The notes below the pieces were generated by a model that saw only the letters and a list, made by a program, of their open reading frames with translations, was not told the origin of the DNA and ran no database searches. 64,000 bases of DNA from Cymodocea nodosa (taxonomy: Eukaryota; Streptophyta; Magnoliopsida; Alismatales; Cymodoceaceae): contig CM072347.1 in assembly GCA_036874045.1 (NCBI GenBank), positions 3,350,501 through 3,414,500 on the forward strand, given 5' to 3'. Both the position numbers and the translations under genes were made by a program. Positions 1-64,000 of the stretch are shown here, piece by piece; within the stretch, counting starts at the first letter, position 1; each line of letters opens with the position of its first letter.

Positions 1-468
1 GCCAAGAGGAATGCATGAAATAGATTCAAGTACTATGCTTGAACTGAAATTAACTAAATTAACAAAGAAAATAGAAGAGTTATCATTAAACCAAAAGCTA
101 GCAGAAAAGAATGCAAACATTAATGATCTAGATATTATTTATGTTAGAAACCAGAAAGATAACTTTGAAAATTCTTATAATCCTAATTAGAGAAATCACC
201 TGAATTTATCTTGGAGAAACAACAATTTACAGGGAGGAGAAAATATAAATGAGAAGAATATAAGTTATGAAGCATTATTTGAACAAGGATCTAGAATAGA
301 GAAATTAGAAAAGATAATCCAACAATTAAATAATCGTCTAGATTTTGTATTTGGAAATGCTGCAATTCAAAATCAAAATAGAAACATACCACTTAAATAG
401 AAGGAATCAATGGATGTTAGACCCACTAGAGGATTGCCAATACAAGCAATACCTAACCTTGTTAGCTA
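1..468 (+). pseudogene. Tail of capsid (gag) block of C1
   Basis: Encodes the C-terminal part of the capsid block found whole at 19560-20829. Recognisable pieces are PRGMHEID near the start, a lysine/glutamate-rich helix (KKIEELSLNQKLAEKNANIN) and a basic, asparagine-rich stretch ending in a GLPIQAIPN motif. The asparagine/tryptophan-rich part corresponds to the NPGWRNHPNFSW region of Athila gag proteins (family knowledge). Broken fossil; followed closely by the F-box block. Confidence 0.75.
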
Positions 469-1544
469 AAGATCTGTGCAGGCTGTGTTGTGTATCAAAG
501 GAAATTAAAGACTATGTTAGAGAAAAATATTTTCATGGACTACAAACTGCAAAAATGACTAAGATTAGAGATGGATTCATATGGAAGTCATTTAATCGTA
601 GTTTAATTAACCATGAATATCTGAATATGGAAGAAACTACTAGAATTCCACCCAATACATTAGAAGGAATGGATCATATTATGGAGATGGATGAGAGATT
701 AATTATATACAGGACCAAACCAAGGTATGCAATTCTATTACCTAAAATTTTGATCAGAAATCCTATCACAAGAGAAGAATGGAATATAGGAAGACCTAAT
801 AGATATGAAGTACCAACTAAAAATTGTGGTTCGACTTTAATATTTTCTAATAAAAATTCGACCATTCTTGAAAAATTATATTATTGGAGACCTACAGGAA
901 AATGGGATGAAGATTTATGATTGAGTGTGTATAATTTTCTGAATAGATCTTGGATTGAAAACACTATGATATATCTAGGATAAAAATCATTAATTAACAG
1001 CATGCATGTCATACTTGATGGATATATATATCTAGTCACAAATATATCAGTTGCATTTAGATCTGATTTATACATAGTAAGAATAGATAGTTATGATGAA
1101 TATATAGAAATTTTGCCTATACAGAGAGAAATCGCTAAACCACCATTTGTAGAATTTGATAAAATTCAAATAGTGATGTGGTATAATGAATATGATGATC
1201 CTAATTTATGTCTGATAAGATGGTGGGATGAATTAATGAAATTTCAAATATGGATTATGAAAGACATAAATGAATGGAATTGGGAAGAGGAATATATTGA
1301 AATAGATGTAGAAATAGAAACTGCTACATTATCCTAGAACCAAAAGGGATCCCTTTCTGCATTTCATTTCATTAATGGTAATACACTTGTATTTAACATT
1401 GATAATATACTACAAGTTTACAAATTAAGAAGGAACACAAACTACATTAAAATAGAATTAATAGCAAGAAGAATTATACCTAAAAAGTTTGCTTGAACTG
1501 ACACACTTATTCCATTTGTTTCTACTTTTCAATCATGTTCTTAA
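469..1544 (+). pseudogene. F-box/FBA-type gene carried by C1 (broken)
   Basis: Third copy of the F-box block also present at 21019-22155 and, reversed, at 59388-60527. The open stretches (about 470-920 and 1002-1337) keep KDLCRLCCVSKEIKD from the F-box, IRNPITREEWNIGRPNRYE, a VILDGYIYLVTN strand typical of plant F-box-associated (FBA) beta-propeller-like domains, and WIMKDINEWNWEEEYIEI near the C-terminus. F-box proteins normally join SKP1 and cullin in SCF ubiquitin ligases (family knowledge). No start typical of the family is visible here. Broken in several places. Confidence 0.78.
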
Positions 1545-2778
1545 GTTGTGATTTTGTGCTTTTAATGTTGTGTGTTTTCTGCATTTACTTTTAGAAAAAT
1601 TTTAGTTTTAGTTTATTTTATATTTAAAAAAAAAAATATATCAATCCAGTTGGTTGGTATCTATTCTAGGAAACCAACTGGTTTACTTGTGAGCCACCAA
1701 AGGCATAAGAGCCTAGGTTCCACACAAGACAATGATTTATAAATATCTGTTAATTGTTATTTTGTTATATATTCTGCTTTTATCTGTGAATAAAAAGTTT
1801 TTCAGAATCAAAAATTGGAATATGCAGAAGGAGATACAAACAAAACAAGGTATGTAACTGATTACTTATCTTGAATTTAGATTTAAACTCATTCGTTGAG
1901 TTAGGTACTAAATTAACGAAATTGTATTCATGCTTGCTTCAATTACTGTATTTATTGTCAAATCTTTTACATTGAGGACAATGCAAAATGTAGGTATGGG
2001 GGGGTGGTAATTAAAGTAACAGCCATTTAAGTTTGTTAATTAAAGGAATTAAAATGGTACTGAAAAGTTTTGTGGAAATTGAAAATTTTTTATGAACTTG
2101 TTGTAACTATCTGATAATTGAGACTATAAAATTTTTATAAACTGTAACTGATTGAATGTTATATTTAGAAGGCTATATAAGATGCTATAGAATTTACTAT
2201 TTATGCAAATCTAGATATAGTATCTTATGTTTTTTTTCTGAATTTCATGAGTTTAACAGTTTCACGATTTTAAAATGAAATCAAAATGCTTAATGAAAAA
2301 TCAGTAAATTATTTGAAGTCCTAAAAGAGCTGAGATGTGAATTTTAGATTAAATGAAATACATATGATTAAAGATACATTTAATTTGACTAATTAAACTT
2401 GTAGAATGATTTATGTGTAGATCTTATTAAACTACAGAAAAAGTATGAGCTTATTGTTATGGATTCATATTTTCAGTAAATGATAGAAGCATGACTATAT
2501 GAGATTGGTGTTTTATTGCATCTATATTAATGGAATATGTACATATATAGTATGTGATTAATGTTTTTTGTTTTGAAAAAAAAAAAAAGAGAGAAAAGAA
2601 AAAAAAAGAAAAAAGAAAGAAAAAAAACTTTGAGAGTTTATTGACTTATTTGATCACGAGCCTTTTGTACTTGAGCAGATAGGTATGTAAGGATTGTTGA
2701 CTTGAAAAAGTACTCTTGAAATCTGGCAACCTAAGATCCTAATCAGATCTGGGATTGTTGACTGAAAGCTCGTTACAT
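1545..2778 (+). other. 3' non-coding region of C1
   Basis: No coding signal. It matches 22156-23370 of E1 and the reverse of 58215-59387 of M closely. It contains a purine-only A/G stretch near 2575-2630 and the internal polypurine-like motif listed separately. Confidence 0.7.
1971..2006 (+). promoter_or_regulatory. Internal polypurine-like motif after the F-box block
   Basis: ATTGAGGACAATGCAAAATG followed by GGTATGGGGGGG. The same ATTGAGGACAATGC...GGGG module lies at the matching place in E1 and M. Similar ATTGAGGACAATG..GGGG motifs follow pol in many Athila/Tat elements (family knowledge). It is about 0.4 kb past the F-box block, well upstream of the LTR. Confidence 0.55.
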
Positions 2779-4962
2779 GGTTAATTGCATAATATTTAGC
2801 TTATCATATGAGAATTAAGCCATTATGTTATAATTGCACTATTATATGCTTTAATGAAAGAATCTGCTTAATTTTGGGGAATTAATGTTAATTTAGTACA
2901 TTTTTGAATTGTCAGTAAATTACAGGCTGTGAAAGTCTTAAGTATTCAAATTTTCTGTTATTTCGGACAGTTGTGTTTAACGTACCGGACAGTTATGCTT
3001 AATGTACCGAAGAGTTATGTTTAAATTACTGAACAGTTATGTTTTAAAAGAATATTTTATTATTTCTTGAAGTACACGTATCGAAACCATAATGCATGAC
3101 TTAAGTGGACTTTTGGTGAGTTATCTCTAAGTATCCGAAATTGCAGCTGGACATCGGATAGTTATATGTGTAACTCTTCGAAATCTCCTTTTATTATAAA
3201 ATTGCTGATGACACGTGTCATGTTCTAGAAGAATGACATAAGTGGATTTTCGGTGAGTTATCTGTAACTATCTGAAATGCATCTGGGCATTGGATAGTTA
3301 GACTTGTAACTCTTCGAAATATTTCTTTATTATAAAATTGCTGATGACACGTGTCATGATCTGGAAGATTGACTTAAGTTATATATCGGTGAGTTATCTG
3401 TAACTATCCGAAATGCATCTAAGCATCGGATAGTTAAGTCTGTAAGTATCCGAAATGCACCTGAGCATCGAATAGTTAAATTTATGCACATGTTTTATAG
3501 TTAAATCAACGAAGCAAGTCCGTTGAGTTATCTGTAACTCCACAGACCATTTATTTTCTAATATGCCACTGTAGCAGTTGCAGAAACAAGACAGTTGGAA
3601 GAAAAAACCACGATTGCACGTATCACGCTGAAATTCACTCGTCGAAGGAAGAAGAAATCATCGTCGTTGATATGAATGAAGGAAATCCAACCGATCATTC
3701 AAGCAGAAGCAGTTACCACTGAAGAAATATAAAAGAAAAGAAGGAAAAAAGCAGCAGAGTGGTGGCTGATGGGTGTGGCCAGTGTGTGTAGAGGAGGATC
3801 ACCGAGCTTTCTACAGGCAGCGTCGGCAATTCTCTAAAGTACCACACCAACCATCTCCACCACCACCATAATCACCAGCCATCGGAGGTTTGTGAGGATA
3901 CTTTCCTGATGTCGGGTTGATTCTAAGCCAAACATAGTGCCTGACAACCATTGTGAGGAGTGATCGCGTTGCGGGAAGAGAAGCCATTTTCACCAAGCGC
4001 TGACTCATATCTCAGGAGATCGTAAAGCTTCTAGCCTTGGCTTTGGGTTGATGCCTGTATGTTGAAGAGGAGATCATTTTGCAATTCTGGACTCGCGATT
4101 CTATAGGGAGAGGAGACAGAATTGTAAGTGGTTTAATTTTCAGTGGTGTAATCGCGTCGTATGTAGTGACAAAAATATTTACTGTCGACTGAGATTACTT
4201 TACATTTCACCTTTCGCCCATTTCCATGCTCATATCAAAATAAAAATACCAAAAATAACTTATCTGTGTTTATATTTTGTATTTGAGTGTTGTATTGTTT
4301 GTTTTGTATCGTGATTAATGTTATCTTTGTCAGTGTTGTGATTGTTTTATGTTTATTTTAGTGTTACAGTTTATTGAAATTGGTTCGTTCAAAAGACTTA
4401 AAGATTTTAATGGTTATTGTTTGAATTATCTGAATGTTAGTATTGCCTAATGATAAATCCAGTGTTTACTAACATTAAAGAGCTTAATTGATGTTATTTA
4501 CAATATTTGGAATCACCCAATGGTTGGCGGAATTGCTCTGTAAATAGCAGTATTAAATAGGAAAGGCAGACTCGTAGAGTTAACTTAAGTCCATGAGGTT
4601 AGTTCATTGAGTTAGCCATAATTCAATGAATTTAGTCCGTTGAGTTAACTATAACTCAACGGAGAGCTTATTGAATATAAATTTGATTGTTAAAAATGGA
4701 ACAGTTCGCAATTCTTAAGCAATTCCTAGTGGGATCGACTTGTACTTGCACACTAATACAATAGACATTGTGCACTTGTAGTTAAAATACAAATTGGAAT
4801 TAATATCTAATTTGTGTGTAATGTTATTTGTTTACTTCTAAAAAGGAATAGGCATAAAGATAAATTAACTAAGTAAAAATAGAAGTTAACAAATCCAAGT
4901 TTTTCTAGCACGTTGCTGGGTAACCAAACAAGTTTTCTAGTGCCGTGCTGGAGATCCAAACA
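2779..4962 (+). repeat. 3' LTR of C1 (about 2.2 kb)
   Basis: Aligns along its length with the LTRs at 9029-11196 and 23929-26091: TAATTGCATAATATTTAGC near the start, a series of TAACTATCCG...CGGATAGTTA inverted repeats (about 3130-3480), a TATA box (AATATAAAAG near 3727), the GTGGGATCGACTTGTACTTG box near 4730 and an AAACA end. Near the end it has a duplicated ...GCTGG...CCAAACA unit. Confidence 0.85.
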
Positions 4963-4979
4963 ATAACCGTTCAGCTTAA

Positions 4980-5215
4980 TGTACAAACTAACCTCGTTGA
5001 GTTACAGTTAACTCCACGGACTAGCCTCGGTTACTATTTCTAACTCAACAATGAGTTATAGCTAACTCAACAGACTAGCTTCGTCACCTATTTGCTAACT
5101 CCATAGACTAACTTCGTTGAGTTACAGATAACTCAACGGAGTGACCTTATATTTTATTATTGACCTTGTGGAGTTAAGGTTAACTCAATGGACTTACTTT
5201 GTTGAGTTAATACTA
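4980..5215. repeat. Spacer with GTTGAGTTA inverted repeats (element O)
   Basis: Repeated short units such as CGTTGAGTTACAGTTAACTC and TAACTCAACGGA, arranged as hairpins about 35-45 bases apart. The same spacer sits between ORF-X and the capsid block in E1 (18977-19150) and M (62400-62575). 5216-5622 is A+T-rich and without gene signal. Confidence 0.7.
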
Positions 5216-5622
5216 AGCAAATTTTTCTAAAACTTACTCATCGTATTAACTTTTATATTTTTTTTCTACATTTTATCAACTTAAATAAAGTTAAATACAT
5301 GTCATTAATGCAATGTTCTAATTTAACTCATTTAAATCTGAACATTATATGCCTATTTAACTTACAATTCATTTCTTATTATGCAGAATTTACATTTTAC
5401 TTTTCAGTTTGTAGATATATTCAGGCATTATCCAATCATCGTGCATTTAACCAAATCTTTAAACAGCTATATAATATTCAATTCAATACAATTCTCAATT
5501 ATATCATTCATTCACAATTACACAAATTCAGAAACATCTGAAATTCAAACATTTATATATATAAATAGTTTACATTTACATATAATCAAACATTTTTCAG
5601 TACAAGTAGATGAACAATACAT

Positions 5623-6909
5623 TTAGTCCTTCCTTAATTCATCTACTTTCTTCTAGAGCTTTTTTAATTGTTGTTTTAATTAATTTATATGCTCAACAGC
5701 CCTTGTAAAATCTCTAGAAGGTCCAACTATAGAAACAACAGCTGCAACATTATAATTTTTATATTCCTTCACTGAAATGGTTCTAAATTTTATCCTCTTG
5801 GATGTCCATTTTGTGAAGTCCATACTGTCCACTATCAGTAGTGGAATTAGATCTTTATAGAATAATTTTTTCTTTACTGCTCTCAACTTGGAGATAAAAA
5901 TTGAAGGTCAGTTTACTTTAATCTTGTTCACAACTGCATATGTGGCCTATTTAACAAACTAACTTAATTCAATATGATGGCCTTGTCACTAGTAGACATT
6001 TTTAATCAAAATGTTAGCTACCATGTGTGCTTTACCATTTAAGTACTTCAATTTGTTTAATAATGGCACACCAAGATTGATAGCTAAACAATCTTTTATT
6101 TCCTATTCTGTTCACTCGACTGTAGTTGTGCTCTCTAGAATTTCTATTCCTTCATTTTTCAATCCAAAAATGTTATGGAGAAGCTCAGTTGTTATCTAAA
6201 TATTAGCTTTTTCTACATTAGAAATTAAACTTCCTTCTTCCTCTCTCAAGTTTGCATAAAAGCAGGGTACTAAATTTTCTTAGACTACATGCCCTTTCTG
6301 TAGAGAAATAAAGTTCAATAGGCCCTGGAATTCGAATAATTCTTTAATCTCTTCTATTTCAGTCCAATCTACTAGCCTATTGTAAATAATATCATACCCC
6401 TTTATCTCTTGATATTTGTTGTATGCTTCTTGACTCCAAAAGTGAACTTCATTTAGAATAGTAGCTTCAGACAGGTTAGAAATTTGGATTTGTTGCTCTA
6501 GGGGGGTTTATTCTTGAATTTCTTCTTCAATTTGTTGAACTTGAGTTTGTTGGAAATGATCTGGAGATTCCTGCATTCTTGTTTCTACTTTTGTCTATGG
6601 TGGAGAGCTAGCAGAACTCTCCACTCTTTTTTCTTGTATTCTCTCAAAAATTTGCTGAAGAGTCTCTCCCTCTTCAGTGGAATCTATCGAGTCATTTCCT
6701 TATTGTTCAATAAGTTCTTGTTCAGCTTCTTCTATTTTGTCTTGCTCCTAGCTACCAATTTGCATTGTTACTGTTCTTTCTGATTCTGTGGTAGATTGGG
6801 ATGGAGTTACGGGCATAGTATTTTTTGCCCTAACTGTTTATTCTATTTGCACATGTTGTAGACTAATTTCAACCTATTTTTCTTCTTTTCTTTGCTCTTG
6901 TTGCTGTTG
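5623..6909 (-). pseudogene. ORF-X, C-terminal part (element O, broken)
   Basis: Reverse-strand copy of the ORF-X block. The best open piece (5886-5680) reads KKKLFYKDLIPLLIVDSMDF and RTISVKEYKNYNVAA, matching the ends of ORF-X in E1 and M. Further upstream come the ENLVPCFYANLR-like and QRQGHDIELSQ-like region and the glutamine/glutamate-rich middle. The block starts abruptly at 6909 where solo LTR-B was inserted. Broken in many places. Several + strand open stretches here (6011-6199, 6514-6783) are shadows. Confidence 0.75.
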
Positions 6910-6914
6910 CTCCT

Positions 6915-9028
6915 TGTAAAGTATCAATTATGCATTTTATATATGTTAAGTCATGCATATTAAGGATTATAAGTCATCATTATATATGTTCTTATAAAAG
7001 ATTACATGAAAATCATATTTCTAGACATATGCATGAATTAGGGATTAAATAGTTGATAATGTACAAATTTATCTTTTATCAATTAAACACTTAGTCAATA
7101 GTCCTTGTATTAGACATGATTCTTATAATTCTTCAGTGTATAACCTTATATACATTGTATGATTGTCAAATCACTTAAATATGATGTTAAACTAAAGAAT
7201 TTTAGGTAATTCATGTATGCACATGTGAAGAAGTTGTGGACTAAAACCTTCCTAATTTGGCAACTTTCCATATATGGCAACTCATGCATGCATGTATACT
7301 ATATTTGCATCATATGATTTATATTCAATGTATATGTGCATCCAACTTGGTTTTGAGTTTTATAGGCCAATAAATCATAAAATCAAGGTGGATCAAAGAG
7401 GAAAAAATGTGGGCCATTGGATGTAACTTATTGGAGATCAAGCAACAATAGGCTAGACTATGTAAAGTGCTTGGCCACTCTAACCTAGGCTCTCTCTTTC
7501 TTCCAAATTCATGCACCATAGTGGCAGCCAGCCATCCTTCAAGTTTCAGCTCAAATCTGGTGTCTTCTCCTCTCTTCTCAAGGTTTGAACAAGCATTTCT
7601 CGAAGGGAAGGTGAGCTTGGGCGTCTTCCTCCCCCATTGGCGACCTCCTTCCTCTTTTTGGATGCAATCACAAGCATAAGGAGCTCCATGACTAGGATTT
7701 ATAGATGTTTGGTGGAGAGGAGCCATGCTTGGGTCTCCTTGAAGGGCTTTGGACGTGATCAACGAAGGGTGGTGTATAGGAAGCATCTCTCTTGAGGTGA
7801 AAAGCAAAAGTTGTGACCTTTGGAGCAAGCAAGAGGATGTGCAACCTCTTTTTCTTTAAGCAATCATATATGGTTCCCTTTGGATGTGATCTACAAGTGG
7901 TGATAGCCTTGTAGAGGAGCGGATTGAAGTAGTTCTTCATCAAACAAGGTGCAAATGTTTGAAGGAAAGTGGAAGGCTTAAAGGCATGTTTGAAAGGAGA
8001 GATCCTCATACTAGTCTTTGTATTTCTAAATTTTGATATGTATGAGTATGGTTTGATAATGTTGAAGAACGAAAACTTCATGCATGGATATTTGTTTTAA
8101 ATGTTTTAAATTAAATTTTATATATTGTTTTGATGTTGATTGATATAAAGAATGATTCATATCATGTGTATAGTGTGAATGAATGTGATTATATAATTTG
8201 TGAATGTATTTTTTCCGTTTCTTAGATTTTCAAAATGTTTGTAGCTTTTGTTCGAGTTGTATCTACTTGTTCATCACCTCTAAATCTCGTTTTTTGTTTT
8301 GTTTTGTAAGTATTATGAGTGTATAACAAGTTTACAAAGTTTTAGAATTTTTTAAAATGTTTTTTGAAGGTTTTCAATTTTATTTTCTAAAGTTCTCAAC
8401 GATTTTGAATCTTTGTCAAGTGCCAGTTTTGAGCTCGACGCTAGTGTAGTGCTTGCATTGTATGTTTTGTGTAATTTGGTTCTGTAAATTTTCCTTATTA
8501 GTGTAACGAATCTACTTTTAAGTGTGTTTATTTTGTAGCGTTTCATGAAGATTTGACGGAGATCTGATTTTTGCACCGAAGGTGTGTTTATGGAAAGTTT
8601 CCATAACTATCTGCGCCCCTTTCTTAAATAAGATATTGCCAGCGTTTTAAGTTGAGTTAATCCACAAAATTATTGTCATTTTAAAGATATTTCGAGTATC
8701 TTTCCAATCATTATTTATTCTGGATTTTTAAACGTTCAGGTTGGAAGTTATTAGAGTTAAAAGTTAGGCATAACTTCTATAATTTTAAGATTGATACTCA
8801 TTGATTTCTTGAATATCTTATGATAACTTAAGAATTACTTGGATTTTGGGGAAATCTTTTAAACCTTAATTGTGCTACGAAATTTGTATATTAATATCAA
8901 GTAATTAGAGTTTAATTATGAGTTAATTAGTATGGGTATTTTATTAGATAATCATTTTAATAAAATTAATTTAGATAAACTCCTTGTGGATTCGACTTGT
9001 ACTTACACATGCTTATTACAATGGGCAC
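6915..9028 (+). repeat. Solo LTR-B, left part (related Ty3 family)
   Basis: Begins TGTAAAG directly after CTCCT; the matching right end ...TTACA stands before a second CTCCT at 26168-26172, giving inverted TGTAA/TTACA termini and a 5-bp target duplication. No internal region is present, so it is a solo LTR (about 2.2 kb in total). Near its 3' end, TGTGGATTCGACTTGTACTTAC matches the conserved box of the main family's LTRs, so it belongs to a related lineage. Its upstream body shares little with them. Open stretches at 7325-7828 and 7692-8081 show no recognisable protein. It is split at 9028 by E1. Confidence 0.85.
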
Positions 9029-9439
9029 TTTTAGAATGAAAAAGTACATATTATTAACAGTTAAATGATGGTTAATTACATAATATTTAGCTTATCATAT
9101 GAGAATTAAGCCATTATGTTATAATTGCACTGTTATAAGCTTTAATTAAAGAATTTGCTTAAATTGGGGGAATTAATGTTAATTTAGTATATTTCTGAAC
9201 TATCGGTAAGTTGTAGGCTGTGAAATTCTTAAGTATCCAAATTTTCTAATATTTCAGACAGTTATGTTTAACATACTGAACATATTTCAAACGGTTATGT
9301 TTAACAGACTGAACATGTATCAGATAGTTGTGTTTAAACTACCGAATAGTTATGTTTTAAAAGAATATTTTATTATTTTCTGAAGTACATGTGTTGAAAC
9401 CATAATGCATGACTTAAGTGAACTTTCAGTGAGTTATCT

Positions 9440-9745
9440 ATAACTATTCGAAATTGCAGCTGAGCATCGGATAGTTAGACCTGTAACTCTCTAAAATGTT
9501 TCTTTTATTATTAAACTATTGTTAACACGTGTCGAGATCTGGTAGATTTACTTAAGTTATATATCGGTGAGCTATTTGTAACTATCCGAAATGCATCTGG
9601 GCATCGGATAGTTAAGTTTATAAGTATCCGAAATGCATCTAAGCATCAGATAGTTAAGTTTATAAGTATCTGAAATGCATTTGAGCATCAGATAGTTAAG
9701 TTGTAAGTATCCAAAATGCACCTGAACATCGGATAGTTAAATTTA
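9440..9745. repeat. Series of TAACTATCCG / CGGATAGTTA hairpins in the LTR
   Basis: At least four imperfect units, each of the form AACTATCCGAAATGCA-loop-TGCATCGGATAGTT, in which ATGC/GCAT extends the stem. The arms can pair over about 14 bases. Spacing between units is near 35-45 bases. The same series is in every full LTR of the family in the window. Confidence 0.75.
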
Positions 9746-9970
9746 TGCACGTGTTTTATAGTTAAATCAACGAAGAAAGTTCGTTGAGTTATCTGTAACT
9801 CCATGGACTATTTATTTTCTAATATGCCATTGTAGCAGTTGTAGAAACAAGACAGTTGGAAGAAAAACCACGATTGCACGTATCGCGTAGGGAGAAGAAA
9901 GCATCGTCGTTGATATGAATGAAGGAAATCCAACTAACCATTCAAGCAGAAGTAGTTACCACTAAAGAAA

Positions 9971-9978
9971 TATATAAG
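9971..9978 (+). promoter_or_regulatory. Likely LTR TATA box of E1
   Basis: TATATAAG within AAGAAATATATAAGAAAAAG. The same spot reads AATATAAAAG in the LTRs at 2779, 23929 and 26693. It is about 940 bases into the LTR, fitting a long U3. The transcription start would lie shortly downstream; its position is inferred. Confidence 0.5.
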
Positions 9979-11203
9979 AAAAAGAAGAAAAAGAAGTAAA
10001 GTGTGTGTGATCGATGGGTATGGCCAATGTGTACAGAGGAGGAGCACCGAACTTTCTGCAAGCAACGTCGACAATTCTTTGAAGTACCACACCAACCATC
10101 GTTACCACCACCATAATCACCAACCATCGGAGGTCTGTGAGGATACTTTTCTGATGTCGGGTCGATTCCGAGCCAAACACAGTGCTTGACAACCACTGTG
10201 AGGAGTGATCGCGTTGCGGGAAGGAAAGCCATTTTCACCAAGCGCCGACTCATATCTCAGGAGATCGTAAAGCTTCTAGCCTTGACTTCAAGTTGATGCC
10301 TATATGTTGAAGAGGAGATCATCTTGCAATTCTGGACTTGCGATTCTATAGGGAGAGGAGACAGAATTGTAAGTGGTTTAATTTTTAGTGGTGTAATCAC
10401 GTCACATATAGTGACGGAAGTATTTACTGTCGATTGAGATTACTTTACATTTCACCTTTCGCCCATTTTCATGTTCATATTAAAACAAAAATACCAAAAA
10501 CAACTTATATGTGTTTGTATTTTATATTTGAGTGTTGTAGTGTGATTAATGTTATCTTTGTCAGTGTTGTGATTGTTTTATGTTTGTTTTAGTTTTATAG
10601 TTTACTGAAATTGGTTTGTTCAAAAGACTTAAAGATTTTAATGGTTACTGTTTGAATTATTTGAATGTTAATATTGCTTAATGATAAATCTGTGTTTACT
10701 AACATTAAAGAGCTTAATTGATGTTATTTACAATCTGTGGAACCACCCAATGGTTGGCTGAATTCCTTTGTAAATAGCAGTATTAAAAAGAAAAGACAGG
10801 CTCGTGGAGTTAACTTAAGTCCATGACGTTAGTCCGTTGAGTTAGCCATAACTCAACGAACTTTGTCTGTTGAGTTAACTGTAATTCAACAGAGTACTTA
10901 TTAAAGATATAAATTTGATTGTTAACAAACGAACAATTTTCAATTCTTAAGAAATTCCCTGTGGGATCGACCTGTACTTGCACACTGATACAATAGACAC
11001 TGTGCACTTGCAGTTAAAGTACAAGTTGGAATTAATATCTAATTTATATTAAAGGTTGTTTGTTTACTTCTAAAAAAAAGAATAGGCATAAAGATAAATT
11101 AACTAAGTAAAAACAGAAGTTAACAAATCCAAGTTTTTCTGGTGTGTTGTTGGAGATCCAATCAGGTTTTCTAGTGTTGTACTGGGTAACTAAACAAGTT
11201 TTA

Positions 11204-11221
11204 TGGTGCCGTTGTCGGGGA
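11204..11221 (+). other. Primer-binding site of E1
   Basis: TGGTGCCGTTGTCGGGGA, seven bases after the LTR end. It is close to the TGGCGCCGTTGCCGGGGA motif that many Athila/Tat elements use, which pairs with the 3' end of a tRNA (tRNA-Asp in several families; established knowledge). The reading frame of the pol block begins about 100 bases downstream. Confidence 0.75.
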
Positions 11222-11322
11222 ATTGAATTGAATGGATTTGAATTGAATTAATATAAGCAACTATTAGAGCTGTTTCGTTTTAATAGCTAGAGTGTTGTGT
11301 GTTTTCTTCTGTAATTGAGAAT

Positions 11323-12440
11323 ATGGCATATGCTTATGCTCAAAGATTTTTGAAACATGTAGTTAGCATATGTGAATTTTGTAATTCTGAAGGACACGAC
11401 ATTTCTGACTGTTTGAAACTGAGACGTTTGCAGATGTTTAGATCCCATGAACAATAAATGAATTATCCTTAGTATAATAGAGCTGAGTATGAGAATCCTA
11501 TAGTTTACCCAACTGATGGTCAGTATAGAATGTGTAATATGTTGAGAGACACTGAAGTTTAAGATAGGTATGACAGACTGGAGCGTAGTATAGAGCAAAA
11601 CCTGGACAAACTAGAATACTTTATGTGTCACCAACAAGAAGTTAACCAATTAAACTATAAGGAAGCATATTCAGAACCTAAAAAGGATATAATTTATGAA
11701 ACTGAAAAAACCATAATGAAAATTGATCAAAAATTGAATGCAATGAGATTAGATGATTTGAAAAGAAAACTAAAAGCATTAGACGAATATACAATGAAAA
11801 TACAAGTTATGCAATAGGACAATGGAAATTATAATGTTATAAACCTACATGATTTGCAAAATATACAGCAAACAGAAAATATTAATGCAAGAGAATTTAA
11901 AGAATGCACTTTAAAACTAAAAACAATTGAAGATCATAATCACGAAAATGATATACAAAAACATCATGAGAGTAACGAAAATTTGGAAGATGTATGTGTA
12001 ACATTAAGATCTAGAACTAATATACCACCAAGAACTCAAAATGAAAATGATATGAAGGTGGATAAGAGTAAAAATCAAAATGATAACGAAAATGTAATAG
12101 TTGAAAATCTAAAAATCATTGAAGAACAATCTGAATCTACTAATGAAGCTAAAAATGATCAAACAAATCAATTGAAAGAAAAAGAATCTTTTAAATCGCA
12201 ATCTTTAGCACCCTATCCTGAAAGATTACAACAAACAATACCTGAAAAATAAGAAAAAATCAGAGAAATTTTTGAAAAAGTACAAGTTAACATTCCTTTG
12301 TTAGATCTATTGCAGAAAATGCCACATTGTGCTAAATTTCTGAAGGATTGGTGCACTAAGAAAAGAGAGTGAAAAGTTCTTTGAAAGGTCTTTTTAGCTG
12401 AGCAAAGTAGTTCTCTATTTCTACCACAAATTTCTAAAAG
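11323..12440 (+). pseudogene. Nucleocapsid-like start and linker of the pol block (E1)
   Basis: Begins with ATGGCATATGCTTATGC, conserved in element O (reverse, 30926). Residues about 17-30 form one CCHC zinc knuckle (CEFCNSEGHDISDC: C-x2-C-x4-H-x4-C). A long charged linker follows, rich in Lys, Glu and Asn and predicted helical (about 11600-12250), then APYPERLQQT and KVQVNIPLLDLLQKMPHCAK, matching the segment just before protease in Athila polyproteins. No capsid domain precedes the knuckle, although one normally does. Broken fossil. Confidence 0.8.
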
Positions 12441-13730
12441 GTTATCTTGTCTTGGAATCCTTGTTATATCATGCACTATAGGAAATACCATTCTAGAAAG
12501 AACCTTAATAGACTTAGGTGCATGTATAAATGTTATGCCAAGTGATATATTTGCATCCTTAGGATTAGAAGGCTTAACTCCTACTAGTATAATTATTCAA
12601 TTAGCTGATAGAAGTATAAGATACCCTAGAGGAAAAATAGAGGATGTCTTAATTAAAATCAAAAACTTTATATATCCTATTGATATTGTAATTTTGGATT
12701 CCCAACAAATTAAGCATAAAAATAGTGATACATCTTTAATTTTGGGAATGCCATTTTTAGCAACATCAGGGGCTGTTATAAATTGTAAAACTGGAGTAAT
12801 AAAGTTAGCATATGGTAATGAGGATATTCAATTAAATATTTTCAAACCAGAAAGGTTTGAGGAGTTAGAAATGTCCTTACATACCATAGACTTTTTAGAG
12901 GATGAAAGAGATATGTTAGATGATGTGATTCAGGAAGAATTTAATAGGCAAATCAATTCTAAAACTTTAGAGAAAAGTGAAAGCATAAACATAGAAGGAG
13001 ATCTAGAAGAGATTAATTTAGAAAATGATGATGTTCAATTAGGAGCTCTAGCTTCTGAAAAGCAACATTTAGAATTAAAACCTTTACCTCCTGAATTAAC
13101 ATATATATTTCTGGAAGAGAAACGAACCTGTCCAATCATTATTGCTTCAGATTTAAAAGAGGATCAAATAGCTAAATTAAAAGATGTAGTAAAAAGTTAT
13201 AAAGAAGCAATAGGATGGACTATGACTGATATATAAGGGTTAAGTTCAACTTTATGTTGTCACCACATATATTTAGAAGAGAATGGTAAACCTGTTAGAA
13301 TTCCTTAGAGGAGATTAAATCCAAACCTTAAAGAAGTAGTCAGGAAAGAAATAGTGAAATGGTTAGATAATGACATAATTTATCCGATTTCTGATAGCTC
13401 GTGGGTTAGTCCAATCCATGTAGTTCCTAAGAAATCAGGATTAACAGTTATTAGGAATGAAAGTCAAGACTTGATACCTACTAGAATTCAACTAGGCTGG
13501 AGAGTATGTATAGACTATAGAAAGCTGAATGCTGTGACTAGGAAAGATCATTTTCCCTTACCTTTTATAGATCAAATGCTGGAAAGATTAGCAGGGCAAT
13601 AATATTTTCGTTTCCTAGATGGGTATTCAGGTTATAATTAAATTTCAGTAGCATTAGAAGATCAAGAAAAAATAACTTTCACCTGTCCTAAAATTTAGAC
13701 GTAATATTAAAACATTGTGTGGAAAGAAAT
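12441..13730 (+). pseudogene. Protease and N-terminal reverse transcriptase (E1)
   Basis: Retropepsin-like region: TLIDLGACINVMPSDIF (about 12503-12553) is the Athila form of the catalytic Asp motif; QLADRSIRYPRG and LGMPFLATSGAVI follow. RT begins after AIGWTMTDI, with WVSPIHVVPKK, RVCIDYRKLNAVTRKDHF and PLPFIDQMLERLAG (13400-13602), a near match to Athila RT. FLDGYSGYN follows. These enzymes process the polyprotein and copy the RNA genome into DNA. The best open stretches are 12535-13236 and 13354-13602. Broken fossil. Confidence 0.9.
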
Positions 13731-14400
13731 CTGGTGTTAAATTGGGGAAAATGTCACTTCATGGTTAAACAAGGAATAGTCTTAGGGTATGTTGTTTCTA
13801 AGAAAGGGTTGGAAGTAGATAAAGCTAAATAGAAGTAATTTCTAATCTACTAGAACCTAAATCAGTAAAAGATATTAGATCATTTCTAGGACATGTTGGT
13901 TTTTATCGAAGATTTATTAAGGACTTTAGCAAGATAGCTAGACCTTTAACTAATCTATTAAAAGATGTTCCATTTAACTTTGATAAAAATTGCAAGGAAG
14001 CATTTTTTAGACTTAAAACTAGCTTAATTTCAACTCCTATAATTCAAGCACCTGATTGAAACCATTCATTTGAATTAATGTGCGATGCAGTGTTGGGACA
14101 GAAGATAGAAAAATCTCCTTGAGTGATTTATTATGCAAGCAAAACCTTAAATGATGCTCAAGTTAATTACACAACTACTGAAAAAGAATTATTAGCTGTT
14201 GTGTTTGCTTTAGAAAAATTTAGATCATATCTGATTGGAGCTAAAGTAATAGTATACACAGATCATTCAGCTCTAAAACATCTAATAAAGAAAAAAGAGA
14301 CTAAACCTAGATTGATCCGATGGATTTTATTATTACAAGAATTTGATATAGAAATTAAAGAAAAAAAAGTTGTGAGAATGTAGTAGCAGATTATTTATCA
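13731..14400 (+). pseudogene. RT C-terminal part and RNase H (E1)
   Basis: RT thumb/connection motifs GIVLGYVVSKKGLEVDKAK and RSFLGHVGFYRRFIKDFSKI (about 13775-13935) lead into an Athila-type RNase [48 protein letters not shown] and [11 protein letters not shown]. This domain removes the RNA strand during reverse transcription. The open stretch is 14123-14383. Broken fossil. Confidence 0.9.
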
Positions 14401-15780
14401 AGATTACAAATAGAAAAATCAAATATTGAAATTAAGGATAATTTTCCTGATGAACAATTAATGACCATCAACACAATACCTTGGTATGCAGACATAGTTA
14501 ACTATTTAGTTACTGGTTTAACACCTAAGGATTGGAATAGACAGGATAAGAAATTATTTTTCTCGAGAGTAAAATATTACTATTGGGAAGACCCATACTT
14601 ATTTAATAAATGTCCTGATCTGGTTTTAAGGAGGTGTGTTCCAGAAACTAAATATTTGAGCATATTGTCTTTTTGTCATGACCAAGTTTGTGGAGGGCAT
14701 TTTGGTTCAGGGAAAACTGTTGCAAAAATTCTGCAATGTGGATTTTATTGGCCAACACTATTCAAAGATGCTCATAAATATTGGTTAAGTTGTTTAAGAT
14801 GTCAACAAATAGGAAGAATATCAAAGAGGAATATGATGCCTCTTAATCCTATTGTTGAGGTTGAAATCTTTGATGTGTGGGGAATAGATTTTATGGGTCC
14901 ATTTCCTATGTCTAATCAATTTAATTATATATTGTTGGGGGTGGATTATGTATCTAAATGGATAGAAGTTATTCCTACAAAAACTAATGACAACAAAGTG
15001 GTAATACAATTTATAAGAGCTAATATATTTGTCAGATTTGGAATACCTAAAGCTATTATCAGTGATAGAGGAACTCATTTTTGTAATAGAAGTTTTGAAG
15101 CCTTAATGAAGAAATATGGAGTAAACCACAAACTTGCAACATCATATCATCTGCAAACAAGTGGACAAGTAGAAAGTGCTAACAAACAAATTAAGTTAAT
15201 CTTAGAAAAAGTAGTAAATCCTACTAGAACAGATTGAGCTAATAGATTGATAGATGCACTTTGGGCTTATAGAACTGCTTATAAAACAAGCTTAGGTATG
15301 TCACCTTTTAGGCTAGTATATGAAAAAAGTTGTCATTTACTAATTGAACTAGAACATAAAGCTTATTGGGCATTAAAAACTTTGAACACTAATTTAAATC
15401 AAGCTATTGAAAATAGAAAAATGCAATCAATTGAATTAGAAGAATTTAGAAATGAAGCTTATTCGAAGACTGTAAGAGAAAAAGAGAAAATGAAATTCTG
15501 GCATGATAGAAAAATTATTCCAAAAAGCTTTGAAATAGGATAAGAAGTATATCTTTAGATGGCTAGACTCCATAACCATCTAGGAAAATTAAGATCTAGA
15601 TGGGCAGGACCTTACATAGTTCGAAATATTTATTCTTATGGAGCTATTGAAATTGAAAATCCTAAAAATCAAAATATATTTAAAGTAAATGGACAAAGAC
15701 TTAAACTTATTCTGAAAACACCAAAAAGCTCATTTGGAATTATAGATGTTAGAGTAGAGGACTACTCGAGCTTTACTTAG
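14401..15780 (+). pseudogene. Integrase (E1)
   Basis: An HHCC zinc-binding region (CHDQVCGGHFGSGKT, then SCLRCQQIGR; about 14670-14820) is followed by the DDE core: WGIDFMGPFP, DYVSKWIEVIP, ISDRGTHFCN and YHLQTSGQVE (14875-15180). The C-terminal part, GKLRSRWAGPYIV and FKVNGQRLK (15559-15740), is the usual Athila end of pol, with no chromodomain. It would insert the DNA copy into the host genome. Open stretches are 14461-15237, 15247-15543 and 15559-15780. Broken fossil. Confidence 0.92.
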
Positions 15781-16341
15781 TAAGAAATCAGTTTTTATGT
15801 TTATATATATATATATATATAAATATAAAATATAAAAATCATTGCGGTTCAACCGACTGGATCCATCGGTATGACCGGAACATAAAAAAATATGTATATT
15901 AATTTTCAGAAAAAAATGTTGGTTTTACCGAAACATAGTATTGGTTCAATTGAAAAAAAAATTAGGTTTGACTGAAACATAGTATTAGTTAAACCAATAA
16001 AAAATAGAAAAACTGTTATCTTAAGTATTTTTATTATTATATCTGTTTGTACAGGAAGTCTGTTGAGTTACGCTTAACTCAACGAGCTTACTCCGTTGAG
16101 TCTTGAGTTAGTCAACGAGCTTATTCCATTGAGTTAACTGTACTCAACGGAGTACTGTAGCTAAGACTACAGATGAGAGAGCAATAGTTGGTTCGGAAAA
16201 TGACCCGATTACTTGCCTAAACTTAGGGCTTATTTAAACTAAGACCTAGGGTTTTGGGGCATTATCCGGTAAATCATTTAGAATCTAGAACAGTAGAAAT
16301 CAGAGCGATTCGTGCTATTGTGTAACTCTACGATAAGGAAG
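15781..16341 (+). other. Spacer between pol and ORF-X (E1)
   Basis: A short (TA)n run sits at about 15803-15822. From 15845 to 16010 there are repeated GGTT(C/T)(A/G)ACCG-type units. Then 16056-16155 holds GTTGAGTTA inverted repeats (for example CTGTTGAGTTACGCTTAACT and CCATTGAGTTAACTGTACTC). No coding signal. Confidence 0.7.
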
Positions 16342-18552
16342 ATGACACCTGAGTTATGGGAAGATGCAATTGACATAGCACAGTTTCTGAAGGAATCAAA
16401 GGAATGGCACATACGGCAAAAGATTCAGAATACGACAAGAGAAAAAGAGTTATGGAAGGTAAAATCTGAACTTTTTAGATTAAGAAGAATGTTAGTAGAT
16501 TGTGGTATACAAATACCCCAAATAATGGAGACACGAATCAGAGTAGCAACAGAAATTGCAATTAGTAAAGAAAAAAAAATCAGGCTGAACAATGAAGTAG
16601 CCTTAGAGCTAATCAAGCGCAAGGCCAGATTATGGTTCAAAAGGCGCATTACTGGTCGTGGAAGTTGGGAAATATGGTAGCAGCAATAAGCAGGAGAACG
16701 GGAGGAACCAACTGCTGAAAGACCTGTTCTTGAGGAACAACAGTTAGGACCTCCAGTTCAGCCAATAGAGCCATTGCCACGAGTAGCATTTGCTTGGCCG
16801 AGAATTGATAAAGAAGAGAAAGAGTTTACTAGCTTAGTCAAAACAACAAGAGACCAAGGTGATAACGAAGAAATAGTTACTACTATGGCACATATTTTAT
16901 ATGATGCCATTAAGAGAAGAAGGGCCGAAGAAAAGTTGAGGGCCCAATTCAAAATTAAGGTTGAACAGCATCAGGCAGCAGCTAAATCAAGTGCTGCAAG
17001 AGAAGCTGAAGCTAGTCCTTCGAGACCAGTAATTATTGGAAAAATTAAACAAGAAGAGCTAGTACTTGTGGCTTGAAGTCCTATAGAGCCTACTTTTTTA
17101 GATTTAATATCAGATGATGAAGAGGAAGAACAAGCACAATTAATCACACGAAGGAAAGGAAAAGAGATAGTGCCTGACTATCAAAAAGAGATTAAATCTG
17201 AGGTGCCAATTTCAATAGGGCCTGTAGAGTCAATTTTTATAAACCTGCTATCCGATTCTGAGGAGGAGCAGGAGCAGCAGCAACAGGAGCAAAGAGAAGA
17301 AGAAAAACATGTTGAAATTAGTCTGCAGCCTGTACAAGAAGAAAGAACAGAAATTAGGGTAGAAACTGAATTGCTCGTGACTCCATCCCAAGCTACCACA
17401 AAATCAGAAAGAACAGTGATAGAGCAGATTGGTAGTCAGGAGGAAAAAGAAAGAACAGAAAATGAAGAAGAAGCTGAACGAAGCCATTTGGACAAAAATG
17501 ACTTTACAGATACCACTGAAGAGCAAGAAACTCTTCAGCAATTTATGGAAAGAATTCAAGACAGAGTGGAGAGTTTTGTCGGCTCACCACCACAGACAGA
17601 AGCAGAAGCAAAAATACAGGAATCTGTAAAGAATGTTCAAGTGCAGACTATGGTAGAGGAAGATCAAGAACAAACCCCTCTAGAACAACAAAGTCACATT
17701 CCTGACCTGACTGAAACAACAGTTCTGAATGAGGTACATTTTTGGAGTTAGGAAGTTTATCATAAATATCAAGAGATTAGGGGTTATGATATTATTTGCA
17801 GTAGACCAGTAAATTGGGATGGAATACAAGAAATCAAAGAATTATTTGAATTCCAAGGTCTATTGAATTTTATTTATCAAGAAAGAGGGCATGTAGTATA
17901 TGAGAATCTAGTGCCCTGTTTTTATGCAAATTTAAGAGAAGGAGAAGGAAAATTAATTTCCAATGTGGAGGAAGCTGATGTATAGATAACACTAGAGCTT
18001 CTCCACAACATTTTTGGATTAAAGAATGAAGGGTAGGAAATTTTTGAAAGTACAACTGCTGTTGAATGGACAGAGCAGGAAATCAAGGACAGTTTGGCTA
18101 TCAATCTTGGTGTGCCTTTATTAAACAGACTGAAACATTTAAATGGTAAAACACACATGGTAGCCAACATTTTGATTAAGAATGTCTATCAACGACAAGG
18201 CCATGACATAGAATTGAGTCAATTTGTCAAATGGGCCACGTTTGCAGTTGTAAATAGAATTCAAATAAATTGGACTGTAGTTTTTATCTCCAAGCTGTAA
18301 ATAGTAAAGAAGAAATTGTTTTATGGAGATTTGATTCCACTACTGATGGTGGATTGTATTGATTTCACGAAATGGGCATAAAAAAGGATCAGATCAAGAA
18401 CCATTTCAGTGAAAGAATACAGAAATTTTGTAGCTGCAGAGATAGCTGTACCTTCTAGAGGAATTACAGGAGGTATAGAAAGAATTAATCAATTAGAACT
18501 TCAATTAGAAAAACTCTAGAAGGACGTAGATGAACTTAGGAATAGAGACTAA
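16342..18552 (+). pseudogene. ORF-X: acidic, coiled-coil-like protein with plant-transposon-protein type C-terminal domain (E1)
   Basis: About 735 codons, in the place where Athila elements carry their env-like third ORF. The start is chosen at the first ATG (MTPELWEDAIDIAQFLKE). The N-terminal third is helical and basic (KVKSELFRLRRML). The middle is highly acidic and Gln/Glu-rich (SDSEEEQEQQQQEQREEEKH). The last ~270 codons hold NWDGIQEIKELFEFQGL, ENLVPCFYANLREGEG, TLELLHNIFGL and MVANILIKNVYQRQGHDIEL, a pattern like Pfam's putative plant transposon protein domain (PF20167, from memory). No signal peptide or membrane segment is seen, so an envelope role is not supported. Partial copies lie at 63007-64000, 5623-6909 and 26173-26692. 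Broken in several places. Confidence 0.75.
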
Positions 18553-19559
18553 ATTGTATTGTTCATTTACTTGTATAGAATTGTATGATGTATTTGTAAT
18601 GCAAATTGATTCATATTAATGAATATAAATTTTTCAGATGTACTTTTCATACGTGTTTTGAATGTGAAATGAATGGAATTTATTGAATATTCTATAAATT
18701 GTGGAACTTTATGAATGAATGTTTAATAGATTTACAATTTGCTGAATGACAGGATAGATGCTTGAAAATTTCTGCATGTTGCAAGGTAAAATGTAAATTC
18801 TGCATAACATAAAATGACCTGCAAGTTAAATATTTATATAATGTTCAGATTTAAACAAATTTTGATTAGAATGATGCATTAATGACATAGATTTAACTTT
18901 TTTTCAGTTAGTAGAATGAAGAAGAAAAAAAAAGTAGAGAGGTACTTATGAGGAGTAAATTTAGAAGTTGCTAAGTGTTAACTCAACGAAGTAAGTTTGT
19001 TGAGTTAAGCTTAACTCCATGAGGTCAGTAATATAATATAAGGTCACTCCGTTGAGTTATCTGTAACTCAACAAAGTTAGCCCATGGAGTTAGCAACAGT
19101 AATCGACTGTGTTCCATTGAGTTATCTATAACTTAACGAGGTTAGTTTGTGGATTAAGTAGAACAGTTATTCTTTTAACCACGAACGAAACTTCATCGGT
19201 TTAGCGGTTACGAAAATTTGAAATTAGTAGTGGTACACGTACCTATAAAAATAGGAACCACGATGCACGTTGCAAGACACGTTCTTGCAACGAGATTTAT
19301 TCACTTTATGGATGTGCATTATATATATAAACAGAATGTTATTTACGAGTTACCAACACTTTTAAAAGAAAGGAAAAGCGTTGGAGGAACTGGAAGGAGA
19401 AGCAGCTGATTCGACTTCATCCGTCAACAAATATTTATTGAATGGAAAGCTTTAGATTGGTATGTAATTAATCATCTATTATTTATTTATGAGCACATGG
19501 ACTTGTTCTCTAAGCACTAAACGATTAGTAAGAACACTTACCTAGGAATTTTCATCACA
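18553..19559 (+). other. Spacer between ORF-X and capsid block (E1)
   Basis: Non-coding and A+T-rich to 18970, then GTTGAGTTA inverted repeats (18977-19150), then a short stretch conserved in M (19218-19460 against 62300-62080, reverse). A GTATGT at 19459 and a TTTTCATCACAG ending at 19559 are both matched in M (donor GTATGT, acceptor TTTTCATTGCAG), which looks like a ~100-base intron just before the capsid block. The splicing is inferred, not shown. Confidence 0.6.
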
Positions 19560-20829
19560 GAGGCGTACTGAAACATTTTCTGAACTGGACTTTAACAAAA
19601 TTCTTTGGGGTGTAGCTAACCTTTCTTTAAAAGAGAACGTAAAGATGGCTGCTCCAGTAGAAAAACCATTAGGAGAAATTCTGTATCTTGAATTAGTTGA
19701 TGAACCTTCATGTATTCGATTGCCAAACTTTGAGGGAGATAGGTTTGAACTGAAATCTAATTATATTAGTCAATTGCCACATTTTCATGGATTAGAAAGA
19801 GAGGATGCCTATTATTTCCTTAGAGAATTTAATGAAGTTTGTCAAATGATGAAAATACCGAAATTGAGTATAGATGCTATTAAACTTAGATATATCCCTT
19901 TTTCTTTAAAAGACAGCTAAGAGATGGTTATATACTCTGTCGCCTGATTCAATTTCTACGTGGATTGAATTTTACTTTATTTTTCTGGAAAAATATTATC
20001 CAACACATCAAACGATTAAAAAGAAAAAAGAAATATTAATGTGTAGCCAAAATAGGGTGAATCATTTTGGAAATATTTTGAAAGATTTAAAGATTTACTG
20101 ACTCAATGTCCACATCATGCAATGAGTAAAGCACAATTAGTAGGTATAATTTATGAAGTCATAGATGTTTCAACAAAATCTTTATTAGAATCTACTTGTT
20201 AAAATGAATTTTTAAAGTTATGTAGTGAACAAGCATGGGTATATTTAGAAAACTTTGCAAAAAGAACTACATAGTGGGAAAACTCAGCTGAAGCTATTGT
20301 AGATAAAAGAATATTGCCAAGAGGAATGCATGAAATAGATTTAAGTAATTTGTTTGAAGTGAAATTAACTGAATTAATAAAGAAAATAGAAGAGTTATCA
20401 TTAAATCAAAAGCTAGCAGAAAAGAATGCAAACATAAATGATTTAGATATTATTTATGCTAAAAACCAGAGAGATAACTTGGGAAATTCTTATAATTCTA
20501 ATTGGAAAAATCACTCGAATTTATCTTGGAGAAAAAACAATTTCCAAGGAGGAGAAAATATAAATGAGAAAAATATAAGTTATGAAGCATTAATTGAATA
20601 AGGATCTAGAATAGAGAAATTAGAAAAGATAATCTAACAATTAAACAATCGTTTAGATTTTGTATTTGGAAATGCTGTAATTCAAAATCAGAATAGAAAT
20701 ATACTACTTAGACAGAAGGAACCAATGGAAGTTAGATCTACTGGAGGATTGCCAATACAAGCAGTACCTAACTCTGTCAATAGAACTGTTAATGAAATTG
20801 ATACCTCTTCTGGGAGGGTAGCTGAATGA
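19560..20829 (+). pseudogene. Gag capsid block, placed downstream of pol (E1)
   Basis: Athila-type capsid (Retrotrans_gag family). Motifs in order: CIRLPNFEGDRFELKSNYIS, FHGLEREDAYYFLREFNEVC and RYIPFSLKDS (open 19645-19920), a YYPTHQTIKKKKE region, a CPHHAMSK region, then KKIEELSLNQKLAEKNANIN, YNSNWKNHSNLSWRKNN (the Athila NPGWRNHPNFSW motif) and GGLPIQAVPN near the end. Gag forms the particle that packages the RNA. It ends 190 bases before the F-box ATG. In ordinary Athila elements this block comes first after the primer site. Here it follows ORF-X, as it does in M. Broken fossil. Confidence 0.9.
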
Positions 20830-21018
20830 AGTAGCATATCTGAAGCAACTATCTGTATATATATATTTTTATTTATAGTTAATAGTATCGTAGAGTTAGT
20901 CCTTAACTCAACGAACTTAGTCCGTTGAGTTATGCCTTAACTCCACGAGAGTGTGCAGTGGTTATGTTAATTTTTTTGTCTCTGCTTGATTTTTGTTTGT
21001 GTTATACGGAATCGACAA
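20830..21018 (+). repeat. Spacer with GTTGAGTTA hairpins before the F-box block (E1)
   Basis: CGTAGAGTTAGTCCTTAACT and CCGTTGAGTTATGCCTTAAC form two short inverted repeats (20890-20950). A pyrimidine-rich stretch (TTTTTTTGTCTCTGC...TTGTTTGTGTTATA) follows just before the ATG. In M the same place reads TTTGTGTTTTATAG, like a 3' splice site. Confidence 0.65.
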
Positions 21019-22155
21019 ATGGAATTGATGCAATTACTGTTGGATGCACTAAGGGAAGTACTGAGTAATTTATCAGCTAAAGATCTGTGCAGGCTGTGTT
21101 GTGTATCAAAGGAAATTAAAGACTATATTGAAGAAAAATATTTTTAGGGACTACAAGCTGCAAAAATGACTAAGATTATAGATGGATTCATATGGAGGTC
21201 ATTTAATCGTAGTTCAATTAACCATGAATATTTGGCTATGGAAGTAACTACTGGAATTCCACCCAATACATTAGAAGGAATAGATCATATTATGGGGATA
21301 GATGAAAGATTAATCATATACAGGACGAGACCAATGTATGCAAGTTTATTACCTGATATTTTGATAAGAAATCTTATAACAAGAGAAGAATGGTATATAG
21401 GAAGACCTAATAGATATGAAGTACCAACTGTAAATTGTGGATCGGCTTTAATATTTTCTGATAAAAATTCTACAATTCCTAAAAAATTATATTATTGGAG
21501 ACCTACAGGAAATTGGGGTGAAGATTTACACTTAAGTGTGTATAATTTTCTAAATAGATCTTGGAATGAAAATATTATGATATATCTAGGCCATAAATCA
21601 TTAATTAACCAAACACATATCATACTTGATGGATATGTATATCTAGTCACAGATATATCAATAGCATTTGGATCTGATTTATACATAGTGAGCATAGACA
21701 GTTATGATGAATATATAGAAATTTTACTTATATCGAGAGAAATAGCTAAACCACCATCTACAAAATTTAATAAAATTCAAATAGGAATTTGGTATAATGA
21801 AGATGATGATTCTACTTTATGTCTAATAAGATGGTAGGATGAATTGATGAAAATTCAAATATGGATTATGAAAGACATTAATGAATGGAAGTGGGAAGAG
21901 GAATATATTGAAATAGATGTAGAAATAGAAACTGCTACATTACCTTGGAACCGAAAAAGATCCCTTTCTGCATTTCATATCATTAATGGTAATACACTTG
22001 TATTTGGAATTTATAATATATTACACGTTTACAAATTAAGAAGGAACAAGAACTGCATTAAAACAGAATTAATAGCAAGAAGAACTATGCCTAAAAAGTT
22101 TGCTTGGACTGACACGTTTATTCCATTTGTTTCTACTTTTTAATCATGTTCTTAA
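21019..22155 (+). pseudogene. F-box/FBA-type gene carried inside E1
   Basis: About 378 codons from ATGGAATTGATGCAATTAC. The N-terminal F-box (residues ~5-45) keeps SNLSAKDLCRLCCVSKEIKD. Then come an FBA-like propeller region with IRNLITREEWYIGRPNRYE, YNFLNRSWNENIMIYLG, IILDGYVYLVTDIS and LYIVSIDSYDEYIEIL, and a C-terminal WIMKDINEWKWEEEYIEID. Size and layout fit plant F-box proteins with an F-box-associated domain; such proteins are SCF ubiquitin-ligase substrate receptors (family knowledge). The substrate is unknown. It lies inside the LTRs, between capsid and polypurine tract, and is repeated in C1 and M. The main open stretches are 21166-21837 and 21844-22143. Broken, with a few interruptions. 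Confidence 0.88.
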
Positions 22156-23920
22156 GCTATGATTTTGTGTGTTTAATGTTTTGTGTATTCTACATTTATT
22201 TATTTTTTTTAAAAAAGAGAATTTTTTTTTAGTTTTCATTTTTATTTTATAAAAGAAAAAAAAAACAAAATATCAATCAAGTTTGTTGGTATTTGTTCTG
22301 GGAAACCAACTGGCTTGCTTGTGAGCCATCAGAGGTATAGGAACCTGGGTTCCACACAAGACACTGATTTATCAATATCTGTTAAATGTTATTTTGTTTT
22401 ATATTCTGCTTTTATCTGTGAATGAAAAGTTTTTCAGAATCAAAAATCGAAATATGCAGAAGGAGATACAAACGAAACAAGGTATGTAATTGATTACTTA
22501 TCCTGAATTTTAAATCAAAGAAACTGTATTCATGCCTACTACAATTACTGTATTTATTGTCAAATCTTTTACATTGAGGACAATGCAAAATGTAGGCATG
22601 GGGGGAGTTAATTAAAGTAACACCCATATAAGTTTGTTAATTAAAGGAATTAAAATGGTACTGCAAAGTTTTGTGGAAATTGAAAATTTTTATGAACTTG
22701 CTGTAACTATCCGATAATTGAGACGGTAAAATTTTTATAAACTGTAACTGCTTGAATGTTATATTTTGAAGGTTATATAAGATGCTATAGAATTTACTAT
22801 TTATGCAAATCTTGATATAGTATCTTATGTTTTTTCTAAATTTCATGAGTTTAATAGTTTCACGATTTTAAAATTAAATCAGAATGCTTAATGAAAAATC
22901 AATAAATTATCTGAAGTCCTGAAGGAGCTACGATGTGAATTCTAGATTAAATGAAACACATATGATTAAAGATACATTTAATTTGATTGATTGAACTTGT
23001 AGAATGATTTATGTGTAGATCTTATTGAACTACAGAAAAAGTATGAGCTTATTGTTATGGATTCATATTTTCAGTAAATGATAGAAGTAGGACTATATGA
23101 GATTGGTGTTTTACTGTATCTGTATTAATGAAATACGTACATATACAATATGTGATTAATGTTTTGTTTTGTGTTTGTATTTTGATTGAAAAAAAAAGAG
23201 AGAAAAAGAGAGAGGAAACTTTGAGAGTTTATTGACTTGTTTGATCACAAGCCTTTTGTACTTGAGCAGATAGGTATGTAACGATTATTGACCTGAAAAA
23301 GGACTTGAAATCTGGCAACCTAAGATCCTGATCAGATCTGGGATTGTTGACTGAAAGCTCGTTACATGGGTACATTAGAAAGCTCCTGTATGATTCAAGC
23401 TTGTTAAATTAACTTTTAAAGTACAAAAAAAAAATATACATATACTGTTATGAAAAGATACAAGTGTTTTGTGAAATATAGATATCTTATGAATCGAGTA
23501 TATTTTCTGTTATCTAGAATTGCTGAAATATGAATCTAGAATTGACTTTTGAAGTTGTTTTAATGGAGATACAATTCTTTATTCTACTTGTCTTAATTAG
23601 ATTGAATTGGATTGTACTTTGATTCGTATGTTGTTGAAATTTCTTCTAGAAATCTTATTGGAAAATTCAGGCTGACAGATGATGAAAAGAAGAACAAACG
23701 ATAATATAATTAACACCTAGGTGATGATGATATACTTTGTATGTACTTTGCATATATTCTAAGTATATTTGCAGGTTGATTACTGAAACATACAGAATAT
23801 CTATATAATAATTCTTATGCTGAATAGAAGAAAAAAAGAAAGAAGAATTAATTTTAGCACTTTTAGAAAGACCAATTAATTAGATTTTAGTTTGCTAAGG
23901 GACTAGCAAAAATTAGGTAT
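22156..23920 (+). other. 3' non-coding region of E1
   Basis: Conserved in C1 and M but without coding signal. It holds a short segment bounded by TTTTTCAG (22436) and AAGGTATGT (22480), conserved in all three copies and resembling a small exon, the internal polypurine-like motif, and a purine-rich GAAAAAAAAAGAGAGAAAAAG tract (about 23187-23218). Confidence 0.65.
22571..22606 (+). promoter_or_regulatory. Internal polypurine-like motif of E1
   Basis: ACATTGAGGACAATGCAAAA followed by CATGGGGGGAG. Same module and place as in C1 and M. It lies about 1.3 kb upstream of the tract that directly abuts the 3' LTR. Confidence 0.55.
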
Positions 23921-23928
23921 GAAGGAAG
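23921..23928 (+). other. Polypurine tract of E1
   Basis: GAAGGAAG directly before the 3' LTR start TGTTTAGAATG. In M the same position reads GGGGGAAG. The 40 bases before it (GCTAAGGGACTAGCAAAAAT) are conserved in both. It primes plus-strand DNA synthesis in this family. Confidence 0.75.
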
Positions 23929-26091
23929 TGTTTAGAATGAAAAAGTACATATTATTAACAGTTAAATGATGGTTAATTGCATAATATTTAGCTTATCATA
24001 TGAGAATTAAGCCATTATGTTATAATTTCATTGTTATAAGATTTAATTAAAAAATTTGCTTAAATTAGGGGAATTAATGTTAATTTAGTATATTTTTGAA
24101 CTGTCAGTAAGTTGCAGGTTGTGAAATCCTTAAGTATCCGAATTTTCTGATATTTCGGGCAGTTATGTTTAACATACCGAACATATTTTAGACAGTTATG
24201 TTTAATAGACCGAACATGTATCAGATAGTTATGTTTAAACTGCCGAACAATTATATTTTAAAACAATATTTTATTTTTTTCTAAAGTACATGTGTCGAAA
24301 CCATAATGCATGACTTAAGTGAACTTTCGATGAGTTATCTATAATTATCCGAAATTACAGCTGAGCATCGGATAGTTAGACTTGTAACTCTTTGAAATGT
24401 TTCTTTTATTATTAAACTGATGTTGACACATGTCGAGATCTGGTAGATTTAATTAAGTTATATATCGGTGAGTTATTTGTAACTATCTGAAATGCATTTG
24501 GGCATCGAATAGTTAAGTTTATAAATATCTGAAATGCATCTAAGCATCGGATAGTTAAGTTTATAAGTATCCGAAATGCATTTGAGCATCGAATAGTTAA
24601 GTTGTAAGTATCCGAAATGCACCTGAGCATTGGATAGTTAAATTTATGCATGTGTTTTATAGTTAAATCAACGAAGAAAGTCCGTTGAGTTATCTGTAAC
24701 TCCACAGACTATTTATTTTCTAATATGCCACTGTAGCGGTTGCAGAAACAAGACAATTGGAAGAAAAATCACGATTGCACGTATCACACAGGGAGAAGAA
24801 AGCATCGTTGTTGATATGAATGAAGGAAATCCAACTGACCATTCAAGCAGAAGCAGTTACCACTGAAGAAATATAAAAGAAAAAGAAGTAAAGTGTGTGT
24901 GATCGATGGGTATGGCCAATGTGTACAGAGGAGGAGCACTGAGCTTTCTGTAGGCAGCGTCGGTAATTCTCTGAAGTACCACACCAACCATCATTACCAC
25001 CACTATAATCACTAACCATCGGAGGTCTGTGAGGATACTTTCCTATTGTCGGGTTTATTTCGGGCCAAACACAGTGCCTGACAACCATTGTGAGGAGTGG
25101 TTGCGTCGCGAAAAGGGAAGCCATTTTCACCAAGCACCAACTCATATCTCAGGAGATCGTCAAACTTCTAGCCTTGGCTTTGGGTTGATGCTTATATGCT
25201 GAAGAGGAGATCATCTTGCAATTCTGGACTCGCGTTTCTATAGGGAGAGGAGACAGAATTGTAAGTGGTTTAATTTTCAGTGGTGTAATCGTGTTGCATG
25301 TAGTGACAGAAGTATTTACTATCAATTGAGATTACTTTACATTTCACCTTTCGCCCATTTCCATGTTCGTATTAAAACAAAAATACCAAAAACAACTTAT
25401 ATGTGTTTGTATTTTGTATTTGAGTGTTGTATCGTGATTAATGTTATCTTTGTCAGTGTTATGATTGTTTTATGTTTGTTTTAGTTTTACAGTTTACTGA
25501 AATTGGTTTGTTCAAAAGACTTAAAGATTTTAATGGTTACTATTTGAATTATCTGAATGTTAGTATTGCTTAATTATAAATTTGTGTTTACTAACATTAA
25601 AGAGCTTAATTGATGTTATTTACAATTTGTGGAACCGCCTAATGATTGGCTAAATTCCTCTGTAAATAGCAGTATTAAAAAGAAAAGACAGGCTTATGGA
25701 GTTAACTTAAGTCCACAAGATTAGTCCGTTGAGTTAGCCATAACTCAACGAACTTTGTCTGTTGAGTTAACTGTAATTCAACGGAGGACTTATTAAAGAT
25801 ATAAATTTGATTGTTAACAAACAAATAGTTCTCAATTCTTAAGCAATTCCTTATGGGATCGACCTGTACTTACACACTGATACAATAGACACTGTGCACT
25901 TGCAGTTAAAGTACAAATTGGAATTAACATCTAATTTGTATTAAAGGTTGTTTGTTTACTTCTAAAAAAAAAAAGAATAGGCATAAAGATAAATTAACTA
26001 AGTAAAAACAGAAGTTAACAAATCCAAGTATTTTTAGTCCGTTGTTGGAGATCCAATCAGGTTTTCTGGTGTTGTGCTGGGTAACCAAACA
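23929..26091 (+). repeat. 3' LTR of E1 (2163 bp)
   Basis: TGTTTAGAATG...AACCAAACA, with short inverted ends TGTTTA/AAACA. It is followed by target duplication GGCAC (26092-26096). It contains the CGGATAGTTA hairpins (24340-24640), TATA box AATATAAAAG near 24866 and the GATCGACCTGTACTTAC box near 25858. Confidence 0.93.
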
Positions 26092-26096
26092 GGCAC

Positions 26097-26167
26097 TGCG
26101 CGCTTGCAGTTATAAATGTAAAATTTACGCTTTTACCATTAATTTAACAACACATAAAAGCATTACA
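26097..26167 (+). repeat. Solo LTR-B, right end
   Basis: TGCGCGCTTGCAGTTATAAA... to GCATTACA. It continues the LTR interrupted at 9028 (across the GGCAC duplication) and is followed by CTCCT. It ends the solo LTR begun at 6915. Confidence 0.85.
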
Positions 26168-26692
26168 CTCCTACTCCTTCTCAGATTTGGATAGCAGATT
26201 AACAAAAATGGGTTCTTTAGACCCTATTGATATTATAGGCTCAGGTTTAATCTCTGCTTGAGTTTCAGGCACTATCTCTTTTCCTTTCATTTTCCTCAAT
26301 AACCGTGCCTGATCTTCCTCTTCCTCCTCTGAGATCAAGTCTACAAAAATAGGTTTTGTAGGCCCTCAAGCCACAAGTATAGCTCTTTGCATTTTACTGT
26401 TTCTATAATTACTGGTCTCGAAGGACCAGCTTTAGTTTCTTTTGTAGCCATTGATCTAGCTGCTTTTGAATGTTGTTCCACTTTAATTTTATATTGGGCC
26501 TTCAACTTATCTTCAGCCCTTTTCTTACAAAGTGTATCATATAGTAAATGTGTCTTTGCCACAGCCATATATTCAGAATTTCCTTGGCTCTTGGCAACTT
26601 TAACAAGCTCTACAAATTCTCTCTATTTCTCTAGCGTCAATGGCCTAAAAAATGATGTTCTTTCTAACAGCTTTGGCAGTGGAATGGATGGT
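26168..26692 (-). pseudogene. ORF-X, middle part (element O, broken)
   Basis: Reverse-strand ORF-X piece. The open stretch 26568-26341 reads LCKKRAEDKLKAQYKIKVEQ and KAGPSRPVII, matching ORF-X of E1 (RRRAEEKLRAQFKIKVEQ). It then runs into the acidic region, where LTR-B is inserted; the rest of ORF-X is at 5623-6909. On its far side it meets the LTR at 26693. Broken fossil. Confidence 0.8.
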
Positions 26693-28706
26693 TGTTTAGA
26701 ATGAAAAAGTGCATATTATTAACGGTTAAATGATGGTTAATTGCATAATATTTAGCTTATCATATGAGAATTAAGCCATTATGTTATAATTGCACTGTTA
26801 TATGCTTTAATTGAAGAATCTGCTTAATTTTGGGGAATTAATGTTAATTTAGTACATTTATGAACTGTCGGTAAGTTGCAGGCTGTGAAATTCTTAAGTA
26901 TCCGAATTTTCTAATATTTTGGACAATTATGTTTAACATACCGAACAAATTCGGACAGTTATGTTTAACAGACCGAATATGTATTGGATAGTTATGTTTA
27001 AATTGCCGAACAGTTATGTTTAGAGAGAATATTTTATTATTTCCAAATGTTCACGTGTCGAAACCAGAATGAATGTCTTAAGTGAATTTTCGGTGAGTTA
27101 GGTGTAACTATCCGAAAATGCATCTGAGCATCAGATAGTTATACCTGTAACTCTCCGAAATGTTATTTTATGTTTAAACTACTACTGACACGTGTCGAGA
27201 GCTGGTAGATTTACTTAAGTTATAACTCATTAAGTTAGCATAACTGTACACGTTGAGTTACATGAATATACACTAAGGTAACACGTTAGGTTAGCGGCTT
27301 ATTTCTTTATTGCATGTATTTTATAGTTATTTTCTAAAATGCCACTATAGCGGTTGCAGGAACAGACAGTTGGAAGCAAAAACCACGTTTGCACGTATCA
27401 CGTAGGAATTCAATCGCGCATGGAGAAGGAAGCATCGCCGTTGATCTGAAGGAAGGAAATCCAACCGATCATTCAAGTAGAAGCAGTTACTACTGAAGAA
27501 ATATAAAAGAAAAGAAGAAAAAAAGAAGAAGGTGTGATCGATGGACGACCAGTGTATACAGAGGAGGAGCATTGAGCTTTCTACAGACAGTATCGGTGAT
27601 TCTCCGAAGTATCACACCAACCATCGTTATCACCACCATAATCACCAATCATCGGAGGTCTGTGAGGATACTTGCCTAATGTCGGGTCGATTTCGAGCTA
27701 AACACAGTGCTTGATAACCACTGTGAGGAGTGATCGCGTCGTAGGAAGGGAAGACATTTTCACCAAGCGTCAACTCATATTTCAGGAGATCGTAAAGCTT
27801 TTAGCCTTGGCTTCGGGTTGATGCCTGTATGCTGAAGAGGAGATCATCTTGCAATTCTGGACTCGCGATTCTATAGGGAGAGGAGACAGAATTGTAAGTG
27901 GTTTAATTTTCAGTGGTGTAATCGCGTTGCAAGTAGTGTCGGAAGTATTTACTGTCAAGTGAGATTACTTTACATTTCACCTTTCGCCCATTTCCATGTT
28001 CACATTAAAACAAAAATACCAAAAACAATTTATCTTTGTTTGTATGTTGTATTTGAGTGTTGTATTGTTTGTGTTGTATCATGATTAATGTTATCTTTAT
28101 CAGTTTTATGATTGTTTTATGTTAATTTTAATTTTACAGTTTACTGAAATTGGTTCGTACAAAAAAACTTAAAGATTTTAATGGTGACTGTTTGAATCAT
28201 CTGAATGTTAGTATTGCTTAATAATAAATCCAATGTTAACTAGCATTAAAAAGCTTAATTGATGTTATTTACAATCTATGGAATCGCCCAATGGTTGGCC
28301 GAATTCCTCTGTAAACAACAGTATTATAAAGAAGAGACAGACTCGTGGAGTTAACTTAAGTCCACAAGGATAGTCCGTTGAGTTAGCCATAACTCAACAA
28401 ACTTAGTCTGTTGAGTTAACTGTAACTCAACGAAGTGCTTATTGAATATAAATTTGAATTGTTCACAATCAAACATTTCTTAAATTCGTCAGCAATTCCT
28501 TGTGGGATCGACCTGTACTTGCACACTGATACAATAGACACTGTGCACTTGCAGTTAAAGTACAAGTTGGAATTAATATCTAAATTGTATTAAAGGTTGT
28601 TTGTTTACTTCTAAAAGAAAGAATAGGCGTAAAGATAAATTAACTAAGTAAAAATAGAAGTAACAAATCCAAGTTTTTCTAGTATAGTGCTGGGAAAACC
28701 CAAACA
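26693..28706 (+). repeat. LTR of the F-box Athila-like family, lacking matching flanks
   Basis: TGTTTAGAATG...CCAAACA, about 2.0 kb, + strand, with TATA box near 27498 and the GTGGGATCGACCTGTACTTG box near 28503. The flanks (ATGGT left, TCACA right) do not form a target duplication. The left flank is ORF-X and the right flank is RT of element O, so it marks a rearranged junction and not a simple solo insertion. Confidence 0.85.
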
Positions 28707-30926
28707 TCACAACATTCAACTTTCTATAGTCTATGCACACTCTTTAGCTTAATTGAATTCTAGTAGGTATCAAGTCTTGACTTTCATTCCTAATAATTGT
28801 TAATTTTAATTTCTTGGGAACTACATGGATTAGACTAACCCATGAGCTATCAAAAATTAGATAAATTATGCCATTATCTAACCATTTCACTATTTCCTTC
28901 TTGACTACTTCTTTAAGGTTTTGATTTAATCTCCTCTTAGGAATTCTAACTGGTTTAACATTCTCTTCTAAATATATGTGGTAACAGTATATAGTTGCAC
29001 TTTACCCTTTTATATCAGTTATAGTCCATCCTATTGCTTCTTTATAAGTTTTTGTTACATCTTTTAATTCAGAAATTCGATCCTCTTTTAAATCTAAAGC
29101 AATAATGATTGGACATGTTCTTTTTTCTTCTAGAAATATATAGGTTAATTCAAGAGGTAAATGTTTTAAATCTAAATGTTGACCATCAGAAGCTAGAGCT
29201 CTTAATTTAACATTTTCATCTTCTATATTAAACTCTTCTTGATCTCCTTCCACATCTATGCTTTCACTTACTTCTAAAGTTTCAAAATTTAGTTGCCTAT
29301 TTAATTCTTCTTGAATCACATCATCTAGCATATCTCCTTCATCATTTAGAAAGTTTATAGTATGTAAGGACATTTCTAATTCCTCAAACTTTTTTAGTTT
29401 AAAAATGTTTAATTGAGTATCCTCATTACCATATGCTAACTTCATCACTCTAGTTTTACAATTTATAACAACCCTTGATGTTGCTAAAAATAGTATTCCT
29501 AAAATTAAAGATGTATCATGATTCTGATGCTTAATTTGTTGGGAATCCAAAATCACAATATCAATAGGATATATGAAGTTTTTGATTTTAATTAGGACAT
29601 CCTCTATTTTTTCTCTAAGGTATCTTATACTTCTATCAGCTAATTGAATGACAGTCCTAGTAGAGATTAAGCCTTCTAATCCTAAGGATGCAAATATATC
29701 ACTAGGTATAACATTTATACCTACATCTAGGTCTATTAAGGTTCTTTCTAGAATGGTATTTCCTATGGTGCATGATATAACAGAGATTCTAGGATCAGAT
29801 AACTTTTTGGGAATTTGTGACAGAAATAGGGAACTATTTTGCTCAGCTAAAAAGACTTTCCTTAAAACTTTTCGCTCTCTTTTCTTAGTACACTAATCCT
29901 TAAGAAATTTAGCACAAGGTGGCATTTTTTACAATAAGTCTAACAAAGGAATGTTAACTTGTACTTTTTCAAAAATTTCTCTAATTTTTTCTTGTTTTTT
30001 AGGAAATGTTTGTTGTAATCTTTCAGGATAGGGTGCTAATGATTGTGATTTACAAGATTCTTTTTCTTTCATTTCATTTGTTTGATCATTTTTAGTCTCA
30101 TTTTCAGATTCATATTTTTCTTCATTGGTTTCTAAGTTTTCAGATATTACATTTTCATTATCATTTTGAATTTTGTTCTTATCCACCTTCACATTATTTT
30201 CTTTTTGAATTCTTGGTGGTATATCGGTTTTAGATCTTAATGTTATACATACATCTTCCAGATTTTCATTACTTTCATGATGTTCTTGTATTTCATTTTC
30301 ATGATTATGTTCTTCAAATTTTTTAGTTTTAACTTACATTTTTTAAATTCTATTGCATTGGTATTTTCTTTTGTCTGAATGTCTTACAAATTATGCAAAT
30401 TTGTAACATTAAAGTTTTCATTTGTGTTTTCCTGTTGCATAACTTGTAATTTCATTGTAAATTCATCCAATGCTTTTAGTTTTCTTTTCAAATCATCTAA
30501 TCTCATTGCATTCAATTTTTGATCAATTTTCATTATGGTTTTTTCAGTTTCATATTTGATATCAATTTTAGGTTATGAATATTCTTCCCTATAGTTTAAT
30601 TGGTTGACTTCTTATTGCTGACACATGTATTATTCTAGTTTGTCCATGTTTTGGTCTAAACTACGCTCTAGTCTATTATACCTATCCCAAACTTCCTTGT
30701 CTCTCAACATATTACAAGTTCTAAACTGACCAATAGTTGGGTAAACTATAGGATTCTCATACTCAGCTCTATTATATTGAATATAATTCATTTGTTATTC
30801 ATGTGATCTAACCATCTGCAGTTGTCTTAGTTTCAAACAATCAGAGATGTCATAACCTTCCAAATTGTAGAATTCACATATGCTAACTATAGGTTTCAGA
30901 AATCTTTGAGCATAAGCATATGCCAT
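28707..30926 (-). pseudogene. Zinc knuckle, protease and start of RT (element O, broken)
   Basis: Reverse-strand match to 11323-13525 of E1. It starts with the same ATGGCATATGCTTATGC about 80 bases after the primer site, and shows the charged linker (30192-29929 with APYPERLQQT), the protease region (29556-29002 with LILGILFLATSRVVI) and AIGWTITDIKG, then WVSLIHVVPKK- and YRKLN-like RT motifs before it stops at the LTR junction. As in E1, no capsid domain lies between primer site and knuckle. Broken fossil. Confidence 0.88.
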
Positions 30927-31007
30927 ATTCTCAATTATAAAATAAAACACACAACACTCCCTCTGCTATTAAAACAAAACAGTACTCACAGTTGCTTAGC
31001 TTCTCAA

Positions 31008-31025
31008 TCCTCGGCAACGATGCTA
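31008..31025 (-). other. Primer-binding site of element O
   Basis: Reads TAGCATCGTTGCCGAGGA on the - strand, the counterpart of TGGTGCCGTTGTCGGGGA in E1, a few bases beyond the LTR end. Confidence 0.6.
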
Positions 31026-31033
31026 GAAAAACT

Positions 31034-33996
31034 TGTTCGATTTGTGAAGACTTCTTTGATTTGTTTTTATGCTTATATCAATAATTTCTTTTAGAAGTAA
31101 ACAAACAACCTTTCACAATTATTAGATATTAAGTCCAATTTGTATTTTAACTGCAAGTGCACAGTGTATATTATATTTGTGTGCAAGTACAGGTCGATCC
31201 CATAGAGATTGAGTAAGAATTGTGTAATGTTTTGATTTTTATATTGGAGTTTATATGTATTCAGTTAAGTGCTCCGTTGAGTTACAGTTAACTCAACGGA
31301 CTTAGTTCGTGGAGTTATGGTTAACTTAATGGACTCACCTCGTAGACTTAAGTTAACTTCACGAGCCTACATTTTCAATTAAATATTACTATTTATAGAG
31401 GAATTTGGCCAACCGTTGGGCGATTCTATAGAATGTAAATAATATCAATTAAGCTCTTTAATGTTAGTTAATCTGAGATTTTTTATTAAGCAATACTAAC
31501 ATTCAAATATTTCAAATAGTAACCATTAAAATCTTTAAGTATCTGGACGAATCAATTTCAGTAAACAATAAAACTATTTTCTATTTTCTAAATCAAACAA
31601 ACATAAAACATTCACAATACTGACAATGATAACATTAATTACAATATAAGACAAACAATACAACACTTTAATACTAAGGGCCTGTTTGTGCACCTAGAAT
31701 TTGAATTCCGCAAAATTTGAATTCTAACGGAATTTGAATTCTATAGAATTTGATGGAAAGAATTCAAAATTTAGGTGTTTGTGCATGTTCAAGAATTTGA
31801 CAGAAATTGAAATTTAGGTGTTTGTGCATATGACAGAATTGAAGGGAATTGATTTTTAATAAAGTTAAGTAATGGATTAAAGTAATTAGTAAAAATGTAA
31901 TTAATCAAGAAATGAATTACTTGCATTAATAAATGAACATATTATTAAATTAAATGTTTATATATCATTTATCAATTAATTAAGTATATCATTATATAAA
32001 ATAAATCAAAAATTACAAAATTGATAACTTTTTAGTTATAATACATGTTTAAAACAACAAAAGTCTAATTATAAATTCTATATTCCTCGTAATGTAATAA
32101 TAAATAACTTTTTAAAAAATATAATTATTATGAAGTGAATAAATGAAAGTAAATAATAAATAATTATTGAAATACTTTGATTATAAAAAAATATAATTCT
32201 GAACATTCTATTAGCCATAAATGACTTTTAAGACTTCGTTTGTGTTAGCCATAGAAAGTTAGGAAAATTATATAATTTTTGAAAATTTGATATTATATAT
32301 TAAATAATATAATATAATAAATAAAATAATAATAATTAAATTAAATAATATTTATGATTTTAATATTATAAAATTAAATAATATTAATAATAATAAAATA
32401 ATTAATATTTTATTTTTAATAAAAAATATTAAAATAATTAATTAAATAAAAAAATATTAACAATATATACTTCAACAGGTGAGGGTGAGTGTAAAGCAAT
32501 CTTTTGGAAAATGAATTTGGACCTTTTAGGTTGGGAATTCATTTTCCCAACCTTTACACATGATTGGAATTCAAATTCCTTAGGAATTTGAATTCCAAAA
32601 TGCACAAACACCTCATGACTCAGAATCTGACGGAAAAAATTTTCAATTCCATCAGATTCCAAGTGCACAACCCCCTAAATGTAAACACAAATAATTTGTT
32701 GTTTTTGGTATTTTTGTTTTGATATGTTCTTGAAGATGAGCGAAAGGTGAAATGTAAAAATCTCTATCGATAGTAAAAACTTCTGTCATTACATGTGATG
32801 CGATTACACCACTGAAAACTTAATCACTTACAATTTTACCTCCTCTCTCTATAGAATCGCGAATTAAGAATTGTAAGATGATCTTTTCTTCAGCATACTA
32901 GCATCAACCCGAAACCAAGGCTAGAAGCTTTATGATCTCCTAAGATATGAGTTGGTCTTGGTGAAAATGACTTCCCTTCTTACAACACGATCACTCCTCA
33001 CAATGGTTATCAGTCATTGTGTTTGGCTCGGAATTGACTCGACATCTGGAAAGTATCCTCACAGACCTCTAATGGTTGGTGATTTTGGTGGTGGTGTGGA
33101 GCTTCAGGGAACTTTTGACGCTTCCTGTAGTTAGTGCAGTTCTCCACCTACATACACACTTTTATTTGTCTTTTATATTTCTTTCAGTAGCAACTGCTTT
33201 TACTTAAATGATCGATTGGATTTCCTTCATTCATATTAACGATGGTGATTTCTTATTCATTCCACAAGTGAATTCTTGTGTGATACATGCAATCGTGGTT
33301 TTCCTTCGAATTTCCTATTTTTGCAACTGCTATAGTGGCATATTAGAAAATAAATGGTCCGTGGAGTTAGTGTAACTCAACGGACTTACTTCGTTGATTT
33401 AATTGTAAAAACACGTGCAATAAAGAAATAACTTAACGAGTTCAGATGTTTCAGATAGTTATAACTATAAGTATCTGAAACTTATATGCATTTTGGATAG
33501 TTAATACCTAACCTTCTGAAAGATAAGTTAAGTCAAGTTTCCAGAACGCGACACGTGTCCTTAGGCAGTTTTATGATAAAAAGATATTTTCGGATACTTG
33601 CAACCCTAACTATCCGATGCTTAGATGCATTTCGGATAGTTATTAGATAACTTACTGAAAATCTACTTAAGTCATGCATTAAGGTTACAACACGTGTAGT
33701 CTAGGAAATAATAAAATATTCTTTTAGCGTTTAAAATATAACTGTTTGATACATGCAATGTAACTCTTCGAAATAACAGACAATTCAGATACTTAAGAAT
33801 TAAAAATCTACAACTTAACGACAGTTCAGAAATGTACTTAATTAACACTAATTCCTTAAAATTATGTAGATTCTTTCGTTAAAGCATATAACAGTGCAAT
33901 TATAAGATAATGACTTAATTCTCATATGATAAGCTAAATATTATGCAATTAGCCATCATTTAATTGTTAATACTATGTACTTTTTCATTCTAAATA
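31034..33996 (-). repeat. 5' LTR of element O, interrupted by a MITE
   Basis: Reverse-strand LTR of about 1.96 kb once the 998-bp MITE is set aside. It starts (at 33996) with TTTAGAATGAAAAAGTACAT and ends near the primer site with AACAAG. Relative to E1 it forms a slightly different subgroup together with the solo LTR at 50562-52494; both have ATTAATATAAGCATAAAAAC-type sequence near the end. It carries the GATCGACCTGTACTTGCACA box and CGGATAGTTA hairpins (33450-33650). Confidence 0.85.
31678..32675. mobile_element. Tourist-like (PIF/Harbinger) MITE, 998 bp
   Basis: Ends GGGCCTGTTTGTGCAC (left) and GTGCACAACCCCC (right, inverted counterpart), flanked by TAA at 31675-31677 and 32676-32678. TAA duplications and GGGCCTGTTTG-type ends are typical of Tourist/PIF-Harbinger elements. 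Near both ends it repeats GAATTTGAATTCC and GTGTTTGTGCAT units. The centre is extremely A+T-rich with no transposase. The uninterrupted LTR sequence is seen in the solo LTR near 51200. Confidence 0.85.
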
Positions 33997-34195
33997 GTGA
34001 CACCTTATTGGAGCTGGGAAAATACAATGCCCAAAAATATGCTTTGTTGGCTGTCGCTGCAGCTTCAATGCTTCTGGCATTAATAAAGAGCTTGATTGTT
34101 TGTTTAAAGTATGCTCTTGGCACATATTCCAATGCAAGGGTGTGCTCCAACTCATCTACCAAATGCTCCCTAAGATCTAAAATTAAAGTACTATA
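33997..34195 (-). other. Exon-like coding scrap of unknown gene
   Basis: On the - strand an open frame runs from about 34190 to the LTR edge at 33997, with good codon texture: DLREHLVDELEHTLALEYVP, then RAYFKQTIKLFINARSIEAA. It contrasts with the A+T-rich repeats around it. The family is not recognised. It may be an exon fragment of a host gene or a captured piece, cut by element O. Confidence 0.35.
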
Positions 34196-34831
34196 GGGCT
34201 AAAATATAAATATCTAAAATACATATGAAGATTAGATCAATATAAGCATCTTAGGTACGAGATATAAGGTTCAAATTAAAAGAATTTTAGATATGAAATA
34301 TAAATATCTAAAATACATGTGAAAATTAGATTAAACTAAATGTATTAGATATAAGATATAAAATATCTAAATATTAGAAATCGATATCTAAGAAATGAAA
34401 ATTCAAATACTTTAGATAGAAAATAAAAGTATTTGAAATAAAATCAAATATCTTAGGTATTAAAATATAAAAATATCTTAGAAGTTACAAACTTCATTGG
34501 GTTTGCCCTAAATCTAACAGAGTTAGTTCAAAATATCTAAGAAATTAAAATCAAAATATTTTAGATACAAAATATAAATATCTAAAATGAAAGTAAGTAT
34601 CTTAGATATAGAAAAGTAAAATATCTAAGAAGTTAGAAATAATTTGTGGATTTATATCCTAAAACATAATGGGCGCAGTTTGTTTGTTTCTTTCTTTGTT
34701 TTATTATTAATATCATTATTTTTCCTTTTTTTATCATTAATTTTTTATCTGATATTATTATTATTATTGTTATTTGAGCTTTTTTATCCTCAACATTTTC
34801 ATACACTCAAAAGCTTTTCAACTTAAATATG
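34196..34831. repeat. A+T-rich stretch with diverged ATATCTAA units
   Basis: From 34205 to about 34640, variants of AAATATCTAAAATA and TATCTTAGATAT recur every 20-60 bases, forming small palindromes. 34641-34831 is pyrimidine/T-rich. No gene signal. Confidence 0.5.
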
Positions 34832-34844
34832 CACTGTAGGAAAT

Positions 34845-35165
34845 CAAAGCTATTGTGATGGCCAGAAGACATCACTATAGCCCAAAAACTGTCACAGTAG
34901 GCTATACCAGTCGTCACAATAGATGATGTTGCAATAGGTTACTGTGATAGTTTTAGTAGCCGTCACAGTAGATAGACTATTGTGATGGCTGAAGATTTTT
35001 CTACGACAGCTTACCAGCGACCACAGTAAGTGTACAGCTAAATCTCTAGTCGTTACAATTAAGTTAGGTAGCTGACACGATAAATGAACGAATGATTTTA
35101 TTATGTGTTATATAGTGACGGTTGTGACCATTGCAATAGCATATTCTGGGGCCATTACAGTAGGT
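34845..35165. repeat. Left subterminal repeats of the CACTA element
   Basis: CTATTGTGATGGC, GTCACAGTAG, GTCGTCACAATAG and TAGCCGTCACAGTAG recur about ten times in alternating orientation. Such arrays bind the element's own DNA-binding protein in En/Spm (family knowledge). Confidence 0.7.
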
Positions 35166-37443
35166 GTAAAAATTAATTTAACATACATATAATTGTATTA
35201 GTTATTGATAAAAGACAATTAAATTTAACCTGTGTATGTAATATATACAACAATATTTTAATAAAACACTAACATCACATATTTCAATGTTCATCCCTAA
35301 TTCAAAGTTCAACATTTCTAAAAGTTTGTACAATTCGTTAAAAAAAAATAATTTACATCACACAAACTTTAAAAGTAATATTCAATACAGTATATGATTG
35401 TACAAGGCATCTAAATTGTAAACTACACATGAAAGGCTTCAATTTCTTCGTTCTTTGGTCAAAACCAGCATCACATCATTGAATAATTTCCACTTACAAC
35501 AAAACAAAAGTAAAATCACAATTAGAAAATAAGAATAGAAATTTGATTACCAACAATAAACATTAATTACCACGTTCATAAGTAAAACGCTTACCATAGA
35601 GCGGATCCAAACAATATTTGTTTTCATTGCATCTCTGATGATTTTATATCTATCATAAAGTCGGAATAGGGGAAAGTTGTTCTCTACGGCAACCTTGACA
35701 ACTACTTCACACCATTCCAAACCTAAAGGACTTTCACTAATAACTTTATAGGGATCTTTACTTAATAATAGTCATTTACTGACAGTTATATTTCCATTTG
35801 TAAGTTTGCACTAACGACATTGAAGTTACAAAAAGAAATTTACAAAAACAAACTAAAATATAGAACGTAATTGATGTAAGAAAGTGTAAAAGGTAATCTA
35901 TGTTTATAAAGAAACACATATGATCATAAAGTTCAACATAATAAAACAGGTGAAACAAAACATTGCAGAAATTCCATTTCCTAGTTCTTTTGAATTCAGA
36001 TATTGAAAAATATAATTTTGTCATTTTATGCATTACCAGATCTATTTTAAACTCAGTCAGAAACAAATTAACATTGGAACAATATTAAAAGGTTAAGATA
36101 TAAACAAAGAATGGGAATGATAAAAAAGTAAAATAGAGAAGATATTGAATTGCACTAAAAGATGACGACTGTGAACCCTCAAGCTCTCCTTTTAAGCTTG
36201 ATCTTCCAATCTCTATGTTTTTTCTAGTGGTCCATGGTTGATGGTACATGGGGACTCTTCACATGTTCATGCTACATTGAGTTCTACAATACAGTACCTT
36301 TTGATCATAAGAAAAAGGGACGACACATGGAAAAATAGATGCTGCTGCACAGTGTCTGATACGATCATGATGTCTCCAAGACATTATGTGATATACCGCC
36401 AGTGATGACCAAATTACATAAGCTAAAAGAAGTTGAGAAACTGCTGAATGAAAATAAGTAGATGATAATAACAATATTAAGCTTAAGTACTTGACAAAAT
36501 CTAATGAATAGTTGCCATCGTTGCATCTGTCAATTCTCCCATAGTAGGTTAGCTTGCATTCTGTTGCCACTTCAATATACCATAATCAAAAATAACAATG
36601 TGAAAAGATGGTTAAAAGCTGAAAAACATACATCCTTTTCCTATTTAAAATTGTGACAAATACCATTCTTTTAGTTTTTCACGTTTCAGTACTTCTACAT
36701 CGGTAACAACATCATGGATCATATGGTTTTTCGCTCAAGTACCGACATTTAGAATTTTTCCCCTCATCTTGGTATGTCGATGTAGGTGTACTTACAAATA
36801 GCAATCCCTACCTAGCTGACCACAAGGAATTCAACTTCCATTTTGTATCAAACTCCAGGTTTCATATCAGTAAGATTTGTTATGTCAACAACATGATAAA
36901 AATAAAGGAAAATGCCTTTTTTGAACAAAATTATCATCATTAATGTTGATTTGAATGTCGTTTCAAAAGGCTAAGATATGTCAATAAAACTTCACTAACA
37001 TGGGTTCAAGTTTAATTCTATGGCTAGTGGACATTTGTAACATGAAGATAATGGTAAAATACATGTTCATAACATAAAATAAGTTTCAGATGCTTTCAAG
37101 AATGTCAATCATATGAATCACTTTGATATTCAATGTAAATGCATGATGGAAATTTCCATATATGGAAAAAATAGGAAATAGTATCCATCCTAATTTTTCC
37201 ATGTGGAAATTGTTTTTTGATAATGATATGTAAAAAATTTTATTCACATCATATTTCTACATGTACATTTTATGTAATTCTTGATCACTCAATCAATCAT
37301 GGTCAATCATAGGACTTGGAATTTGGAGCCTGATGTATACTAGTAGTATCTATAGAGGTGATGATAAGTAAGTTTTTATGTACACTTAAACAGTCTGGTA
37401 TACATCAAGAGTATTTAAGGAGGTGAAAGCTTACAGAAGGCAT

Positions 37444-37845
37444 TGTTAGGCCCCAATATGGTAAACTTCTCTAGGTACTGCACACTTTATCTTGTAGAAA
37501 TTCTCAAAGAGTTGGGAGTATCCTAAGTGGCCTCATCTACCAACTCGACTGAGAGTATTGTTAAAGGTAAGGCCTGCAATGTTAGTACTTAGGTAGGTGG
37601 TGCACACACCTATGAATTGCCCACACTTGAGTAGAGCCACCATTATTACCTATGAGCACTACACGAGAACTTCTTAGGTGATCACCCATCTTAATATTGC
37701 TCTTGTTTAAACACACTTAACTCCAAAGTTTTGACAAGAGAAGGTACTTGGTAGTAGGTGTAAATACACCTAGCAGGTGTGGTCTTTGCTATATGTAGAA
37801 GGAAAATTAGTGGCATCTCTTCTTTAGATGTCATACACAATGGTG
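37444..37845. repeat. Possible Cassandra-like terminal repeat around a 5S relic
   Basis: TGTTAGGCCCCAATATGG at 37444 and a CA end around 37840 would bound a ~0.4 kb unit containing the 5S-like stretch. Cassandra TRIM elements carry 5S sequence inside their LTRs. Only one unit is seen, and the borders are a guess. Confidence 0.35.
37655..37770 (-). pseudogene. 5S rRNA-like relic
   Basis: About 116 nt that pair end to end with plant 5S rRNA on the - strand. Well-kept parts are AAGATGGGTGATCACC (5S: GGATGGGTGACCTCC), AGTTAAGTGTGTTT (5S internal promoter: AGTTAAGCGTGCTT) and TTCTCGTGTAGTGC (5S: TCCTCGTGTTGC). Many C-to-T type changes make it inactive as rRNA. It is a diverged 5S pseudogene or the 5S part of a Cassandra-type LTR, lying inside the CACTA element. 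Confidence 0.75.
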
Positions 37846-39834
37846 GATGAGTCTACTAGAGACAAGGTCAACTTCATCTTAGGATCTGGAGGGAGAAGTG
37901 GGGTTGGAGAGTTACCAAATCAAAGTTGCAACATTTGTGGCTTCTTCTTCCTCTAGCTATTTTGTGGAATAGCCAAAGAGGTGGCTCGAAAGGAACAAGA
38001 GACTCTTTGTGGATGTGATGCTACCGAGTGGAACATGTGGGAATAGGTTTGGTAGTGTACAATTGGGTGGTCAAGAACTGCTGATGAGATTCTACCCTCT
38101 GAAATGAAAGTTCTATCTTGGGTACCTGATATGTTACTATAATTGAAGTGGTGTTGGTTTTCTCTAGTTCTATATATATATGGAACCCTTCTACCTAAAA
38201 TTTTTGTGTAATTTTCTTTATCTTTGATTATTGAGGCACTCACCTTCTGATGCATGTATCCCCTCTTTTTGGTTTAATATATTTTCGTTTCAACACTCAA
38301 AAAGAGTCTACCACATAAGAAATATGTGCACTGAAACATTCATGTATTCTTGGATTCTAACTATGGCAAAAGGTGACAGGAAGTCTACATTTGATTGCTA
38401 CCCTTATGTTCAAAGCAACTTAATTACATAAAGGAGAAAGAAACATTCAAGTCTAGTGTAGAGTTAATATATAGGTCTATGATCAAGCTACATATTAAAT
38501 GGTATAGTTAAAATCATTGTCATTCAACCAAGTATTCATCACCAAACAACAAACCATAGTTTGATTACAAAAATTTTATTTTATACGAGCATTAAAAACA
38601 TCACATAAACATATGTAAATATTGATAACAAATGTCAATGTAGCTGCTTAAGCAAAAATAAATAAAAATAGACTAAAAAATAGTTTCACCTTTTCATCGT
38701 GTTGTTGATTTTGAGGTTGTGTAAGGTAAAATCAGGTGCCAACAAAATTAATGCTAAGTCCCTACTGTGAAAGGAATATAAGTGTAAGAATAATATGTAT
38801 TATTAGATATTTTTTTATTAATTTGAGTGTATACCATACCAATATTTACCTGTGGTGATTGATTTTGACTAACAATCCAATCCATGTAATCTAGGTATTC
38901 AAATTTTCATATAGGAAAGCAAAGAACTCGTGAACCCTTTTTTATTAAATTGCCCATTGCAACCAATCTCCGACACCCAACAATAGCAACTGCTAAAATT
39001 ACATTCTACATCACTTGGCCTAGAAGGTTTCCCATCTTCTGCCAACAAGAATCGGAACCTTTTCATTGGGAACTTAGAACTAGCCTTTAATGCAATATCC
39101 CTCGAGAATACAATCTTATGTAGTTTTTTCATTTGAAATTATTGGTTTTCCTTGAAAACTTAAAATTTACTTGTTATTAATTTGCTAACAGTGAGATTTA
39201 CTATTACAGTAATGCATACAACTTTATCGTTGTTCAAGTAGGAATTGTAATGACTATTATAGTAGATGTAACAGTAATAGACAAATAAAATTGAAATGCA
39301 AGTAGGAATACATAGTCAATCGAAATGCTCCTACACCTCTGTCTACACAAATAGCTCACGCAAGTAGGAATACATAGCTAGATAACTCACACAAAGGACA
39401 CTGTCCCCCACACAGAGGACTATTCCGCTCCAACAGTCCAACTACACCTACACACAAGTGCAACTTGTTGTGCCCTCCTAAACACCATCCACTCCACCAG
39501 TTGCTGAACAGAAACAAACTTCTCCAACGTAGCAAACCCTTCCTAGCGTTTGGACCGCCACCACCTACCACCCAAAGCTCTTATCACAAGCCTTCGCACC
39601 ATTGGGAGATAGAGATGCCAAGTAGAGAACATGAACACCTTCACAAAATGCTATTGTCATACACTCAAGGGAGGAGAGAACGGCAACAGATCTAAGATGG
39701 TTGAGATGAGTCGAACTAGAATCGAACTAAGATGGGTCGAGAGTAGTGGTTGATGCAGGCATAGACAAATTGGAATCATCGGTAGGGTTTAGGTGCATGA
39801 GTTGTTGAGGTTCAGAATTCGCAACATTTTTATG

Positions 39835-40078
39835 ATTCCTCTTATTATGATGGCTTTAAGAGAGTTTCTGGGATGGATCACAGCCATCATGGTAACATCT
39901 ATATTGTGATGGTCATGATATGTCTATTGTGATGTCTTTAATAAGCTGTTATAATATACAATATATTGTGACAGTTAGGTTGTCTATTGTCATGGCCTTA
40001 AAAAACTATCATAATAACCAACCTACCGTGACAACCATGAATTTGTGGCCATTACAATAAGGCATTATTCTTGTAATG
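39835..40078. repeat. Right subterminal repeats of the CACTA element
   Basis: ATTGTGATGGTCATG, CTATTGTGATG, ATTGTGACAG, CTATTGTCATGGCC and CCGTGACAACC units match the left array. They end at the CATTACAAGAAT terminus. Confidence 0.7.
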
Positions 40079-40081
40079 ATG

Positions 40082-41299
40082 GTTACAAGTTAGGTTTTTG
40101 AAAGAATAAGGTTGATATATTCAATCCACTACCAATGTTAATTGTCAAAAGAGAAATTACTAAATTGGTTGTCTATGTTTGAACAAATCACGTTTAAGGT
40201 TTTTTTTTTTTGATCCTCCAGGAGTAAATTTTTTAAGGTTGATATAGGTCCACAAACTCTAAAAGAGGTTTGGAAACACTCACAAATGGACCAAGATTAG
40301 AATATTTTGTGAGTAACCATATATATTGTTTAGAGCTTCTCATTAGTCACAACTTGTATGTTGTGTACGTTGAAAAAAATGTATTTGATAATGTGTTCTA
40401 TATGGTTATGTATGTGAAACGGAAGACAAGGGATGTAGAGAATTCATGCAGAAAGTGGAAAGATTCACTAAGAAACATAAAGACCTCTTTCTGTATATAG
40501 GAGTTATATAAGAGAGATGAACATGACATCAACGTGGAACTAAACCCACAATTAACAAATAACCTTGGTACATTATTTTCTCTAATAATATTATTTCTTT
40601 GTGATTGAAATGAGCCTACAAGGGGGGAGTAAGAGTTGCTGACCTTAGAACAAATAACATAGAGGTTATACAAAAAAAAAAAATTCAAAACAGTTTGAGC
40701 CATTTGCTTTCACTTTGCAACTTGATCAAGTTTGCTATGTTCCAAGATTATCTTTTTTTGTGATGAAGGCCTAGACATATTCTTACATTGACAAAGAGCA
40801 AACAAGATGTATTATACATGTGCATGGATGGCATAGTCCACTGAAGCAGTTGCTAGTCATCCTCATGCCGGTGTTCCACTCTTCCTAACTAAAAGTTTCC
40901 CTAGGGTTTAGGGGTTGAGGTGCACATGTGCTTGACTAAATCTGCAATGCAATATCAATATTTCGTATCTTTAATTATACATGTCAATTATTGTGTGGTA
41001 TCATGCCAACTTAGCCTAAATCGAATCATACTTTATACTATCATCATCATGTTACGCCAACCCAAACTCTTAATGATACGGCCTAGACACAGCTCATGGC
41101 TTATTTATGTCATGCTGTGTTGGTTAAACATGTTAATTCGTCCTGTGCTTTCTGCCACATTTTCATGCCAAACATTATCATAATACCACTAGACAGCCAA
41201 AATAAAAATGAAATTTATTTTATTGTTTAAAATAAGATTACAAAATTTTAATGCATAGAAGTTCAAATCTCAAACCACATTACACATGACAAAACTTAC
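40082..41299. other. Intergenic DNA, no gene seen
   Basis: No frame resembles a known protein. It contains T- and A-runs (40199-40211, 40671-40683). Around 40990-41170, words such as CATGCCAACTTAGCC, ACGGCCTAGACACAGC and GTCATGCTGTGTTGG recall dispersed plant repeats, too diverged to name. Confidence 0.5.
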
Positions 41300-41320
41300 A
41301 AAAAAAAAAAAAAAAAAAAA
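41300..41320. repeat. Poly(A) run of 21
   Basis: Twenty-one adenines; no retroposed body is recognised on either side. Confidence 0.9.
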
Positions 41321-44300
41321 CTAAACGTAAGAAAGAAAAGTGTATTTTAGGCTTTCGAGGTAGATGTGTGAAAATAAGGAGGTGGGGGTATTTATGACCT
41401 TTTAAAGTATTTCGGTTTGTTGGTGGACTTAGGTGTAATTTCAGAAAATTTAAGAACTTCTTGTTATAGAGCATTGAAAAAATAAGGACTAAAAATTGTT
41501 TTAAAAAACTTTAAACTTATTTTAAAAGGAATAAATCTTTTAAAATAAAAGATCGGGACGTCTCCACAATTTTTCCCGGAACAACTTTAGAAAAATGGGC
41601 CAACCGGCCCAAATGTTCTAATCGTTGTAGGTGGACACAATGGGCCGACGTTTAAAATAATTTTGACGGGCCGACTCAAAAGGTGTGTTTTTGCTATTGG
41701 AAAAGGTCAAAAAGAAAATGGTAAGTAAGTTCAGAATTTATGTAAAATATAAATAACGAGAAAGCACTACTTTTAAGGGTGTTTGTGCATGTATTTAAAG
41801 GTGACAGAATCTGCTTTCTAGGTGTTCGTGTAGGCGTGAGAATTTACAGGAAGTAAAAGAATGAAACTTGTATTAACTTACATATTAATGTGATTAACCT
41901 CAATTTTATGTTAGCTTCGAAAATAATTACCTTCTACATAAAGGATTTTTATATATTTTTTTTTATATTTAGAAATAATAATAATTATTTTCATATAAAA
42001 GATTTGAATAAAAGTAAACATAATTCAATCAAACATAGTACAAAATGTTGCAACATTATGAAACAAAGCTAAATATTCAAATTTAACTGTGAAATAGTAA
42101 TTACCTTTAAATTGGATATTAACGCCTCAACTTCTATATAATTATTTTTATATCTGAAAATAGTAATTACCTTTATTTTTACATATTCAAAGTTATTAAT
42201 AAAAATAAAAATAAATTAACTAACCTGCGTGGGAATGTTCTTTTTCCTTTTTATTTTTCTTATTTTTTCAAAGTGGTTTCGGGCATATGCACGTCGCGTG
42301 GGAATAATTAAACATAAATTAATAGTTTATTTTCTTTCTATCATTTCCAATTTGTTAGGATGGAAAAATATTTTTTTAAGGACTTTTATATGACCAGAAA
42401 TGATAGAAATTCGTTTTTCATTATTTTTCTCCATATAAAAAGTCTTATTTGGATGAAATTTATTTTCCACGGTATCTTTTCTCACCAATTCGAGAGACAA
42501 AAATCCCCTTAAAATATTGGACTACATAAGTTAATTGCATCGTTTGATCTAAGTTTTTTTTTTTTTTAATATCTATCTTTTAAATTCATTAGAAGATAGT
42601 CTTATAGAATTTGAAAAAATACATCAGAAAAACTAAAATATTCCATTAATACAAAATTTTACATTTTGTTCTTCTTCTGACTATCATTTGATCAAGTTGA
42701 ATTATATCGACTGGATCAAGCTCAACCCACTTGAAGTCTATATCTTTCGTTTTTATGGTTTGAACATCATATTCATGGCTTACAGTTATTCAAATTACCC
42801 ATTGAATGTACATAAATGCAAAAATTTCAACTATTTGAACCCATAATTGACACAAATTTGAGTGAATGTTGTATAATGTGAAGTTTGAAAACTGAAAAGT
42901 AAAGTATAGAGAAAAAAATGAAACATGAAATCTTCACATGATGAGGGTGTTCTTCTTCTTCTTCTTCTTCTTTTTTTTTTTTTTTTCAAGAAGTAGTACA
43001 AAATCAAACTAAGAGATGCAATAATTACAGTCAAGAAAATAGTAATAAGATTTAAAAACATTCATCCATTTCTTTGTAGTACTGCAATAAATAAGTGAGT
43101 CTAGGATTTGTAACATAAAAATTCAGACTTCAAACCATGGTAATGCCAAATCGAACCATGATTATTTGAAAATTTACCATATCAGACTACTCAGAACGTA
43201 ATACAAAATTATCAAAATATGATTCCAATAATAATAATAAACGTCCTATTTCTTTGTATTCATCTATATGTAAATAACAAAGAAATGCACATTTTTGGTA
43301 TCTGAAAACTTTCTCTTGGATTTGCTGAAATTGATCAATACATGTAAATAGATGTGTTTTAATGTATAACTGTGCAAATCTATGAACATATATAATAATG
43401 ATGATGATGATGATAATATAGTTTTAATTATTTTAAACATGAAAAATTTCACTAACAAATATTCCAAAATGGGAATTAAATATTCTATTTATGCAAAGCA
43501 GCATTACAAAGAAGTACTGAAGGGTCAGATTTTCCCAACAAATATACCATGTAAATTACACATTCTCATTTGCATGGTATTCATCTTTTTCTTATTTATT
43601 GTCTCTTTTCCTCTCTCCCATGTTCTTTACTCACTTCAAGTCTTTCTTATGTTTTCCTTTTCTTTTCTACCCTTAATCTTAAATCATTGTGTTAAATAGA
43701 AATGAGTGTATGTGAAATTTTGTAACTAAATGTCAATAATTTTAGTCCATGATTTTTCTTCCTTCTGGCTTAGCATTTGGCATAGATTATATGTATGTAA
43801 AATATTACACTTGAATATCCTACACATATTTTCTTCCATGCATATTTTCTCTCCTCAACTCTCTCTTTCACAAATCTCTTCCATGTTCATTACATCCCAC
43901 ACCTAATTAGCATGAGCTGTATATATGTGTACCTACTAACTACATTGAAAAGGAAATCCTAATATATCCAACAATGATTTTATAGTGATTGATCAAATAA
44001 TCAAGAAAATAAATTAAAACTTTCTAATACTACAATAATTACCACTTATCTCTAGTTCTTTTTCTTCTTTTAAATGCTCACAACCTAAGAGGAATGCTCT
44101 ACTGTTGTAATTTTGTCTTTTTTTTGAATATATAGATGAACAATATGATGCACATAAATGCGACCCATGAGACTTTATCTCATGGGAAAATAGCTATCCT
44201 TGTTGGAATCGTGATTAAGATGAAATCATTTCTTCAAAAAGAAAACTGACTTGTTACAGGAAGGCAGCATTGTTGAATATATTTTATTAGATTTCTTTGT

Positions 44301-44779
44301 AGATACAAAATAATTTATAACACTAACTTCAAAAATGTTTTCATAATAAGTTGGTTCCCATTAATTAGCATTTTGAAGAGCACTAGGTTTTAATCAAACC
44401 ATAGAAACAGTGTTTCTCTGGGTGCATTTGAAAATTATGTGTTTCAATCTATGAAGGAACCAGGCAAAACTGATGACCCATAAATATGTGGATTTGATAT
44501 TATTGAAAAATTATTTTATATGATATGGATATTTGAGATATATGAATACAGAATGTAAATATATATACATCTAGAAAACCAATGAATTAGAACCTTTATT
44601 TGTATGGAAAAATTAAAGCAACTTGCAAAGAAAAAGCCCTCTTAAGCAAAAGCATCTAATAAGAGTTGACCAAAATAAGGAATATATATATAAGGTATGC
44701 CCATGACCCAAAATTTTCCTACCAAACTACGTGAAAGTGACTTATTGCTATTTATAACATGAGCTACCGACTTGCGGTT
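41321..44779. other. Intergenic DNA with simple repeats, no gene seen
   Basis: Open stretches here are short, A+T-driven and match nothing. It contains a TTC repeat running into a T-run (42951-42986), a GAT repeat (43396-43412), a CCGGCCC-containing stretch at 41598-41670, and at 41778-41860 two GGTGTT(T/C)GTG words with TGACAGAAT that resemble the interior of the MITE at 31678-32675. Confidence 0.5.
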
Positions 44780-44785
44780 AAAAAT

Positions 44786-44975
44786 ATATAAATATTTATC
44801 TTGTAATTTAGATACATCAATTTAAAATCTATTAATAGTAAATAGTAACAAGAGTACATATATGAAACAAATGTTTATAAAAGAGGAATATTTATTTATT
44901 TATTTTACAATCTTCATAGTTAATAGATTTTAAGTTGACATATCTAAATAATAAGACTATATTTATAACATTTTT
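44786..44975. mobile_element. Fold-back (MITE-like) element
   Basis: A left arm of about 50 bases (ATTTAGATACATCAATTTAA, then AATCTATTAATAG) is answered by an inverted right arm (44918-44970: CTATTAACTATGAAG... reading inward as TTAAAATCTATTAACTAT), with an ~80-base loop. Part of it (AATGTTTATAAAAGAG and onward) recurs at 45826-45940, so it is a small family. Confidence 0.5.
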
Positions 44976-45267
44976 AAACTTTAAAAGCCTGCAATCTCAT
45001 TGTTGTTTTGTTATAACGTTAATATTCATGAAAACCTCACATTGATTCGATAATCAAGGCATGGATGGGTGGTGGTGGTTCTGCCGACCATCCAACGTCC
45101 AGTCCAAATTCCGGACAAACATCCCAGGGATTATTATATGCACCAATCTTGCGATTGATTTGTCTTTAAACTGTTATTATATACCATCCAGATACCTCTG
45201 CCTTATCTACCACCTTCCACAAGACAATTCATTTCTTAATTAATCAACATTATCAGCATTCAACAAC

Positions 45268-45290
45268 CACCCCCCTCCCCCCTCCCCTCC
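45268..45290. repeat. C-tract, G-quadruplex candidate on the - strand
   Basis: Runs of 6, 6, 4 and 2 cytosines separated by single T residues. The - strand has three long G-runs plus a GG, only marginally enough for a quadruplex. Confidence 0.5.
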
Positions 45291-45509
45291 TTGGTTCACG
45301 TGGATAGTGGTGAACAAGTTTCATTACCCATAATCAGAAGGTTCACTTCAGTGTGTCTATATCAATATCTGTCTATTGATATATATATATATAAACCATT
45401 TTTTAGACAAACAAAGTAAGTTTTATATTTATACAACTTAATGTCATTGTAAGTACAACTAAAAATATTATATTTATTCATCATACGATACATTAACATT
45501 AGTTTATCA

Positions 45510-45945
45510 TTGCCAGTGATAAGATTTCTTGAACCTCCTAACCCAATAAAGAGAATAATATATATATGTGATGTGATTTACTGAACTGTCACTGGCCATA
45601 GCAAGATTTACTTATAAGCTATCAAACTTGATGTAAAATGTGGTGTGTGACATGATTTTCTAAACTGCTAAACCTAAAAGAGAGAGTAATGTGTGATATA
45701 ATTTGCTAAGCTATTAACGTTCATGGCAAGATTTATTAAGTTGTTAAACCCAATAGAAAGAGAAAAAAAGTGATGTGTGACATAATTTACTTAAGTTGTC
45801 TACAATAGAAATTACATCTAAAATAAATATTTATAAAAGAGATACATTTATTTATTTTAGACGTAATCTTCACCATAAAGAAAAGTTTTACTTGACGTAT
45901 ATATCTAGATCGTAAGATAAACACCTATATCATTTTCAGCTATAA
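45510..45945. repeat. Diverged tandem units and second fold-back copy
   Basis: Units like GTGTGACATAATTTACT, TCATGGCAAGATTTATTAAG and TTGTTAAACCCAATA recur two to three times, 85-120 bases apart (45515-45800). Then ATTACATCTAAAATAAATAT (45809) pairs with ATTTATTTTAGACGTAAT (about 45848-45866) as a hairpin. 45826-45940 resembles 44872-44990. Confidence 0.5.
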
Positions 45946-48900
45946 ATGCTAATAATCCCATTTCCCTATATTATTATATATGTATTATTGAGGTGTTTAC
46001 TTTTGCATGTTATGTAGGTCTAGAGGATTAAATAGGGCAATCATACTCAATGGAATTAATTTGAACGTGATGATTAACTAACTTATTTGCGAACGTGGAA
46101 AAGAGCAAAAATCGCCAAGCCTTAAGGTTTACTTCCAAAACCTTTCGTTAGAATAATAATGGACACAAAATGAATCCTCTCTAATGTTCATCTAGAAAAA
46201 TTATCATCATATACATGAACGTTTAATCTCAAAGCATAATGATAGATCAACGCGTGAAATGATAAGTTATCAATCACAATTACCTTGAATTTACGGTTGC
46301 TGTGATTACCACATGTACGTCACCAAAAAATCATGAAACATAGCAGGAAAAAAGGATCCATGTCTTCTAAATCTATGGACGAAATTTCAAGTCAAATGGA
46401 TGACGTATCTCCCTTCAAACAAGATCTGTTCTAAACCAGTGCACAAGCAGAAGTTAAAGCAAAAGTGTTACCGATTTCTTCTTAGAAAACTACTTCTCTT
46501 CTGTTCTAATCTCTAATTCAAAAGTTTAGATTAAAGAGTAACAAGTTACAGACAAATTAACAAAATTTCAATTCGATTCAACCACAAACGCCTTCCGACC
46601 ATGCATCTGATCGTGTAGGAGAAGGTATCAGGAAGAACAACAGCAGTTTTCTTCTTATTGTGCGTGGTCGTTTGGCAAAAGAAGATTTCCATATAAAACA
46701 CCATTTCTTCGGGCCATCCCAACAATATTCCATGTGAAAGTAGTTTTAATTTTAGTAGAATGATTTTTATTTTATTTTTTTACAATAGGAAGGATAAAAA
46801 AATATCGGCCGCCAATGGTTCTACCCATATGTTGTCGGTTATGACCTTCCTTAAAAGGAATTAAATCTGTAAATCGAGGAAGAGAGATCGAGAGAAATGG
46901 TACGTACCTACACAATTTGATTGGATGGTCCAACATAGCCATCACATATATAAAATTAAAGAAGCATGACCTAATAATTAAGATACAAGAACCAGCTAGT
47001 CAAATATTAAATGAAGAGTTATATAATTATCTAGTGAATACAAAGCAATAGACAGCACGAGAAGACATTTGATTGGTATCTCCCACCAATAAATACCATA
47101 TATCATCATGGCGTTCACGAATCAAATATTTTTCTAGGTTATAATATGTACCTGCGTACCATTGGCATTATTGAGCCTTGTCTGGTGGCTCGCACCCCTT
47201 TTTCATGTTATAAAATATACATGAAGAGGAGCACAGCAAAAGAGCCAAGAAGTCGGATGAGATGTACCATTCCTTCCATTCCCAAACAAACACCATTTCA
47301 AGTGTGTGTGTATCTGCCTTTAAAATTAAATTCAAGCTTTGATGATGATGTGTACACGTGTATTAATTGCTAGCTATAATTTCCCCACCTATATACATCT
47401 TGCCCATCGGTTTCATGATTTCTCAAGCTAGCGACCTTTTGGGTCATCCCAATTGGATCGCACAGATGTTGTGGTGGGGTAGAATAACCCACCCCAAGTT
47501 CATTGACCACAAAATGGAGAATGATTTGAAAAATCTACTTTGAGAGTTGGGTTCACTTTCATGCCAAGGTATACGTGATCTCCGAGACATGCACATCTCA
47601 TCCTATGATGGTCTGCAACATCATGCAGCACAACACTGCCCTTTGAACTTATGCGCGTCTCATCCATCTTCAAATCGCCAAATAAAAATAAAAGTCTAGT
47701 TTAAAATCAATTAAGAATGAGTGATGGGTCTTCTTTTACATAAGGTTAGGTTTCTTTTTCTTTCATATGATATGGAATTTTGTCTCAACAAACCTCGTCA
47801 CTTATTTTATATATTCTACATCTACACGAGAAATAGCTTTGATATCAAGTAAAGGTCCAACTCAAAATTAATTGATAATAAATGACAATTTTCCTTTCAT
47901 ATAAAGTTAAGTTCTTTTTCTTTTATATCAACGTGAAACTTTGTCTTAGAAAACATTAACTACTGTTCTTTTTCCCTAAAGATTTGTCCTACCTGTAGAG
48001 AATATATATTTATTGTGAATATAAAGACCCTTACGTGTGAGCTAAATGGTAGAGGAGAGGGAGAAGAAACGACATTTGACTTGAAGAAACTTCAAACACA
48101 TCTATGCTGTGCTGCTAATCGTGTGTTTTTGGAGAAAGGCCATGCTTCTTAATTACTTTTTATGGCATGAATTTTATGAATAAATTAGATATATACTGTA
48201 TTACTAAATGCCTAGGTGTGTCACTGCCCCGTCATCTTCATTTAATTCACATTTATAATACCATGACACTGTTTTGATTCTATCGTTTAAAACTCTAGCT
48301 GGTCATAGTTTTCCTTGACCTAGCTACATTTATTTTATCTTAGAATGCCACTTATTATTTATTATTCAATATCTATCACGTGATAATTCTTCACTTAAAT
48401 TATCTTCGCTTTCTCTCCCAGTTGCACTTAAATTATGAAAATACCAATGCCAAATTAGATTCTTCTTCTCTCCCCCCCCCCCTTTTATAGTTCTTGGATT
48501 TTGTTATAAATTGATATATTTTACAAAGTAACAAACTTGTAAGTATTATTTTCATTATTGACGTCAAATTATGGAATGAAAAGAATTATCCAGATTTTGA
48601 TTGGTATGGAGTTGTTTGACATAAGTTTAATTTTGCAGACAACAACCTAAAATTTATTGAATTTAGAAATTATTATAACTTCAAGATAACCTCTCCGCAT
48701 TATAAATATTTAAAAACTGCAATGTATAGATGATAAATGATTTTTATATTAAAATATACACTGCTTTGATGAATGCTCGTAGTAGCTATTATATATAATA
48801 TGCAATGCGAAGTACCAATTCACTATTTCTTGTGAAGTGAGACAACACCTGTAGACGTGTCTAGGGTTACCAGTAACATCAACGTAATTGATGGTTCATC

Positions 48901-50556
48901 CACAAACAAAAATCTAGAATTTTTAGATTCTAGGGAAGTCTCTGGCTCCTCCTCTTACAAGGTAAAGAGCTCATGTTAATTACTTCCTTACGAAGTCCCT
49001 ATTCATGGGTATAAATAGGGATGGAGACTTTCTAAATGTTTTTGCTTGTTTCGAAGTTCAAAAGAATCTGAAATTGACATATTGTTGATAGACTAGTATG
49101 GCAAATTACTTTCAGAGCCAGCATGCCTTCTGAAGAAATGGTACATCAATATTTGCACGGAAGGTTAAGTGAGAACCATTTAACATACTGTTTATAGAAA
49201 TGATATATATACCGAAATTGACTTGCAACTCTAACTCCTTTTGGAGTGATCTTTCACGGTTACCTTTGTTTAGTACTTACAACGTCAACTTGTAGCACAG
49301 CTCTTCTCTCTTGTTGCACTACACCATACTTGTCTAAGCCACTGAATTTCCAGTGTCCAGTCCTATCATGCAACATTGACTTACAATTTCCTCCTCTTCC
49401 CTGAGCACCACTATAGTTTTATCAACATGGTAGAGAATGTATGAACGGTGAACATGAAAATGGGAGGTCTATGAAGGTTTGGGAGGAGTAGCAAGGTGAA
49501 TATGAGAACTTTTCTTCTCTTTCTATGAGAGGAGGGTTAAAAAGTTTGGTGTAATTTAACTTTATATTTTGGAAAACTTTTCTAAGTGCATAAACAACAA
49601 AGAGTCAAAATTTACTTTTTATCATTTTTCTTTCTATTACTTAGGCATAGAAAACTCCCTTAAGTGAAAGAGTAGAATAAATAAGAGTAATGTAAAAGCC
49701 ACACACAAAATTCACATGCACACACACACACATAAATATTTAAATATCTAAATAATTAAATATTTAACAAATTAATTTATCTTTATAAGGTATATCACTA
49801 ATCATAAAAAGAATTTAGGCAAATTTTCAATGTGCTAGATTCTTTTACATAAATAAATCTCTATGGCTTATTTCCCCTCATCATTTTGTTAAAATTGATG
49901 CCAAGGGGGGGGGGGGGGTTGCAATCATAAAAGTTATGTGACTTTACATGTACTAATTACTTTTATTTACAAATTCCCTTTATTTATGAGCCAATATTTT
50001 TAAGTTATGATTTTTTTGGGGGTTTATGGTGATTCATCAACTGATCTTTGGGAGGATACAAAGAATTTGATCTATTTAGCAATTTCTTTTGTTTACTTGA
50101 AAGTTGGGATGTTCTTATTTTTTGGATGGATCATGTGGTTCAAATGGAAAACATCATTTATGGATGTCTTGGTACTATTTATCTAAATGGAGTTGAATTT
50201 TTAGCATCTAACTTTTTATTTCATATATGTAATGCTAATATTTTTATTTTACAATTGGAAGTTATTAATAAAGAAATATGCTGTATTTTTTAGCTCTCAT
50301 TTATTTCAAAACTAAAATCCAAGTTGAGCAAGAAAACAAGTTTTTGTTAAGTTGTTAAGATGAAAATTAAATTACATTTTTCTCCCAAGCACAATAGTAA
50401 GTTAGACTAACAAAGTTGAGAACAATCTCAAGACCACACAAGAGTAGAGATCACAATGATACTATTGAATGTTTTGCAAATTTTACAAGAAATATTGATG
50501 CACATTCAAATGATGATGAAGAAATTGGTCAAGCATATAGCTCTATTTTAAATTTA
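45946..50556. other. Intergenic DNA, no gene seen
   Basis: No protein family recognised; the open stretches at 47146-47373 and 50048-50293 look random. It contains a C-run of 11 (48472-48482), a CA repeat (49713-49732) and a G-run of 14 (49905-49918). A TATAAATAG in a G+C-richer setting (about 49011) could be a promoter but has no gene after it. Confidence 0.45.
47698..47965. repeat. Paired direct repeat (small dispersed plant repeat)
   Basis: Two related copies about 160 bases apart: TTAAAATCAATTAAGAATGA...TTTCTTTTTCTTTCATATGA...GAATTTTGTCTCAACAAACC, then CAAAATTAATTGATAATAAA...TTCTTTTTCTTTTATATCAA...GAAACTTTGTCTTAGAAAAC. Between them are CCTCGTCACTTAT and GCTTTGATATCAAGT. The same arrangement is at 52975-53255. 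It resembles a common plant repeat containing GATGTGGGACTTTGTCTCAACA and TGATACCATGT words. Confidence 0.55.
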
Positions 50557-50561
50557 ACATT

Positions 50562-52494
50562 TGTTTAATTGGGAAAACTTGTTTGATTTGTTTTTATGCT
50601 TATATTAATAAATTCTTTTAGAAGTAAACAAACAACTTTTCATACAAATTAGATATTAAGTTCAATTTATATTTTTAACTGCAAGTGCACAGTGTATATT
50701 GTATTTGTGTGCAAGTACAGGTCGATCCCATAGAGATTGAGTAAGAATTATGTACTATTTCGATTTTTATATTAGAGTTTATATATGTTTAGTTAAGCAC
50801 TTCGTTGAGTTACTATTTACTCAACAGACTTAGTTCGTGGAGTTACAACTAACTTAACAAACTAAATTCGTGGACTTAAGTTAACTCCATGAGTCTACCT
50901 TTCTAGTTAAAGATGCTATTCATAGAGGAATTCGACCATCCATTAGGCGATTCCACAAAATATAAATAACATCAATTAAGCTTTTTAATGTTAGTTAATC
51001 TGAGATTTGTCATTAAGCAACACTAATATTCAGATATTTCAAACAGTAACCATTAACATTTTTAAGTATACTAGACGAATCAATTTCAGTAAACAATAAA
51101 ACTATTTTCTATTTTCTGAATCTAATAAGCATAAACATTCACACTACTGATAATGATAACATTAATCATGATACAAAACAAACAATACAACACTTTAATA
51201 CTAAATGTAAACATAGATAATTAGTTATTTTTGGTATTTTTATTTTGATATGTTCCTAAAGATGAGCGAAAAGTGAAATGTAAAAATCTCTATCGACAAT
51301 AAAAACTTCCATCACTACATGCGACACGATTATACCATTGAAATTAATTACTTAAAATCTTGCCTCTTCTCCTTATAGAATTGCTAACCAAGACTTGTAA
51401 GTTGATCTCCTCTTTAATACACTGGCATCAACCCGAAATCAAGGCGAGAAGTTTTACGATCTCCTAAGATATGAGTCGGTACTTGATGAAAATAACTTTC
51501 CTTTCTGCAACGTGATTACTCCTCATAGTGATTGTTAGTTACCGTATTTGGCTCGGAATTGATCCAACGTCCAGAAAGTATCCTCATAGACCTTCGATGG
51601 TTGATGATTTTGGTGGTGTTGTAGAGCTTCAGGGAACTTCCGATGCTTCTTGCAATTAGCATGGTCCTCCACCTCACACATCCTTTTCTTCATCTTTCTC
51701 CTCTTCTTATATTTCTTTTAATAGTAACTGTTTCTACTTAAATGATCAGTTAGATTTCCTTCATTCATATCAATGATGGTGATTTCTTCTTCATTCCATG
51801 AGTTAATTCCTATATGATACGTGCAATTGTGGCTTTCCTTCGAATTTCCTATTTTTGTAATTGCTACGGTAGCATGCTAGAAAATAAATGGTCCATGGAG
51901 TTCGTGTAACTCAACAGACTTACTTCGTTGAGTTAACTATAAAACATGTGCAATAAAGAAATAACTTAACGAGTTCAGATGTTTCGGATAGTTACAACTA
52001 TAAGTATACGAAACTTATATGCATTTCAGATAGTTAGCACCTAACCTTCAGAAAGATAACTTAAGTCAAGTTTTCAAATTGTGACATGTGTCCTTAGTCA
52101 GTTTTATGATAAAAAGGTATTTCAGATACTTGCAAACCTAACCATTCGATGTTTAGACACATTTCAGATAGTTAACGTCTAACTTACCGAAAATCCACTT
52201 AAGTCATGTATTAAGGTTACAACATGTGTACTTTAGGAATAATAAAATGTTCTTTAAGCGTTTAAAATATAACTGTCTGAAATAATAAACAATTCAGATA
52301 CTTAAGAATTACAATGCTTGTAACTCACCAATAGTGCAAAAATGTTTTTAATTAACATTAATTCCTTGAAATTATGCAAATTCTTTCATTAAAGCATATA
52401 ATAGTGCAATTATAGCATAATGGCTTAATTCTTTATGATAAGCTAAATATTATACAATTAACTATTAATATTATGCACTTTTTCATTCTAAACA
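50562..52494 (-). repeat. Solo LTR of the F-box Athila-like family
   Basis: About 1.93 kb on the - strand: TGTTTAGAATGAAAAAGTGC at its start (52494) and AATTAAACA at its end (50562). The flanks are ACATT (50557-50561) and ATATT (52495-52499), a 5-bp duplication with one mismatch. It carries the GATCGACCTGTACTTGCACA box near 50725 and CGGATAGTTA-type hairpins. No internal region. Confidence 0.85.
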
Positions 52495-52496
52495 AT

Positions 52497-52772
52497 ATTA
52501 TATTTCAATTTATATATAAATAAGTTTACAAGCATATGGAGAATTGGAGTAGCTAGGCATATATGTGACAGATCTACCTTTTCTATACATTGTTGCATGT
52601 TGTATTATGTAACATATTTTATATTGGTTTGAACATTATATTTCAATTTATATATAAATAATTTTACAAGCATATGGAGAATTGGAGTAGGTAGGCATAT
52701 ATGTGACAGATCTACCTTTTTATACATTGTTGCATGTTGTATTATGTAACATATTTTATATTGGTTTGATAG
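52497..52772. repeat. Tandem duplication, 138-bp unit x2
   Basis: ATTATATTTCAATTTATATA...TTTTATATTGGTTTGA is repeated at 52635 with only a few differences. It abuts the solo LTR. The second copy keeps GAACATTATATTTC, the undisturbed form of the site next to the LTR. Confidence 0.9.
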
Positions 52773-54759
52773 GCACGATCGTTGTTCATCTTATGCACTC
52801 TCTTAGACTCCACAACTCAAAAGTTGGGAGTTCTATGTCACCTAAGAAAATTGAACTCAATACTTGTTTCATTTGGTGCATAAAATTAAGTTTGAGCTAT
52901 AATTACTAGAATTACAATTGAATTCTTTCTAAAACACTCTCTTTTACAAGTTGAATAGAGTTTGATCAACGAAACTTCAACTCAAAACTATATATAGCAG
53001 TGGATAATAGGTCCCTCTTCATATAAGGCTTGATTCTTTTTCTATCTTAATTTTACATCGATATGAAATTTTGTTCCAACATGCTCCTCACTTATGATTT
53101 TTTATGCCTACAAGTGGCCTATAACGAGAATAGACTCTAATATCAAGTGAAAGTTTAATTTGAAATTAATTAATAGTAAATGATGTGCCCTACTTCATAT
53201 GTGATACAATTCTTTCTCTTTCATATTGATGTAGAACTTTGTCTTAATAAGATTACGAAGATATAAAACTAAGAATGGTAGAGTTCATCAAAGCACCAAA
53301 TTCAAATATAGAACCATCCTCATCCTCTTGAGCTAACTATTTTAATCAAGAGAAAAGCAATAAAATATGAATATGCATATATTCACTCACCACGTTTGCT
53401 AGCTTGACCATAATGAACTTTTAGAAAAATATTATCATTTCATACAAATCAAAGTATATAAAGTCATATATAAATTACAACTTGAAATAGACTCAAAAAA
53501 CCCTAATACTACAAGAAAACTGCAATTTATGAAAAAGTTCCTCACACATTGCTCCACTTCCTCAACCCCTTAACCCATTAGAAGTTACAATTTTATTATT
53601 ATTCTTTATTTTTATAAGGCTTATGAATATCAACAAGATCAAGATAAATTAAACTTGATTTATAAAAGCAATGACTCATACATATTTTAATAGTTAACTA
53701 AAAACCAATATCTCTCATTACATTATTATTTATCTCTCATATATTATAAATTCTTGATATTAACTCAAATATAAATATATTTTTAATTTTTGAAATGTTC
53801 TTCTTGTAGAAAAATTTATTATCTCAAGGATCAAAAATGTATAAGTAGTCATATACTTATCTCATCAATAACTAGTCAAAATTTTCATGTTATTTTCTCT
53901 TTAAATCCTAGTTGTTTTCTCTTAATATAAGGAATGTTTCTCCACAAATCACAAGGGATAGGCAAGCAAGTTTTTGTTTCTCATGAATTGCTCATTGAAT
54001 CTTCACGAATTTGCATAAATATTAATGTACACGTGCAATTTGTGAGGACGATTCTTTGCAAAATACCCACCAATTGGAAAATATAATAAGATCACTGATG
54101 GCTGATGGTATTGGGAGGAAATTTCCTCCCTAGGCCATCACAATTTTGTTGTTAATACTAGAACTTGTGGGGAAAAAAAAACTATGTTGCTAGTTGAGAA
54201 AATTGTAAATTCATGACTCCTAGAATATATATAATAATTCAAAAGTCTCACAAATTAAAATTGGCATTCATATTGAAATTAGCACCCATGCATATTAATA
54301 GGAAAATTCACATTGGCATTCAAAGTATTAATTCCTCACAAATGTTCACACTAATAATCACATTCAAATTAAAAATGATAAAGTAAATTAGTAAGTAAAC
54401 AAATCTCACAAATGACAAGCATTCAAAGCATGCTAGATTAGTCTTCTTTAAAATACTCTCTAAAGAACACAAGTCATAAGATGAAAAGTAGTACAACAAA
54501 GTCCACATAATACTCTTATCATTTACTTTTTTTTCCTCCTTTTGGGTGTCAATGTTGCATGTAATAGATGTAATAATCGTCCTCCTCTACTTCACCTCAC
54601 TTACCAAAAGAAATTACAAGTAAAGGGTTAATTAAAAAGAGTAATAATAATTTTAAGAAACTAAAATTTAAATATTTGCCTTAGACATTTTTATGTTTGA
54701 CTCTTCATTTTACAACATAGTTGCTCCTCTAATTTGATGAATTGACTGAGAATGAATGT
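52773..54759. other. Intergenic DNA with one dispersed repeat, no gene seen
   Basis: 52975-53255 is a second locus of the paired direct repeat described at 47698 (CAACTCAAAACTATATATAG...GATATGAAATTTTGTTCCAA, then TTTGAAATTAATTAATAGTA...TGATGTAGAACTTTGTCTTA). The rest is A+T-rich with no recognised protein or RNA. Confidence 0.5.
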
Positions 54760-54861
54760 AAGAGACATCTGATAAAATTGGAATGATATAAAGAAAATTA
54801 ACATGGTGCTTGTGCAAGGATGACATGCATAAATCGATTGAGAAAGAACGTAGAATTTTTT
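54760..54861 (+). pseudogene. U6 snRNA relic
   Basis: About 100 nt matching U6: GACATCTGATAAAATTGGAA (U6 GACATCCGATAAAATTGGAA), GATATAAAGAAAATTAACAT (U6 GATACAGAGAAGATTAGCAT), TGTGCAAGGATGACATGCAT (U6 TGCGCAAGGATGACACGCAC), AAATCGA, and a terminal T-run. The 5' stem-loop is not recognisable, the spliceosomal ACAGAGA box reads ATAAAGA, and no TCCCACATCG upstream element is seen, so it is a pseudogene. Nearly all changes are transitions. Confidence 0.88.
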
Positions 54862-55371
54862 AAATTTGTAGGAATTTCTCTTTGTCAGTTTTATTAAAAA
54901 TTAACAAATGTTCATTTTTTGTCAGCTAATTTCAATTGTAATTTTAAATGATAGTGCATCACTTTTTGATATGTATGAATTTATTTTAATACTATGTAAA
55001 AATTTTACTTCAAAATCAATTGATAATAAATGAAAGAAGTCTTAACACATATAAGTTTAAATTTGATCTCTACTTAAGTCAACTTGTTTCCAAGAGAGAT
55101 TGCACAACTAGTTAATCTCAATTAAATTCTTCCTTTCTCCCTTTCATAGTTGTTGGCTATTTTTATGTAAACTAATATATTTTTATAAATTCATAAAAAT
55201 TATTAGTATTATTGTTTGATTGATACAAGGCTGTGAGTCTTTTCTTAACAACTACATTCTTTAATCTCTAAATTACCTAAGTTAGGCAACCTTTTTGTTT
55301 CAATAGATGTAACTCCACTTTCTTTCTAATAAAACTATTTTTAAATTTATCTTTTATAATATTACCACTTG
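54862..55371. other. Intergenic DNA, no gene seen
   Basis: 54990-55060 is a third, partial trace of the CAAAATCAATTGATAATAAA repeat. Otherwise featureless, up to the LTR at 55372 (flank CCACT, 55367-55371). Confidence 0.45.
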
Positions 55372-57639
55372 TTTAGGTTTTCCCAGTACTATACTAGAAA
55401 AACTTGGATTTGTTACTTCTGTTTTTACTTAGTTAATTTATCTTTATGGCTATTCTTTCTTTTAGAAGTAAACAAACAACCTTTAATATAATTTAGATAT
55501 TAATTCCAATTTGTACTTTAACTGTAAGTGCATAGTGTCTATTGTATTAGTGTGCAAGTACAGGTCGATCCCACAGATTGTCTTTTAGAAGTAAACGAAC
55601 TTGAGAACTGTTTGCTTGTTAAAAATCAAATTTATATATTCAATAAGCTCTCCGTTGAATTACAGCTAACTCAATGGACGAAGTTCGTTGAGTTAGGGAT
55701 AACTCAACGGTCTAACCTCGTGGACTTAAGTTAACTCCACGAGCCTGTCTTTTCTTTTTAATACTGCTATTTACAGAGGAATTCAGACAACCATTGGGCG
55801 ATTCCATAGATTGTAAATAACATCAATTAAGCTCTTTAATGTTAGTTAACATTGGATTTATCATGAAGCAATACTGACATTTAGATAATTCAAACAGTAA
55901 CCATTAAAATCTTTAAGTTTTTTAAACGAATCAATTTCAGTAAACTGTAAAACTAAAATAAATATAAAACAATTACAACACTAACAAAGATAACATTAAT
56001 CACAATACAACACTCAAATACAACATACAAACATAGATAAATTGTTTTTGGTATTTTTGTTTTAATATGAACATGGAAATGGGCGAAAGGTGAAATGTAA
56101 AGTAATCTCACTTGATAGTAAATACTTCCGACACTACTTGCAACACGATTACACCACTGAAAATTAAACCACTTACAATTTTGTCTCCTCTCCCTATAGA
56201 ATCGCGAGTCCAGAATTGCAAGATGATCTCTTCAGCATACAGGCATCAACCCGAAGCCAAGGCTAAAAGCTTTACGATCTCCTGAAATATGAGTCGGCGC
56301 TTGGTGAAAATGGTTTCCCTTCTCGCGACGCGATCACTCCTCACAGTGGTTGTCAAGCACTGTGTTTGGCTCGGAATCGACCCGACATCAGGCAAGTATC
56401 CTCACAGACTTCCGATGGTTGGTGATTATGGTGTGGTGATGGTGATGATGATGGTTGGTGTGGTACTTCAGAGAATTGCGTTGCCGATCCTCCTCTGCAT
56501 ACACTGTCCGTCCATCGATCACACACTTCTTCTTTTTTTCTTCTTTTTCTTTTATATTTCTTCAGTAGTAACTGCTTCTACTTGAATGGTTGGTTGGATT
56601 TCCTTCATTCATATCAACGGCGATGCTTTCTTCTCCCTACGCGATTGAATTCCTGCGTGATACGTGTAAATGTGGTTTTTCTCTTCCAACTGTCTGTTCT
56701 TGCAACCGCTACAGTGGCATATTAGAAAATATAAAGAAATAAGCTGCTAACATAACGCGTTACCTTAGTGTAATATTCATGTAACTCAACGTGTACAGTT
56801 ATGCTAACTTAACGAGTTAAACATGTGCATCTCACATGATATTCTAAAGCATTTAAATTCAACACGTGCATAAATTTAACTATCTGATGCTCAGGTGCAT
56901 TTCAGATACTTATAAACTTAACTATCCGATGCTTAGATGCATTTCGGATAGTTACAAATAACTCACCGATATATAACTTAAGTAAATCTATCAGATCTTG
57001 ACACGTGTCAGCAGCAGTTTAATCATAAAATAACATTTCGGAGAGTTATAGGTCTAACTATCCGATGCTCAGATGCATTTCGGATAGTTACAGCTAACTC
57101 ACCAAAAATCCACTTAAGTCACTTTCCCAGAACGTGACACGTGTCCTTAGCTATTTATAAATAAAAAGAGATTTCGAAGAGTTAGAGGGATAACTATCCG
57201 ATGCCTAGTTGCAATTTCGGATAGTTATAGATAACTCATCGAAAGTTCACTTAAGTCATTCATTATGGTTTCGACACGTGTACTTCAGGAAATAATAAAA
57301 TATTCTCTCAAAACATAACTGTTCGGTAATTTAAACATAACTATCTAATACATATTCGGTCTGTTAAACATAACTGTCCGAATTTGTTCGGTATGTTAAA
57401 CATAACTGTCCGAAATATTAGAAAATTCGGATATTTAAGAATTTCACAGCTTGCAATTTACCGACAGTTCATAAATATACTAAATTAACATTAATTCCCT
57501 CAAATTAAGCAAATTCTTCAATTAAAGCATATAATAGTGCAATTATAACATAATGGCTTAATTCTTATATTATAAGCTAAATATTATGCAATTAACCATC
57601 ATTTAACCGTTAATAATATGCACTTTTTCATTCTAAACA
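55372..57639 (-). repeat. 3' LTR of M (2268 bp)
   Basis: Starts TGTTTAGAATGAAAAAGTGC (57639) and ends CCTAAACA (55372). It has the CGGATAGTTA hairpin series (about 56880-57240), the GATCGACCTGTACTTGCACA box near 55560, and a 5-bp left flank CCACT whose partner is outside the window. Confidence 0.92.
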
Positions 57640-57650
57640 CTTCCCCCATA
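57640..57650 (-). other. Polypurine tract of M
   Basis: TATGGGGGAAG on the - strand, directly before the LTR start. The upstream 40 bases match E1 (GCTAAGGGACTAGCAAAATT). Confidence 0.85.
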
Positions 57651-59387
57651 CCTAAATTTTGCTAGTCCCTTAGCAAACTAAGATCTAATTAATTGGTCTT
57701 TAAAAGTGCTAGAATTAATTCTTCCCCTTTTGTTTTTCTTCTATTTAGCATAAAAATATATTCTATATGTTTCAGTAATCAACCTGCAAATATACTTAGA
57801 ATATATGTAAATTACATACCAAGTATATCATCATCATATAGGTGTTAATTATATTATCGTTTGTTCTTCTTTTCATCATCTGTCATTCTGAATTTTCCAA
57901 TAAGATTTCTAGAAGAAATTTCAACAACATAGGAATCAGAGTACAATCCAATTCAATCTGATTAAGACAAGTAGAATAAAGAATTGTATCTCCATTAAAC
58001 AACTTCAAAAGTCAATTCCAGATTCATATTTCAACAATTCTAGATAACAGAAAATATACTCGATTCATAAGATATCTGTATTTCACAAAACACTTATATC
58101 TTTTCAGAACAGTATATGTATATTTTATTTATTTTTATTTTTTTTTCGTACTTTAAAAGTTAATTTGATAAGCTTGAATCATACAAGAGCTTTCTAATAT
58201 TCCCATGTAACGAGTTTTCAGTCAACAATCCCAGATCTGATCAGGATCTTAGGTTGCCAGATTTCAAGAGTCCTTTTTTAGGTCAACAATCCTTACATAC
58301 CTATCTACTCAAGTACAAAAGACTCGTGATCAAATAAGTCAATAAACTCTCAAAATTTTTTTTTTTTTTTTTTTTCAAACTACAACCACAAAACAAAACA
58401 TTAATCACATACTATATATGTATGTATTTCATTAATACCGATGTAGTAAAACACCAATCTTATATAGTCCTGCTTCTATTAGTTACTGAAAATATGAATC
58501 CATAACAATAAGCTCATACTTTTTCTATAGTTTAATAAGATCTACACATAAATCATTCTACAAGTTCAATCAGTCAAATTAAATGTATCTTTAATCATAT
58601 ATGTTTCATTTAATCTAGAATTCACATCTCAGCTCTTCCAAGATTTCAGATAATTTACTAATTTTTTTCATTAAGCATTTTGATTTCATTTTAAAATTGT
58701 GAAACTACTAAACTCATGAAATTCAGAAAAACATAAGATACTATATCTAGATTTGCATAAATAGTAAATTCAATAGCATCTCATATAGCCTTCTAAATAT
58801 AGCAGTCAAGCAGTTTATAAAAATTTTATAGTCTCATTTATTGGATAATTACAGCAAGTTCATAAAAATTTTCAATTTCCTCAAAACTTTGCAGTACCAT
58901 TTTAATTTCTTTAATTAACAAACTTACATGGCTGTTACTTCAATTACCTCTCCCCCATACCAACATTTTGCATTGTCCTCAATGTAAAAAGATTTCACAA
59001 TAAGCACAGTAATTGTAGCAGGCATGAATACAGTTTTGCTTGATTTAAAATTGAGGATGAGTAATTAGTTACATACCTTGTTTCATTTGTATCTCTTTCT
59101 GCATATTCCAATTTTTGATTCTGAAAAACTTTTCATTCATAGATAAAAGCAAAATATAAAACAAAATAACATTTAACAGATATTAATAAATCAGTGTCTT
59201 ATGTGGAACCCAGTATGCCTTTGGTGGCTCACAAGCAAACCAGTTGGTTTCCCAGAACAGATACTAACAAACTAGATTGATATTTTGTTTTTTTTTCTTT
59301 TATAAAATAAAAATGAAAACTATAAATTTTTTTTTTTCTAACAATAAATGCAGAATACATACAACATTAAACACACAAAATCACAGC
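57651..59387 (-). other. 3' non-coding region of M
   Basis: Matches 22156-23920 of E1 throughout. It includes the purine-only tract (reverse of 58350-58375) and a conserved CAAGGTATGT. No coding signal. Confidence 0.7.
58947..58985 (-). promoter_or_regulatory. Internal polypurine-like motif of M
   Basis: On the - strand ACATTGAGGACAATGCAAAA then GGTATGGGGGAGAGG, the third copy of the module at 1971 and 22571. Confidence 0.55.
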
Positions 59388-60527
59388 TTAAGAACATGAT
59401 TGAAAAGTAGAAACAAATGGAATAAATGTATTAGTCCAAGCAAACTTTTTAGGCATAGTTCTTCTTTCTATTAATTCTGTTTTAATGCAGTTCTTGTTCC
59501 TTCTTAATTTGTAAACATGTAATATATTATAAATTCCAAATACGAGTGTATTACCATTAATGATATGTAATGTAGAAAGGGATCCTTTTTGGTTCCAAGG
59601 TAATGTAGTAGTTTCTATTTCTACATCTATTTCAATATACTCCTCTTCCCACTTCCATTCATTTATGTCTTCCATAATCCATATTTGAAATTTCATCAGT
59701 TCATCCCATCATCTTATCAGATATAAAGTAGGATCATCTTCTTCATTATACCACATTCCTATTTGAATTTCATTAAATTCTGCAGATGGTGGTTTAGCTA
59801 TTTCACTCGGTATAGGTAAAATTTCTATATATTCATCATAACTATCTATGCTCACTATGTATAAATCAGATCCATATGCTAATGATATCTTCGTGACTAG
59901 ATATATATATCCATCAAGTATGACATGTGTTTGGTTAATTAATGATTTTTGTCCTAGATATATCATAATATTTTCATTCCAAGATCTATTTAGAAAATTA
60001 TACACACTTAAGCGTAAATCTTCACCCTAATTTCCTATAGGTCTCCAATAATATAATTTTTCAGAAATTGTAGAATTTTTATCAGAAAATATTAAAGCTG
60101 ACCCACAATTTACAGTTGGTGCTTCAAATCTATTAGGTCTTCCTATATTCCACTCTTCTCTTGTTATAGGATTTCTTATCAAAATATCAGGTAATAATAA
60201 ACTTGCATACCTTGGTCTCGTCTTGTATATGATTAATCCTTCATCTATCCTCATAATATGATTTATTCCTTCTAATACATTGGGTGGAATTCTAGTAGTT
60301 TCTTCCATAACCAAATATTCATGGGTATTTGAACTACGATTAAATGACCTCCATATGAATCCATCTCTAATCTTAGTCATTTTTGTAGCTTGTAGTCTCT
60401 GAAAATATTTTTCTTCAATACAGTCTTTAATTTCCTTTGATACACAACACAGCCTGCACAGATCTTTAGCTGACAAGTTACTTAGTACTTCCCTTAGTGT
60501 ATCCAACGGTAATTGCATCAATTCCAT
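59388..60527 (-). pseudogene. F-box/FBA-type gene carried inside M (best-kept copy)
   Basis: About 380 codons, from ATG at 60527. Residues 1-45 form a clear F-box: MELMQLPLDTLREVLSNLSA then KDLCRLCCVSKEIKDCI, matching the LPxDxLxEILxxL...LxRxxxVSKxW consensus of plant F-boxes. The FBA-like part has RPRYASLLLPDILIRNPITR, YNFLNRSWNENIMIYLG, VILDGYIYLVTKIS and WIMEDINEWKWEEEYIEID. The role inferred from the family is SCF ubiquitin-ligase receptor, probably cytosolic/nuclear, target unknown. Upstream TTTGTGTTTTATAG looks like a splice acceptor 9 bases before the ATG. It has one or two breaks. Confidence 0.9.
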
Positions 60528-60719
60528 TTGTCGATTCTATAAAACACAAACAAAAATTTAGCAAAGACAAAAATTAACATGATACTGCACACCCTCGTGG
60601 AGTTAAGGCATAACTCAACGGACTAAGTTCGTTGAGTTAAAAATTAACTCTACGATACTATAAAAAAAATAAAAAAAACATATATACATACAGATAGTTG
60701 CTTCAGATATGTTGCTTCA
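60528..60719 (-). repeat. Spacer with GTTGAGTTA hairpins before the F-box block (M)
   Basis: CTCAACGAACTTAGTCCGTT and GAGTTATGCCTTAACTCCAC on the - strand, matching 20890-20955 of E1 in unit and spacing. Confidence 0.7.
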
Positions 60720-61992
60720 TTAAGCTACCCTCCTAGAAGAGGTATCAATTTCATTAGCTGTTCTATTGACAGGATTAGGTATAGCTTGTATTGGCAATCC
60801 TCCAGTAGGTTTAACTTCCATTGGTTCCTTCTGTCTAAGTGATATATTTTTATTCTGATTTTGAATTGCAGCATTTCCAAATATAAATTCTAGACGATTG
60901 TTTACTTGTTGGATTATCTTTTCTAATTTCTTTATTCTAACTCCTTGTTCAATTAATACTTCATAACTTATGTTCTTCTCATTTATATTTTCTCCTCCCT
61001 GGAAATTATTGTTTCTCCAAGATAAATTCAGATGATTTCTCCAATTAGGATGATAAGAATTTCCCAAGTTATCTCTTTGGTTTCTAGCATAAATAATATC
61101 TAAGTCATTTATGTTTGCATTCTTTTCTGCTAGCTTTTGATTTAATGATAACTCTTCTATTTTCTTTGTTAATTCATTTAATTTCACCTCAAGCATAGTA
61201 TTGGTATCTATTTCATGCATTCCTCTTGGCAATATTCTTTTATCTACAATAGCTTCAGCCGAATTTTCCCACTGTGTAGTTCTTTTTGCAAAATTCTCTA
61301 AATATGCCCATGCTTCTTCATTACATAATTTTAAAAATCCATTTTGACAAGTAGATTCTAATAAAGATTTCGTTGAAACATCTATGCCTTCATAAATTAT
61401 ACCTATTAGTTGTGCTCTACTCATTGCATGATGTGGACATTGAGTTAGTAAATCTTTAAATCTTTCAAAATATTTCCAGAATGATTCACCCTGTTTTTGG
61501 CTACACATTAATATTTCTTTCTTCTTTTTAATCGTTTGATGTGTTGGATAATATTTTTCTAGAAAAACAGAGCAAAATTCAGTCAATGTAGAAATTGAAT
61601 TAGGTAATAGAGTATATAACCATCTCTTAGCTGTCTTTTAAAGAAAAAGGGATATATCTAAGTTTAATAGCATCTATACTCATGTTCGGCATTGTCATCA
61701 TTTGACAAACTTTATTAAATTCTCTAAGGAAATAATAGGCATCCTCTCTTTCTAATCCATAAAAATGTGGCAATTGACTAATATAATTAGATTTCAGTTC
61801 AAACCTATCTCTCTTAAAGTTTGGCAATCGAATACATGAAGGTTCATCAATTAATTCAGGATACAGAATCTCTCCTAATGGTTTTTCTAATGGAGCAGCC
61901 ATCTCTACATTCTCTTTTAAAGAAAGGTTAGCTACACCCCAAAGAATTTCATTAAAGTTCAGTTCAGAAAATTTTTTAGTACTCCTCTGCAA
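60720..61992 (-). pseudogene. Gag capsid block downstream of ORF-X (M)
   Basis: The best-kept capsid block. In order: CIRLPNFKRDRFELKSNYIS, FYGLEREDAYYFLREFNKVC, IPFSLKDS, FLEKYYPTHQTIKKKKEIL, SFWKYFERFKDLLTQCPHHA, KKIEELSLNQKLAEKNANIN, SYHPNWRNHLNLSWRNNNF and GGLPIQAIPNPVNR. This matches Athila/Retrotrans_gag capsid and the basic region after it, but has no CCHC zinc knuckle at its end. The knuckle of this family lies at the front of the pol block instead. Nearly intact; about one break. Confidence 0.92.
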
Positions 61993-63006
61993 TGAAAATT
62001 CCTAGGTAGGTGTTCTTGCTAATCGTTTAGTGCTTAGAGAACGAGTCCATGTGCTCATAAATAAATAGCAGAAGATTAATTACATACCAGTCTGAAGCTT
62101 TCCATTCCATAAATATTTGTTGTCGGATGAAGTTGAATCAGCTGCTTCTCCTTCCAATTCCTCCAAAGCATTCTCCTTTCTTTTAAAAGTGCTAGTAACT
62201 CGTAAATAACATTCTGTTTTATATATATACTGCGCATCCATAAAGTGAATAAATCTTGTTGCAAGAACGTGGCTTGCAACATGCATTGTGGTTCCTGTTT
62301 ATATAGGTACGTGTACCACTACTAATTTCAAATTTTGGTAACCGCTAAATTAACGAAGTTTCGTTCGTGGTTAAAAGAATAACCGTTCTGCTTAATCCAC
62401 GAACTAACCTCGTTGAGTTACAGAAAAATCAAAAGAATACAATCGGTTACTGTTGCTAACTCCACGGACTAACTTCGTTGAGTTATAAATAACTCAACGA
62501 AGTGACTTTATATTATATTATTGACCTCATGGAGTTACAGTTAACTCAACGGACTTACTTCATTGAGTTAACACTTAGCAACATCTAAGTTTTACTCTCG
62601 TAAGTTCCTCTCTCTATTTTTTTTTTTTTTTTCATTCTGCTAACTGTAATAAAGTTAAATCTATGTCATTAATGCATCATTCTAATTAAAATACGTTTAA
62701 ATCTGAGCATAATATAAAGATTTAACTTGCAGGTCATTTTATGTTATGTAGAATTTACATTTTACCTTATAACATGTAGAAATTTTTAAGCAGTTATCCT
62801 GTCATTCAGCAAATTGTAAATCTGTTACATATTCATTCATAAAGTTTCACAATAACATAATATTCAATAAATTCCATTCATTTCACATCCAAAACACGTA
62901 TGAAAATTGCATCTGAAAAATTTACATTCATTAATATGAATCAATTACATTAAAAGTACATCATACAATTTCATACAATTTTACACAAGTAGACGAACAA
63001 TACAAT
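61993..63006 (-). other. Spacer between ORF-X and capsid block (M)
   Basis: Holds GTTGAGTTA inverted repeats (62400-62575) and a conserved short frame (62286-62080). A GTATGT (about 62089) and a TTTTCATTGCAG (about 61990) bracket a ~100-base intron-like stretch shared with E1. 62600-63006 is A+T-rich and non-coding. Confidence 0.6.
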
Positions 63007-64000
63007 TTAATCTCTATGCCTAAGTTCATCTATTTCCTTTTGGAGTTTTTCTAGTTGAAGCTCTAATTGATTAATCCTCTCTACTACTCTTGTAATTCCT
63101 CTAGAAGGTACAGCTAGTTTTGCAGCTACAAAATTTCTGTATTCTTTCATTGAAATGGTTCTTGATCTAATCCTTTTTGATGTTCATTTAGTGAAATCGA
63201 TACAGTCCACCATCAGCAGTGGAATCAAATCTCCATAAAATAATTTCTTCTTTACTGTTTTCAGCTTGGAGATAAAAACTGTAGACCAATTTATTTGGAT
63301 CTTATTTACAACTGCATATGTGGCCTATTTGACAAATTGACTTAATTCTATGTCATGGCCCTATCGTTGATAAACATTTTTAATCAGAATGTTAGCTACC
63401 ATGTGTGCTTTACCATTTAAATGCTTCAATCTGTTTAATAATGGTACACCAAGATTGATAGCTAAACAATCCTTAATTTGCTGTTCAGTCCATTCAACTA
63501 CAGTTGTATCTTCCAAAATTTTTGTTCCTTCATTCTTTAAACCAAAAATGTTGTGGAGAAGCTCTAGTGTTATTTGTACATCAGCTTCCTCCACGTTTGA
63601 AATTAATCCTCCTTCTCCTTCTCTCAAATTTGCATAGAAACAGGGCACTAAATTTTCATATACTACATACTCTCTTTCTTGAGATATAAATTGTAGTAGA
63701 CCTTGGAATTCAAATAATTCTTTGATTTCTTGCATTCCATCCCAATTTACTGGTCTACTGTAAATAATATCATAACCCCTTATTTCTTGATATTTGGTAT
63801 AAGCTTCCTGACTACAAAAATGTACTTCATTCAAAATTGTTGTTTCAGTCGGGTCAAGAAAGTGGCTTTGTTGCTCTAGAGGGGTTTGCTCTTGCTCTTA
63901 CTCTTCTATAGGCTACATTTGAATATTTTCTACAAATTCCTGAATTTCTATTTCTGTTTGTGGCGGTGAGCCGGTAGAACTCTCCACTCTGTCTTGAATT
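63007..64000 (-). pseudogene. ORF-X, C-terminal part (M), runs off the window
   Basis: Open 63834-63361: NEVHFCSQEAYTKYQEIRGY, NWDGMQEIKELFEFQGLLQF, ENLVPCFYANLREGEGGLIS, VQITLELLHNIFGLKNEG, CLAINLGVPLLNRLKHLNGK and MVANILIKNVYQR. This is the cleanest view of the plant-transposon-protein-like domain. Further in come VKWTS/RTISVKEY-type residues and a short coiled-coil (ELQLEKLQK-like) at the end. One or two breaks are visible. Confidence 0.85.

Follow-up and report, generated by a model that had tools for sequence, protein, structure and literature searches.

An F-box gene probably conserved as a standard 3' gene in an abundant Ty3/gypsy family of LTR retrotransposons of Cymodocea nodosa

In Cymodocea nodosa, comparison of genomic copies indicates that members of an abundant Ty3/gypsy family of LTR retrotransposons regularly have a conserved F-box gene in their 3' part. 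The gene seems to have persisted across deep divergence, to have spread to hundreds of copies or more, to have been placed behind an intron and to have been maintained by selection. F-box proteins serve cells in tagging other proteins for degradation, and most host-like genes picked up by LTR retrotransposons do not last long. The family offers a case, open to testing, of a retrotransposon that may exploit protein degradation by the host; it also cautions that many of the F-box genes counted in such genomes may belong to transposons.

The window (the whole stretch of DNA analysed, 64,000 nucleotides) contains E1, one 17-kb LTR element at positions 9029-26091, with the target-site duplication (TSD) GGCAC on both sides. 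Its parts follow the order LTR, primer-binding site (PBS), zinc knuckle, protease, reverse transcriptase (RT), RNase H, integrase, ORFx, capsid, F-box, polypurine tract (PPT) and LTR, and are located as follows.

9024-9028, no strand: left target-site duplication GGCAC, matching 26092-26096
9029-11196, forward strand: 5' LTR, with 2160 aligned bases and a K2P distance of 0.084 from the 3' LTR
11204-11221, forward strand: primer-binding site TGGTGCCGTTGTCGGGGA; its counterpart in copy M is TGGCGCCATTGCCGGGGA
11371-11412, forward strand: CCHC zinc knuckle (CEFCNSEGHDISDC) at the pol-side start, upstream of the protease; weak Pfam zf-CCHC_2 match, E 0.14
12535-13236, forward strand: aspartyl protease region, with a sub-threshold RVP_2 match (E 0.04)
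13309-14380, forward strand: broken RT-RNase H region, of which 14123-14380 matches RT_RNaseH (PF17917) at E 9e-28
14461-15237, forward strand: integrase; rve E 6e-15, Integrase_H2C2 E 2e-12
16312-18551, forward strand: ORFx, broken; two relatives give sub-threshold matches to PF20167 ('putative plant transposon protein')
19319-19329, forward strand: TATA-like box, a putative promoter element about 130 nt ahead of the splice donor
19460-21009, forward strand: GT-AG intron in which the capsid gene lies; its donor is GTATGT, and in E1 the acceptor has mutated to CGG
19645-20829, forward strand: capsid (gag) frame, broken in E1; the PF03732 match (E 4.5e-12) comes from the open part of M
21019-22143, forward strand: F-box gene, 374 codons plus stop
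23916-23928, forward strand: polypurine tract adjoining the 3' LTR; GGTATGAAGGAAG in E1, GGTATGGGGGAAG in M and in most of 16 other copies compared
23929-26091, forward strand: 3' LTR, TGTTTAG...CAAACA
26092-26096, no strand: right target-site duplication GGCAC, pairing with the left one

As expected of a Ty3/gypsy element, an LTR pair (2.16 kb each in E1), TSD, PBS and PPT are found in E1 and in M, and an LTR pair with TSD is also present in a further copy, L018. The pol order of protease, RT, RNase H and integrase is found in E1 from a weak RVP_2 match together with RT_RNaseH, Integrase_H2C2 and rve; the two RT pieces gave no match when scanned against Pfam. Capsid and nucleocapsid ahead of pol, a further mark of the group, are not seen: gag is split, with the zinc knuckle (11371-11412) lying 5' with pol, before the protease, and the capsid (19645-20829) lying 3' of the integrase. 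As a correction to an earlier reading of the window made from its letters alone (the sequence-only reading), the capsid of E1 does not stand in front of pol. The PBS of E1 and M is presumably of the tRNA-Asp/Athila-Tat type, and the tentative label 'Athila' for the family derives from this resemblance. Athila elements have an env-like gene between pol and the 3' LTR; the suggestion that the F-box gene takes that position fits as to place, but the capsid gene has shifted there too. ORFx has acidic stretches, and its weak likeness to PF20167 concerns the C-terminal part of two relatives.

Another observation concerns the motif ACTCAACGGA, which, with its complement, occurs 18 times in E1 (at most one mismatch) against a mean of 0.37 in 30 shuffles. 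The sites lie at 9780, 10833-10866, 16059-16142, 18981-19113, 20906-20921, 24681 and 25725-25776, clustered in both LTRs and ahead of ORFx, capsid and F-box, forming a repeated palindromic cassette that precedes each 3' gene and is perhaps a regulatory element.

Two other copies, M and C1, carry the gene in the window.

59403-60527, reverse strand: F-box gene of M, with two internal stops; acceptor TTTATAG present; PF00646 40.2 bits (cut-off 20.5)
60720-61586, reverse strand: capsid part of M, 288 open codons, PF03732
55370-57639, reverse strand: 3' LTR of M; the 5' LTR lies just beyond the window (L037, 2411-4437)
459-1529 (approximately), forward strand: F-box gene of C1, lacking about the first 17 codons, with four internal stops

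The claim that the three copies hold the same F-box gene was borne out (E1 21019-22143, M 59403-60527, C1 about 459-1529), and every one of them is interrupted by in-frame stops; those of E1 are two TAG codons, at codons 43 and 273. M runs past the window end, where L037 supplies its 5' LTR and PBS; its pol is deleted while ORFx, capsid and F-box remain, its TSD reads AGTGA/AGTGG (one mismatch) and its LTRs differ by a K2P of 0.046. In C1 a deletion fuses the capsid to the F-box near codon 17-19, and the start of the F-box gene and the splice acceptor are missing for this reason; the truncated piece scores 15.2 bits against PF00646, below the cut-off of 20.5. The proposed placement of the gene between capsid and PPT, inside the LTRs, holds for E1 and M, whereas in C1 a second deletion has taken out the PPT and the 5' part falls outside the window. 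A PPT does follow the F-box gene as had been stated, but it directly abuts the LTR (23916-23928 in E1), and about 1.8 kb of non-coding DNA separates it from the gene. Short tandem duplications were also seen in the window at 52494-52769 and 34384-34639 (about 139 bp at 97% and about 108 bp at 81%, respectively).

The genome searched amounts to 374.6 Mb. An F-box profile search gave 4219 first-look candidates, of which the best 150 were scored, and a protein search, starting from 7046 first-look candidates, yielded at least 108 scored matches; both counts are lower bounds because the best candidates alone were scored. Of the 108 scored matches, 107 were near full length and one ended at residue 366, which excludes a chance F-box frame; 15 were free of stops and 93 contained them. 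For closer comparison, 20 loci were picked for long open frames (the first set), eight mostly high-ranked loci were hand-picked regardless of open frame, and four from the profile search (L004, L006, L007 and L008) were added, giving 32 distinct loci once duplicate entries are allowed for (L001-L003 are L029-L031, L005 is L009, and L038 contains L008). Every sampled locus was found via its F-box, so the stability of the gene was measured only among F-box carriers.

The family F-box gene was present in 31 of the 32 distinct loci, in some of them interrupted or truncated, the exception being a host F-box gene (L009). A capsid gene lay upstream in 27 of the 31 family loci, and the remaining four are the spliced copies described below. 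The first set includes 19 family loci; among these, the 3' non-coding block followed the F-box gene in all, a PPT-LTR boundary lay 3' of it in 16, and an integrase lay upstream in eight; in five of these eight the integrase also preceded a capsid, while the other three are spliced copies without capsid. No integrase was found in the stretch compared in the other 11. Two bystander fragments caught by chance, near 9.4 kb in L016 and near 9.3 kb in L022, both have the F-box beside a capsid. As a side observation, different pol or ORFx parts have been lost from L016, L017, L018, L019, L025, L027 and L037 (M) with the F-box present; all but M were found by their F-box. F-box genes are numerous in plants, which could recommend the view that we are looking at a host multigene family hit by retrotransposon insertions. 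That view is already contradicted and has a negligible probability, as LTR pairs with TSDs enclose the gene in E1, M and L018 and the PPT-LTR boundary follows it in those 16 first-set loci.

The F-box gene lies behind what its genomic copies demonstrate, at the level of DNA, to be an intron with conserved splice sites and with genomic copies of the spliced form. The donor GTATGT is found 1.55 kb upstream of the F-box, ahead of the capsid, and a pyrimidine tract with AG precedes the F-box ATG in most unspliced copies. Where unspliced copies could be aligned, the donor GT is kept in all 16 and the acceptor AG in 22 of 28, the acceptor of E1 being among the six mutated. Four of the 19 first-set copies (L012, L017, L022 and L023) lack exactly the GT-AG interval that holds the capsid, and the spliced junction was found at 206 genomic places with at most two mismatches against none for a reversed control; the 100 places listed have no mismatch. 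In a tree built from the F-box and non-coding DNA, L012 groups with L019 and L025 (support 0.99), and L017, L022 and L023 fall in a separate young clade that includes unspliced members. The presence of the junction at so many places and in two sampled clades implies that transcripts joined to the F-box gene by splicing were copied back into DNA. At least two separate events of reverse transcription of such RNA would be the simplest account, and recombination could likewise have shifted the junction between clades. A 3' gene carried on spliced RNA, as in retroviruses, is in this way read from DNA, through genomic copies of the spliced form.

The 206 places might instead go back to a chance deletion, or a small number of them, that transposition then multiplied, since three of the four sampled spliced copies belong to one young clade and could share a single event, and recombination could have carried the junction to L012. 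We consider this very improbable in view of edges that fall exactly on GT and AG and include a pyrimidine tract, the placement of L012 in another well-supported clade and the preservation of the splice sites in most unspliced copies, with the donor present even in the divergent copy L038. Two other intervals considered as introns, from 16167/16178 to 18495 (absent from L017, L022, L024 and L027) and from near 11250 to 15814 in the leader (absent from L018 and L027), have no clear GT-AG edges and were set aside as ordinary deletions.

Two kinds of transcript start may feed this intron. L012 retains integrase and ORFx upstream, which suggests that it arose by splicing of an RNA started at the LTR. 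The TATA-like box about 130 nt ahead of the donor in E1 has a similar AT box in all four other copies compared, which suggests an internal promoter, by way of which the F-box protein might come to be translated. An in-frame ATG in exon 1, which would add nine residues after splicing, is present in the four spliced copies and in 12 of the 16 unspliced copies aligned across it; it is not a general feature, being missing from L011, L014, L038 and the second copy within L018.

The association with the family is old. A divergent subfamily (L002/L030 and L008/L038) has an F-box protein only about 60% identical to the others, and L038, with 61% amino acid identity in the F-box protein and about 70% nucleotide identity in the LTR, retains the order ORFx, capsid, F-box, non-coding block and LTR, with a 2.3-kb insert inside the F-box gene. 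Distances between capsids and between F-box genes are correlated (r 0.90; none of 2000 permutations as high; 26 pairs and 324 comparisons, from 25 distinct copies as L002 and L030 are one locus), which establishes, as far as divergence can be read from present copies, a long linkage of the two genes. F-box dS exceeds 0.8 against the divergent subfamily, while the LTR K2P of E1, M and L018 is only 0.046-0.084, and the gene therefore did not spread in one recent burst. The description of the gene as a stable member of the family and not a single chance capture is upheld by its identical place in this subfamily, by the capsid correlation and by the constraint described next.

Selection was assessed by pairwise NG86 dN/dS, in which pairs are not independent. 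With rising dS, F-box dN/dS was 0.64 (dS below 0.1, 52 pairs), 0.50 (130 pairs), 0.39 (170), 0.37 (92), 0.33 (60; dS 0.5-0.8) and 0.23 (116; dS above 0.8), in a table that counted one locus twice (L002 and L030). Without duplicate and short entries the values were 0.64, 0.50, 0.38, 0.36, 0.33 and 0.23, the last bin now holding 29 pairs, all with L008; the bin above 0.8 represents one divergent subfamily throughout (two loci, about 180 codons or less). The capsid gave 0.67, 0.42, 0.32, 0.23 and 0.40 over its bins. Neutral simulation under the family's own non-coding spectrum gave 0.74-0.78, and the non-coding block read as codons gave 0.70, 0.66, 0.63 and 0.48 over four bins; as this control also drops with dS, part of the F-box trend is a binning effect. 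When pairs were binned by non-coding distance, dN/dS fell from 0.57 to 0.39 for the whole F-box gene; with the F-box domain left out, the fall was from 0.76 to 0.44. Eight hand-picked deep pairs were compared from residue 46 onward. Seven of them lay under the 5% neutral limit, with no more than 7 of 300 neutral simulations reaching so low a value; for the eighth, with C1, the count was 23 of 300. By region, dN/dS was 0.16 in the F-box domain against 0.35-0.48 elsewhere, which is unusable as proof because the loci were chosen by F-box score.

A neutral passenger, meaning a gene that was captured and multiplied along with the element but at no time under selection, would suit several of these figures: recent pairs are near neutral (0.64), stops are found in 93 of the 108 scored copies and the non-coding control drops somewhat as well. 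The three window copies are near neutral among themselves (0.56, 0.64 and 0.77), for which reason they could not have settled the question alone. We nevertheless hold such a passenger to be improbable, given the seven deep pairs under the neutral limit, the preserved splice sites, the full length of 107 of the 108 scored copies and the retention of the gene in a subfamily at about 60% identity. Deep comparisons show silent and replacement changes to be unequal. Neither of the two outcomes that would have refuted the sequence-only reading, equal accumulation of such changes or a single recent burst, was observed. The deep pairs thus document past purifying selection, as recorded in the genomic copies, and suggest that natural selection kept the F-box gene for a long period; such upkeep means that the gene probably does something for the element.

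The protein itself can be placed in part. PF00646 scored above cut-off in all seven intact copies (41-43 bits against 20.5), and about 330 residues follow the F-box domain. Of the F-box/FBA identity first assigned, the F-box half is secure, whereas FBA_1 (PF07734) remained below cut-off in four of the seven (13.4-14.8 bits against 21.1, E 0.03-0.07) and had no match in three. Residues of the F-box domain are largely conserved over 39 aligned entries, from copies chosen by F-box score. AlphaFold models from window-only alignments had a pLDDT of 29.7 for the E1 piece and 40.7 for the M piece, the latter with three N-terminal helices at the F-box at modest confidence. From its protein family, the F-box protein likely functions through an SCF complex. 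The proposed capture from a host gene found no backing: a protein database search with an intact F-box protein (379 aa) gave 1039 candidates, none at E 0.01 or below, a PDB sequence search returned nothing useful, and the sole host F-box gene compared, the F-box/kelch-like gene in L009, had no meaningful similarity to the element gene. That host gene (L009, 4023-5300, reverse strand) resembles, we presume, HAWAIIAN SKIRT.

The reading that we favour, and regard as rather probable on these sequence comparisons, is a conserved 3' F-box gene alternating with the capsid through an intron and encoding an SCF receptor that would act on some target to the benefit of the element. Transcription would start at the LTR or at the internal TATA box near 19.32 kb. 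Transcripts left unspliced would give capsid and those spliced 19459^21010 the F-box protein, so that one donor would switch between two products. The F-box protein would bind host SKP1, and its C-terminal FBA-like half would recruit a target for ubiquitination, the likeliest type of target being a host factor that limits the element, such as a silencing component. Alternatively, the protein may serve the life cycle of the element itself and not act on a host factor, for example by breaking down capsid or pol or setting their amounts, with splicing as the switch from particle making to particle regulation. In favour of that alternative, capsid and F-box would be alternative products of one intron and their distances correlate, but mere linkage would also yield the correlation, and we rate this alternative as unlikely. 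A bolder form of the favoured reading, which we hold to be doubtful, would be a lineage in which the capsid has moved behind pol and one donor switches between capsid and a ubiquitin-ligase receptor that destroys a host restriction or silencing factor; such a receptor would be to the retrotransposon what accessory proteins are to lentiviruses and P0 is to poleroviruses.

In titles and abstract openings of the open-licence literature we found no account of an LTR retrotransposon family with a conserved F-box gene of its own, and the term 'F-box' does not occur in the main texts of PMC9289625, PMC7264820, PMC3726574 and PMC11963269. Among the nearest cases is that of orchid Ty3/gypsy elements carrying an AlkB m6A demethylase ORF, from a study that screened 121 angiosperm genomes for non-canonical domains (PMC9289625). 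There too a plant gypsy lineage has fixed an extra host-like domain, proposed to serve in host-TE conflict; the orchid protein is a demethylase, whereas ours is a candidate ubiquitin-ligase receptor, and F-box is not named in the main text (PMC9289625). Env-like and additional ORFs between pol and the 3' LTR are described for other plant elements, with splicing reported in barley Bagy2 (PMC7264820, PMC11963269). Position and splicing are shared with the present family, but those ORFs encode env-like, antisense or unknown proteins, in contrast to an F-box gene and a relocated capsid (PMC7264820, PMC11963269). In Thlaspi arvense, TaChr6G576 is an F-box family gene with LTR flanks, termed an 'LTR-gene' (PMC8764390). 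It is a precedent for an LTR-flanked F-box gene, though a single one, later tandemly duplicated, which the portions available count as a retroduplicated host gene and do not describe as a conserved family gene (PMC8764390).

VANC proteins of VANDAL transposons counter silencing, and their targets often form tandem repeats (PMC5735166). They are TE-encoded anti-silencing proteins, an effect that is conjecture for the F-box protein, and they act by sequence-specific loss of DNA methylation, with no ubiquitin route named in the parts of that source available (PMC5735166). Polerovirus P0 and nanovirus Clink are F-box proteins that engage SKP1 or a homologue, and P0 suppresses silencing and destabilises AGO1 (PMC3588083). 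These are virus genes, and P0 is without typical C-terminal repeats, unlike the element protein with its roughly 330 residues after the F-box; the likeness lies in an F-box protein encoded by a parasite, for which engagement of SKP1 is here predicted (PMC3588083).
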